Notes under the pieces: model-generated
Database searches by the model: none
What the model saw: the letters and a program-made list of their open reading frames with translations, nothing else
What the model was told of the DNA's origin: nothing
NCBI GenBank assembly: GCA_036768485.1
Contig: JAVLUZ010000261.1
Span: forward strand, 558,001-622,000
From: Mermis nigrescens
Taxonomy: Eukaryota > Nematoda > Enoplea > Mermithida > Mermithidae
Direction of reading: 5' to 3'
Length of the DNA stretch: 64,000 nucleotides
Shown: piece after piece, positions 1-64,000 of the stretch
How the letters are laid out: the number at the start of each line of letters is the position of its first letter
Position numbering within the stretch: the stretch's first letter is position 1
Translations under genes and position numbers: made by a program

Positions 1-235
1 CATGTTATGAGGCGCAAAAGTCTAAATGAAACAGAAAAAGTAGGCAGGATTATAAATAGAAAACTTCATAAAAACGAAAAGAAAACAGAAAAAGGAACGT
101 AAAAAATCATAAACAAACGAGGTCATCAGAGAGGAACTAGGCTGCTTCAGTTTCGTGCCTTTAATCCTCTGACTGTCGCTGCAACCTAGCAGCACCAGTC
201 TAGGCGGCTAGACTGCCTCTCATTATGAAAAAAGA
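1..235 (+). repeat. Dispersed repeat, copy at the left edge
   Basis: GAGGTCATCAGAGAGGAACT, CTAGGCTGCTTCAGTTTCG and CCTTTAATCCTCTGACTGTC recur inverted at 28380-28620. It is truncated by the window edge. Confidence 0.7.
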
Positions 236-1341
236 AGAAAAAATCAATTAAATAAATAAATAAATAACAAAATGAATAAACAAACGAATTAAAAGTTTAG
301 ATATTATAAATATCATGATAATAAATGATAATAATAATATTATTATAGATAATAAAAAAAGGAAGATGAATAAAAAATATATACATAATTAAATAAATAA
401 ATGCAGTAAAAAATAAATAAAATAAAAACATTGTAAACCTACACGTGCAAACTGCCGTACCTGGCCTGTTCAATCACGTGAGGAAATACAATGAGTAAAT
501 AGATAGCGAGAGCGAGACAGGAATAGAAAATCTACATCAATGTGCCCCAATACTATAAATACGTATAATTATAATAATATCATTAAAAACATTATTTATA
601 GATCAACTGGAGTAAATGCAGAATATGGATTCTTCAGAAATCCGCAAAAATAGCTCAAGAAACTTCGTATTTTTCACAAAACATGCTGAATTCGTAAAAA
701 TAAGGCGCGGAAAACAAGTCTAAACTGGCCATTGTTTTCCAAAATTTTTCAGATTTTATTGCTAAATTCGTGTTCTTCGTGATTTAGCACTAGTACATAA
801 AATTCACGTTTTTAAAGTATTTTCGCTAAAAAATTATGATTTTTCGTGTTATTTCCGATATGCTGATGACGAATTACTAATCGTTCTGCCAAAAAATTGT
901 TTTTTTCAACTTGATGCGCAGATTTATGCAAATCTTCGTCCAAACGCCTAAAATTAGACCTAAACAGCTATGTGTCGACATAAACGGGGGTAATACCGAT
1001 CTAAGCAGCCTATAATTCTGCTTGATCTTAAAGGAAGTCTAAGCCTAAGAAAAATATAAAGAGAAACTGACTTATGTACAGGATAAATGCCAAACTGCAC
1101 TTTCTTAAGCACTGTTGAATTGTGAACTTTAGGGTCCTAGCTCCCTCAGTATTAAACGGATATTCATGAAAAAACTTTTCGCGCTTTTCCATCTTTTCTG
1201 CAAGTTTTGTATAGAAATCCGAACTTTCTTAACTGATTTTTAGCCATTTCTGATCGAACCCATATTCTGCACTTTAGCTACATGCGCTATGCGATATTTT
1301 TAGGCGTATGCAGTAGCTACACCATACTTGTTGTCTGCAAC
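236..1341. other. Gene-free AT-rich sequence
   Basis: Runs of AATAAATAAATA and ATAATAATA to about 450, then unstructured AT-rich sequence. No coding signal or clear repeat was recognised. Confidence 0.6.
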
Positions 1342-1722
1342 CATACATGCACAGCATAGGAATTAAGGGGGGGGTTAAATTTCTAAGTGCCTTTTTTGGG
1401 CTCAAAAATGGTGGTTACGCTTCAAAAACGTGTTTCGTCGTTTCTGACGATTCTTTTTCTAGAACATAAAAATAAAAATAAATTTCAAAACAAATTAAGA
1501 AAGTCGAATAAATTCAACAAAACACAGCGAAAACATGAGCGGATGGCGCGAAGCGCCGAAAATTTGACATTTTTGAGCAAAGAGATAAGTAAAAACACTT
1601 AAAAGAGCACCTTTTCTACGAATTTTTCAGAAGATTCGTCAATTCTGAGCGGGGTGAAAAAATTTCTGGGGGGGGTGAAAATTTTCAAGGGAGGGGGTAA
1701 AACCCCCCCAAGATCATGTATG
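1342..1722 (+). repeat. Interspersed repeat family B, copy 1
   Basis: CATACATGCACAGCATAGG to AGATCATGTATG, about 380 bp, with TTTCGTCGTTTCTGACGATTC in the core and GGCGCGAAGCGCC. Other copies: 2900-3298 (minus), 8111-8560, 12695-12783 plus 18264-18587 (split), 34880-35408, 47993-48391, 54594-54957. Confidence 0.8.
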
Positions 1723-1910
1723 ATTGTTGTAACGGTTCGGAATTCCGGGTTGGAGGGCGAGTAAATCACTCTAAGTTTTGGCCAAAAATGGCTAGAGAAT
1801 AATTAAAAATACTTAGTCAAAAAACGAACGTTTTTGCCAACGATTGGGGGAGGGGCTAAAATTTTCTGACTTTTGGGGGATTGGGTATACAAGTTTGGGT
1901 GGATGATAAT

Positions 1911-2893
1911 CCGGTATTTTTGCAGCACGTCTCCACTTTCAGAAAAATGCATTATCGAAAAATGTTCTTTTCTGCAAAAGTCATCGATTTTAGTCGTACT
2001 TATTTAATCCGCTGATGTCGAATATGATAGTCATTATTAAAAACAAGCGTATGTCTAATTATATATGCAATTTTATGCAAATTATATTCAAATTTGAAGT
2101 CGTGCATGCTCGCTTGTGGCCTGATTTGATTAGCTGATTACGAATATAATAAAGATTTTTCTTAGAAAGGCAGGTATCGTTTTACATTTTTTGTTTTTCA
2201 TTTTCAATTTTTCTCATTTTTTAATGTTTTGTGTTTTTAGTTTATTTTTTTGAATTTTTTTCTCATTTTTTATGTAGGTACGGATACGACACAGCGGTAC
2301 ATTATGCGCGAGATAGCCATATAATTTAAATCTACGTAATGTACATTCATTTCATGTACTTCATATAAATAAATTTGAAAAAAATTTCAAAAAATTAGAT
2401 ATGAAAAATTAAATTGGAGAGATTAAAAAATTATAAATATTTAAAAAACTTTAGAAATTAAAAAAATTTAAAAAAGAAAAATTGAAAAATTGAAAAAATA
2501 AAAAAAAATAAAAAAATACAAAAATGAGAAGAAATAGAGGAAAATTTTAAAATTAAAATAGAACGAAAAAAATTAAAAAACGAGAAAAAATGAAAAAATT
2601 ATAGATTAAAACAAAAAAATTTAAAATAATAGCCACTTTTCTTTTGAAAATGTTCATTATTTTCGCAATCAGCTAAGCAAATCAGGTCACAACCGGTCAT
2701 GCACAAATTTTATAATGAAGATAATTTGCATAAATTTGCATACATATATGATTAGATATAAGCGTTTTTGTATAAAATAGACCATCATGTTCATCAGCGT
2801 ATCAAATATGACTATAATCGATGGCTTCTGCAGAAAAAAAATTATTCAAGGATACGTTTTTCCGAAGTTGGAGACGTGCTGCGATAATACCGG
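1911..2893. mobile_element. Long foldback element, about 980 bp
   Basis: 1911-2170 (CCGGTATTTTTGCAGCACGT..) is inverted at about 2630-2893 (..ACGTGCTGCGATAATACCGG) with about 75-80% match by eye. The loop is a T-rich half followed by an A-rich half that could also pair. Copies of family B flank it in opposite orientations. Confidence 0.8.
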
Positions 2894-2899
2894 GGGACC

Positions 2900-3298
2900 C
2901 ATACATGATCTGGTGGATTCAAACCCTTTCTAGAAAAATTCTCATCCCTTAGAAATTTTTTCACCCCACTCAGAATTCGCGATTTTTTTAAGTTTCCAAA
3001 AATTCCTGAAAAGTCGTAGAAAAGATGTTCCTTCAGGCGTTTTTTAGTTATCTATTTGTTCAAGAGTGTCAAATTTTCGTTATTTCGCGCCGTATACTCA
3101 TGTTTGCGCTATATTTTGTTTAATTTTTTTCGACGTTTTTGGAATTTTTTAAAAATTTTGTTATTATGCTCTAGAAAGATAGTGCATCGTCGGAAACACC
3201 GAAAAACTACATTTTTGACGCGTATCAACCATTTTTGGGCCCAATAGAAGCACCTTAAAATTTCATCCCCACCAGAATTTCCTTGCTTTGCATGTCTT
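2900..3298 (-). repeat. Interspersed repeat family B, copy 2
   Basis: CCATACATGATCTGGTGG to TTTGCATGTCTTG, inverse of copy 1. Together with copy 1 it brackets the foldback at 1911-2893. Confidence 0.78.
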
Positions 3299-3715
3299 GG
3301 GGACCCCCTAACCCAACATATACATAGGGACGGGTAAGAGGGGGTATAGGTCAAGAGTTAGGTACTGCCGAGCATTTTGAGCCAAACAGTGTAATTTCAA
3401 GCTATTTTGACTTAAAAATAGCCAAAAACTCAATTTAATATAGCTAAAATCCCGAGTTTTACCTCTCCCTGTCCCCAAGATCTCGATTTTACCCCTCACT
3501 GGCCAACCTGAGCTTGCGCATCAATGCCCCAAACCCCTGCCGTGTTACACGTTTGATCAACACTGTGCGTGTATTTATGCAACCCACTCGTTCTTCAAAG
3601 GATTTAGTGGTTCTTTGAAAATTACGAACCTTTATCTAATGGACGATAAGGAGAACGTACAAATCGATACTAGTCACACATCAGGTATATGCGTACACCT
3701 TTATTTATGTGTGCT

Positions 3716-3902
3716 CATAAATGTAATAGGAGGTGAGTGATTTCCCCATCCAAAGTTGGTCGTCCCTCATCTACCCTAAGACCGCAATTTTCAACCCTCC
3801 CCATTTTTGGGAAAAAGATGCATTTTTGGGCAATTTTTAAGTGCTTTTCTGCCATTTGGGTCATAAATTCAAGGTCATTTTCACTAAAAATGGCCTGATG
3901 AC
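3716..3902 (-). mobile_element. Diverged copy of the CATACATGTAAC MITE family, split by a later MITE
   Basis: Begins CATAAATGTAAT and carries CCCCATCCAAAGTTGGTCG and GGGAAAAAGATGCATTTTTGG, like the copies at 12312 and 59049. The right part is interrupted at 3903 by a family A MITE and may resume to about 4180. Confidence 0.55.
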
Positions 3903-4147
3903 CATACGTGGGCAGCAAGAAAATTCTGGTGGGGGGTGTGCAAGATATTTTGAAGGTCAAAAAATGGCCTTAAAAATGGTGGTATGGCGATAAAAACACC
4001 ATTTTTCGGCGTTTCTCATCAAGCACTATCCATTGGCATAAAAAAATTGCGAAAATAACGGGGGAAAATTTTTCAAAAAATTGAATTCTGGAGGTTATTT
4101 TGATTTCTGGGGGTGCATACCCCCCAAACTCCCCACGCCCAGGTGTG
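3903..4147 (+). mobile_element. hAT-type MITE family A, copy 1
   Basis: Ends CATACGTGGGC and, on the other strand, CACACCTGGGCG; perfect 8-bp duplication ctgatgac at 3895-3902 and 4148-4155. The core carries TTCTCATCAAGCACTATCCA and runs of G and C. It is inserted in a diverged copy of the CATACATGTAAC family. Confidence 0.9.
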
Positions 4148-4155
4148 CTGATGAC

Positions 4156-5122
4156 CCTCTTAAAAGTTTGCGCTGTTACGTGTCCGTGTGCGCCGGGTAC
4201 AAACAGCTGTTTCGAAATAGATTAATACTTCTTTATTCCACTTATTCGGTGTAGGTATTAAGCTAATTCTTTTATTAATTAATTCAATTATTAAGCTAAT
4301 TCTTTTATTAATTCCTTCTAACTATCCTCATTCTTTACGTTTCCTTCGTATTTTATGCTTGCGTTTCTTGAGAATTTCGTGCCTTGACTTATTTGATGTC
4401 AGGTGGCTGACATAATAGGGAATGATCAAGCTATTTGCAAGCCTTAGCTACTGTATGCCGACCTTCAGAGGCATGAATCGTTCATCTCAAACGTAATATT
4501 TTGTGTTGACGCAGTAAGATTGGTTTAAAAAAAGTGCCGAAATTGACCCAGGAATTCAAATAAGTAGTTCACTGAATACTGAATGGTTTCATAAAATGTT
4601 GCATTTTGTTCATTTCATGCCAAAGTATGTGTACGTAAGTAGTCTAATCTTAATCTAATCTTAATCTAAAGTAATCTAATCTTAATCCTAAACTAATCTC
4701 TTAACTAGTCTAACTAATCTACTACTCTCTCTCTCTCTTTCTTGTAACTAATCTTTTTAGGGCTCTTAAGACGATAGATTCTTACCTTTTTTGGAGTATT
4801 TAAAGATCCTCTTTTTTGAACTTTAAAGTTTAAAAAATTACGCCATTGTTTAATTAAACTGAACAATCTATGATCAAAAAATGGCTATTCAAGGTGATAA
4901 TTTAACCAAAAATCGCAAAAGACGCTTGAACAGCCTATGTCATCCAATTTTAAGAGAATGGAAAATTCTGCGGAGGTCAGTCGCATTTAGCAAAGGTCGG
5001 CGCTCGGTATTCAGCAGCTTTGCTGAATGAAGGAAGGCCAGAATTCAATTTTGAATTGACAAAAAAATTTAAGTAGTTTTTTAAATTTTAAATTTTAAAT
5101 TTTAGAATTCCGCTTCATTTAG
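4156..5122. other. Gene-free sequence before the first visible DEPDC7-like exon
   Basis: Contains a TAATTCTTTTATTAATT duplication (4258-4312), a TAATCTAATCTTAATC simple tract (4640-4735) and a CTCTCT run. A first exon or promoter of the DEPDC7-like gene may lie here, but none can be named. Confidence 0.5.
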
Positions 5123-5406
5123 GGTCCTTCCGGGCTACCAAAATCTGGTACCAAATTCTAAAGGCATTGCAAGAGAATGTACCACGTATCCCTCACAAGC
5201 CCTATTTATCCTACAATAGCAGTAAAAAAGAAGCCGCGATGCGGAGTGGCGATTTTGAGCATCTTAAAACCGAAGCCCAAATCGAAGATAACGTCGAGTC
5301 GATAGTTTTTACTGGCTTAAGCGCCGTTACTGCGCTTGAAAATTTTTTGACGGCTAATCGCGAAAATTTAGGCATGAGGGAAGTGACCAGAGCGAAAGTT
5401 TTTAAA
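5123..5406 (+). CDS. DEPDC7-like exon 1 (first visible exon): start of DEP domain
   Basis: Acceptor catttag at 5117-5122, donor gtaagt at 5407, phase 0 at the donor. Decodes to GSFRATKIWYQILKALQ, then a variable stretch and SIVFTGLSAVTALENFL. The frame is also open back to a second possible acceptor (tttag, exon from 5106). No credible ATG lies in the exon before the DEP core, so at least one upstream exon is expected. Confidence 0.7.
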
Positions 5407-8400
5407 GTAAGTGTCCGTAAAATAGGCAGGATGGAGTTAAAGTTGAAAAATCTGATTGAAACCTTTTAAACTCGGGTCAAAGTCGCGTATTTCAGTAGGA
5501 AAATATTATGGAAAATATGTAGCTATTTGCGGCGTTTTTCAATTTTCGTTTTGTTTACGTCTAAAATTTTTTGTTTGTGAAATTAGCCGATTCAATAAAA
5601 TAGTTGTGCGTAATATAATTTGATAGCGTGATTACGCAAACGTAAAAATGTATCAAACACATATACCTATTTGGAGTGAATCTTATGCCCTAAATCATGA
5701 ATAGTTTTACATTTTTATCGTAAACTGAATATTTATATGTATACGTAATCCCAGGGGCGGATTTAGGGGGGGGCGGCCGCCCCCCATTGGCCCAACATAG
5801 TGGGCAAAATTAAGGATTTTTGAGCGATTTAGCGATTTTCTGCTTAAAACGGCTAATTTTTCCGCCCAAGTCAGGGTTCCGCCCCTTAGGTACCGCCCCC
5901 TAGGAACATCCTGGATCCGCCACTGGCAGATTTCGAAATTTTAAATTTAACGAGATTAATTTTTATGTTTTTTAAGCTTTGCGAAATACTTTTGCGCGAT
6001 GGATATATCGAGCAAGTGGATGTGGTTTTAGGTCAAAGGAATTTAGAAAAATTTAAGTCAAATGCTGAATTTCTGGCTGATGATCAAACAGCTTACAGGC
6101 TCAGCAATAATTAGTAAGTTGTTGTTTTTTTTTGCAATAAATCGTGTCGCGAGTGATGATTTACATATTTGAGGAAGTAAATATTTAAACGTTTGTATTT
6201 TGAAATAATTGGCAAAAGCGTGGCCGCAAATTGGTCTTAATGAAATTTAAATTTACTTCCATCTTTTTTCCCGATCCTTTTATTTTATCTTAAATGTTAG
6301 AGAACTTGAAATCCAGAATTTAAAAGTCTAGAGTCGAAGTTTGATGCTTATTAAAAAGTCACCTTATTGCGTTTATGCTTCTCACTATTTAAAGTATCCA
6401 ATTTTGACTTGTTTCGTCGCTTTTGTAAGTAAAAAATATAAGAATTTGTCAAAAATTCTGACTTTTAGATCATTTTAACCTCATTATAGGCACTTTACGG
6501 GTAAACAAAACAGAAATGTAATAGTCGGCGCGAAGCGCTCAAAAAATATATCGTTTTTGCTACTTCCGTTCCCAAAAATAATGCAGAACATGTGTCATAG
6601 TTCAAAATCGTCTGACAGTGAATCGAGCCTTTGACCCTGAGATAGGGGTAATACCCCTCACCCCCGCTATGGAAATATGTGGTGCTGTCCTGTACATACG
6701 TTGCGGGTACTTTTACCATTCTTTTGAATATATCCTTGCTTACGATTTTGCTCACCTTTTTTTGTTATTCGCTACTTTCTATCCTATTTTTCATTATTTC
6801 TGTTATTTTGTTACTTTTTATACAATTTTTATATTATTTTTTAATTATTATTTCATCTCGCTTTTCATTTCAATTGTAATTTTCCACGAATTTTTGTAAG
6901 AATCATTTTTCATTCATAATTATTTTATCTATGCATTTTTTATTTTTCCAAATTGCAGTTTTCGTATTATTCTATAACCCTGCTCACACTTCGTCTCTAT
7001 TTGTTCATTTTCACGCTTTTAGCTTTGGTAGTGTAAATAACGCCGAATCGGAAAAGGGTTTACACCGTTTTCCAATGCACTTGCTATCAACACCAAACGC
7101 ACGACGACCGGATCAGTCGTCCGACTGCTCCCCTATGTTGTTCGAAACGGATAAAAGCGTTTCCTCACCTCTTGGCAAAATGCCAAGAAAGGTATTTAGG
7201 ATTGTTGAACTCGATACCTAATTTAGCTCTTATAATTTAAATGCCTTAGTATAATTTTTCGAATACGAGTGATAAACGTATATAAGTTTTCGAAATTTCC
7301 GAAATCTATTTATCTAAAGTTTCAGACTTAGAGTTTGGAGTGGGACAAGGCTATACATGGGATTGGAGCATAGGTGGGCGGCACCAAAATTCTGGGGGGA
7401 GGTGCAAGATTTTTCAAAGATAAAAAAATGGCCTTAAAAATGGTGGTATGGTGAAAAAACACCATTTTTCAACGTTTCTCATCGAGCACTATCCATTGGC
7501 ATAAAAATTGCGAAAAAAACATTAAAAAATTTCAAAATTGAATCCTGTGGGGGTAGCGTTGTTAAAGTTAACTAATGGTTAACTAATGCACTAGTTAACT
7601 AGGTTTTTTAGGCCTAGTTAATCACACTAACTAATAACTAGCTCCGAAGTGTCAGTGGTGTGATTAATCAATAACTTAGTTATTTTTGGTTACTTAATTT
7701 AGTTAGTAACAAGTCCATTTTTTGAAACACGGTCGTAAGTGTACGTTAATTACTGTAGAGCAACAACGTATAATTTTATTTTATATGGTTTTGTGGCTAG
7801 TAACGCAACGGGCAAACGCCTGCTGTGCAATAATGGGATAGTGATTAGCCTTCATCAGTGTCTGGTGATCCGGAATTAATTGAGTGCGACAATGACACTG
7901 AACTTGACAGGAGTCCATCTGTTACTATATCAACAATATCGTCTAGTAGAAGTGTCTCATCTTTGAGCAATTATCAATCAAAACCACCCACCTGTACTAG
8001 CCTTATACAGCAAAATAACAAAATGAGTTTCCCTTCTTGTACATAGAAGTATAGTGTAGAAAATCTCACGCTCTGGTGTATGGAGGGGCAACCAATTTAA
8101 ACCAGGAATCAAATATGCACAGCCTGGAAATTCCGAGGGTGAAATTTTGAAGTGCCTTTTTAGTCTTAAAAACTTTGAATGCGCGTCAAAAAAATCATTT
8201 TTCAGCGATTCTGACGATGCTCTATCTTTTTAGTGCGCAAAACATACAGAAATTTCGAGAAAAGATTTAAACTAATTCGAGTTAAAATTCGAATTAATAT
8301 AGTCAAAGAATGTTTGAAAATAATGTAAATAATTTTTCTCTTACTTTCTTAAATTCCGAAAACTTTACACTTTCGAGCAAACAGAAAATGATTAAAAACC

Positions 8401-11400
8401 AAAAAGCTTAAAACATCATTTTTGTCTAAGATTTTTTGAAAATGTTTTGAAAATCTTGAATTCTACTGAGAGTGAAAAAACTTCTGATGGGGGAAGGGGT
8501 GAAACCCTCGCTAAGGGACTGAAAATCCCTCCACCCAAGCTCCCCTCCAAGATTATGCATGGTCCCATCCCCTATGTTATTTATGCACGATATAATCTAA
8601 CGCGCATTATACACAACAACTGATACGAAGGGAACATCCATTATATTTGACTTATTACGCACAGGTTCTTGGAAAGCATTATTTGTATTCCTAGATGAGC
8701 GACAATCTAATTCTGGGAGGGTCTGATGGGGCTAAATCGTGAAAAAAGTACCAAAAATTCAATTCTAATACTCTGTCGGATTTCTCAGAGAGTTTTCCGG
8801 ATTCTTGGGGGAGGGGGTTCCAGACAGTGAACGACCGGGCCCAAAATTTGGCCGGGACCGGGCTCTAGAGGCCGAAACCGGGACTCAATATGTTATGCTA
8901 TGTAGGTATAGGCATGTGTGTGTGCGTCACCATATTTTTAGTGTGTGTGTGTGTTTGTTTTTAATGTATAAATGTTATCAAAATAAGCATATCTGTCTGT
9001 CTTCCAGCCTATTAATTGACTGCAGATTTCAATAGCGAAACAGTGTATATAAGACCAAATTATCATTAGAATGGTTTTAAATACTTTCTAATGTAGCTCA
9101 ATACAAAATCCTTCTAATCAGCTTTAAACAGACGGATTTTTCATGTTGCTGTCCAAAAACATTGTGTTTTACCCATATTTGTGTCAGGAAACTGGAAATA
9201 GGAATGTTCTTCAGATTGAATAACGATTTTTGTACCTGTTGATTTACAATTTTCGTGAATTGTGCGCAACAATTTTTGAGTTTTAACAAACAGCACATAA
9301 AGTGAAGCGTGTACATACACATGTTTGGCCAATGTGATGCGTAGGTAGGTATATAATATGTGTTTTCACAAGTATAAAATTTTATTCTTAGTTAACTAGT
9401 TAATTTACGCCTAGTTAATCAATAACTTAACTTGGCCAGTTTCGCTACTCCGAGTTAATAATAACTAATAACTAAGCCATTTTTTACTAACTTTAACAAC
9501 GCTATGTGGGGGTATTTTGGTTTCTCGGGGGAGGTGTGCATACCCGACGCCATACATGGACAAAGGCCGGTCTTCCCATTGATACCGGCTGTCCAATTAT
9601 TTGGTTGGCTGTCCTTGTACTAGATGGTTGCTTGGTTGGTTGACTGGTTACATAGTGGTTAATTGGATAATTATTGATTGTTTGACTGATTATTGGTCGG
9701 TTAGTCATTGATTGATTGGCTGATTAGCTGATTTTCGAATGGTTTTCACGTATTTTCCTGAATTCATATTCCATTTTCTAGTTGATTGACTGATTTTAGA
9801 GTCATTTTTGTGAATTCCCATAATTTTTCTTCTATTTGTTCAAAATTTCTAAATTTTCCATCGATACCGGCAACTCTAACCATTAATACCGACCCGGTTC
9901 CCATTGATACCGGGTTGGAAGAAGTTGCACGATTTGTCCATGTATGCCCGCCGCCCAGGTGTGGATGGGAGCAATTGGACTCTGCAGGACCATTAATGCA
10001 CGGCAGGGCCGATCTAGGGGTTAGCTGGTCTATTTACATTATTATTATTATTGTTCTTGTTATGTATTACCCCTCACTCCCCTAACTGAAAGGTCTGAAA
10101 TTTAGGTACTGTTGAGTAATTATTCCGGTCCAAAACAGATTATTTCCAAGAAATTTTGACCTAAAATGCATACCAAATTAATACATTTAACTGTCGCATA
10201 AATCCCCGTTTTCACCCTTCCTTGCTACACGTTCTTTATTTCACCTCTTGCTGTCTCTGACCACCCCGATTTTTTCGCATCTGTGTCGGAGGGGGTGGGG
10301 GTCAGCTATACAGCTTTTTGAAGTCAATCTAGCATAAAAAACTGGTATAAGTGCTAAAATAGCATAAAAGTATATTAATACACAGTTTCTGATCATTTTA
10401 AAGCACTCCAGTAGAAGAATGTTCGTTTTCATTAGTTTTTGGTTTTCATTTCGCCTCATTTTCTGCCGAAAATGTCCCACTTATCTTTTTCCATTCTGTG
10501 GTCTGGACCCCTAAACCTCCGTTCACGTGCGTGTTTGAACTTAATAAAACTGCCCAAAATTAGGAAGACTCCCAAATTAATTTTTCGCGATTCTTCTCCT
10601 GGCAGTAAATAGAAGTTGATGATTGAATCATTTGCATATTCGAGCAAGAGTACGTTTTTCATCTAGTTTTCACACTAAATGTTTTATTTTACTTTTTTGA
10701 TCCATTTTCCGTTTTTGCGAGTTTTAGTCGGTTTTTCTACCATTATTTATTCGTTGTTTGTCTTAATATTTTTGTTCTATTTTACATTCTTTCCAATCAT
10801 TCTAATTTGGATAAGGCTGTATATAACTTACTGTGTTAAAAATTGGCACTCGTAGCTGGTCCTTTTCTGGATTTTTTAAAATTTGAATCCCCGATTTACT
10901 TGCAAAGCTGCATTTCAAAATGTAATAAATTTTTGAAAATCAGTGAAAATGCAATGAGAAGGTGTTTTCGGCTGCTTAGGTCGAGATCGCTCCGCTTAGA
11001 TTGATGGTAAAAAGAATATTTTCAGGCCGTTTCGCCAGTGTTGAGGCCGAAAAGTTCGTCGTCAAAAATCAGCCCGCGACCAGTTTCCTCCGCCTCTTTA
11101 GCCGAAAGCGAAATGGATTGCAGCGATTGCTTTACACTAACGACCGATTCGAAGTGTAAAGCGCATTCGGTCGAGTCGTTGAGTGTTAACTCCGACTCTA
11201 CTTTTACCGAATACGAAGATTTCGAAAAGACATTGGGCTGTTCGGGTATGATGACGAAAAAAGTTTTAATTCGAGAAATGAAAAGAATGGTTTAAAAGGA
11301 ATGAATACAGTGCTCGTTATGAAACATGACGCACTATAATCGTCAGATTTATATCAGATGATGCGTCGCGAGCGCCGCGTTTCGTCTATAATGCGCTATC

Positions 11401-14400
11401 ATATCTTTTTTATTATTATAGGATATTTATCTGTATCATACCGTTAATCTGGCGATGCAGACGGTGCAATTTAGCTATTAATAGCGCCAACAAGGAGGAA
11501 GCGCGCATGTGAATGCCGGAAGCGCGCACGTGCCTGAATATAGAACGGCATTCACGTGCGCGCACTCGCCTGAATCCAGAACGGCATTCACGTGCGCGCT
11601 TCTGGCATTCACATGCGCGCTTCCCTCTTGTTGGCGCTATTAATAGCTAAATTGCGCCGTCCGCATCGCCAGATTAACGGCATGATACAGATAAATATCC
11701 TATAATAATAAAAGAGATGATAGTGCATTATAGACGAAACGCGGCGCTCGCGACGCATCATGTAATAAAAATCTGACGATTATAGTGCGTCATGCTTCAT
11801 GGCGAGCACTGTATATCGCGAGGCATTTAAAAATCAATAAATTTATATACAGCTTATTTATAGCGAAATGACCGAATGGTAGGCTAAAGTTATGTCGTCG
11901 CTATTGTCAGTTTACGCGCATATCTTGTTGAGTCGCTGAAAGGCATTTTAAACAGTTGTACTCTACACTTTGTGAATTTACGTTTGGTTACTGTATTCAA
12001 TTGATTTTTTAATTCCCGCAGCAGCATTTAGTGTATGCTGTTCGGATTACAAGGTGGTCTACGATTTGGCGTTGTTCCGCCTGTTGACCCTAATCGAAAT
12101 TCCATTATTAGACGCGATTTTACGGTATAAAGAACGGGGTAGTAGTGGCGGAAGCGGAACGGCATTCGACGCCTTTTTATCCAATTTCAAATTTGGTCGT
12201 GTTCGTAAACACACGACCGGTTTGGCATCGTTCCAGAATGAATGGCGGCGCATTAAGGCGGATTGCGAGCGGTTTGTCATTCGATCAATCGATTGTTTAT
12301 TGCTTGCAAATCATACATGTAACGGCTCATAATTCGGGGAGGAGGTCCCTGGCCATGTTTAGGGGCGAAGGGGCCTACTAAATGACCTACGATTTTTAGC
12401 CAAAAAACGCCTAAAAACGATCGAAAAATCCGATTTCTTCGAAAAATTGGGGAGGGAGGGGTTCATAACTTTTCTAGCTCTGAGGAGATGGGGGGACGTC
12501 CGACTTTGGGTGGGGATCCCCCCACCCCCTCGTACATGTATGCTTGCAATTGTTTGTCGGATTTTTAACTTGAACCTAAACGAGACCTTGGTGTATGTAC
12601 GTTTGATTACAAGTCGGGGCTGATTATACAATTTCTATATACGAAAACTGCATTTGCAGTTTCCATTTTTAAGGTTAAATAAATAATACACACCCATACA
12701 TGATCTTGGGCTTTTTAGGAGGGGGGTTCCCCCGCCTTCGAGAAAAATTTTCACCCTCCGCAGAAATTTATTAACCTCCCCAGTAGAGCTGCACGCGGGT
12801 ACCCGAACGGGTACCCGGGTACCCGAGTACCGGGTATACCCGGGTACCCGGGTAGAAAATAATTTTACTACCCGGGTACCCGACGGGTACCGGGTATACC
12901 CGGGTACCCGAATCCCCTAATATAAAATGGAAAACTAGCACTGCAGTTATGCAATATGTGCTAAGAATTAAATTAGAAACCTAGAAATAAAGTGCGATTG
13001 AATCACAATGTAAATGTGATTTGAAATAATCAACCGTAAAATGAGCGAGTCTGTTAATCTTTCCTATTGCCACAATATATCGCGCATGCGGTCTACGCCT
13101 ATTCCATTATTCAGCTCTTTACTTAGGTACATTATTTTATCTGTGCTGAATTCTTCAATTGTAAACAAATTTAAACAAGAAATTATCTGCTATCAACGCT
13201 TTTTTTCTTGCATTTACTTTTGTGACCATTACATAAATTTAACTGACTTTTATTCACATCATGCGCGCAACTGTTTAAATTAGACCTGGTTCAAAGCCTA
13301 TCGATGTTCCAAATGCAGTCAGCTCCAGATATACTTGTTTATGAATAAATTTTCATTTCCTGTTGATTTTAGAATTGCTATTCGTCAATGTGCTTTCTTG
13401 CTTCAAATGTTTTAATGACGCTATGAATATACAAAACCTGAATAATATAAATGATTACTATGACATTTGTTTTTTTTAGAAAATTTTTGTAAACCGTTTG
13501 CTCAATCAATCAGTCACTACGATCTAATTTTAATCGAGGTTTTTAAAAATTCAAAGCTCCTGTCTGGAAAAAGTCAGTTTGTTAAATCAATTATTTATTA
13601 GCAATGTTGAGCGATCTATTATGTATATAATATACAATTATAATTGTATGAAACACTTATCGTTTTTATATTTTAGCATTATGTCTCGACGAAGCTTCGT
13701 ATATAATTATTTTGAATTAGACGCATCAGGAAATAGTCCGGATTATTTTATTTGTAATATTTGCAAAGCTCCGGTCAAGCGATGTGGAGGAACATCGTCA
13801 TTTGTAAAACATCTGAAAATGGTGCACAATATTCAAGGTGGTACTTGTTGTACGAGCACATCTGATGATGATTTGAAGCGAAACGCAATTCCAGTAGCTA
13901 AGCAGACTGTATTATCTGGTAAGACCCATTCGTTGATGATAGAAATCAGTGTTTTTTTGTGCTAGGCAAAGATTTTTCCGCGATATTGTACAGAGACTAT
14001 TCGGGACCGTCTTTGTACATGTACAAAGATTTTTGGAAGACAAAAATTGCAAAAAAGGCCTGAAATTCGCAATAATTTTCGGCGCTTCGCGCCAAAACGA
14101 GTAATTGTGTGTTCCACATATCTTTATAATGACAGAAATTGCATTTCAAAAGGAAAAATGTCAAATTTTTCAGAGCTCTTCGCGCCGTTTTAAGACGATT
14201 CTTAGTGATTTTTGCCCTTAGAGACCCAGAAATTAGCTAAAATACACTACCAAAGGTCGAACAACTTTGTTTTTACCATACTAAAATCGCTACTGTACCA
14301 TATTAAAGTACCCAAAAATTTGCATGTGCAAAATGTACAGACTTTTGGGAACCATCTTTGTACATATACAACGGACCTTGTACAAAAAAAAACACTGATA

Positions 14401-17400
14401 CGAATGAACATAAATTTACGAAGAATAAGTAGTTCCATCCAAGCAAAAAACGAGTGGGTTTTACGAGTTAACATTTTTGATTCTTGTCTTGATGTTGTGT
14501 GTTTGTGGGGCATTGATATCATACGTGGGCAGCACCAAAATTCTGGGAGTGCAACATTTTTCAAAGGTCAAAAAATTGTCTTAAAAATTGTTGTATGGCG
14601 AAAAAAACACCATTTTTCAATGTTTCTCATCGAGCACTATCCATTGTCATCAAAAAATTGCGGAAAAAAACAAAAAATTTCAAAATTTGACTTCTGGAGG
14701 GGGTATTTTGGTTTCTCGGGGGGGGGGGGGAAGTGCATACCCTCCAAACCCCCCACACCCAGGTGTGATTGACATCCATAGGAGAACTGAACAATCGTCG
14801 TAAAAAGTATTTTTCAGCTAGGTTAAACTTTTTTATTTTTTGGCAAGTTCAAGTCCGCCCGATTCTGACCCACGATTATATATAGTTGGCTTGGCTTCAT
14901 AGGTGGGCAGCACCGAAATTCTGGGGGGGGTGAAAAAATTTTCAAAGGTCAAAAAATGGTCTTAAAAGTGGTGGTACAGCGAAAAAATACCATTTTTCGA
15001 CGTTTTTAATCGCGCACTATCCAATGGCATCAAAAAATCGCGAGGAAAGCAAAAAAATTTTCAAAAATTGAATTCTGTGAGGGGGGTATTTCAACTTCTG
15101 GGGGGTGCATACCCCCAAACTCCCCCACGCCCACGTGTGGTTGGCTAAGCGTAAACTACGAATAATAATGGATAGTGAATTTGCGCAATAATCGATTCTA
15201 CTTATAAAGATATATTTCCAGAAAAAAGGAAGCTTTATCTGAAGTTATGCTTTGAAATTGATAAATAAAATCAGCATTGTTTAACTGAGGTAAAGCTTTA
15301 GCTCGATTATTCTTTTAAAATAAGAATGCAGTAGACGAAGTTTTTCGTGGATATCGTTTTCTTCAGCTTCTGCGTTATGTTTTACAACTGAGTACGTAAT
15401 ATGTTTGCCTTATCTAACATAGGATATTTTCTTGATTTCAGCTAACATATTAAAGACAGCATCATAATATTAGATTGTTTGCCATATCTATTAATGATTA
15501 TTATTATTTATGTCTCCTGAACCTGTTTCACTTACGTAATTATCTGCTGAAAGTATGCTCATAAATCTTAAGTTTATTTAAAAATATCTTTTTATGCTCA
15601 TCAGTCTTAAGTTTATTTGAAAATGTCGTTCATTAATTTTGTTTTAAAGCTTGAAAAATCTTAATTAGCACAAGTTGCTGGTACGGTGCCTACCAACTTC
15701 TCTAGTTTTCCACAGATGCACCGAAGGAGGGGTAAAAGGCGTATTGCTATCCAGCTTAAGTATAAAAGATATTTGTATTGCCAAGCGATTTATACTCAAA
15801 ATAATGTATTTTCATGCGATTTCGACCTATTATACCCCATGAACGCAATTTATTGTGGCAAAAATCTTATGAGTTTACCTCTCCCTAACCATAGATTTTT
15901 GATTTTTCCCCCAATGCCCAGGCCGCCCCAATTACGTGCATCTAAGGCAGCGTCCCTAAACTATTAGAAGCTCGTAAAAAAGCATATAATTTGCATGCTA
16001 TCATTTAGGATTCGGATATGATCGGCAATGTTCAAAAACGCGAAGCCAATCAATTGATGAGAAGATGCTGAATATTTGCTTGATGGATTTACGACCCTTA
16101 AATTTTGTCGACGGATTTGCTTTCAAGCAACTTATGAACTTTGTTGAGCCGAGTTATCACGTGCCTTCCAGAACAAAGATAGCTCGCTTACTGAATCAAA
16201 AATTCAACACGTACATGGAGTCGACTAGAGAAATTGTGAAAGAAAATGCGGAAGGGAGCTTGACAACGGATTTATGGTCATCGGCAGCATGTGACTCATA
16301 TATGGGAGTTACATATCATGCAATAACGAAAAACTGGAAGTTAATTTCAAAGACATTAGCAGTTCAGCATTTTCCTACTGAACGGCACACGGCAGAAAAT
16401 ATAAAAAGCGGTTTAAAAGCCATTATTGATAAATGGCAAGTTCAATGCGTCGACGTTGTACACGATAATGCTGGAAATATGGTAAATGCCAGCTCTGCTT
16501 TAGCAGATGAAATAGAAGCTCATTTTGGCGACAACAGTACTTGTTTTGCACACACGCTTCAGCTCTGCATAAAGCCAGCCTTAAATGATGCCTTCATTTC
16601 AAATTTAATCACGCGACAAAGAAATATTGCAAAGACGTTCAAAAATTCAAATCCATTGTGGAATGCTTTACGAAAGGAAATGCAAAAATCAAGCAAAGCA
16701 CCACTACGACCAAAAGTGGACATGGAAGTTCGCTGGGGATCAACAGTAGCAATGCTACAAAGAAATCTAGTTTTAAAAAAATATTATGCTAAAATACTAG
16801 TTGAGGAAAAATTGAAAAAACTAATCAAAAGTTCGTCAAGCAAAGCCCCATTTCCAACTGATCAAGACTGGCCATCTGTGAAAAATTTAGTAGAGGCTTT
16901 ATTACCTTTGAATGCCGCAACTGAGTTACTTGGTGGTCAATCATATATCAGTGCTTCTCTCGTTTATCCCGTTTTATTTGGAATTTACAACAACTTAGTC
17001 ATTACAGAAAGCGATTTTCCAGCAGCTCAGAAATTTAAACGCCGAATGCAACAAGAAATTGAAAAGCGCTTCAAGCTGAATAATTCAGAACAGATTGTCG
17101 GGAAAAAAACTATGCTAGCAACAGCTTTAGATCCGCGTTTTAAAGACCTAGCTTTCTTAAGAAATGAAATGCGCGACATCGTTTACTCGAATATTGAAAT
17201 GGTAGCATCAAAAATTTCAAGTGAAGAAAATTTAATAGTTTTTGACCCAAATGAAGCGCCCGTCTTAAAGAAAAAGAGATCTGCATACCAAACGCTTTTT
17301 GGGGATGCTTATCAAGCATCTCAAGAAGACGTATTTTCAACTGCTGCTGATGAAGTCGATGCATATATAAAAGCCGCCAAGTTACCTACGGAAGGCTCAG

Positions 17401-20400
17401 ATGTCTTGAAATTTTGGCAGGAGAATGAATCAAAATTTCCACGATTGTCACGCTTAGCAAGAAAATACTTGAGCATACCAGCAACGTCTGTGCCTAGCGA
17501 AAGAATATTCAGCATTGCAGGCTATGTATTAAGCAATCGGCGCTTATCCCTAAATCCCGAAACTGCGGAAAAAATCATATTATTACACGAAAATCTCAAA
17601 GAAGCAAAATTAATGAACAGTAGCTTGAAATGTGACTTTTCTTCGTCATCGGATGAATCGGAAGAAGCGGCTGAAATGCTGCAAGAAGATGAACCAGTCT
17701 CAGCCGCCATTGACAGTGACTCAGATGATTAGAAATATGAAAATTTCTTTTGCTTAATATGCATATCATGTAAGATACTGAAACAAATATATCTTCACTG
17801 ATTAATAATCGTTTTCTGATTGCTATGGATTATCACTGAAATTGAAGTACTTAGCAACTTCATATGTTTCAGGCTCTTGATTAGATTAAATACAGAAAAA
17901 TGACAAAAAGGGAATTTACTGCATATAGTATACCATATGTATAGATTACTTCACAATTTTTCGCTTTGAATTATGAAAATGACTTAAATTTCATTAAATG
18001 CATACGGATTCTTCAGATTAAAGCCTCGATTCTATTTAATGTTGCATTAATTTTTCAATAATTTTACTGCTAAGATACCACTTTGCCCTAGATCTCACTG
18101 TCAACCGTAAATAAGCGATGTTCACTGCATTCTCTTCCATCTAAGGTCCTACCCGGGTATACCCGGGTATACCCGAGTACCTGGTACCGAATTACCCGGG
18201 TACCCGGGTAATGAAATAGCCGGGTACCCGGGTAGTAAAATTTGCAAAGTGTGCAGCCAGAATTGGCGATTTTTCTAAAAGTTTTTAAAACTTTCGTTAA
18301 AATCTGTGGAAGAAGTGCTTTGTGAGTGTTTTGAGCTATCTATTACCTCAAAATTGCCAAATTTTCGGCGCTTCGCACCACATACTCATGTTTTGACCTA
18401 TTATATTGTTCAATTTGTTCGACTTTTTGATTTTTTGGAAATTTTTTAGATTTTTATGCTCTAGAAAGATAGAGCATCGTTAGAAACGCCACAAAACGAT
18501 CTTCTTGACGCGTATATCCCATTTTTGGGTCCAAAAAAGGCAATTTAAAATTCCCGTCCGCTCAGAATTCCCATACTGTGCATGTCTGAAGGACTGAACA
18601 TATTTTATTCTCAGAAAAACTTATACACAAACGGGTAAAATATAAGACGAAACGACTCAACGACTGAACAAGAGGACAAACGTACAGATTACGGTGTAAT
18701 TGCTTAGGTATGCCCCACAAAATTTGACAAATCAATGTTTATTATTTTTCTTTTAGCGGATAATGCAAGCCTCGTTTTTTCAGTTAATGCGCACCAGTAC
18801 ACACGGTCCCGTCAAAAAGCAATGCATTAACATGGTAAGACACCTCGGTTAATGCAAACTCGGATAATGCGTAATGCACACGGCTGACAAGTCCGCAGCC
18901 TATAAATCAATGTTTAAGTGCACACGCTTAATGCACACTTCGGATGATGCACATGTGTGGATTGCTGATATTTATTGCGCACCATGTTACTTTATGCAAA
19001 ACAAAGTATGAATTGTTGCTACTACACTGTATACAACCTTATTCTACATCAACAGCGGGCAAGAATACAATATCCACCCTCTTTGTATTCCTCTTGTCAT
19101 AGCATCAAAGCAATAATAGATTTATTTTTAATTAAAGTAAAAATTGTAAAATTATTGCACACTACTCTTAATGCGCACACTCGGATAATGCGCACCGTTG
19201 ACCCTGGTCTCTAAGGGGTGTGCTTTATTTGAGTTCGACTGTATATACTCCTAGATCACGAACAGAGCTTATATTATTGGAAATGATTACATTCTTCAAA
19301 CGATAAGGCATTTTTGGATTATTATTGCGGAGATGCAAACAGGCACTAGCTGGCCGTCCTATCTTTGGGGGGACCAACACCAATTTTTGGGTGGACTAAG
19401 CCCAAAAAGGCCAAAAATAGCACAAAATAACGTTTAAAAAGTTTTATTTTTCTGATTTTTCGATTTTGGGGAGTCTGAACCCTCCCCCATTCTCCCCCAG
19501 AGATACGCGCCTGGATGCAAAACAGCACATTTATCCGTAGCAATAGGAAACTGCCAAATATTAGATCAAGTATTAACAATATCAAGATCTTGTATCAGAA
19601 GATCATCAGAAGAAGGACCAAATATTTTGAAATCATCCACAAAGAGGTAGATTTTACTATTTTTGATCAAATGACAGGCCATTTATATAAATTAAAAATA
19701 AAGTAGGACTAAGATAAATACCTTGGGGAACTTTACTGCCAACGGGCATGAAATCAGAAAAAACTCCGTTAATACAAACACGCTGAGACCGATCATGTAA
19801 AAAAGAATTAAGTTAATTAAAAAATAGACCTTTTATCTCATATTTAGAGAGTTTATATAAAAGCTTAAATACCGGGATTTTATAAAAGCTTTCGAAAAAT
19901 CAATGTAAGCTACGTTGACAGGAATTCTGTTACTCAAAGATGTCGTCCAGCTGTGTTTTACATTTAAGCAGTTGTAATTCACGTGACTTGGATTTTAGAA
20001 AAGCAAGTTGAGAATAAGATAAGTGTCTAGTGGAAGTCAGAAAATCGATAATTTTTGAATTAATCAAACTTTCCATAATTTTACTTGATGAGCAGCAAAT
20101 AGAAATCGGTCTATAATTACTTACTAAGGCTGCGTCTCCTTTTTAAAAGACGGGAGTTACATTGGTTAATTTTCATAAATTGGTAATAGCTTAATCAGTT
20201 TGTGATATTTACGTTTCGTAGGCTTGGGGCAAGCTGACGGGACAAATGCGTAAATTAAAGAATGAAGCACTCCTACAAACATATCGTACATATCATTTAC
20301 ATTAGAACAGGAATCAAAAAGATCTGGCCAGGAAATCTGAGAAAGTGAAAGACCTAGAGCACCAAAATCAGTTTTGCGAAAATTGAAGAAAGATTGCAAA

Positions 20401-23400
20401 AAACATCCAAATACAACTGAATTATGGTCACTATTAAAAGAAGGATTATCAAATTTTACATTACAAATCTGATCAGACGCGAAGAGAAGATCAGGAATAT
20501 TATTTTTATGAGTATTATCTGTCACCAACTGATTTAAACCTGTGCATGAAAGTGTGTCGAAAAATAGGGTGATAAGATTATCTGTAGGAATCGAATTTTT
20601 CTGCCAATTGATTTTTGGTAAATTGAAATCTCCTAAAATCACAACGGGAAAAGAAATGGAACAAGCCCACTCAATTCAACTACATAGCATTTCAGTATAA
20701 GCTAGGTACATCAAAATCAGGGGGCGGTATACCAAAATAAATCTAATCTTTCTATCAGAATCAAAAACATTAGTTATAAGAATTTCGGAAGCTGTAAATG
20801 CAAGTGGGAGATTGATTTAAATAGCGTTAAAAGAAATTTTAAGAAATGAAGCTACACCCCTACCACGTTTAGTGTTACGATCACAACGAAAAATACGATA
20901 ATTTTTCCTAGAGCACAGTAGTCATCGGAAACGTCAATATGGAGCCAACTTTCCAAAAAATAAAGCATCAAAACTTTACTCATCCAGCAAAAGGTGTAAA
21001 TCACAAAGTTTGTTCAGGAGACTTCGAGCATTAGCATAAAAACATTGAAATTTCAAATAACCCAGGGGCTTGGATACCTAATGATTGAATTGCGGACTTT
21101 TGATACTAATATTTTGTTTACATTTTTTATTCGGCAGAAATTTTTCCTGACATACAAAGATTTGGGGACTGTCTTCTTAGTACATTGCCAAAGATTTCCA
21201 CGGAACAAAAAAATGTTGGGCAAATGTCAAAATTTTTTGAAAAAATGTGGCGCTTCGCGCTGGAATTAGTGATTTTCTGTATGCATTTAACGGTAAATAT
21301 TCTGTTTAAAGAGCTAAAACATCAAAATGTTCCGGCGCTTCGCGCCGCTTACAACTTTTTATTCGCATTGTTTATCTCTTAGCCTATTTTTAAGTTGACA
21401 TGAACTTATAGTGAATATGTCAACATTCTTGTACAATCTGAAGATTTTGTGTTTTGTTTATTTTCGCACTAGCTTCAAAATTGAATTTCGATGGCAATTA
21501 CTATATCTTTTGACCCTTCGCGCCAATCGCGCTTTCTCCATTATTTATCTATGAAATTTATCAAATTTTGGCTTAAAATGATAAGAATATCAAAAATTTT
21601 CGGCGATGAGCCAGAAATTAACTAAAGTGCAACACATTGCTACAAGAAGAGAAAGCCAGTTTTACCAGACAAGTTCAGAATGCGTTGCGGCCACACGTGG
21701 ACGTGCAGGGTCTGGCTGGACCCCCTCCGAGAATCTGGCGGACTCTCTCCACGAAAATCGGTGAATACCTGTTGGTGCTTTTTTCGGCGATTTCGCTCCA
21801 TCAGGCTCCCCTTCCCAGAACTTGGCTGCTGCTTGTTCATGGCTGCAATCAGGCCCGTATCCAGGGGGATAGAGGGAAACGTGCCTCCTCCTTGAAATGA
21901 AATCTGAGAATGGTTTTTTCCTTTACTCCCGCTTTGCTTTTTCAGCGAATAATCGCAAAAAATTTCCGGCGCTTCGCGCCGAAGTCCACAAATATAAGTA
22001 GAATCTATTTAGCCCCAAGCGCGCGGTTTGAACACTCCATTTTCAGTCTTTATACAACCTAAAGCGTATTTAGCATCTATCATAAGTGCTCTTTCTTATA
22101 AAATTTTCCGGCGCTCTGCCCTGGACCCTGCTGGGGAGCGCTTAAGCGCGCCACCTCAGACCCTCAGAACTGGAAGAGATCGTTCCCATTAGATTCTCTC
22201 CGTATCTAAGGTATCCGGTTATAGCGAAATTTGCAAACTAAAATTCATCGTTCGGTCCCCTTACGTTTAAAAAAAATTTGGTCGCGCCCCTCCCGTCGAA
22301 ATAAAATCCTGGATACTGCCTGGTTGCAATGCTATATTATAACGCCACAACGTGTTGCCTACATATTGCTCTTTATAAACTTCAGCATTGAGCTTAGATC
22401 AGCCAAAATATTCTAGCGCTTCATACTAACTTAGTAATTTGCACTCTTTATTTGTCAGAAGCCTTAACATGACTTCAACTTATGGTGAATGCATGTATCA
22501 CAATTGTTTTGTACAAACTTGACGAAGCTACAAGATTTCGCTTGGTAAAAATTACTAAATTGTTTGCCGCTTGGCGCCATTTATATAAGATTGTTGAACT
22601 ATATTTGTCAATAAAAAGGCTGCAAATTCCACTTGGAAAAGGATCAGTGTATTAAAAAACGTTGATATTTTAGTCCGATAAGTTTGCTAGATTACACTAG
22701 AAAAGGTCGAATGTCGTATATTAGGACGCATTTTGAATCAACTGCATTAAAGTAATGCTAAAATTAATTACGTAAAAATGTGCAAAGTCTTCTGGGTAGG
22801 CAAACGCGTCTTTATATAATGTACTAAAGAGAAAACGCTGTACTGAAACTATTCAAAACCGAGAAATTTTCAGCAAATCAATCGGGAAAACCTTGAAAAA
22901 CCTGGGACTTTCATTCGGGAAAATTGGTGGCCACCTTGTACATCTGTACATTAAACGGGTTAATCGTTTCGTATTTAAAGCCGCTTCGTATTTATAGACT
23001 CGGCGATCCATGGATTACGTCGGCGTGTTTGTGCATAAAGGCAATGGCAAGCGTCGATTGTCAATCGCTTGCGACTATTCGCTTGTCGCCGGCGGCCGAC
23101 GACAAGCGATGCTTATTCTATCACGCGCTGGAGTTTATACGACGTTCGGCGCTGCCCCTTTTGCCGGTCAGCTTCGACGACATCCTTAGATCGATGCACG
23201 ACCAGCTGCTGGCGGGCAAGCGGCCCAATCACATGTTGGAAGCTTGCCAACTGCTCGCGCTACTGTTGCCGGCCGATAAACGTCGTCGTTTGAGGGCGTT
23301 GTTGACCTTTCTTAAAATTTGCATAGAATCCGACGCGGTTCGCTTGAATCAACACGTAAATGCGCGTGATCGTTTCTTAACAGGCACGCGTGCGGTCAAA

Positions 23401-26400
23401 AGCTCCGGAAGGGAGGGGTGAAATCGAGTTTCTCGGGAGGGGGTGAATGAGTAATATTTTTACCTATTTACTGTCAAATATTTGTTTTTTAATCAGTCGT
23501 ATTTGATTTTTTATTAATATTTATGCTTAAATTTGCATGAAAACAATAACTATCGGGGCAATGGAATGACCCGTAACGTCAGATACGTATATGCAAACAA
23601 AATAATAAAAGAAAAAGCATCCGGATGAATGAATCGTACCGTGTACTGCTCGAAAAATAAGTATAAGTAGGTATGCACTTTAGTTTACACCGTTAAACGT
23701 CATTTAACGCTTTTTTATGGCTCGAGCAATCAGTTTTGGTCCAAAATGACCCGAGGGGGTATGCTTCCCGGAAGTCTCCTTCAGGGGGCGTAAACCCCAC
23801 CCATACCCCCAACGTGCATTTGCGTTTCTTAGAATATTAATTAGTTAATAATGCTACGATGTAAAAATTAATGTATCCATTTATGTATTTATCCTTCTAA
23901 TTTTTTTCAGGCGCCTAACGCTTCTACAGTCGTTTTTCTGTGCAAGGATTTTATTATCAAACGCGATTCGCTGCCCAAACCGATAATCGAAGATTTAGTC
24001 AAATATTTTATCGATTTTAGCGATTCGATATTCAAACTGCCGATCGATTTTCAACTAGAATTTTTTTCGCGTCGGCGTAGACAAGTTTACACCGTCGCTG
24101 AACCAAATCCGAGTACGATGTACACGAAATTTGAAAAGTTTACAATCGTCGAGTCTCGCTAAGGGTCACCCCCAAACCTGGGCATAGGGGCTTTGGGGGG
24201 TATGCAGCCCCCAGAAACGAAAATACCCCCTCCAGAATTCAATTTTTGAAAATTTTTTTCGTTTTCTTCGCAATTTTTTGATGCCAATGGATAGTGCTTG
24301 ATGAGAAACGTCGAAAGATGGTGTTTTTATCGCCATACCACCATTTTTAACGCCATTTTTTGACCTTCAAAAAATCTTGCACCCCCCCCCAGAATTTTCT
24401 TGCTGCCCACGTATGGTCGCCCCGTCCGTTACAACATGGGATGTTGTTGTACGTTTTGAGGCATCAATTTAAAACGTACGACGACTTCCCGTGTTATTGA
24501 TAGACCGAAAACCTAAGCAAAACTTGAGATTGTAAGTGTTCAAATTTCGTGACGAGAACTTGTATATTTCAGTAGTATTTTTATCTTTTCAGATTTGTTT
24601 CTTCTTTTTTAGAGCATTCTGTTTTATGTTGTAAAATTTTACTTGTCAAATTTTGGCATTTTTATTCTCAGATTCTCAGCTAAATTTCGTTATTTAATCT
24701 CTTTGACGCTTTTTCTATTTTCCGATTTTTTCCTTTACATAATCACGTATTTTTATAATTTTGATTCTCATTCAATTTCATTAAATTTGCTCAGTTCCCT
24801 TTTCCTAAGAAAACTTCTTTTTCTTTTTTGAATTTTTACGTTTTCTCATTCGATAATCGGCTAACGAATAATTTTTTCAATTTTGAATGAAACCATTGAT
24901 GATTATTTGTAAGCCGTATTATAATTACTAAAATAATACGATTCATTAGCTAACGGTTAATCGTTAATAGCGCCTCGTACGCATTTGATACGACTTAGTT
25001 TTCAACGATGTATAATAAATCAATAATTTGAATATGTTTTGGCATAATTTCCGCTATTTCTTACTATAGACTCTATAAACCCGTAAAATTGATTACACCT
25101 CTACATACCTTTTTCGAGTTCTTTTAAGAGTGAAGGTCTCGACATCTATTTTTCATTCAAAATGCGTTATTAAGCTCATTCCCACTAATTTCAAGTTTAA
25201 AGATCCTCCGGTCTTACGTATCGTTTAACTCAACCTATTATATGTAAAACATTATATTATGAACAAGTTGTCGACGATTTTTCATACACTGGTGTGTCAT
25301 TCCGCCTTGTTATCGTCACTCATCCGCTTATGCTTATCAACCGTGCGGTCGTGTCATTACCACACCTGGGCGTGGGGGATCTAGGGGTATGGACCACCCA
25401 GAAACCATAATACCCCCAGAAATCAAAATACCCCCTCCCCCGAATTCAATTTTTGAAATTTTTTCCGTTTTTTCCGCAATTTTTTGATTCCAATGGATAG
25501 TGCTTGATGAGAAACGTCGAAAAATGGTATTTTTATCGCCATACCACCATTTTTAAGGCCATTTTTTGACCTTCAAAAATCTTGCACCCCCTTCCCCCAG
25601 AATTTTCTTGCTGCCCACGTATGGTCATTACTGGCGATCTAAACTTCATTTAGGATCCTGACTTTATTTCACTTATCAATAGAGGTCCTGATTTCTATGA
25701 ACTCTCCGCATAAATTGGGATTTTTGTGAAAATGACGTTTCTGATGCTCCGGATGATTTTGTTGCAATTTGGGTCAAACGAGGAAAAGCCACCTTTCTTC
25801 ATTGACTGACTGGGAAAATCGGATAAAACAAATCGTTTCACAAAGAAATTCACAGATTCAAAAAATCGAGATTTCCGTCCTTTTCTAATTCTCTCCTCTG
25901 TAAAACCTATCGTTAGATAGCAAATTAAGAATCTACACGATAACTTTGTCGTTACCGTCGCACGCAAGGCTAGCAATAATTCGTTCATCATCATAGGCAC
26001 CATTATTTATCCGCAGGGGCGGATTTATTGGCCCAAAATAGTGCGCAAAATTAAGCACTTTTTAGCGATTTTCGGGTTAAAACGGCTGATTTTTCCGCCC
26101 GAGGCAGGGTTCCGCCCCCCCCGTAGGGGTACCGCCCCCTTTGGAAATTCCTAGATCCGCCACTGTTTATCCGTTCATTGTCGGGAGTTGGGCTATTTTT
26201 CATGTCTATCCATACCCTCCGGGATGTTACCCTTATTTTATCCAATTCACGTGAAGAAACAATATCTTTGATTTGACCATATTAGATTCCAGAAAATTTT
26301 TTTCTCTAATTTTACCGGCTCTGTCAGTGAAGAAAGTCTTGACAAAAGACAACCTTTCACGTATCGGATTCCAAAACTTCATAAAATTCCCCCTAAATCT

Positions 26401-29098
26401 AGGTTTATCACTTCGGCTAAAAATTGTTCCACTAATTTCATATCGTCGCTAATTACGATGGCCACAAGTTAGTCCGTCGTTTCTGGCAGAACTATTATAA
26501 AGCAATTTTCGGAAATTCTCGAATTAACAGATTTTGCTCTATCAATAATTCATTTTCTTTCATTAAAAAATTAGAATCAATTCAAAAAACATTAAATCGA
26601 TTATCACATTCGATTTTTCAACACTTGATCACGTATCTCCCTCAAAATGAACTGATTTCCGCTTCTTTTGATTTTCTGGAGAAACCTTTTGATAAGAATA
26701 CATTTTTATGTACTAACGGATTCAAATCATACTGGGGTTCTCTTCCTTCGGACAAAAAGTCTCATTTCACTTTTGACATTTAAACTTTTACAGTCTCAAA
26801 TTTTTAATCCAAAATTCGTTTGTCAATTTTGGAAATTAAATTTTTCATCAAAAAATTGGCATCCCCATGGTCTCTAATTATTCTCCGCTTATGGCCGATC
26901 TTTTCCTTTTTTTGCTGTGAATATAAATTCCTATCATCGCCTTGAAATAAAGACCTTGCTCATTATTTTGATAACGTGACTCTTTACATCGATGATATAG
27001 CGGCTATAAATATGTCAAATTTTCGTGATTACATCTGAGATTTACCATACATACATCCTTAAATGTCACAGAAACTCTTTCTGCTTCAAAAAATACTTAT
27101 TAAGACATTAAAATTAATCTTTCTCAGGGCGGATTTAGGGGCGGCCGCCCCCCCACTGGTTCAAAATAGTGCGCAAAATTGAGGATTTTTAAGCGATTTT
27201 CGGGTTAAAATGGTCTTTTGTATGCCGTTTTTGTACGTCAGCTTCATCGTTTTGCGCGTCTTTGCTATAAATCAGAATTTTTCACCGTGCGCGTGAATCA
27301 TCTGTCAGTTAAATTGCAAATGCAGGGCTGTAACGTTAAAATTATGCGCCAAAACTACTAATTTAAATTTTGCAACGGCACGCTTTCCGCCTTCGTCAAA
27401 TATGCCACATGCGGTGGCGGACCTAGGATTTTCCTACGGGGTGGTACCCATACGTGGGCAGCAAGAAAATTCTGGGGGGTGCAAGATTTTTTGAAGGTCA
27501 AAAAGTGGCCTTAAAAATGGTGGTATGGCGATAAAAACACCATTTTTCGACGTTTCTCATCAAGCACTATCCATTGGCATCAAAAAATTGCGAAAAAAAA
27601 CGAAAAAAAATTTTCAAAAATCAAATTATTGCGACAAAAATCAATTTATTAATTCTTTTACTAGGCCTAGCGTTTTGTTCTCGTATATTTCTCGCAAATT
27701 TTCCAAAACCAGTCAAAAATAGGTCCGAAAATTTGCCCTTCACACGCGAAATAAGCTTTTTTCGGCGTTTTACATTCTATACTTTTACTTAATATCGCTT
27801 TTGACGCTATTTGTTAAGAAAAATTTTGAAATTTTCGACAATTTTGTGCGAAAAAATCATGAAATTTCTTTGACTTTAGCGAAAATTTGGCGTGGAGCGC
27901 CGAAAAATTTATGGAATTTAGGCCGATAAACGTTCAGGAGCTTGATTTACTGCTTGATCTCCTGTATTTGTGGCATTTGACGCGAATTGACTGAAAATAG
28001 TAGGAAACTATACTAAAATAGCTGTTTGTGCTGTAGAAATTGTTTTGAAATCTATTTTATGAGTAAAGAATGACTTTCAGGTCGCCAAGAAAGTAAATAA
28101 ATATCAATAATTAGTATTGTCCGGCTCGCAGCGCCGGAAAAATTTGAGAAATAATGGTCACCGGCGGCCAAAAATCATTGCAAATTACATATCCATTCTA
28201 AATCTCGCCAAATTTTTTTGGTCAATGTAAAGGGCGGCCGCCGCCCTCTTCAATCCGCCCCTGTGCACATGAATAAGTAGCGTCGCATAACTATTGTGTG
28301 CTGTTATTTATATTTATGTGGCTGCCGTCACATACTTACGCGTTCTTGTTGATACTACGTGAATTATGTAAGGTGATAAGTCTGGGTTGGTTGGAGATGG
28401 GTATCCTTGTTTTTTGCGCTCGCCTCAGGCTGGTGCCGCTATGATGCGGTGACAGTCATAGGATTAAAGGCGCGAAAGTGAAGCAACCTAGTTCCTCTCT
28501 GATGACCTCGCCTGTTTATATGTTTTTTACGTGTTTTTTTGTGTATTTGTTACTGTATATTCCTGCCTTTTTCTTCATGCTCCCTTTTGCGCCTTGTAAA
28601 TCATGCAGTCTCTCATAATCTAATTTTTTAGGCATATTTGTGCTATTTATCGCGTCTTTTTTGTTTTTTCTTACTAATAGCGTGATGCACTTCTATCTCT
28701 GTCTTTTTTTCGGTTTTCCTGCTTATTTTTATTATTATTTTCATCTTTTTAAATTTTTTTCGCTAAATTTTTCTTTTTTCTATTCTTTCACCCTTTTTTC
28801 TCTCATATTGACTTCCTATTATTTCTTGTATTTTTGGTACTTTATCAATAAATTAAATTATTGCGACAAAAATTAATTTATTAATTATTTATTAATTCTT
28901 TTACTAGGCATAGCGTTTTGTTCTCGTATATCTTCGGATCAATTCGAAATACAAAAGCGTGCCGTGTCGGAAAATTGTTTGATAGAACTGGCTCAGCAGG
29001 TGGTCGTCGATCAATCGATGAACGGTAAACAAAAAGTAGCTTTTTTGAACAAATTTGAACGGCAGTATCCGCATCTTTACGCTCGTGTAAAGTGGTAG
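5123..29098 (+). CDS. DEPDC7-like DEP-domain protein, eight exons, 5' end missing
   Basis: Exons seen: 5123-5406, 5977-6113, 7023-7191, 11026-11245, 12022-12271, 22998-23355, 23911-24112, 28914-29098; they join in one open frame of about 601 residues. The N-terminal part reads as a DEP domain: ATKIWYQILKALQENVP, then FTGLSAVTALENFL, VTRAKVFKLCEILL and a YRLSNNY end. The C-terminal half follows the DEPDC7 pattern: GDPWITSA, then LEACQLLALLLPADKRRRLRALL, and a terminal FCSRISSDQFEIQKRA..LNKFERQYPHLY block. No RhoGAP domain is seen, which argues against DEPDC1. Vertebrate DEPDC7 has about 510 residues; the excess lies in a Ser-rich linker (exons 3-4). DEP proteins usually act at membranes or with G-protein signalling, but the DEPDC7 role is poorly known. 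The start codon lies in an upstream exon that was not found. Donor choice for exon 7 is uncertain (24113 preferred, 24077 possible). The gene is inflated by transposons, mainly in the 10.7 kb intron 5. Family assignment is from recalled family features, not a search. Confidence 0.72.
5752..5925 (+). mobile_element. MITE of the CAGGGGCGGAT family
   Basis: CAGGGGCGGATTTAGGGGGG to CCTGGATCCGCCACTG, same family as 26015-26165. No clear target duplication remains. Lies in intron 1 of the DEPDC7-like gene. Confidence 0.85.
5977..6113 (+). CDS. DEPDC7-like exon 2: second half of DEP domain
   Basis: Acceptor ttttaag, donor gtaagt at 6114. Continues VTRAKVFK with LCEILLRDGYIEQVDVV and ends near YRLSNN, the usual end of a DEP fold. 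Ends in phase 2 and is completed to Tyr by exon 3. Confidence 0.72.
7023..7191 (+). CDS. DEPDC7-like exon 3: Ser/Pro-rich linker
   Basis: Acceptor gcttttag, donor gtattt. Decodes to YFGSVNNAESEKGLHRF and a polar stretch rich in Ser, Pro and Arg. No domain is visible. The phases match both neighbours exactly (1 + 168 bases). Confidence 0.62.
7554..9504 (+). mobile_element. Non-autonomous hAT element, 1951 bp
   Basis: Inverted ends TAGCGTTGTTAAAGTTA on both sides, with a perfect 8-bp target duplication tgtggggg at 7546-7553 and 9505-9512. Both ends run into tracts of TTAACTAG-type sub-repeats. There is no transposase. It carries an older interspersed repeat at 8111-8560. It sits inside a CATACGTGGGC-type MITE. 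Confidence 0.9.
8111..8560 (+). repeat. Interspersed repeat family B, copy 3
   Basis: ATATGCACAGCCTGGAAATT to CCAAGATTATGCATGG, within the non-autonomous hAT element at 7554-9504. Confidence 0.75.
9551..9946 (+). mobile_element. hAT-type MITE with CATACATGGACAAA ends
   Basis: Inverted ends CATACATGGACAAA and TTTGTCCATGTATG, flanked by cccgacgc / cccgccgc (7 of 8). Internal GATACCGG units recur at both ends (near 9580, 9866, 9885 and 9907), and a TTGGTTGGTT-like simple tract fills the left half. Confidence 0.8.
11026..11245 (+). CDS. DEPDC7-like exon 4: Ser-rich acidic linker
   Basis: Acceptor attttcag, donor gtatga at 11246, ends in phase 1. Decodes to AVSPVLRPKSSSSKISPRP and then a Ser/Thr/Asp/Glu-rich segment. 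The base composition is richer in CG dinucleotides than the flanks, as in the other exons of this gene. A TA-flanked foldback MITE begins only 62 bp downstream. Confidence 0.62.
11308..11811 (+). mobile_element. Foldback MITE, 504 bp, TA-flanked, mariner-type
   Basis: The left ~240 bp are nearly the exact inverse of the right ~240 bp; ends CAGTGCTCG / CGAGCACTG with TA on both sides. The loop contains tandem GGCATTCACGTGCGCGC units. It lies in intron 4 of the DEPDC7-like gene. Confidence 0.9.
12022..12271 (+). CDS. DEPDC7-like exon 5
   Basis: Acceptor cccgcag, donor gtttgt at 12272 (weak, but the only phase that joins exon 6). Decodes to VVYDLALFRLLTLIEIPLLDAIL, matching the LLxLxDxPLL helix that follows the linker in DEPDC7, and then WRRIKADCER. 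Joined to exon 6 it gives DCERLGDPWITSA. Confidence 0.66.
12312..12542 (+). mobile_element. hAT-type MITE with CATACATGTAAC ends, copy 1
   Basis: Ends CATACATGTAAC and GTACATGTATG; flanks cttgcaaat / cttgcaatt. Sits 40 bp after the exon 5 donor of the DEPDC7-like gene, at the start of its giant intron. Confidence 0.8.
13681..17732 (+). CDS. hAT transposase with BED zinc finger (ZBED-like), two exons, apparently intact
   Basis: Exon 1 is 13681-13918 (donor gtaaga) and exon 2 is 16009-17732 (acceptor catttag). Joined they give 653 residues with no stop or frameshift. Exon 1 starts MSRRSFVYNYFELD and holds a BED finger: C-x2-C (FICNICKA) and H-x4-H (VKHLKMVH). Exon 2 holds the hAT core: LTTDLWSSAACDSYMGVT (first acidic residue), VDVVHDNAGNMVNA (second), CFAHTLQLC, and the C-terminal dimerisation and catalytic region ATSVPSERIFSIAGYVLSNRR with the glutamate of SER-xFSxAG. 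A Ser/Glu/Asp-rich tail ends the protein. It cuts and pastes DNA in the nucleus, leaving 8-bp duplications. It could still be active, because the key residues and both splice sites are intact. Domesticated ZBED host genes look similar, but the flanking inverted ends favour a live transposon. Confidence 0.9.
14520..14767 (+). mobile_element. hAT-type MITE family A, copy 3
   Basis: CATACGTGGGCAGC to CCCAGGTGTG with duplications attgatat / attgacat. Lies within the intron of the intact hAT transposase and must be younger than that insertion. Confidence 0.88.
14898..15139 (+). mobile_element. hAT-type MITE family A, copy 4
   Basis: CATAGGTGGGCAGC to CCCACGTGTG; flanks cttggctt / gttggcta share six central bases. 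Second MITE in the transposase intron, in the same orientation as copy 3 and only 130 bp away. Confidence 0.85.
18745..19246 (-). mobile_element. Tigger/pogo-like remnant
   Basis: Right end on the minus strand is CAGTCGAACTCAAATAAAGC next to TA. The region repeats GGATAATGCGCAC and TTAATGCACAC several times (18757, 18850, 18930, 19170), as pogo/Tigger ends do. No transposase frame survives. Confidence 0.65.
19340..19513 (+). mobile_element. hAT-type MITE, 174 bp, CAGGC ends
   Basis: Begins CAGGCACTAGCTGG, ends GATACGCGCCTG, with a perfect 8-bp duplication gatgcaaa (19332-19339 and 19514-19521). Confidence 0.88.
19690..21055 (-). pseudogene. CR1/Jockey-like LINE fragment: endonuclease and start of reverse transcriptase
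   Basis: On the minus strand from about 21055 it reads FYANARSLLNKL (start of an APE-type endonuclease) and then, after stops, FILVYRPP. The open stretch 20642-20166 begins MILGDFNLPKINWQ and contains SFNSDHNSVVFG, the GDFN and SDH endonuclease signatures. Further on, VTPVFKKGDAALVSNYRPIS and VPQGIYLSPTLFLIYI are reverse-transcriptase motifs. Several stops and shifts break it, and the YxDD motif region is missing, so it is dead. The family level (CR1 or Jockey clade) is inferred from the motif order. Confidence 0.8.
21850..22322 (+). mobile_element. hAT-type MITE, 473 bp, CAGGCCCGTATCCAGG ends
   Basis: Inverted ends CAGGCCCGTATCCAGG and CCTGGATACTGCCTG with flanks gctgcaat / gttgcaat (7 of 8). 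Contains two TCCGGCGCTTCGCGCC-like hairpins. Confidence 0.85.
22998..23355 (+). CDS. DEPDC7-like exon 6: C-terminal helical domain
   Basis: Acceptor atttatag, donor gtaaat at 23356. Decodes to LGDPWITSACLCIKAMAS, then YHALEFIRRSALPLLP, LEACQLLALLLPADKRRRL and IESDAVRLNQH. This matches the DEPDC7 region in which a conserved helical repeat follows a DxWL/DPWI motif. GC content is higher than in the flanks. Confidence 0.72.
23911..24112 (+). CDS. DEPDC7-like exon 7
   Basis: Acceptor tttttttcag, phase 0. Decodes to VVFLCKDFIIKRDSLPKP, then LVKYFIDFSDSIFKLP, the counterpart of LLVLFLMDHxxDVFKIP in DEPDC7. The donor gtacga at 24113 gives PNPTFCSRIS across the junction. The frame stays open to a stop at 24160-24162, so an intron-retaining short form is possible. 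An hAT-type MITE starts at 24173. Confidence 0.65.
24173..24415 (-). mobile_element. hAT-type MITE family A, copy 5
   Basis: Reads CAAACCTGGGC to GCCCACGTATG on the plus strand, with duplications gtcacccc / gtcgcccc. It lies about 60 bp after the exon 7 donor of the DEPDC7-like gene and just after the read-through stop. Confidence 0.88.
25361..25623 (-). mobile_element. hAT-type MITE family A, copy 6
   Basis: CACACCTGGGCGTGGGGG to GCCCACGTATG with a perfect 8-bp duplication gtcattac (25353-25360 and 25624-25631). Confidence 0.93.
26015..26165 (+). mobile_element. hAT-type MITE, 151 bp, CAGGGGCGGAT ends
   Basis: CAGGGGCGGATTTA to TAGATCCGCCACTG with a perfect 8-bp duplication tttatccg (26007-26014 and 26166-26173). 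Confidence 0.93.
27449..27622 (+). mobile_element. hAT-type MITE family A, copy 7, truncated
   Basis: Starts CATACGTGGGCAGC, but the last third and the right end are missing. The sequence switches at about 27623 into a copy of the exon 8 acceptor region of the DEPDC7-like gene. Confidence 0.82.
27623..27697 (+). repeat. Duplicated splice-acceptor segment (copy of 28852-28934)
   Basis: AAATTATTGCGACAAAAAT, TTTATTAATTCTTTTACTAG and GCGTTTTGTTCTCGTATAT occur here and immediately before and into exon 8 at 28852-28934. This copy then diverges and cannot encode the conserved tail. Confidence 0.85.
28380..28620 (-). repeat. Dispersed repeat, inverted copy of 1-235
   Basis: GGATTAAAGGCGCGAAAGTG, AAGCAACCTAGTTCCTCTCT and GATGACCTCG match 1-235 in reverse. 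It precedes the last exon of the DEPDC7-like gene. Confidence 0.7.
28914..29098 (+). CDS. DEPDC7-like terminal exon 8
   Basis: Acceptor gcatag, stop TAG at 29096-29098. Decodes to FCSRISSDQFEIQKRAVSEN and ends LNKFERQYPHLYARVKW, the conserved DEPDC7-type tail (FCxRIS.. / K..LL..F...YP.LY). The acceptor and the first ~20 exon bases are duplicated upstream at 27635-27697. Confidence 0.75.
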
Positions 29099-30079
29099 CG
29101 CGTTTTACCCTATTTAAATGTAAACATTCTGCTGTTTATTGCCGCGCAAGTTTTTCTTCAAATTACTCGTTAAACATATTTGTTGTGCATCAAACAGTCG
29201 TCTTTACGTATTTGTGTAACAGTGTAAAGTGAAAACTATTGCGTCAACTGGGCGGCAAACTCGAGCTGTTAAAAGCGCTTTCGTTTCACCATAGCTAATT
29301 TGAAGCATTATTTTTTGGATTAGTGTAGCGGGAATCGATTTACTTTATATCATCGGTTAAGATGCATTTTTATTCTAGTTTGCCTCCTACAATAATAAGT
29401 TAAGTAGTAGCCTCCGACGTCTAAGTATTACGGTATTTATAAATTGATTTAGTGGTTTACGCGTCTCGTTATTTCGTTCCGGCAACAAATGATGCATTCT
29501 TAAACGTTGGACCTCTAATTAGCGCCATAATTGCTGCGTTTGCTTTCATCTTTATTCGATCGTTTTTCGCGCTTATTATATGAATTTGTTTTATTTCGAC
29601 TTGTTAATTATTGTTCTGATGCCTGTAATGTATAATCGTATTAGTTGATTTTTAGACGTAAACTACTCCGTCAATGATACCTAAAATTACTATTTGTTTA
29701 GTAAAGTTCTGGCCTAATTTTTATCCTCCCGATTTCTCTGTTCAAACAGCTTAGCTTACGCTGTGCACAGATTTAGGCAAGTGTAGAGCTGCAGAGACAT
29801 GAAAAACTATTATTTTTACATATACGTAGACTTTTGCGCCTCGTAATGGGGCAGCAATTAATCAGATGGCGTGCTTGTCATAATTCATTTATGAAGCAAT
29901 TGACGAATGAAGAATGTTTTTTAAAGGCACGCTTTTTTCAGAAGGCGCAGAATATAGGTACTTCGACTGTTTGCGCTTTTAAGCCAAGTCTATTTTTAGT
30001 GGATTCCTACAACTTCCAACAGATAAATTTTCCACCTCCTTTTATGTCCTCAATGATGCGTAATGCAAGGCATATTAGT
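29099..30079. other. Sequence downstream of the DEPDC7-like gene
   Basis: Presumably 3' UTR and spacer. The open frame at 29834-30124 runs into the module tract at its end (CCATCGGAGCATTACTTTTA matches the foldback end at 36413), so it is not taken as a gene. Confidence 0.55.
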
Positions 30080-30799
30080 CCTTTTTGTCCCATCGGAGCA
30101 TTACTTTTAAATAGCAAGATTTGAGTAAGTCAGTAAACATACGGTAACATGCTACAGTAATTACAGCAGTCTAAGAAGGCGGTAAACAAGATCAAACCTT
30201 TTCAGCGTAAACTTTACGCAGCTACTGAGTGTAAAGAACACTTACGCTCATATTCGTAATCCTGTCGTTGCATGGAACATTTGTAGAAGACGCTCGGAAA
30301 TTAAAGTTAATTTTCAGTGAAAACTTTACAAAACTACCGGGTGTAAAGAAAACATACAGTCGGATTCGTAATACTGACCTTACGGAATATATTTCGAAAA
30401 TAAATTCACGTTTGCAACGCTCTGGAAGTAAAATACATTAATTTGTAGCGTAAACTTTACATATCAATAAATGAATAGCATAAACTTTACACAACTACTG
30501 GGTGTAGAGAAACCTAACAGTCGGATACATAATTCTGATATTACATGGAACATTTTGAAAAGATCAAGCTTCCGCAATGCTCTAGAACTTAAAGTCTGTT
30601 TCCTTTATTCGAAAACTTTTAAGTAAATTTTGTAAGGACTACAGTAAGCGAAACAAGATGAACTACTGTAATTCGGCAGAGCTCAGTTAAGGCGAGTGGC
30701 TGGAATTCTTCCATTTTTAATGCAAAAATCCGCCCATATAAATTTAATTTAGGCACTTAATCAGTGCTGGGACAAACTGCAGTAAGTGTGCTAAATAAA

Positions 30800-30875
30800 A
30801 AGCTATCGGCTAGAGTCGAACCCGAGTTGCTTCAACGACAAGCAGACGTTTCACCACTGAGCTATGCGGAAGTTC
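30800..30875 (-). ncRNA. tRNA-like segment, probably not a functional tRNA
   Basis: Minus strand reads CTTCCGCATAGCTCAGTGGT, then a 20-base middle and TCGGGTTCGACTC. Good matches to polymerase III box A (TAGCTCAGTGG) and box B (GGTTCGACTC). The acceptor stem does not close, so this is a tRNA-derived part of the mobile element. Confidence 0.6.
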
Positions 30876-30911
30876 GCGGTATTTCTTAACATCTTAGTCT
30901 ATTGTGTTTAA

Positions 30912-31331
30912 CCCTCCTGTTACCAAGGGGTAACGCACCCTAGTACTACCAACGTCTAGATCGAAGATCTAGTCTCCAGGGAGGTAGCAAATTTCAATAA
31001 AAAAACATGTTTTTGGTAGCCGAGGATACGAGGATTTCAAAAATGTTATAAAATTTGCTCGAAACTAAAAACCTATTGAAAGAATTGCATTCAAACATTC
31101 AAAAAAGTGTTCAAAATGCGATTTGCAACACACGTAATACATGTTGTAAATCAAGAAATGAAGCTTTTTTAAGGAATTCAGGTTAGTAACTTTTCTTTTA
31201 TTTCATAAAACATGTGTTTCAATGAGAAAAGATGGTACTGAGAAGTTCACCAAATAAGGACTTCTGGTCTTACAGTAAACTGCAAAAAACAGGCATATAG
31301 ATCTCGGATCTAGACGTTGGTAGAAGTAGGG
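30912..31331. mobile_element. piggyBac-like MITE, 420 bp
   Basis: Flanked by TTAA on both sides; ends CCCTCCTG..ACC and GGTAGAAGTAGGG. Subterminal inverted block ACCAACGTCTAGATC / GATCTAGACGTTGGT. No coding sequence. Confidence 0.85.
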
Positions 31332-32009
31332 TTAAAGTGTCAACTAAGGATAAGCCGAATGCGGGACTTTTATCTGCAAGTTGATTGATCTGCTGGAAGA
31401 AGGGAATAAATTATGCCGCAAAAACGTTATTGAAAAACCCTTTTTGCTTCGTAGCTAAAGTGAGATCTAGCGACCTACAGTAACAGAGAAATAAGGGGTT
31501 ACTGTTGCCTCTGGAAAGGTTTACTGAAAAAGCTCTCGTATAAATGAAACGGACTATAAGTTCATTTTCAATGTAAGCTTTACGCAATTACTGGGTTCAC
31601 ATAAGTTTGACACTCAGATTTGTAATCCTGATATGAGAAAATTTCGAAAGAAATTCATGTTTTACAATATTCTGTTCGCAAAATGAATTTTCAGTTTTAA
31701 CTTTGCAGTTCTACAATAACTCTAGTGAAAACTACACAACTAGAGTCTGTTTCATTTATCCGAGAGCTTTTCAGCAAATTTTTCACGAGACTACAGTAAC
31801 TCTATCTTCCCTACTTACTGCAGATCATTTAGAGGTCACTGTAGCAACATAGGAAAGAGGGGTTTTTCAATAAAATTTTTACGGCGTGATTTATTCTCGT
31901 CTTCCAGCAGATCATGTAACATGCGGATGGAATTCGCGCATTTAAAGCTTGTTATAAATCGACCATTAAACACAATTGGCTAAGATTTTAAACATCGCCG
32001 AAAACTTCC

Positions 32010-32085
32010 CGCTTAGCGTAGCGGTAGAACGTCTGAATGTCGTCGAAGCAACACGGATTCAATTCTTGCTGCAAGATTTTTATTT
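32010..32085 (+). ncRNA. tRNA-like segment, diverged
   Basis: Plus strand CTTCCCGCTTAGCGTAGCGG and GGATTCAATTC; same family as 30800-30875 in the other orientation, more diverged in box B. Confidence 0.5.
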
Positions 32086-32130
32086 AGCGCACTTACTGTA
32101 GTATGTCATAGCACTGTTTAGATGCTTTAA

Positions 32131-32573
32131 CCCTTCTAAGGCCAACACGGTGAACTCCGTTCACCAGGCATGCTTTTAGTAGATTTTGAGACCAAAAGCA
32201 CGATTCATGAAGTAAAAGTTTTTCATCTGTTATCTACCCCTATCTCACACATTTCTTTGTAAAAAAACCACAATAAAAAACGTACTTGTGTGTAAATTTT
32301 TAGTATTTCTCGACACAAAATCAAAAATTGCAATTTTAAAAAGTAGGCTACATACTGATTTAGTGCTTTTGACAATTACTGTAGATCTCACAGTATTGAT
32401 TCCTGTTTCATTGAAAATTCTCTAAAATTCTGTTTATCAATGAACAAGGAGTGGGCAATGTTCTGGGCATTGTATTATGCCAATGCATGTCACCTAAATA
32501 CTGTAAGTTTGCCCGGTGAACAAAGTTCATTGTGTTGGCCTAGAGACAATTTTTCATGTTGGCCGTAGGAGGG
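32131..32573. mobile_element. piggyBac-like MITE, 443 bp
   Basis: TTAA on both sides; ends CCCTTCTAAGGCCAACACGG and GGCCGTAGGAGGG, subterminal GGTGAACTCCGTTCACC / GGTGAACAAAGTTCATTGTG. The end logic matches the element at 30912 but the interior differs. Confidence 0.88.
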
Positions 32574-33939
32574 TTAATTAAGTCTATATGGACGATTCAG
32601 TGCATTAAAAAAAGGCCGCTCGCCCCCACTCAACTTTTCTATCGAGTTACATGAAATTATTTAGTTAGGCATTCTGTAGCCATCAAAAAAAGGAAAAAGC
32701 TCTCGAATAAATGAAACAGACTATGAATGGGTGTAGCAAAGACTAACAGTCAGATTCGTTATTCTGAAGTTAAGGAAAACATTTTTTCAAAAATAACGTT
32801 TTGCAACGCTCTGGAAACAAAATGAATTTTCACTGTAAACTTTACACTTACACAATAAGTCAATATTTGACTTATTAAAACGCACTACGTGAATGCGTGA
32901 TCCTTGATGTTTAGTACTTTTCTTATAATTACTATCATGACCCAACTCATATGGGGATAAGGTGACCGACACAAACCTGCCAAAAACGTCTTTTTTCAAC
33001 GCAGTTGGAACATTACAGCTCCAAAAATAAATCAATATTGAGTGTGAAGAAACTCGACCAAGTACGATATGTAATCAATTTCATTAACTTCATTTTTGGA
33101 ATAGTTCGCGCCATTCAATTTAAAACCGGAGTGGTTGACAGACAAGAAACGGCTAAAAACGTGTTTTTTACCTCAGAGTTTAAACTTTACAACGTTATAA
33201 ATAAATCTGTATCGAGTTTAAAGAGAAGCGTCCAAGTGGGATCTGTAACCCTCGAGACGTACTTCATTTTTATAATACTTTGAACGTCTCGATTTATATC
33301 TGGAGTGGTTGACAAACTAAAACAAGGTAAAAATGTGTTTTTTTGTCCACCACCTGAGTGTAAACTTTAAAGTGCCAGAACTAAATCCTTATTAAATTTA
33401 TACAAACGCGGTTAGGTTCTTCGTGTAGCCCCTTAATCGTAGTACTTTTCATAAATGGGTTTTTTGGGAATTCTTATACGAAGAATTCGGCAGATATGTA
33501 TATAAACGAGTCGAAAACTCGACCAAAACCTGTCTTCACACCCGCAGATTTTTCACTCTTTACACTCGCACTGAACAAGTAATGTGAAATTCAAGAAACA
33601 AAATGAATATCATCTGGAGAATTTAATCCTCTAGAAATCTATATCATTGAATTGCGTGAGACATTTGTGCTGGAGTTGTCTACAAGCCGTGGAAAAAAAA
33701 CCTTCCAAACTTGCTGAATGTTATAACATTACGCCAAAACTCTAAACGCTCATTTCAAACTCGGTATCGAATGTAAATAAAAAAAGACCGCATAATCCTT
33801 CTTCATTATCTATCCTTTAATAAAAAGGAACCACCCAGATGTGTCCCGTTATAGCTGTAGGGGGCGTATTTTAGGGGTACCCAAGTTACGTTTGTATATT
33901 ATAGGTGGTACGCGCAAACACGATGATTTCATGGGATAT

Positions 33940-34365
33940 GGATAACTCGCTTCCCCCACATTTCGCCCTTAACTACAACTCGCCCTCACACAATTCAACC
34001 CCTCCACAACTCGCCTCTATACAACTTGCCCCCACATAACTCGCCCCCACACAAATCGCCCCCACACAACTCTCCCCCGCCCACAACTCGCCCCCAACGG
34101 GCCCAACCACAACTTGCCCTCACACAACTCGCCCCCTCCACAACTCGCCCACATACAACTCGCCCCCCACACAAATCGCTCCCAAACAACTCGCCCCATA
34201 CAACTCGCCCCCACAACTCGCCCCCCACAATTTGCCCCACACAACTCGCCCCCAACCATAACTTGCCCCCACAAAAGTCGCCCCCACACAACTCGCTACC
34301 CCCACGATACGTCCTTCATAACTTGCCCCCTCCCCACTCGCAACTCGCCCCTTCACAACTGGCCC
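33940..34365 (+). repeat. CGAGTTGTG minisatellite
   Basis: About 25 copies of ACTCGCCCCCACACA-like units of 12-18 bp, strongly C-rich on this strand and G-rich on the other. Long open frames on both strands here are artefacts of the repeat. Confidence 0.92.
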
Positions 34366-34879
34366 TTGGAACTTCAAGCCGAGGGTTCATGATTGTTGAT
34401 ACAATTATATATATTAAAGTCTTAGGAGCTTCACGGCAAACCCTACTATGTTAACATTGAACTCATGATGACAAATTTTTGCGGTGTTTTTACAGTGCTG
34501 CTACAGCATATCGAGTCTGTCATGTTTTTATGTGTTCAGCAAATTGTGTCATGAATCATATTTATAAATGATTGGTACATTTCCATATATTTCTGATGCA
34601 TTGCTTATGCTGATTTTCTAGAATGGACATATATCCAGTGCAAACAGCTGCTCTGTGGGCCGTCAAACATTGAGTTTCTCTGAGGCGAAATTCACCTCAA
34701 AAACTGGCATAAATGTTAAAATAGCGGGAAAACTGGTTAATCTACAATTAATAGTCAATTTCAAATGCATTTTGAACAATTTTTTCTCGTTTCCATTGGT
34801 TTTTCGTCTTTATTTTGCCTCATTTTTCTCAAAACTTCTGATTCATCCATTCTGAGGGTCTATAGACACCCCACAACCA

Positions 34880-35408
34880 TATATGGGCATGGGGTTGGGT
34901 TTACACCCCCAGTCTCCGAAATTCCCCACCCAAGTCGATAAACCCCCATAATTGAATGTGTGGTGCTATTTTTGACAATTTCGCCCCATATGACCTTACA
35001 GAATTTGGTCCCATAAATAGACGTGTTCTTGGGGGAGGGGTTTGGGAAGTTTTAAGCCAGCTTCAACCCAGAATGGCAACTGACCCCGCAAAATGGCTGC
35101 AACCCCCAGAATTATCGATTTTTTCAAAAAGTTATAAAATGTGTGCCTTTTTAAGCGTTTTTAGCCCATTTTCGGCTCAAAAATTTCAAATTTTCGTACA
35201 CACATTTTTTGACAATATTTTGTCCAATTCACTCAATTTCTTCAAATTTTTCCAATTTTTTTACGTTCTTATATTCTAAAATGAACGAGCATTGTCTGAA
35301 ACGTAAAAATAGTGTTTTTGACGCGTATCCATCATTTTTTAGCCCGAAAAGGTTCTTTTTAAAAAATTTTTGGGCCTGATCACCTTTGAATTTCCATGCA
35401 GTACATGT
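34880..35408 (-). repeat. Interspersed repeat family B, copy 5
   Basis: CCATATATGGGCATGGGG to CCATGCAGTACATGTAC; includes AACGAGCATTGTCTGAAACG and ACGCGTATCCATCATTTTT, typical of this family. Confidence 0.7.
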
Positions 35409-35659
35409 ACATATACCCATAACCCCAATTGCATGTCTAATAGTTGTGGGGAGCAGTCAAGCATTGAATTGAGGCTGACCATTGCAGGCAACATAGGTGT
35501 GCAAGGTGAAACTCTTAGGGTTGGATGAAAATGCTATTTATAGCTAAGTGGCTTGTAAAAAACGACTATACAGCGGAAAAACAATATCACATTAAAACCA
35601 TTTTTCGAGCATTTGCGGCTAATACATGGCCTTTTTGAACTCACAAACATAAATATATA

Positions 35660-36435
35660 TATACTAGCAAAGAAAAATGCTCCGATGGAACAAAAAAGAT
35701 GAATATACTTGGAATTGTGGATTATTAAGGATGTTAAAGGAGGGACTAGGAGAATCTACCTAAAGTCGCAAAATCTGCTAAAAATCACACTTTCTCTAAG
35801 CAACGCAAAAAATCGAAGTATATTCTGCGGTTGATTGAAAAATAAAAATGATTGAAAAAGCAGCACGTTAGCTATGCAGCAGCTATGGGAAATAATATCG
35901 AGTAACAGTCTTTCTAAGCCAATTGAATGAAATAGCAAACATCGATGCATCCAAAACAATTGCAAGAATTGTTGGTTCAAAACAGTAGGAAACGCGTAAG
36001 TTGACTTGAAACAGACTAAATGTAGGTACACTAGCATGCCCGTAACGATTGTGTGCACTAATCAATCGGCCCCTGCTTTGCTTGCTATAATGCTCATAGC
36101 AAAATAAAACAACTTTAAATACAATACCACTTAGTTTTCTTTCAATCAGGATACGAAGCTAGTCAGTGTTGCTACTTGCCAGCAATTTAAAAAAGGAAAC
36201 ATTATAGATTCCGTTTATTATCTGAAATCTTGAAAATTATTTAAAAACGACACTTTTTAGAGGCCGCAGAATATACTTCGATTTTTTTGTGTTGCTTAGA
36301 GAAAGTGTGATTTTTAGCAGATTTTGCGACTTTAGGTAGATTCTCCCTAGTCCCTTCCTTTTACATCCTTAATAATCCACAATTCCAAGTATATTCATCT
36401 TTTTTGTTCCATCGGAGCATTTTTCTTTGCTAGTA
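35660..36435. mobile_element. Foldback element with TACTAGCAAAG ends, copy 1
   Basis: Arms of about 170 bp: TACTAGCAAAGAAAAATGCT at the left is inverted at the right (AGCATTTTTCTTTGCTAGTA). Arms continue through TTCCAAGTATATTCATCTTT and GACTTTAGGTAGATT. Non-coding centre. Confidence 0.9.
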
Positions 36436-38427
36436 CCCTACTTTAAATTAGCATGATTTCAGTGCATCAGTCAGCAAACACATACAGTAACATACCATAA
36501 TAATGACAGCAGTCCAAGAACGCGGAAAACATTATTGTTCTTAACATAAATTAATTGCCTCTAAATTTAAAAAATATTGTTTTAAAAAAAGACTCCATAG
36601 ATTTTATAACCGTCTACCTTTTGAAATCAATCAGACTGCATAGAATTTAAAACTGAGTTAGATATGCTCTTGATTGTCGGAAGTATAAAGTTTACTTTTT
36701 TTATTAGCTATAGTAAATATATGTCACATTCTAAACAGTCCTGTAAGTTATAGAGGTCGTTCCACATTTAAATTAACTTGGAAACGACATATAACGTACC
36801 TACGGGACTTACTTAAGTACCTGGCTACACTTAGCGCTGGTCAGGTTGCTAGGGCGAAACGCCGGACTCAACCACACGAACCTCAATAACTACGGTCTCA
36901 AACTCCTCGGCTATGCCCTAAAAACCTAACGCAGTAGTAATTAAGTAGCCCCGGAATTTTGCCCTAGGTCAGTTGACCTATTTTGGACCAAAATAATAAT
37001 TAACGCAAAAAGCTTTGTTAACTTGTTTTCGCCAGAGAATACCTATGGCGAAAAACTATTTCTTTTCTGGTCCCTACGAGCACAATGAACAATGAAAACA
37101 ACAAAAAAGAGCTCTCAACCAGCCAGTCATCTTACATAAAAATTATGAAATAATTTTTTCGATTTTTAAATTGAAATTTGTGTGTTTGAATTTGCGATAA
37201 AGAAAATAATCAAAAGATAGTCACTTGGATTATTTAAGCACGAGTAATAAAATAAGGCCGTCACACCAATTCCGAACTAAACGCGATTGATCACTATGAA
37301 AAAGTATTGAAAAATGAGCTTGCTAAGCGAGAGTTGTAAACCAAGAGAAACTTAAAGTTTAAACCTACCATTAAATAATGAAGAAAATTGTAAAAGATTT
37401 TAAACTTTAAGAAAATTGAAAAGGTGGGATGTTGGTAACTTAAAAAACAAAGTTTTTCGGCAAAAATTCAAGAACTTCACGCAAATATCAAGTGTAAGGA
37501 ACACTAACGCTTAGATTTGGTAGTAAAATAAATTTGTAGTATAAACTACATATTAACAACAAATGAATAGTGCAAACTTTACACAACTACTAGGTGTAGA
37601 GAATACTAACAGTCAGATTCCTAATTCTGATTTTACGTAGAAAAAAACAAGAATTTTACTTTATTTTTATCCTATCCGACCTCGCCCGACTTCTGAACAG
37701 AGAAAGTGGCCAACAAAAATGTACAAACACGTATTTTCCACTGTCCTTCACATTGTAAACTTTAAAAATCTGAACCTAACGCCCATTGAATGTAAATCAA
37801 TTCGGTTCGGGCCAGTTTGTTGCCCTTTGATTGTAGTAGGTTTGTAAGTGCCAAATTTATGTTCCGCAAAATATTAATACGAAAAAACCTGTTTTTTTCG
37901 ACCACTTTACACCTCAGATTTCGAACTTTACACCCCATAAACAACTCAATATTACGTTTTTATGAACGCGGCTTGCTTCGACGTGTAGCCATTAGAAGTT
38001 ACTTTATTTCTATTTTATTTAATTAACCCCAACTTTTATCAGTGAAATCTTGGAAAAAATCTGTTCTTTTACTCATCCACTAGAGTGTAAAGTTTAAAAC
38101 CCTGATACTAACTGCGTATTGCTTGTAGAAAAGTTTGCTGGTAAGCACAAGATAGCCCTTGATCCGTAGTACATTTCTGTCGGAAAAAATTTCCTAAAAC
38201 TCATAACCGGAGTTGTTGGCAGACATAAGCATGTCGAAAACTCGGCCAGAAATGTGTCTTTTCGCCCCCAGATTTTCGCACTCTTTACACTCCCATTCGA
38301 CAACTGAGGCAAAATTCAAAACACATAAAAGTGTTATCTGCATAACCTAAATAGATATATGAGTCAAATGAAGTACATGGTTTTGCCAAAAGAATTGTAA
38401 AAAATGTGAAAAGTCAGCATTCAGAAG

Positions 38428-38506
38428 ATTCGAACCCATCATTCTTTGTTTAATACCGCATCCGAGAACGGAGTTGTCAACCACTGCGCCAACTCGACAT
38501 ATCAGC
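38428..38506 (-). ncRNA. tRNA-like segment with long variable arm (Ser/Leu-like), pseudogene
   Basis: Minus strand GTCGAGTTGGCGCAGTGGTT (box A), a 35-base middle and GATGGGTTCGAATCTTC (box B). The 3' strand of the acceptor stem does not pair with the 5' strand, so it is not a working tRNA gene. Confidence 0.5.
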
Positions 38507-40765
38507 AGATTTAAGCTTGATTATCCTATTTTGAAAGATATTCATCATTCTACTGATGTTTAAGAATAGTGCATTTATGATGATAAAAATAATTATTTAT
38601 TAAAGACGAGTCAAAAACCTCTGAAATACGAAAAATCTGATCAAAAATATGCAATGCAGAGTTATCCATCGGCATTAGAAAATAGATGTACCTATACATA
38701 ATTCAAAGTTCACCTCTTCATACCTCAACAAACACTGGCTGTAGAAAAGTTTAAAGGTCAGATTCGTTATTCTGACCTTACGGAGAACATTTTAAAAAAA
38801 TTCATCCTCCACGACGCTCTGGGCGCAAAAATGCTTCTCGGTGTAAACTTTACACTTGTGCTAATACCGCAATATTGGGTGTATAGAAACAAAATAAACT
38901 GGGATCTGTAACACTAAGGTCAGGGCACCTTTTAAGCATAATTAGCATGTTCCGCCTACTTAGCGGAGTAGTTGGAGAGATATCATTTTTCGTCTCGAAC
39001 CCTTTACACTAAAACGATCACAGATCAAGAAATATTGCGTTATAAGAAAGAAAAAAATCGGTTTTGAGATTTTGCAACCTTCTACATTATAAAACCAATT
39101 GGACTGCACAGAAACCAAAATTGAGTTAGATAAGCTGAAGGACACGCAAATAGTAAAAAACACGTATACTTTACACTTTTGTGCAACAACCATTGACTGT
39201 AAAGAAATTTTAAGGTCAGATTCGTAATCTACAGCTAGGGGGCAACATTTTAAAAAAAAATTGGCCCGCCGCAAATTATTTGATTTTTTGCTTTACACTT
39301 TACACGCTCATTGCTAACTCAGTATTGAGTGTAAACAAAAGAAAAAAAGACAGGCATCGAATTTTTTAATTATTCATCGCTTAAAAAAAAGCGCACCTCC
39401 CAGGTGTGTGTAAGAAAAAGGATGGCCAAGTATATTATAGGTAGCGCTATCGCGCTACCTATGATATTAATACCAAAGTACAATTGTCTGAGGACAAAAA
39501 AACAATGAGTGTAAACTACTTTACATCACTGTTAGATGTAAACAAACGCGCCTACGTGACGTCTCACATTTGATTCTTTGAAAATTTCTAGACTCCAGGA
39601 AAAAATTAGGTTTCTAGAATGCTCAAAATGAAGATAAACACATATGTAGTGTAAACTTCATGTTAACACCTAGTGTAAAGAAGGTTTTGGTCAGATTCGT
39701 AATTTTGATATTGTTCCGATATTACGATTAATATTTATGAAAAAATTAAGTCTCCCTAATGTTCTATGGGCAAACTAACAATAGGTGTAAACTACTTTAC
39801 AACATTATAGAGTGTAAACATATGCGCCAGACTGGCATATCAAATTTGGTATCTGGTCCATTTCTAGACTTGATAATCGTGTCCCTGACTCATAGCCGGA
39901 GAAGCAGGCAGAAAAAACAAGACAGAAACGCACTGTAAACACCAAATTTTTGACTTTACACTCGCTAAATATTAATGTATAGACAATTTGCTTTGACATG
40001 CACCCGATATAAAGCACTTTATTTTTATTCTATTGGACTTATTCCGACTTCTGGACGGAGAAAGTGGCGAACGAAAAACGCAACAAAAACGTATTTTCCA
40101 TCATTTAGAACACTGTAAACTTTAAAATTCCGTACCGAACTCCCCATTGAGTTTAAAGAAATTCGGTTTGGTACAATTTGTAGCTTTTAAATCGTAGAAC
40201 ATTTCTGTGTGCCGAAATTCTCTTGCAAAAATTATTTGGTATGATTTATTAATCAAAATTCGGAAAAAACGTGTTTTTTCGCCCATTTTTTACCTCTGAT
40301 TTCGAACTTTACACCCCCATTAATAACTCAATATTGCGTTTTTTTTAATGCGGTTTACTGCGATGTGTAGCCCCTGAGAGACACTTTATTACTGCTGTAT
40401 TCAATTTACCCTGACTCATAAGCGGGAAAATTTGGCAGAGAAATCTTAGTTAAAATCCGTTTTTTTACACCATCCACTGGAGTGTAAACTTTAAACCCCA
40501 AGATCATAGCCGTGCCTAGGGGGTGCGAACTGTGCGGCCGCACAGGGCCGCTAAAATTATGGGCCACTTGAAAAGTTGTAGTGCATGCCGTATAGAATTC
40601 ATTTTTTGGCGGCCCTCTTACAATAATTCGATACATACGTTCAAAAGGATCGATTTTTCGACGTTCTAATGCAAACCCAGTCAGTTAAAAATCTTTACTT
40701 GCATTTTTAAGAGAACGCTGACTGAGCTATACTTGTATTCATTTTTCAGACATAGGGAAAAGGTA

Positions 40766-41005
40766 AAATCCGGAACCAGGACAAGGACCAGGACCGGACA
40801 AAATGGGTAAAATCCGGACAATCAATCAGGAACCAGGACCAGGACCGGACTCAGGACAAATGGGTAAAATCCAGACAATCAATCAGGACAATGAAAAGAT
40901 CAGGACAATGTATTAGATATGCAGGGTCGGACTGGCCAGGACCAGACAAATTGGGCTGACAAATTGACAAATCAGACAAATTGGGCCGGTCCTGGCCAGT
41001 CCGAC
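40766..41005 (-). repeat. GGACCAGGACC minisatellite arm
   Basis: Units GGTAAAATCCGGACAATCAA and CAGGACCAGGACCGGAC. The inverse follows the family A MITE at 41249-41416. Confidence 0.85.
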
Positions 41006-41248
41006 CATACGTAGGCAGCAAGAAAATTCTGGGGGGGGGGTGCAAAATTTTTTGAAGGTCAAAAAATGGCCTTAAAAATGGTGGTATGGCGGAAAAAAAC
41101 ACCATTTTTCGACGTTTCTCATAGAGAACTATCCATTGGCATCAAAAAATTGCGAAAAAAACGAAAAAATTTTTAAAAATTGAATTCTGGGGGTATTTTG
41201 GTTTCTGGAGGGGGTTGCATACCCCCAAACCCCCCAAGCCCAGGTGTG
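41006..41248 (+). mobile_element. hAT-type MITE family A, copy 8
   Basis: CATACGTAGGCAGC to CCCAGGTGTG with flanks agtccgac / aatccgac. It sits between inverted copies of the GGACCAG minisatellite. Confidence 0.85.
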
Positions 41249-41835
41249 AATCCGACCCTACATATCTAATACATTGTCCTGGTCTTTTCATTGTCCTGAT
41301 TGTTTGTCCGGATTTTACCCATTTGTCCTGAGTCCGGTCCTGGTCCTGGTCCTGATTGATTGTTCGGATTTTACCCATTTTGTCCTGGTCCTGGTCCTGG
41401 TTCCGGATTTTACCCATACCCCTTAAAAATAGTGGTACGGCGAAAAAACACCATTTTTCGGCGTTTCTCATAGAGCACTATCCATTGGCATCGAAAAATT
41501 GCGAAAAAAACGAAAAAAATTTTAAGAAATTGAATTCTGGGGGGATATTTTGGTTTCTGGGGGGTGCGTACCCCCCAAACCCCCCACGCCCAACTATGAG
41601 TCCGACCCTACATATCTAATACATTGTCCTGATCTTTTCATTGTCCTGATTGTTTGTCCGGATTTTACCCATTTGTCCTGAGTCCGGTCCTGGTCCTGGT
41701 CCTGATTGATTGTCCGGATTTTACCCATTTGTCCTGAGTCCGGTCCTGGTCCTGGTCCTGATTGATTGTCCGAATTTTACCCATTTTGTTCTGGTCCTGG
41801 TCCTGGTCCTGGTTCCGGATTTTACCCATACCCTC
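41249..41835 (+). repeat. TGGTCCTGGTCC minisatellite and duplicated unit
   Basis: TTGTCCTGAGTCCGGTCCTG and TGATTGATTGTCCGGATTTT recur four times; 41070-41416 and 41420-41832 form a direct duplication of about 410 bp that includes MITE sequence. Confidence 0.82.
41420..41600 (+). mobile_element. hAT-type MITE family A, copy 9, 5'-truncated
   Basis: Begins within the element at CTTAAAAATAGTGGTACGG and ends CGCCCAACTATG, followed by agtccgaccc. With the adjacent minisatellite it forms a direct duplication of 41070-41416. Confidence 0.75.
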
Positions 41836-42529
41836 AGACACATTGTTGATTTTTCTATTGCAATAATGTGTGTCCAGAAAATTGAGTTCGAAAAGGCTAA
41901 AATGTCAAAATTTTCCGGCGCTTTGCACCAAGCCATAGATCAAATGAATTTAAAAGCTTGAATCAGCTGAAATAATCTAGCACTTCACATCACTATTAAT
42001 TTAATGCACTATTTGTTCATTGAATGAAAGTGCGCATGCTTGTTGAGCATTAAACTAAAAGTGCGAAAATGATTGTGTACCAGTTTGTCTATTCTTTGTT
42101 TTTTGTCTTTCTTTACAAGGACACGATCCCATTTTAAATGAAAGAAATGGCCAAATTTTCTTATGTTTTTGTGCATGTTCTGTTTTCTGAACTGCATCTT
42201 CTTAATAAGAAGGTCACAAATGGGCCTGAAAAGGGTAAGAACAAAAACTTCAATTTATACATTTTTCTATATCTTATTGGCAGCGACCCGTTGCTGCGCT
42301 ATGTAATTAGCAGAGGTCGAAAAACGCATTTCAGCTCAGAAGTTTTGTGAGATGTAAGAGTTCATCAATTTTAGATTGTTTTTGGCTCCATTCAGGGCCG
42401 AAATTCGGCCGTTTTTGCGAAAATTTCAACGTTATTATTTGACATTAAAATGCTTTTTACAAAATTTGTAGGTACTCTTTCCCGGACCCCGCAGGGAACG
42501 CTTGACCGCGCCACCTAAGACCCCCGCAG

Positions 42530-42665
42530 CATATGTGGGCAGCAACAAAATCCCGGGAGGGTAGGTGCAAGGTTTTTTAGAGGTCGAAAAATGGTCTTAA
42601 AAATGATGGTATGGCTAAGAAATATCGTTTTCAAGGTTTCTCATTGAGCACTACCCACGAATACC
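42530..42665 (+). mobile_element. hAT-type MITE family A, copy 10, 3'-truncated
   Basis: Starts CATATGTGGGCAGCA and keeps the TCTCATTGAGCACTACCCA core, but stops there; the hAT transposase fragment begins 20 bp further on. Confidence 0.72.
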
Positions 42666-42685
42666 AGCTTTAAAAACATAGTAGG

Positions 42686-43060
42686 ATGATGAATCGCTCA
42701 AGTCATGCACATGGACCAGACATGTACACTAAGCTAAAAGTTCTTGCTCGATCAAGTCCAAATGAATTAACTTCGCCACCAGCTACTCTTAAATATCTAT
42801 CAAATGACTTCCTGGATGTTTTCCCGAACCTTATACTTGATTTCAGAATTTTACTTACAATACCTATTGCTGTGGCCTCAGCAGAACGTTCCTTCTCGGA
42901 ACTGAAATTAATAAAGACATATTTGCGGTCAACTATGACTGATTCTCGTCTAAGTGCACTAGCGATTATTTCAGTTGAAAAGGATTTATCATCTTCGTTA
43001 GATTTTTTGCAATTGATTGACCAGTTTGCCGCTCAGAAAGCTAGGCAAGTTATTTTGTAA
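42686..43060 (+). pseudogene. hAT transposase C-terminal fragment
   Basis: Decodes to a stretch with LLTIPIAVASAERSFSELKL and RSTMTDSRLSALAIISVEKD, the hAT C-terminal dimerisation region (ASAERSFSxLKxIK..R..M...RL..LA). The SAER glutamate is present, but the rest of the catalytic core upstream is gone. It belongs to a different hAT lineage from the intact transposase at 13681-17732 and is probably the relic transposase of the surrounding 40505-43302 element. Confidence 0.82.
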
Positions 43061-44559
43061 TAAAGCACGCCATCATTCACGAAATAGGTAAATTATTTGA
43101 GAGAAAACATACGATACCTACTAAAAATAATATATTTTGTTAGTAAATTTACAGTAAGATGCTACACTGCGATCATATAAGTACATATGTAAAAGATATA
43201 CATAAGTGATAATTATGATGCCTATAATACCAGTTTTAAAAATTATGGGGGCCGCCAAAATAAGTTTCGCCCAGGGCCGCTAAACCTCTAAGCACGGCCC
43301 TGCCCAGGATCTAACTCGCCATAGAGCATAGAAGACTTTGCTTATATGCAGAATGTAACCTTTGATCCGCTCTACATTTCTGCTCAGAAAACATTTTAAA
43401 AAACTCATATCCGGAGTTAGTATCGGACATAAGCAGGTTGAAAACTCGACCAAAAAGTGCTTTTTCACTCCTAGATTTTCGCATTCTTTACACTGCCATT
43501 CGATAACTAATGCGAATTTCAAAAAACAAAAAAAGTGCCATCTGTAGAATTCATCCTTCTATTATCCTATCCTATTCAATTCTTCGAGTCATCAATACTC
43601 AGTTGTCCACATGCCGCAGTAAAAAGGTCCCAAAATTTGTCCTATGTTAAAACGTTACACAAAAAACTTTACACCTTTAAAAAAAAACTTAAAACAAAAA
43701 AACACGGGCAGCGAATTTTTTATTATCTTTCTTTTAAAAAAAACCGCACCTTCCAGAAGTGTCCCGTTATAGCTGTAGGGGGAGTGCACAGGTGTTAGGG
43801 GTACCCAAGTATATTATAGGTACGCGCTAACGCGCTACCTAAGATAGCCTTTTTGGAACTAAAATCAGCTAATTATCCCTTTCTAAAGTCGAAAAATTAG
43901 CTATAAATCCTTTCGAAACCGAGAAACAAACAAGAAGTTACGCGTATGTTGAATTTCTGAACTCACACGTAGCGTTGGCAAAATCCGCAAAAAGGACTTT
44001 CCGGACAATAGTCCAGGTTTTAGTCCGGACTGCTTCGGATCAGGACTATAGTCGGACCATAGTCCTTAAAATAAAAGACTTAGTCTGTGACTATGTCCTC
44101 TATAAAAATGCAATATCATTTAGCAGGGAAAACATATATGGCTTTTCGTTAAAAAATTAGAGAACAATGCTGATACCTACTATGCACATGGTGGTATGCA
44201 CTTTCTAGTGCTTTTCTGTTCAGATCTGATCCAATAGTCAATGAAAAGAACTTTACAATCAATGAATACATACATGCATACATATATATTACTAGTTGAA
44301 CTGCCCGGCGTTGCCCGGGCTGAACTTAGGCCTGATAGCTATATGGAATTAATATGTCTCTTGTATTTTTTATTTTTCAAGACTTTTGATGTTTTTGGGA
44401 TATTTCTAAAAAAATTGTTGGTACAAACCATATTTTATTTTTTGGATTTTTTTAAAATGTCTTTTGTCAACCATTTTTTTGATCAAATCCATATTTTTGA
44501 CGTTACAGAATGGTTTTGAAAATTGTTTAGCCATAATCATATTTTTGATGTTCTGGGGT

Positions 44560-44810
44560 GTTATGGGAATTTTTTTTTATAAAACCCATATTGTTGATGT
44601 TTTGGGATGTTTTTGGAAAATTTTTTCCGTCAAACCATATTTTTGATGTTTTAGGATGTTTTGGAAAATTTTTTTAATCAAACCCATATTTTTGATGTTT
44701 TGGGATGTTTTGGAAAATTTTTTTCGTCAAACCATATTTTTGATGTTTTAGGATGTTTTGAAAAATTTTTCGGTCAAACCATATTTTTGATGTTTTAAAA
44801 ATTTTTTGTT
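44560..44810 (+). repeat. Minisatellite, units of about 55-60 bp
   Basis: Four to five imperfect head-to-tail units built on CATATTTTTGATGTTTTGGG followed by ATGTTTTGGAAAATTTTTT and CGTCAAAC. Confidence 0.8.
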
Positions 44811-44879
44811 TGTTGTTGCAAAGGGTGTCATATATCACGTGATATGTTATAGCTGATGGTATCTCCTATCTTATATCAC

Positions 44880-45245
44880 TGCATGTTATGGCACAGACAG
44901 GGTATCTATACCAAACCTATCTTATAGCATTGCCTATCTCGTAGAACAGGGTATCTTATATCCCATACTATCTTATAACATTGCCTATCTTGCAGCTCGG
45001 GGTATCTTATATCACTTCCTCTCTTATAGCATTGTCTATCTTGTAGCACCGGGTATCTTTTATAACGTTCTATCTTATAGCATTGCCTATCTTGTAGCAC
45101 GGGGTGTCTTATATCACGTCCTATCTTATATGATTGCCTATTCTGTAGCACAGAGTATCTTATATCACGTCCTATCTTATAGCATTGCTTATCTTGTTGC
45201 ACATAGTATCTCATACCATGCCTATCTTATAAAATTGCCTAGGTT
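44880..45245 (+). repeat. Minisatellite, units of about 50 bp
   Basis: About six to seven units of GCATTGCCTATCTTGTAGCA, then GGGTATCTTATATCACG and TCCTATCTTATA. The long open frame on the minus strand is simply the repeat translated. Confidence 0.88.
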
Positions 45246-46844
45246 ATAGCATCATTTGGTTAAACCCGTATTTTGATGTTTCACAGTGCCGACCAATGCT
45301 ATAACATATAACAATGTACATAGTGTCGCCAGGCAAGCTCCTCTTGGCCGGGGTATCCCTATACAAACAGTATAAACTAATTTTTGAACAAAATAGCAAA
45401 AAATCGGCCATCTCCGAAATCGTGGAGGCTTATAGCACAGGGGCCAAACTCTGCTCCGTCCCTGCCCAGGGCCAATGGGTGCGTTTGTCGAAATTTCAAG
45501 ATCGCTACGGCTCCTTCCCCCATTGAACCGACCTCGGCCCAAAATATCAGCCCATCAAATTTCATTGGGCCGGAGCCAGCCCGGCACAAACATACATACA
45601 TACAAAGAAACAAACTTTCAAAAATATATAGTAGATAGGTGCTACTATAAATACATTTTGTAACAAACTTCACTCAGATTCAAGTAAAAAATAGCAAATA
45701 CTACTGGCCAAACAGTTAGGAGTTAAACTTCGAAAAAATTTCCATTTCAATACGCACATCGCTTACATTGTGACGATTTTAATCTAAAACCACACTTGCA
45801 CAACTAAACACGCGTTCACATGGTGCCGGCCGACGTTGCGTGAATGGCCAAAATCGTGGATGCAAGTCTGGACTGAATGCTTCGTATGAATCCAACAAGA
45901 TTTGGTCTTGAACCCAAAATATGAACTTTTTCAAATTCAACAAAATATAGTCTTGAAACCAAAATATGAAAATGTTTATGTTTATACAGCTAATTATGTT
46001 TTTAGGTTCTTATAAAAAATGACAGTGGACATTGGGGACAATACTTTTATTAAAAAACATTGATAATGCAAACTTAACTATAGCTGTTGTTGAGTTGACA
46101 ACTAATTAGCTGTTATGATTGACAACCTCGCCTGTTTTTTCCGCCTTCACTGAACAAATAAAACATATCGCTTTGAGCACAGTCTAAAAATCAGACAATA
46201 AAAGAAAAACTAACGTGAACATAGGCGTTAAACGCAAACAACACTCCCCAAAGAGAGGGAAGACTTGCAAAACGCACGTCAAACGTCGGATAGCACAACG
46301 TGGAAGGAGTTAGACTTTTGTCCGGTAGGTCGGACTTACCGGACTCAGTCCGCCAAAAAAAGGACTAGTTCTTTTCCGGACTAATGGGCTAAAAAAGACT
46401 GGGACTATAGTCCAAAACCTAAAGGACTTAGTCCGGACTATAGTCCTTGCTAGTTCTTAGTCGGACTTTTGCCAACGCTACTCACACGGTATGTTTCTGA
46501 GTCCAAAAAGGCTAAATAGCTAGTTATCTAAAGCCCCAAAAAAGGCAATATAGCAATGTTTTTTCAGCCAAAATGGCTATATATGTAGCTATCAGTGTTT
46601 TAGAGCCCAGGGGAGTAATACCCCCTCTCACCCCTCCCCATGCCTATGTATTGCAGACAAGACAAAAAAGGTCAGGTAAGAAAAAAAGTGTTATGGGCAA
46701 TAATACTCAATTGTAAGCTTTATTCATTAGCATAGAAGAATTACGAAAAAATTCAAAAAATTGAACTCCGTGGGATTTTTAGCTTCTGGGGTCCGACCGA
46801 ATCTCCGTTCATTGGATTGTAATTGCGATTCAATTTGGAGGCGA

Positions 46845-46915
46845 GTTGTGGGGAGTGGGTTGTGGGGTCGAGTTGTGGAGGGGCGAGTTGTGAGAGCGAA
46901 TTGTGAGGGCGAATT
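46845..46915 (+). repeat. Short CGAGTTGTG minisatellite
   Basis: About six units of GGCGAGTTGTGGGG on this strand, opposite orientation to 33940-34365. Confidence 0.8.
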
Positions 46916-47639
46916 ATTCGTAAACCGATTTCATAAAGAATCCTTTATGCAATGATACGAATTGAACTTTGAAATTTCTGAATTCCAAAATTGTCCTCTT
47001 AAAACTATCGTGCAATTTTTTCCAGCATATTGCACAACGCAGTCTTTTTTATGAAAAATGTTCAAGTTTGTTCATGGTTCGTGTACATAATATGATAACG
47101 TATAAAAAGTGCCGCGAAAAGTCGAAAAACCAGTTTAGTTCGACGACAATAGCTCAGACAATCGACACTTAGCCGTTTCATTCATCAGCTATCCTCAGTA
47201 TGTGCGCTAAGGTAAACAGAGGGGTCAGCCGACGATGAATCAGCAACGACAAAAAGATTCGGCTATTGCTGGGTAGCTGAGGTCCCCGCCGCGTTTCCTT
47301 CCATTTCGCTTATACTCGTACCTTCTCAAACACCGATGTTTACTTTAGGTCTATACACCCGGTCTACTACACGATGAAACGAGCACAATATGTCAGTAAA
47401 ATGTATCGGTTCGTGGAGTTCGTAGCTTCGTATGTAGCGTGCTACATATATTGACCTAAATGCCAGATTTACGTATAAGTAAATCAGTACTTTTCGTTCT
47501 CGAAATCAATCATTTTTTCTACAAGCTACATGTGAATCTCTCAGGACTTACAAATTATTAGCATGCGATTTTTTTGTGGAATTTTTGTATTTCCGATCGA
47601 TTAAATTGACACAATTCCTAGTAATTATGTTTGACTAAG
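46916..47639 (+). promoter_or_regulatory. Probable upstream region of the PLPPR-like gene
   Basis: Free of recognised repeats and richer in CG at 47190-47340 than its surroundings. It ends at the ATG at 47640. No TATA box or initiator can be assigned with confidence. Confidence 0.35.
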
Positions 47640-47830
47640 ATGTCGATGCACAATGGAACGATGGGGCGGAGCGACGTTTTTTCGACCAGTCAGTACGGCG
47701 CCGCGCGGCCCGCGTCGTCCGCTACGGTCCACCGACCGACTACGACGAAAATCAATTTTTTCATTTTACCCATTTTTGTGCTAGAATTGATCGGACTGGC
47801 CTGCCTTTGGGCTTTGTTCTACTACCTAAG
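47640..47830 (+). CDS. PLPPR-like exon 1: N-terminus and first membrane helix
   Basis: Encodes a polar N-terminus beginning MSMHNGTMGRSDVF, and the helix INFFILPIFVLELIGLACLW. Donor gtgaga at 47831. The sequence just upstream is richer in CG than the surroundings and may hold the promoter. Confidence 0.82.
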
Positions 47831-50800
47831 GTGAGACGCTTTTAGGAAAATTGCCTAATTTTTTCTTTGTGAATCTGAAACGTTTGACTAAATATATGCA
47901 AATAATACGTAAAATATCGGACAATCACTCAATTAGTCTTATGCAGACATGCATGCACGTAGGAGATGGGTTTTGCGGGTCCGTCCGTATCATACATGTA
48001 TAGCATTGGAATTCTGGAGAGGTCAGGCTCAAAAAATGTTTAAAAAGTGTCTTTTTAAGCTAAAAAACGATGAGGTACACATCAAAAACCCTGTTTTTTG
48101 ACGTTTCGGACAATGCTCGTTCTTTCTAGAACATAAAACGTAAAAAGTTTCGAAAAAAAGTTGAAAAATTGCGTAAATTGAACAAAGTATGGTCAACAAA
48201 TGTGTGTATCGCGCGAAGCGCCGAAACTTTGAGATTTTTGAGCCAAAAATGGGCTAAAAACGCTTAATAAGGCACACTTTTTACAACTTTTACAAAAAAT
48301 GATAATTCTGGGGAGGGTCGCAGCCATTTTGCGGAGGGTCAGTTGCCATTCTGGGGATAGGGGTCTAAACCCCAGCCCCCATAACACGTCTGGTCTATAG
48401 CCCCTTCGAAATACAAAACTAGGAATTTGTCTCGGGACAATAAGGCAAAATTAAAGGTCAAAAATTGATTTCAGAAGTGCTTTAAAATTGACCAGGAGCT
48501 GTGTAATAACCTACTTTTAATGCTAGCGCTTATACCACTTTCTGATATCATCTTGGCCCAAAAAAAGTCAATTTATGACCCCCACTCCCCAGACCGACTT
48601 ACCCCCTAGATCAGCCATGCTGTGAATTATGGTCATATGTCGTTGTTATTTGTGCGAACACAATGAAATTGAATTTGAGATAACCGAAGAAAAGATAAAA
48701 TTATTTGATTTCTGTGATTTTTATCCCGCCTTATGAAACCGTTGTTCCTCATTTTATCTTTCAGATTTACTTCCGTATTTCCTTATCATCACAGAGTATT
48801 CCGGTGCACGGACGAATCGTTATCGATGCCCAATTACAGACCCGATGACTTTAACTTATTTGTGTCGGAGCGAACTCTGTACTGCGTTTCTTTCATTATT
48901 CCGCCATTAGTGGTGAGCTAGACTAATAGGTTAAGCCGGTTTGGGGTCAGCTTTTTTCACTAGAGTAATCTGCTAAATTAATGCAATCGTTATAACGATA
49001 AGGCAAAAACTATTTGATAAGTTAAAAACCTAAAATGACTACACACAGCTAGATGATAATTTAAATTACTTTTGCAAAAAGGTTTTTCCCATTTTTCCTC
49101 AATTCTCCCTTATTTGAAAACTTTTTTCTTTCTTTCGGGGTTCAGATTTCGTAACCCATGCGTATCTTTTTAGCGAGTTGTTATAAATTAATTGAGCACA
49201 CTTTCTTAATGTTAAACAAAAGTGAAAATGCAAACGCATTGATCAAACTATTGTCCGTTTCTTTTAACATTGAGGTTTTTGAAAAAATTTAAAAGGCGCC
49301 CAAAAGCGTTTTAAACTTACGCCGTAGTTGTGATATTCTACAGTCTATCGAGTTGCGGTGAGATGTTTGCAATTCTAACTTCTGTAGCCTGATTTATGCG
49401 GATTATATTCAAAGAAAATTGCAGAGTAAAATGAAACAGAATTGTTGATTTCATCATATGAGGGAATTCAAAAGCACGAAGAAATGGGATGGTACATTTT
49501 CCCTTTTGTTTTTTTTGATCCAAAAGTCTTGATAAAATGGACTTGTTTTCAAGTATTTTGACTTTTTTTTATTCATCGGAATGAACCAAAAAGTGAACAT
49601 CTCACAATCCGACCAAAAAAGAATCGGTCGAAAATAAAGAAGAGGGGCCAATGAAGATAAGGATTTTATCAATTCGCTGATACTAATTATCAGCGCATAG
49701 TGTGACAATCGATTTCAAGCAAATTTGCAGGAAAATTTTTGATTTTCATCCATTTCTGATTGTTATTTTGCCTTATTTTTCCCAAAAGCTTCCAATTTTT
49801 TCATACTGGCGGTTTATCCGGGCCCTCAAGCTTTACTACGTACATTCGTCTCGTGCTCAGTACTACTGTTTAAGTCATCATCTTCATTTTATACTTTCTA
49901 CTTTAATCATACAATGACTTTACCGAAATGCACTCTCAACATATTATGTGGCTTTTTAATTTAATTTTGGCAGATTTTGATCGGCGAAATAATGTTTTGG
50001 CTATTTTCGACTAAACCGCGAAAAAAGAGCCTAATGACGTGCCGCGAATGCAAGGTTCATTTGATAACGCGGCGTTTGTTCAGATTCGTCAGTGCGTACA
50101 TTTTTAATTTTTCATTAACATCTTTAATTAATTGCATTTTTCGCCGTATCCGCTTAGCGCGGCACAAGCTATTCGCCAACTTTTTAAGGTACATTTATGT
50201 TCGGTGCCTTGATCGTTTGCATATTTATCGATTCGATAAAATTGATCACCGGTTACCAAAGACCATATTTTTTGACTCTGTGCAATGTTACTCAAAGATG
50301 CCCTCGACTCAATAATTTTTCTCCATGGCCTAGTCCTGAAATTATTTGCGGCAATAGACGCGAAAATGAGCTCCGTTACGCTTGGTGAGCAAATTATACG
50401 GAATTAATTAATTTTCCGTAGTTGAAAAGCTAAAGTTTGCGTAATTTTCAGCTCGTAATCGGTGAAAATTGTAAAAAATGAAAAAACACTTTTGAAGAAA
50501 GTTCGAATAAAAAAAATGAATAATTTATAATTCATCTTCGGAAATTAATATTTAATTTAAGATTCCATTATGTTTATCATTTTAGTCAATACGCGTCTTA
50601 TTTTTTCTAAAAGTCACGGATTATCGCTTTGTCTGGTTTTTCAGCACATAAGTCCATAAATGATCATTATTGAAATAGTTTTGGTAAAAAATTGTTCCGT
50701 TCTTGGTCATATGTTTTGATTCTTTCTGCATTTTTATTTATTTGTTTTTTATTTTTATCTAATATTTCTTTTTCATTCTTGATTTATCCGATTGTAATAA

Positions 50801-53320
50801 CTAATTTAACTTTCGACTCCGGTTATGGTTAGCCTTGGATCATATGATGCTCACAACCTTTTCGCAATAATTGATTTTTACGAGTTGAATGACAATTTGA
50901 CAATAACTCTTATGTTGTTTTCCATAAAATTACTTCGCGACAAGAAAAATGAAGTAATATTTTAAAAAAATTGCACTCCGCGATAGAATGCAACTTTGAT
51001 GATTGTCAGCTCCATTATTGTTTTTTTTGATTTTACATTCTGATTTCTGCAATTTTTTGTAAAAATTGTTAACCTTGTCAAAATCCTTGTTTCTGATTAT
51101 AGGCTATCTTTCCCATCAATTTATGCCGGACTTTCATCGTTTGCGGCGATTTTTACATCGGTGAGTAGACAGTGTTTTTGCCAAAAAACATCATTACAAA
51201 TAAAAGACGAATATGAACGTATTCTGTGTATTTTAATAATTCACAGAAATACACTAATTGCTAATCCGTAAAAACGATAATCAAATTTTTCGAGTAAATC
51301 TGGAAAAAACTACTAAAATCGGACGTTAAAAATTTATATTTTTAGTGCTATATTCATTATATGATCAACGAACGAGGCGCCCCTTTGCTTAGACCACTTT
51401 TAATATTCGGATTTTTGGGAATGGCCATAATCGCTAGCTTTTCGCGAGTGCAAGGCTACAAAAATCACTGGCGTGATATTTGGTGGGCCTGGGTCATTGG
51501 AGTCTTGACGGCTATTTATCTGGTAAATATTTTCAGCCTACGACGCAATATCTAAATTTTATTCGGTTTCTATTTTCCGTTAGCTTTTAATTACCGATTC
51601 GATCGCTGCCATTCCACACAATTAGAATAGATTTGAATTAGGAACCTACTGTGAATGGAGAAAATACTGCATGAAGCAGAATAGAATGAAAAATTAATCT
51701 AATGATAACTAATTTTGTTTAATATTTTCATTTTCTATAATAATAATTATTGTTTTTAATTACCAGCTACGAGTCACTATTACTGTCAATTTTCATTTAT
51801 TATCACTGCTGTTACTACAAATGTACGATTCTATCTGCTTTAGTGCCATAATGTTCTCTGCTTCCATGAATTCTATCGAATCAGGGAAGAAGTTCTACGG
51901 GAACAAAGGATATCGCCATTTTTCTCCTGGTTTCGTTTGCCTCGAATAAACGCAAGCAAAGAGCCGGCGTATGGGTGAGAAAAAGCCGATTTCCTAATTT
52001 ATTTTAATTTAATTCAATTTCTAATAATTTTCGAATATATCCTGATTTTCAACCACGGTTTGTGCGAATTAAGCTTTTTGCGAACTTCTAATTTGATTTT
52101 CTTTTATTCACCTACAAATTTTTGCTTATAATTATGTATTAGTTCAGATATTTAAAACATTTTTATGCATTCTTAATCCTACATATGTAATGTATGTATC
52201 ATTCCGTTTCCTACCGATTATATTACCTTATTTGCATGGCGGATTTAAAGGGCGGGGGCAGCCGTGGCTCATTAGCGAGGAAAGGGACAGTGGCGGATCC
52301 GGGATTTTTTGACAGAATAGTGTCTAAAATTGCCCACAAAATCCGTCAATTTATGCTTAAAGTTGCTGGTTTTCGCCGTCTTATGACAGACAGAATCATT
52401 TGAGATCAAAAAAGTCTAAAATTTCAGGAACTTTTTGCAAGAAACGCGCAAAATTAGTGTAAAAATCGACACTAAGCGCCTAAGACTACTTTAAGAATCA
52501 TGCAAGAATTAAAAAATGCTTGTTTTGTGCTTAAAGTATTCGTTTAGCATAAATTATTCATTAATGACGTTTACTGACTTTCTTGGCGCTCTAAAATCTT
52601 TGTTTTCCCATCATAAGAGTAGTTTGTGTACAGAACAAGATTTTTAGTCCTTACAACAATTTCTCAAGCTTTGTGCTGATTTTTGCGCTAATTTTTTTAC
52701 CTTTTTCGTAGAAAACTTTTGAAAATTTCTGACTTTTTTCGTATCACAATCATTCTGTCCAAAGGCGGCAAAAAACCGCTAGTTTTAGCATAATAGACGG
52801 ATTTTTTGGACAATTTTTGACACTTTTAACAAAATTTGGGGCTTCGTCCCCCTGTCAGAAGTTACTGGATACGTCACTGGAAATAATGTAGTAATTCAAG
52901 TAGTCTCTAAGCGTCTTCGTTATAAGTAAAGTTAAAGGAAGTTGAGCATTTTTTCGCTTAAAATTACTTCAAATTGTGAAATTTTTGAAAAACTTTCTAA
53001 CTAGAAATCATTGTAGACTAAAAATAGACAATATCAAATGGCGGAAATACGTTACACTGCATTTAAATAATGGGTCTTTGTGTCTTTCCTGGCTGTTTTG
53101 GAAAAAGTTGGGGTACCGCTCCCTTACGAAAATCGTACGCCACTACTTCTTACTCGTATTTTGTTTTTTTAGAGTTTATCCATCTCACGATGATCAGGAA
53201 TATCGGCGACGAAAGGATAGTAGAGATAATCAACGAACTTACGAAGTGACCACGACTACAGAATCCTTTCATCGAACAATTCATCCTAATGCCCAACTGG
53301 CGGCCGCTCAATTGCAATGA
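47640..53320 (+). CDS. PLPPR-like phospholipid phosphatase-related membrane protein (predicted pseudoenzyme), eight exons, complete
   Basis: Exons: 47640-47830, 48765-48912, 49974-50091, 50189-50384, 51103-51160, 51346-51522, 51844-51974, 53173-53320; 1167 coding bases, 388 residues. The start ATG at 47640 is preceded by AAG and followed by a polar, Ser/Thr-rich cytoplasmic tail. Six membrane segments are visible, the first at about residues 39-62 and the last near 283-300. PAP2 motif C1 is intact: K170 LITGYQ R177 P178. In C2 (PSGH in active enzymes) the sequence is P222-S-I-Y225, so the acid/base histidine is lost. In C3 the SR pair (270-271) and Asp281 remain, but the nucleophilic histidine position is Asn277 (GYKNHWRD). 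An NVT glycosylation sequon (185-187) lies in the C1-C2 loop, and a 90-residue charged C-terminal tail follows. Family members sit in the plasma membrane; PLPPRs are non-catalytic and linked to lysophospholipid signalling and neurite growth. Dephosphorylation of lipid phosphates is unlikely here. Confidence 0.87.
47993..48391 (+). repeat. Interspersed repeat family B, copy 6
   Basis: TCATACATGTATAGCATTGG to CCCCATAACACGTCTGG with GACGTTTCGGACAATGCTCG and GCGCGAAGCGCCG. In intron 1 of the PLPPR-like gene. Confidence 0.75.
48765..48912 (+). CDS. PLPPR-like exon 2: first extracellular loop
   Basis: Acceptor ctttcag, donor gtgagc. Encodes PYHHRVFRCTDESLSMPNY, the family's cysteine-containing P...R.F.C.D.S...P segment, then VSFIIPPLV, the start of helix 2. 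Confidence 0.85.
49270..49445. repeat. Diverged relative of the 56345 MITE
   Basis: Shares TGATATTCTACAGT, GGTGAGATG, GTAGCCTGATTTATGCGGAT and the end AAATGAAACAG with 56345-56571. Lies in an intron of the PLPPR-like gene. Confidence 0.6.
49974..50091 (+). CDS. PLPPR-like exon 3: helix 2 and cytoplasmic loop
   Basis: Acceptor tttggcag. Encodes ILIGEIMFWLF and a basic loop. The donor gtgcgt at 50092 is chosen because it alone gives the phase that joins exon 4 as RFVSTFMFGALIV; the frame otherwise stays open as a shadow to about 50186. Confidence 0.78.
50189..50384 (+). CDS. PLPPR-like exon 4: helix 3 and motif C1
   Basis: Carries IDSIKLITGYQRPYFLTLC, the KxxxxxxRP motif C1, and the Cys-rich extracellular loop with an NVT sequon. 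Donor gtgagc. The preceding intron is only 97 bp. Confidence 0.87.
51103..51160 (+). CDS. PLPPR-like exon 5: degenerate motif C2
   Basis: A 58-bp exon, acceptor gattatag, donor gtgagt. Encodes W-LSFPSIYAGLSSFAAIFTS. Active PAP2 enzymes have SGH where this protein has S-I-Y. Confidence 0.85.
51346..51522 (+). CDS. PLPPR-like exon 6: helix 5, motif C3, helix 6
   Basis: Acceptor tttttag, donor gtaaat. Encodes LLRPLLIFGFLGMAIIASF, then SRVQGYKNHWRD, where Asn replaces the catalytic His, and WAWVIGVLTAIYL. Confidence 0.87.
51844..51974 (+). CDS. PLPPR-like exon 7: start of cytoplasmic tail
   Basis: Acceptor tgctttag, donor gtgaga. Encodes CHNVLCFHEFYRIREE, then a basic, Trp/Phe-containing stretch ending KEPAYG. 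It joins its neighbours in phase and has no internal stop. Confidence 0.78.
52288..52879 (+). mobile_element. CAGTGGCGGATCC family element, about 590 bp
   Basis: Begins CAGTGGCGGATCCGGG and ends CTGGATACGTCACTG. It fills much of the last intron of the PLPPR-like gene. Flanks do not match cleanly. Confidence 0.72.
53173..53320 (+). CDS. PLPPR-like terminal exon 8
   Basis: Acceptor tttttttag, stop TGA at 53318-53320. Encodes VYPSHDDQEYRRRKDSRDN, a Thr-rich run and AQLAAAQLQ. The tail is charged and probably cytoplasmic. Confidence 0.78.
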
Positions 53321-53635
53321 AAAACCAAATTTCTGAATTTCTTCGTCTAAATCTGCATTTTTGTAATATTTCAGTAGTTTGATCCGTTAGCCAACTAGGA
53401 TGTGTTCATGGGCATTTTTTAAATTATAATTTGCATAGTAATATCCTTTTTAATTATTTCTTCACTTTTTATTTTTATTATTTTTTTGCAATTTTTGTTT
53501 TTCGCGACGATTTTTCGGCTAATCTTTTTATATGTGTGTCTAATATTTCAGTCGTTACTCTGTATAAGTTTGATTTCTTATTCTCTATTTTTTACTATGA
53601 TCTACGTAATGTGAATTGTGAAGCGCTTGCAAACG

Positions 53636-54212
53636 CTTGTCCCGCCTAACTATCCCCAGTGTTTTTCAGTCATAACTTCCTTAATAATAATTCAAACTTG
53701 ATGAAAATTTACCAGATTACAACTCGTCCAATAAAATTGTGAACCTCTGAATTTCATTGAAATTAGTCAATTACAAGGTTTACAACAATACTTTTTGTGA
53801 TTGGTACTTTCTGATCAGTTTATTTGTTACTTTGAATTTTTTAAATACGTAACTTTTCTGAATTTTGTTAATCTAATTTTTTTAACTTTTCTAAGTAATT
53901 GTCGTGCCTTTATTGGTCATAAATTACCACAGGCACAACAATTACCTAGAAAAGTAAAAAATAAATAGATCTAACAAAATTCAAAAAAGTTACGTTTTCA
54001 AAAAATTCAAATTAACAAATAAATTGATTAGAAAGTACCAATCACAAAAAGTGTTGTTGTAAACCTTGTAATTTACCAATTATAATGAAATTCAGAGGAT
54101 CACAGTTTTATTGGACGAGTTGTAAACTGGTAAGTTTTCATCAAGTTTGGACCATTATTAAGGAAGTTAAGACTAAAAAACACTGGGGATAGTTGGGTGG
54201 GACACCCTGTAT
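53636..54212. mobile_element. Foldback MITE, about 575 bp
   Basis: Arms of about 260 bp around a centre near 53925; left end TGTCCCGCCTAACTATCCCC, right end GGGGATAGTTGGGTGGGACA then CCCTGTATA. TACAGGGTGTCCCA-type ends are common in TA-targeting elements. Situated just after the PLPPR-like gene. Confidence 0.85.
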
Positions 54213-54593
54213 ATTCGGTTCAAATCTGAACATTGTGTGTATATGATGTTCGATTCTCTCCGCAATTTATTTCACATTATCTGTGTTCCGTTTGTTTCAA
54301 AAGCTAAACAAAACAAATTGGAGTGGCCAATGGGCTTGCCTGTTGCAAGGTTACGTCTTTTAAATTGAAATTAAGCATTTAGCTTAATATTTTATCTGAA
54401 ACATTTTTGAAGATTCTTCTAACCTATGTACTACTTATTTTTTCTTCATTTTTGCTTGATGTTATATTTTCAGAGGACCACAGAGTCAAAGTCATACATG
54501 GGCAGCAAATTCTATTGGGTAGATTAGGACCAAATTGCCCAAAATAGCACTAAAAAAGTAATTCTGGGGCTTTTAGATTCTGGGGAACCAGAC

Positions 54594-54957
54594 CATAAAT
54601 GCACAGCATGGGAATTCTGAGGGGGGGTAGAAATTTTAAAGTGCCCTTTTTTGGGGCAAAACATGATAGGTACGCGCAAAACGTCGTTTTCAGTGTTTCT
54701 GACGATACTAATAATCGAATAAATTGAACCTAATATGATCTAGCATGAGTATAAGGCGCAAAATATAAATTTGACACTTTTGAGCAAATAGGTAACTAAT
54801 AACGCTTTAAAAAAGCACTTTTTATACAAATTTTTAGCAAATTTTTGGAAACTTTCGAAAAATCGCGAATTCTGGAAGGGGTGAAAAGTTTTCTGGGGAG
54901 AGTAAAAACCCCCGTTCCCCAGATCTTGTATAGTCCATACCCCCTCGTCCATGTGTG
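54594..54957 (+). repeat. Interspersed repeat family B, copy 7
   Basis: CATAAATGCACAGCATGGG to CTCGTCCATGTGTGG; core TTTCTGACGATACTA. Downstream of the PLPPR-like gene. Confidence 0.72.
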
Positions 54958-55129
54958 GTCAGAGGCAATCATTCGAATAACATTATTTCCATATTGGCGG
55001 GCTTAATTTAAAAAAATAGAATTTCTAGCGAATTCTAGAAATTTTTGTAAACATGTATGTACAGCTATGTAGGACATATAAAGAAGCAGCTTCATGATCT
55101 ATAATATTGTCATTTTCTCTGATGCTTTA

Positions 55130-55298
55130 GTCTGTCTCACACAAGTTTGGGCATATCGTTTTAAAGACTATCCCCGAATAATTATAAGCTGGCAGGTTGT
55201 GATTATAGCACTGATCTGATACATAATTATGGTAATCTGTTAGCTTTCTGTCAATAAAAGTTCTAGAAATTTATGCCCAAAAATATGTGAAACAGACT
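55130..55298. mobile_element. Short MITE with AGTCTGTCTCAC ends
   Basis: Begins TAGTCTGTCTCACACAAG and ends ATGTGAAACAGACTGTA, with subterminal TTTGGGCATA / TATGCCCAAA inversion. Confidence 0.6.
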
Positions 55299-56344
55299 GT
55301 AGGTACCTACCATATTCTCCTTAGCACGCCTGATAATTTAACGTAAGGTATTGCATATAAGTATTCACGAGACAAAGATTTTGAGGTACACACCAAATTT
55401 TCGAAGCAATTTTTGATCAATACACAAGACATTTATGTAGGTATGTGCCAGAAAATATAGCACGTATTTTTTAAAGAAATTAAAGGAAATTTCTGCACTT
55501 TGTGCTGATTTCTCTATTTAAGCCTCCGTTTACCATCATGTTTTTGCAGTCGAAGTGCACCATCATGGCATAAACTCCTAGTGCATATTAAGCTATGCCT
55601 TCTTAACATTCTCTGACAGCTATTACTTCCATTTAGTGCAATTTTTTATGCTCTTTCTGAATATGTATGTTATTTTCTGTGAAAATTATTTTTAAAAGAG
55701 GTATAATTAAAAAACTATAACAATGCATAAGAATAGGCACCTGTTGGACATTATGCAAAAACAAGAAAAAGTATATTTCTGTTGTGCTAAACACATCCGG
55801 GGGATGCATTTAGAGAGTTGGAAAGAAATAAACCACTAAATTCTCTTATTAGAACCTTAATTTCCCATCTTGAGTTTTTGTGATATCACTGTAAACAGGC
55901 CAAAAAATGCCTATTTCTTACTACTCTATAACTCCTCTTCGAGTTAAACCATTAAAAACGATGTAACTGAAGCCAAAACGAGGCTAGACAAAGTTTTGGA
56001 CACATGGATAAGGTAGAACAGAAAAAAATGCCACGAAAGTGATTCATTATGCCTCCGGCATAGGACACGGTAAACGGAGGGTTAAGCTCCAAACATGCGA
56101 TTTATATGCCAACTATAGCAGGGGCCACTATTCATTACTCACTTGCATTTTTCTGTCTTTACACTCGTAAAATAAGAACAGAATCTGGAAAATTAAGGCT
56201 TAAATCAATAAGTACTCTCAGGTTTGTATGTACACAATTTGCTTCTGGTCGTTCATTGCAGTGTAGTTTTCTTCATACAAGTGCTAAAGCAAATGAAGAT
56301 TTTTAACCTTTGTAATTAACATTCATTTTTGCAGCCTGTGTGTC

Positions 56345-56571
56345 TATAGTCCGTTTCATTAAGCTTTGATTTGTGAAAAAGTTTAAAGTGCCTGCAAAAG
56401 TAATTTAAACTAGCAGCGCAGGTGTGATATTCGACAGTATATAGACTTATGGTGAGATGCTTGCTATTGCCAAACCGCATTATTGCATCAAAAATTTAAA
56501 CCACTTTTGTAGCCTGATTAATGCGGATTAAATTCAAAAGAAAACCACAAAGTTAAATGAGACAGACTATA
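56345..56571. mobile_element. TATAGTCYGTTTCA-ended MITE, 227 bp
   Basis: Begins TATAGTCCGTTTCATTAAG and ends TTAAATGAGACAGACTATA. A related sequence lies at 49270-49445. Confidence 0.75.
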
Positions 56572-57623
56572 AGCACAGTCCAATTTTCCAAATTCGTGCG
56601 TATGTGTGTGTGTGCCGCAAGCTAAGTACACTTTTTATTTAACGTACAGATATAGGTACCTACTGCATAAAAAAATTTTACAAATAAAAGATGGCAGCGT
56701 CCCATACGCGTAGATAACGTAAATAAAAAAATGGTATAATCAACGAGATCTCTGCAAATAAAACATGACAAATACGTAAGGACATGTATTTGCAACACAT
56801 ACATAAGTATGACAAATGGAACCAAATCAGTCAATCGTCATAATGATTATTTGTCGTAACATGTGGAATGTTAGTGTTTCAGCGCACAAAATTTTTTCTA
56901 AACTTTTTCGGGTTTAAAGCGCTGGATAAACTTCATAAATAGCATTTTTTGATTTTGTGACAACGCTTCATTGAAATACTATATAAACTCACATATTGAC
57001 ACTTGCAGTAAAAAACAATTCAAGCATAAAATCGCAAACAAAGCGTCAAAATGCACGAATAAGTACTAACTCTTTTAAAAAATTCGACATTCCGTGCGGG
57101 GTTAGCCAGCACCAGACAAATAGGAAATTTTATCGGGAAAATGAGGAAAAATGAAGGCAAAAAATGGATGAAAATAAAAATTTTTTGCTAAATTCTGAGG
57201 TTATAACCACGTATGGGTGTGCAATGGGGTTTAGACCTCCCTCTTAATCTGGCAAACCGCTGAAAATTGAATTATTATCACCTTTTTTCACGATTTAGCC
57301 CTATCGAAAGCCAAAATTTGGTTGCTGCAACGCCACTAATCGCGGAAACGCGTACCTATGATGTTCATATTTTATGATCTGATAAGGTAGCTAAAAGAGC
57401 ATCAAAGAAAAATTTAATCGACAAAAATTCATTTTCGCATTTTTCATTGGTGTTTCTTTTTCATTTTTAAACACTTTTTATGCGCAACCACCAATTTTAT
57501 CGAAAATCATTTCGTTTCAATTTTCGCGTATTCCAAAAAATAAAATTTAATACAATTATCGATTTTTTGTGCAATGTAAATATACAAGTATAGCAAAAAT
57601 GTCAACCGAAGAGCTATTACGAG

Positions 57624-57863
57624 CACACCTGGGCGTGGGGGATTTGGGGTATGCACCCCCCAGAAATCAAAATAACCCCCCCAGAATTCAATTAAAATTT
57701 TTTAGTTTTTTCGCAACTTTTTGATGCCAATGGATAGTGCTTGATGAGAAACGTCGAAAAATGGTGTTTTTATCGCCATACCACCATTTTCAAGACCATT
57801 TTTTTCACCTTCAAAAAATCTTCCACCCCCCCCCCCACAGGATTTTCTTGTTGCCCACGTATG
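57624..57863 (-). mobile_element. hAT-type MITE family A, copy 11
   Basis: CACACCTGGGCGTGGGGG to GCCCACGTATG with a perfect duplication attacgag at 57616-57623 and 57864-57871. It lies about 180 bp beyond the stop codon of the GM2A-like gene. Confidence 0.93.
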
Positions 57864-58046
57864 ATTACGAGCGGAGCGACAAAAGAGATATTGTTAGGGT
57901 GCTGCATCCCCCGGAATGCATCCAGTCTATCGATACCACCAAATGGTCACTCCGTCGAAATAATCGTACAATATTGTGTTCAGTCCAATACTCCATGTCA
58001 AGTTCAAATGTTCCTTTTTTGACCAGTTTCTTCGCCGTAATATAGT

Positions 58047-58136
58047 CTATGACTTAAGCCTGAACATTATAGTGAAGCAAGCCACCTCTTTATCCGTTTC
58101 CGGATGTCGCACGACCACGTGGGCTTTGTAGTGACC
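58047..58136 (-). CDS. GM2A-like terminal exon
   Basis: Acceptor tttattgcag, phase 0. Encodes GHYKAHVVVRHPETDKEVAC, then FTIMFRLKS and stop TAG, the family's last two strands and last cysteine. Confidence 0.82.
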   Translation of the reverse strand, partial: GHYKAHVVVRHPETDKEVACFTIMFRLKS

Positions 58137-59370
58137 CTGCAATAAATGACCACTAAATTAAAGAAAAATTAGATGAATTAGTTCACTTTCAAGGGTAAAC
58201 ATTGATCAACAAACGTCTATCAGAATAAATTGTTTCCAACAACACAGTGGCAAATAGCGTATCAGGCATTGCCACTTTTATTCATTTATGTAATAGAAAG
58301 TCATCAATACGACAAAAATGAAAAGAAATGGAAAGGAAGAATAGCAAAAATAAAGGAACAGATTCAATAAAAAATATTACTAAAATGAAATAAAAAGAAA
58401 AGTAATATAATAGAAAAAAGAAAAACGCAAAAGGGAAGGGTACAGTAAAGCACATTTACAAATAATTCAAAAGAGCAATCAAAGCTACATTATTCGACTT
58501 GATTGTAAACAATGGAAATCTAAAAAATGAAAAATTATTCTTTTTCTTTAAAAACGCGAAATTAAATGAAAACTCACCGTCAATATAAACGAAAATTCGT
58601 CGTCTTCGGGATAAGGGATAAAAAATTGTTGCTCCACGTTGTAATGGCGGCTCATTATTGGACAACTGAACAATCTTTGAGTTAATACGCACGAATCGAT
58701 CTGCCTGTATCGGCTTAAAATAATAAAAATTTGCCTAGTCAAGTACATTGGACAGCAAACAATTTTTATTATGGATTTTTCGCACTTTACAAAAAAGGTA
58801 ATTTGCTGGAAAAGAATAAATCGACCAAAATTCATAGCTAAGAAAATCTCAAGTCATTTTTGATTCACAAAAGTTGTTTTCATGGATTAAAGCGGATATT
58901 TTGTTACTCAGAGGGTCTTCAAGTCATAAATAAGTACCTTCCAGATCTACTTCGTCCATTCAAAATTTTCACTTACCCTATCTCAAAAATATAAGCGGAA
59001 TCTGGCGTATCTCGTACTATTGAAAATGTTCGTGTAAACTGCTCTTGCCATACATGTAACTGAGGCGATAGGGATCCCCCACCCAAAGTCGGACGTCCCC
59101 CCATGCCCCGCAAAGCCAGAAAATTTTTGACCATTCCCCCATTTTTAGAAAAAATAAAATATTTTTGGCCGTTTTTAGGCGTTTCTTGGCCGTTTTTGGC
59201 CAAAAAATTGGAGGTCATTCACCCCCCCCTAAAAGTGGCCGGCACCCCCTCCCCTAATTTCGAGCCGTTAAATGTATGACTCTTGCTGTCTTGATGCAGC
59301 TCGCTGACCATTATTGTCATCTTCATAATAACAATAACAATAGCAACAACAACAACAACAATAATAACAA

Positions 59371-59402
<32 letters not shown>

Positions 59403-60372
59403 GCAATAATAATAATAGCAGTAACAATAATAATAATAAATAACAACAAAAATAATAATTGGGAATTCTAGCCGATGTACTAGCAAAACTATGCATGTAT
59501 AAATAGGTAAGTACATAATATACACATTACATTGCGAACATACATATCTTTCGTTTGATTTTCTTATTGCTTCATACTTTTAATGAAAATTAAGAACATT
59601 TTATTGCCAGCTCAATTAGAATAGGACATGTTCAAGATAAATTTCATACGCATAAATAAAAAGAGTAAAAATTAAGTAATATATAAGTATGACTGCGATA
59701 TTTATGAAAGAGAAGGATATTTCAGAGAAAGACCTCATAAAACATAAGATTATACCACATCAGCAAAATATTGCATTGCTGTTTAATTTTTTAGATTGAT
59801 GCTAGATGTAAACTGTTCCAGATATATTGAGAAACATAGATGGAGGAATATTCATTAAATGGAAGATCAATAGACATTCAAGAAATACTGCTGCTAAAAT
59901 TTAACTTTTTTTCAAGAAATTGTCACTTTCAATTATTGGCTCGATTAACTACATAACTCACTTAATGCTATTTGCTCCTTCATAATGATTTTGATCATGC
60001 CACGATTTATTCATTTAGTTTCGTCTCGTCTTTATAAATTTGTTGAAGGAAGTTTTTACGTTGCTTTGCTATTAAATATTTTTTTATAATTTATTCTTAA
60101 AAATTTTTATGCCGATTTTCTTCCGCTTCTTCCTTACCAAGATCCAAATTGCCGTAAGCACGGCAATTTCCGCCATGTTTTCGTCACGGGATTGTGTCGC
60201 TTTAAAGTCAACGAAACGCTGAGTCTTTCGGGCAAATTGTGCGTAAAATTAGCGTTTAATTTTATATTCACAAAACCCGGTATTTGAATTGGATCGGGAG
60301 AAATGACCAGCGAATCGATGTAAATATTCCGGTGCCTTTTCTCAATTGAATGATTCGAAGCCGTTGATCTTG
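58047..60372 (-). CDS. GM2 ganglioside activator-like lipid-binding protein, three exons, N-terminal exon missing
   Basis: Minus-strand exons 60372-60138, 58713-58578 and 58136-58047 join in phase to about 153 residues ending in TAG. Exon 1 has the family hallmark SLVISPDPIQIPGFVNIKL, then SVSLTLKRH and WRKLPCLRQFGSC (human GM2A has SLTxxPDPI.xPGN and IKIPCxxxIGSC). Exon 2 adds a Cys-rich turn, DSCVLTQRLFSCPI. Exon 3 is GHYKAHVVVRHPETDKEVAC followed by FTIMFRLKS, matching the GxYxxxxxLxxxxGxxxxCIKI end. Five cysteines are visible and a sixth is expected in the missing first exon with the signal peptide. Family members are small secreted or lysosomal beta-cup proteins that lift glycolipids from membranes for hydrolases; the specific lipid cannot be told. 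An ATG lies at 60400 in the same frame, but it sits in a T-rich tract just before the acceptor gaatttttag and would give no signal peptide. Confidence 0.8.
58578..58713 (-). CDS. GM2A-like Cys-rich middle exon
   Basis: Acceptor ttttaag, donor gtgagt. In the joined frame it reads RYRQIDSCVLTQRLFSCPIM, then NVEQQFFIPYPEDDEFSFIL. Other frames of the same strand are also open, but only this one fits the phases on both sides and the expected cysteines. Confidence 0.72.
59049..59278 (-). mobile_element. hAT-type MITE with CATACATGTAAC ends, copy 2
   Basis: Begins CATACATGTAAC and ends TAAATGTATG, flanked by gctcttgc / actcttgc (7 of 8). The internal GGTGGGGGATC/GACGTCC tract matches copy 1 in reverse. 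Confidence 0.8.
59325..59460 (+). repeat. AAT/AAC trinucleotide microsatellite
   Basis: Interrupted (AATAAT)n and (CAACAA)n; the open frames over it are repeat artefacts. Confidence 0.9.
59461..60137. other. Intron of the GM2A-like gene
   Basis: AT-rich continuation of the 1.4 kb intron between exons 60138-60372 and 58578-58713; apart from the MITE and microsatellite listed separately, nothing is recognised. Confidence 0.6.
60138..60372 (-). CDS. GM2A-like exon carrying the SPDPI motif
   Basis: Acceptor gaatttttag, donor gtaagg. Contains DSLVISPDPIQIPG, an NFTH glycosylation sequon and KLPCLRQFGSC, whose last Cys is completed by the next exon. Confidence 0.8.
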
Positions 60373-61916
60373 CTAAAAATTCAAAAAATCGGGTTTTCAT
60401 TTCGAATTTAATCGATTATTATTTTCGACAATACACTTAAAGTTAGGCTGAATTGATAATATTTAGAAAATAAAAAAATTCGCAAAAGTGCCACCTAAAA
60501 TTTACGTTTACCTAAAAACGTTTCTATAAAATGATGTAATTTCTTCTTTATGCGCAAATGAACTGTAATTTGTGGTTCCGAAAATATCCAGAATTCTTTA
60601 AATACAACGGATCTCTGCAAACCCAACTTTTTCCAGAATACAAAACACAATTAAAGCGTAAATGATGAAAACTCACAGAGCTTAATCCAATTTAATATGC
60701 AAATTTCAATTCAATTCTAAATACAACATGCAAGACAGTAATGACTTTTATGACTAATTTGACAAAAATAGGTAGAATTTTCCGGTAGAGATTCGCTAAT
60801 CAACACACATTAAGTCAGCACCTTTTTCTATTTCGTAACTTGCCCCACAAAAGCGGGTTAACGTAAGTGTAAACCAAAAAGGCACTAAATGGCTGAAAAA
60901 CTTAATGAAATTTCACAACTTTGTTGCCCCATATTTGCTTAAACGCAGTCTTGGTTTATGATCAAAACATAGTGTAACTTTTGAGTCACCTTTATTTACT
61001 TATTTGGTTTCATCATTACTTTATTTTACGTCTGACATATATCAATACGTATGACATATTTCAATTTATGCAAATTTTCATTCTATCGGATAAGACATTT
61101 AGAGAATTAATTTGGTTTTATCAATGATGGTGATACTTTATGAATGTCGCGCCACGCTGCTTTGATTCACAAAAAATTCAAACTTTGTAAAAAATGTTGC
61201 AGCGTGATCTTTAGCTAAGAAATTGTCAAAGCGCGAAGAAAAGCCAATGCGATAATATTATAATTTATAGCGCGCTTGTTTCGCATTTATCGTAAATTTC
61301 CCAGCAATTTTGTTTGAGCCCTATGCATGCATATATAAAACTAATGATATCTAACAATATTTACTTTTGACCGCTGTTGAAGCTTTTAGGTAGGTGGCCG
61401 TCAACGGCTTTCTGTTTATATCACTAAACGAGTCTTATTTTAAGTTATGGATTACATGTTATGTTATAATTGAACTGTTAAGTGCGAATTTGGTCTTTTG
61501 TATGAAAGACATGGAACATTAATGTCGAAGAAGTATGAATCAATTTAGGAATGGAATTTTAGTGATTGAAGCATTTTAGTGAGTTCAGCCCAGTTTACAA
61601 ATCAGCAGATCACACCAGACTCGATTTTGGAATGAGAACAGCAAGCATTCAGGCAGGTCCACAACATGTTTGATGTGAGGGTCAATCGGAAAGCTTTATT
61701 GAGCAAAAGTTTTCTAAAAATTGGTATAAATATTACGTAATTATCTTAGCTAACAGTTTCTAGCCAAGTTAAAGCAGTTTTACAGGAAAAGTTTCGACTT
61801 TCATCCATTTTTGACCTTAATTTTTTCGTATTTCATTAAGAAAATTTTACATTTTCGCAATCACATGCGTATCTTATTGTCCCTAAAATTCATGGTGCCT
61901 ATCAAACAGATATACA
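60373..61916. other. Region upstream of the GM2A-like exons
   Basis: Should contain the signal-peptide exon and promoter on the minus strand. No exon could be identified; the sequence is AT-rich with no familiar repeat until 61917. Confidence 0.45.
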
Positions 61917-62684
61917 TACTAGCAAAGAAAAATGCTCCGATGGAACAAAAAAGATGAATATACTTGGAATTGTGGATTATTATGGATGTAAAAGGAGGGG
62001 ACTAGGAAAAATCTACCTAAAGTCGGAAAATCTGCTAAAAATCACACTTTCTCTAAGCAACGCAAAAAATCGATGTATATTCTGCGGCCAACAGATTAAA
62101 ATAAATATTCAACCATAACAATGATTGAAACAGCAGCACGTTAGCTATGCAGTAGCTATGGGAAATGATATTAAAGTAAACTAACAGTCTTCCAAGCCAA
62201 TTGAATGAAATAGCAAACATCAAAGACTAATTGAAGACATGGTTGGTTAAAAACAGTAGGAAACACGTAAGTTGACTTGAAACAGACTTAATGTAGATAC
62301 ACTAGCATGCCCGAAACGATTGTGTGCACTAATCAATCGGCTCCTGCTTTGCTTGCTATAATGCTCATAAAACAAAACAACTTTAAATACAATACCTCTT
62401 AGTTTTCTATCAATCAGGTGCCAGCAATTTAAAAAAGTAACCTTGATAGATTTCGTTTATACACTCTTATCTGAAACTTCGAACATTATTTAAAAAAGAC
62501 ACTTTTTTAGAGGCCGCAGAATATACATCGATTTTTTGTGTTGCTTAGAGAAAGTGTGATTTTTAGCAGATTTTCCGACTTTAGGTAGATTTTTTCTAGT
62601 CCCCTCCTTTTACATCCATAATAATCCACAATTCCAAGTATATTCATCTTTTTTGTTCCATCGGAGCATTTTTCTTTGCTAGTA
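61917..62684. mobile_element. Foldback element with TACTAGCAAAG ends, copy 2
   Basis: Same arms and centre as 35660-36435 with small indels. The sequence after it also matches, so the whole neighbourhood is duplicated, not only this element. Confidence 0.9.
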
Positions 62685-64000
62685 CACTACTTTTAATTAG
62701 CGTGATTTCAGTACATCAGTCAGTAAACACAATCAGTAACATGCCACAATAATGACAACAGTCCAAGAACGCGGAAAACAATATTGTTCTTAACATCAGC
62801 ATTATCCTTTTTAAACAAGACAACCTTATTGACACCATCCATTTTCAAATTAAAACTGCATTAAGTTATTTCTTCTTAATGTGCAGTTCACTTATAATCA
62901 AGCACAAAAATTTAACCAACGAATTCACATTGCAAATCCTCACTCAATCAATACACAAGCACAATGTGTTGTGACTTTTGAAATTGAAAACACCCAATTT
63001 TCAATTTTCAAATTGAAAATTGGATCAATTTTCAAATTGAAAATTGGGTCAATTTTCAAGTTGAAAATTGGGTGTTTGAATTTGCGATGAAGAAAATAAT
63101 CAAAAGATAGTCACTTGGTTTATTTAAGCCGAGTAATAAAATAACGACCGTCCACCAATTCCAAACTAAACGCAACTAATCTGATCACTATGAAAAAGTT
63201 TTGAAAAATGAGCTTGCTAAGCGAGAGTTGTAAACCTAGAGAAACTTAAAGTTAAAACCTACCATTAAATTATGAGAGAATTATAAAAGATTTTAAACTT
63301 CAAGAAAATGGAAAAGGCGGGATGTTGGTAAATTAGAAGGCAAAGATTTTCGGCAAAAATTCAAAAACTTCACGCAAATATCAAATGTAAGGAACACTAA
63401 CGCTTTGATTTGGTAGTAAAATAAATTTGTAGTATAGACTACATATTAACAACAAATGAATAGTGCAAACTTTACACAACTACTAGGTGTAGAGAATACT
63501 AACAGTTTACGGCTTATTAATGTACATGATTACAATAAAGCTGTATATCTTTGTCGACTTCTGTGCACAGTAGTGTGATTGCTGGTTCATTTTAAACCAC
63601 TTTTGCAGGCAATTTACATCAATTAATTGATAGCTCTCCATGTGCAAGATTTTGTGAAACATATTATAAACACGGCTAAGAAGGATTTAACTTTAATGCA
63701 ACCCATTTAAGACAAAATTACATCTCTTCAATGATCTAAGGACACTTGAACATAATTTTTAAATCACTTTAGATTACTTTTGAGGGTAAACAAACTCACT
63801 TAATTGATGTCTCACATATGAATCCTTGAAAATTTCTTGACTTCAGTTACAAAGTCTCTGCAAGTCTATCGAATTAGGGTTAACACGTAACGTAAACTTT
63901 ACACAAACACATAGCGTAAAGAATATTTTAGTCGGATTCGTAATTTTGATATTGCTCCGATATTTCTTCCAACATTTATGGAAAAATGAGTCTCCATAAT
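62685..64000 (+). repeat. Second copy of the module tract, running off the window
   Basis: 62685-62800 matches 36432-36545 and 63070-63503 matches 37175-37610 almost base for base; 63880-63945 again shows CGTAAACTTTACAC and GTCGGATTCGTAATTTTGAT. Same orientation as the first tract. Confidence 0.85.
62990..63072 (+). repeat. 24-bp palindromic tandem repeat
   Basis: Three to four units of TTTTCAAATTGAAAATTGG, each itself a palindrome. The homologous site at 37165-37185 has a single unit. Confidence 0.88.

Follow-up and report, generated by a model that had tools for sequence, protein, structure and literature searches.

Recurring blocks of two box-bearing repeat unit families in a contig of the nematode Mermis nigrescens

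Layout of the tract and its repeat units

The window analysed here is a 64,000-nucleotide stretch of the Mermis nigrescens contig JAVLUZ010000261.1, nematode and probably clade I-like in character, in which positions 30080-43961 had been put forward in a preliminary description as one gene-free tract of ~180-bp modules with a near-palindromic box. We resolved two unit families in it, A of ~114 bp and B of ~168 bp, both of which carry TGTAAACTTTACA followed by GTGTAAAGAA, the seeds of the two models having been chosen by eye around the box. At E<=0.01 the unit models gave 31 matches, all on the + strand and all within the tract or a second copy further along, two of them scoring no higher than the range seen in shuffled sequence. 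Units make up 3,331 of the tract's 13,882 bp (24%), so that it does not form one unbroken array, and much of the remaining sequence is taken up by the ends of blocks and by insertions of later date (hAT-type, piggyBac-like, MITE-like and a minisatellite). Neighbouring B units start 159-189 bp apart, with a single 105-bp step at a partial unit, and neighbouring A units 99-161 bp apart; the local steps of about 175-185 bp first reported are confined to the B arrays and do not extend to the rest of the tract.

The units lie in three blocks, E1, E2 and E3, and in a partial copy C (Table 1), with the recurring order left part, A units, B units and tail. Copy C bears out the second copy proposed from 61.9 kb; it lies 18 kb further on, past a gene at ~47.7-53.3 kb, and is 85-90% alike to E2 up to position 63506, both E2 and copy C being mosaics. 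For the ten open reading frames of the tract that were scanned, the absence of genes held for all save one, a hAT transposase fragment inside the later insertion in E3. A giant coding element was also considered and rejected, this nested fragment being the only Pfam match among the ten. Searches of the window for Rfam families and tRNA genes (ARAGORN, run with the bacterial code) returned none.

Table 1 Features of the tract and of the partial copy (window positions).
Feature	Position	Strand	Remarks
Block E1	29803..33924	+	left part partial, 29803-30192; tail up to 33924
E1 A units	starts 30207, 30320, 30481, 31573, 32721	+	
E1 B units	starts 32836, 33009, 33181, 33361	+	
E1 interruption	~30650 to 32700		later insertions
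Minisatellite	33944..34365	+	right of E1; ~15-bp units, ACAACTCGCCCC type
Block E2	35644..39466	+	left part 35644-36549 and 37141-37472
MITE-like stretch	35662..36435	.	inverted ends ~170 bp, 97% alike; TA flanks; second copy 61917-62684
E2 A units	37473 (partial), 37572	+	
E2 B units	starts 37651 (partial), 37756, 37924, 38088	+	followed by start of tail
E2 additional A and B units	38705-39273	+	tail end 39295-39466
Hairpin, end of E2 tail	39432..39467	+	16-bp stem, z -5.6
Block E3	39482..43846	+	A unit at 39651; tail up to 43846
E3 B units	39794, 39953, 40116, 40305	+	plus one split by insertion (40483-40504 and from 43303)
Later insertion splitting E3 B unit	40505..43302	.	flanks CCCAAGAT and CCCAGGAT
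hAT dimerisation domain / transposase fragment	42674-43057		inside insertion 40505..43302; Pfam
Partial copy C	61899..64000	+	truncated by window end; left part 61899-62798 and 63027-63364
Copy C A units	63365 (partial), 63465 (partial), 63892	+	

Occurrence and conservation of the boxes

The near-palindromic box TGTAAANTTTACA is real and clustered: allowing one mismatch, the window contains 14 matches, where 0.9 would be expected (maximum 3 across 100 shuffles), with 11 of them in the tract, two in the second copy and one elsewhere, though only two of the 14, at 32834 and 38842, are exact. At two mismatches there are 17 in the tract, yet 13 more turn up in window sequence that belongs neither to the tract nor to the second copy, and the count of at least fifteen recurrences made initially is reached only at this looser setting. 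The companion box GTCAGATTCGTAATTCTGA (up to three mismatches) was found eight times against 0.02 expected, in every case inside the tract or the second copy; it is part of unit A and lies ~40 bp downstream of a TGTAAANTTTACA-type box. Boxes ascribed to a second module are present but sparse at the strictness applied, CGGAGTNGTTGGCAGACA matching twice (up to three mismatches), CGAAAACTCGACC five times against 1.0 expected and ACTCTTTACACTC nine times against 1.3 (both up to two mismatches), with three of the five CGAAAACTCGACC matches in B units or tails and one of the nine ACTCTTTACACTC matches outside the tract.

A structural role for GTCAGATTCGTAATTCTGA was tried and rejected, both as a hairpin (66.0% of cells paired vs 63.6% in shuffles, reached by 55 of 500) and by covariation (score matched by 88 of 500 shuffles). 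The exact box strings did not occur in a text search of the literature, and two single matches to an 18-base pattern in prokaryote contigs, where by our own estimate ~7 are expected, were taken as chance. In some insect viruses, homologous regions consist of repeated near-palindromes in non-coding DNA, and by analogy the boxes here might derive from a large DNA virus, or from a giant element whose non-coding body had a regulatory role. We regard this as highly improbable, as four patterns had no exact match in the viral collection, a weak test, and the sole coding remnant among the scanned reading frames is the hAT fragment, which belongs to a nested insertion.

Conservation along the units is clustered in both families, and against column shuffles (after removal of rows >85% like another row, 2 of the 14 in A and 1 of the 15 in B) the box reached p 0.03 in B units and p 0.16 in A units. 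This box conservation is partly built in, because the seeds were picked around the box, and we therefore added a test on duplicated stretches, in which the box shared 85% identity vs 81% in its surroundings (p = 0.09; box coordinates were typed by hand, a few being off by a base or two). The counts in this test are not independent, since several stretches share E1 or E2 DNA. In 18 hand-listed instances of TGTAAACTTTACA, compensating changes at offsets 1-6 from its centre did not go beyond those in shuffles. The one outlier among the 11 offsets tested, offset 9 (reached by 15 of 2000 shuffles), falls outside the box and was taken as chance. The excess conservation of the box is inconsistent and weak; the early hint of constraint is weakly supported, by the clustering along units, but the box is not clearly slower to change in duplicated stretches, and we read it as that part of the ancestral unit which has survived best, under mild constraint at most.

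These results bear on whether the repeat binds a chromatin protein, for example a centromere or replication factor, with TGTAAACTTTACA kept by selection. The B-unit value and the clustering along both units are in its favour, as is the parallel of Meloidogyne satellites with a conserved box (PMC9673304), but the values for A units and duplicated stretches, the inflation by box-centred seeds and the want of compensating changes in the box make it unlikely. A CENP-B box, also looked for, was rejected for the units and counts against this reading too: the one match at three mismatches (0.5 expected) lies at 24796, outside the tract.

Similarity between blocks and the origin of the tract

In-register comparison of the B units of E2 and E3 gave 78-83% identity with scores of 280, 380, 438 and 485, whereas neighbouring B units within E2 and E3 scored 66-168. 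Because the E2 and E3 units match in register far above their neighbours, blocks and not single units appear to have been copied. E1, the older block, keeps to the register more loosely; the second and third of its B units are most alike each other (366), and its fourth scores 302 with the second of E3 and 293 with the fourth of E2. Set against the features of classical satellites, the B arrays, each three to five units long, are head-to-tail and of one length class, but they are not long and homogenised, given the 24% coverage and the lower likeness of neighbours than of in-register units in E2 and E3.

The tails vary in structure. The strong hairpin that ends E2 has a weaker counterpart in E3 (43817-43842, z -2.0), and the E1 tail is without one; hairpins as a class are not enriched in the tract (13 vs 14.5 expected by length), and this candidate was rejected. 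The hairpin is preceded in both E2 and E3 by CCAAGTATATT, and the left parts of E2 and copy C contain its reverse complement, although this 11-bp inverted match is absent from E1 and is short enough to arise by chance.

With about even confidence, we interpret the tract as the decayed remnants of a composite element, non-coding and with satellite-like repeats, working in the manner of Helentron-type HINEs. One such composite repeat, ordered as left part, A units, four to five B units and hairpin tail, would be present in three or more copies of like orientation (E1, E2 and E3) and in a partial fourth. Tandem amplification would have produced the units, after which the finished block would have been copied whole, most likely as a non-autonomous element whose enzyme is encoded elsewhere, with Helentron/HINE-like rolling-circle transposition as the best guess for the mode, before later insertions broke the copies. 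The units, their order in the blocks, the in-register likeness of E2 and E3 and the nested insertions are observed, whereas mobility, the rolling-circle mode and the missing partner are inferred. In favour of this reading are the confinement of the unit matches to one strand of the tract and second copy, the recurring order of parts, the register shared by E2 and E3, the position of copy C beyond a gene, and the strong E2 hairpin with CCAAGTATATT before it. The block ends are undefined, however, and the uneven hairpins (strong in E2, weak in E3, none in E1), the shortness of the 11-bp match and its absence from E1, the poor register of E1 and the mosaic structure of E2 and copy C all speak against an element.

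The main rival to the composite element is an old dispersed satellite with higher-order repeats, in which unequal crossing over and segmental duplication would have spread and reshuffled the A and B units. No element with fixed ends would then be involved, and the MITE and the hairpin would be passengers. Tandem B arrays, the mosaic joins in E2 and copy C and the lack of defined termini are all consistent with it, and higher-order repeats would also yield in-register blocks. The arrays are short, however, with four or five units each, they come with a common left part and tail, and copy C lies 18 kb off, past a gene, and we regard this explanation as a tentative possibility. The initial choice between an ancient satellite and the body of a non-coding element was about right, but neither a single array nor a single giant element fits as well as satellite-like units that were duplicated in whole blocks, which insertions subsequently disrupted.

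Known systems and significance

The composite reading is modelled on elements such as Cg_HINE of oyster, HINE and DINE-1, which are Helentron-associated and are described as non-coding blocks carrying short tandem arrays, in HINE elements with a palindrome near the right end and, ahead of it, a short repeat whose inverted counterpart lies on the left (PMC7492417; PMC4067079). Insertion between T and T in T-rich sites, without target duplication, and an autonomous Rep/helicase partner with the same ends are further traits of HINE elements. Unlike these, the hairpin here is strong in one of three tails only and the host belongs to another phylum, and the ends, insertion site and left-end repeat structure of the blocks are not defined, so that the blocks are at most candidate members. 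Bivalve satellites tied to Helitrons and to modular MITEs of the pearl family are similar in having short satellite-like arrays in modular elements, one case being described with a palindrome near repeat junctions (PMC5139131), but they too belong to another phylum and the likeness drawn is one of layout. Box-bearing nematode satellites share a nematode host and divergent units with a common short box (PMC9673304; PMC3694981); divergent Meloidogyne satellites are reported to have a conserved box in common, the CenH3-bound repeats there sharing a 19-bp box (PMC9673304). The box here differs in not being CENP-B-like and in its weak conservation, and the 19-bp box was compared by description, not by letters.

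On present evidence the tract is ordinary repeat debris. If the block is mobile, it would add a further case of an element generating and dispersing satellite-like repeats, here in a nematode lineage that branched off early. It is doubtful that short dispersed box-bearing blocks mark chromatin in this lineage, for example at centromere or replication domains, with TGTAAACTTTACA as a putative binding site and a Meloidogyne counterpart of independent sequence. Most nematodes look holocentric, whilst Trichinella and Trichuris are described as possibly monocentric (PMC9071541); if the box is bound, it would bear on chromosome organisation in clade I nematodes.

Box-bearing units and their arrangement

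The near-palindromic box TGTAAA-C-TTTACA proved to cluster as the preliminary description had claimed, 13 of its 14 matches in the window (≤1 mismatch, 0.9 expected) lying in the tract at 30080-43961 or in the second copy from 61.9 kb, and all eight matches of GTCAGATTCGTAATTCTGA (0.02 expected) fall in the same places. The box begins two kinds of repeat unit: in unit A it is followed by CAACTACTGGGTGTAAAGAA and then GTCAGATTCGTAATTCTGA, and in unit B the same box is followed by AACTCAATATTGAGTGTAAAGAAA and later by a CGGAGT-GTTGGCA stretch and AAAACGTGTTTTTT. Judged from their sequences, the two consensuses look distantly related, their alignment being equalled by 6 of 1000 base shuffles. Profile models built from seeds picked by hand (114 positions for A, 168 for B) gave 31 matches at E ≤ 0.01 (14 A and 17 B, with a stretch near 38.84 kb matched by both), every one on the plus strand and inside 30.2-43.5 kb or 63.3-64.0 kb. 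Twenty shuffled windows reached at most 10.3 bits with the A model and 13.8 bits with the B model; all 14 A matches (27.0-86.3 bits) and 15 of the 17 B matches (27.6-114.2 bits) exceeded this, whilst the B matches at 33737 (11.8 bits) and 39522 (12.7 bits) lie within the shuffled range. The tract does contain repeated modules, but they span 3,331 of its 13,882 bp.

Self-comparison of the window revealed colinear stretches across three blocks, E1 to E3, and a partial fourth, C, running from left parts (in E1, E2 and C) to A units, then B units, then tails (in E1, E2 and E3). Compared in register, four B units of E2 are far closer to their E3 counterparts (83, 79, 80 and 78% identity; scores 280, 380, 438 and 485) than neighbouring B units are to each other within either block (66-168), which implies that a block of four B units predates the separation of E2 and E3. 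On the same comparison E1 is less well suited to this register pattern: its B units 2 and 3 are closest to each other (score 366), and its unit 4 is about equally close to E3 unit 2 (302) and E2 unit 4 (293). The interior of the E2 tail holds additional A and B units, and C is 85-90% like E2 up to 63506, beyond which a stretch is 65% like E3; the blocks are mosaics and do not form a clean series.

Features of the window
Feature	Position	Strand	Remarks
Block E1	29803-33924	+	ends with tail
Block E2	35644-39466	+	ends with tail
Block E3	39482-43846	+	ends with tail
Block C	61899-64000	+	partial
Left part, E1	29803-30192	+	self-comparison
Left part, E2	35644-36549, 37141-37613	+	self-comparison
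Left part, C	61899-62798, 63027-63506	+	self-comparison
Foldback, 1.4 kb	30748-32130		self-comparison
Two small elements	30908-31335, 32127-32577		bounded by TTAACCCT and AGGGTTAA
Minisatellite	33944-34365
Insertion in E3	40505-43302		splits B unit; hAT dimerisation domain
hAT-type element	43970-46480		inverted ends TAGCGTTGGCAAAA; perfect 8-bp repeat CTCACACG on both sides
hAT transposase	16065-17732		largest ORF; 555 aa from ATG, long open frame
Phospholipid phosphatase-related gene, exons	47652-53317	+	between tract and C
High-copy repeat	3900-4158, 7366-7555, 14520-15140, 24173-24419, 25361-25626, 27448-27627, 41003-41592, 42530-42657, 57624-57863		up to about 250 bp

Insertions and genes around the blocks

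Later insertions damaged the blocks. On either side of the one in E3 stand CCCAAGAT and CCCAGGAT, which form an imperfect 8-bp duplication. The right limit given for the tract, 43961, is set by the hAT-type element; this element is nested within a second inverted-end pair (TAGCCTTTTTGG at 43845, CCAAAAAGGCTA at 46503) and contains two adjoining minisatellites (44473-45251, periods 49 and 51 bp). The two small elements look piggyBac-like by their end signature, and a MITE-like stretch with inverted ends of about 170 bp lies within the block left part. On visual inspection, stretches at 30800-30870, 31990-32060 and 38420-38500 resemble tRNAs; run with the bacterial code, ARAGORN detected no tRNA gene in the window. 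Copies of the high-copy repeat (up to about 250 bp) occur on both strands and are mostly 77-94% alike.

The window has four ORFs that begin with ATG, GTG or TTG and encode 150 aa or more. Of the 702 relatives of the hAT transposase, 120 were listed; those with names are animal proteins, including fish, mollusc and insect proteins at 26-36% identity. An Exo_endo_phos_2 domain (endonuclease-reverse transcriptase type) at 20166-20642 on the minus strand is probably a non-LTR retrotransposon fragment. The joined exons of the phospholipid phosphatase-related gene matched 45 proteins, of which 41 are named, all from nematodes; the overall top match is an unnamed metagenome protein (70% identical). 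As Trichinella is the best named match, with Trichuris and Soboliphyme near, this one gene points to a place for the window in clade I of the nematodes. Published figures for the mermithid Romanomermis culicivorax are 36% GC (PMC3890508) and 68.2% repeats (PMC10879605); the window's GC (36.1%) and heavy repeat load would, at a guess, suit such a mermithid.

Box conservation and known repeats

The boxes had been thought to stay recognisable in otherwise diverged modules, possibly through constraint. Conservation is clustered along the units, adjacent columns being correlated both in A (p 0.005) and in B (equalled by 0 of 2000 shuffles), and the best 12-column stretch exceeds column shuffles in B (p 0.03), but not in A (p 0.16). 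When duplicated stretches were compared, 128 of 150 box positions agreed, against 1706 of 2115 for the rest (p 0.09); the box fared better in four of the seven stretches and worse in two, and was absent from the comparison in one. Neither palindrome tested, the box or a second one, showed compensating change. The idea was neither clearly upheld nor dismissed, and we lean towards weak or no constraint.

At its end the tail of E2 forms a hairpin with a 16-bp stem (z −5.6). The E3 hairpin is weaker (z −2.0, equalled by 13 of 200 shuffles), and the same folding test found none in the E1 tail. Directly before the hairpin site in E2 and E3 stands CCAAGTATATT; its reverse complement, AATATACTTGG, is present in E2 and C within the left part, a match so short that it may be due to chance. 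Helentron-associated non-autonomous elements (HINEs) are described as carrying at their right ends a subterminal repeat and then a palindrome (PMC7492417, PMC4067079). The E2 and E3 tails may correspond to such an end; the block may at best be said to behave like a HINE and is not classed as one.

The exact box strings did not occur in the literature searched, to which subscription papers were mostly external. Related published accounts describe non-autonomous elements with internal satellite-like arrays in bivalves (PMC7492417, PMC5139131) and divergent satellites with a conserved box in common in Meloidogyne (PMC9673304, PMC3694981), and the A/B blocks fit this landscape of known repeats.
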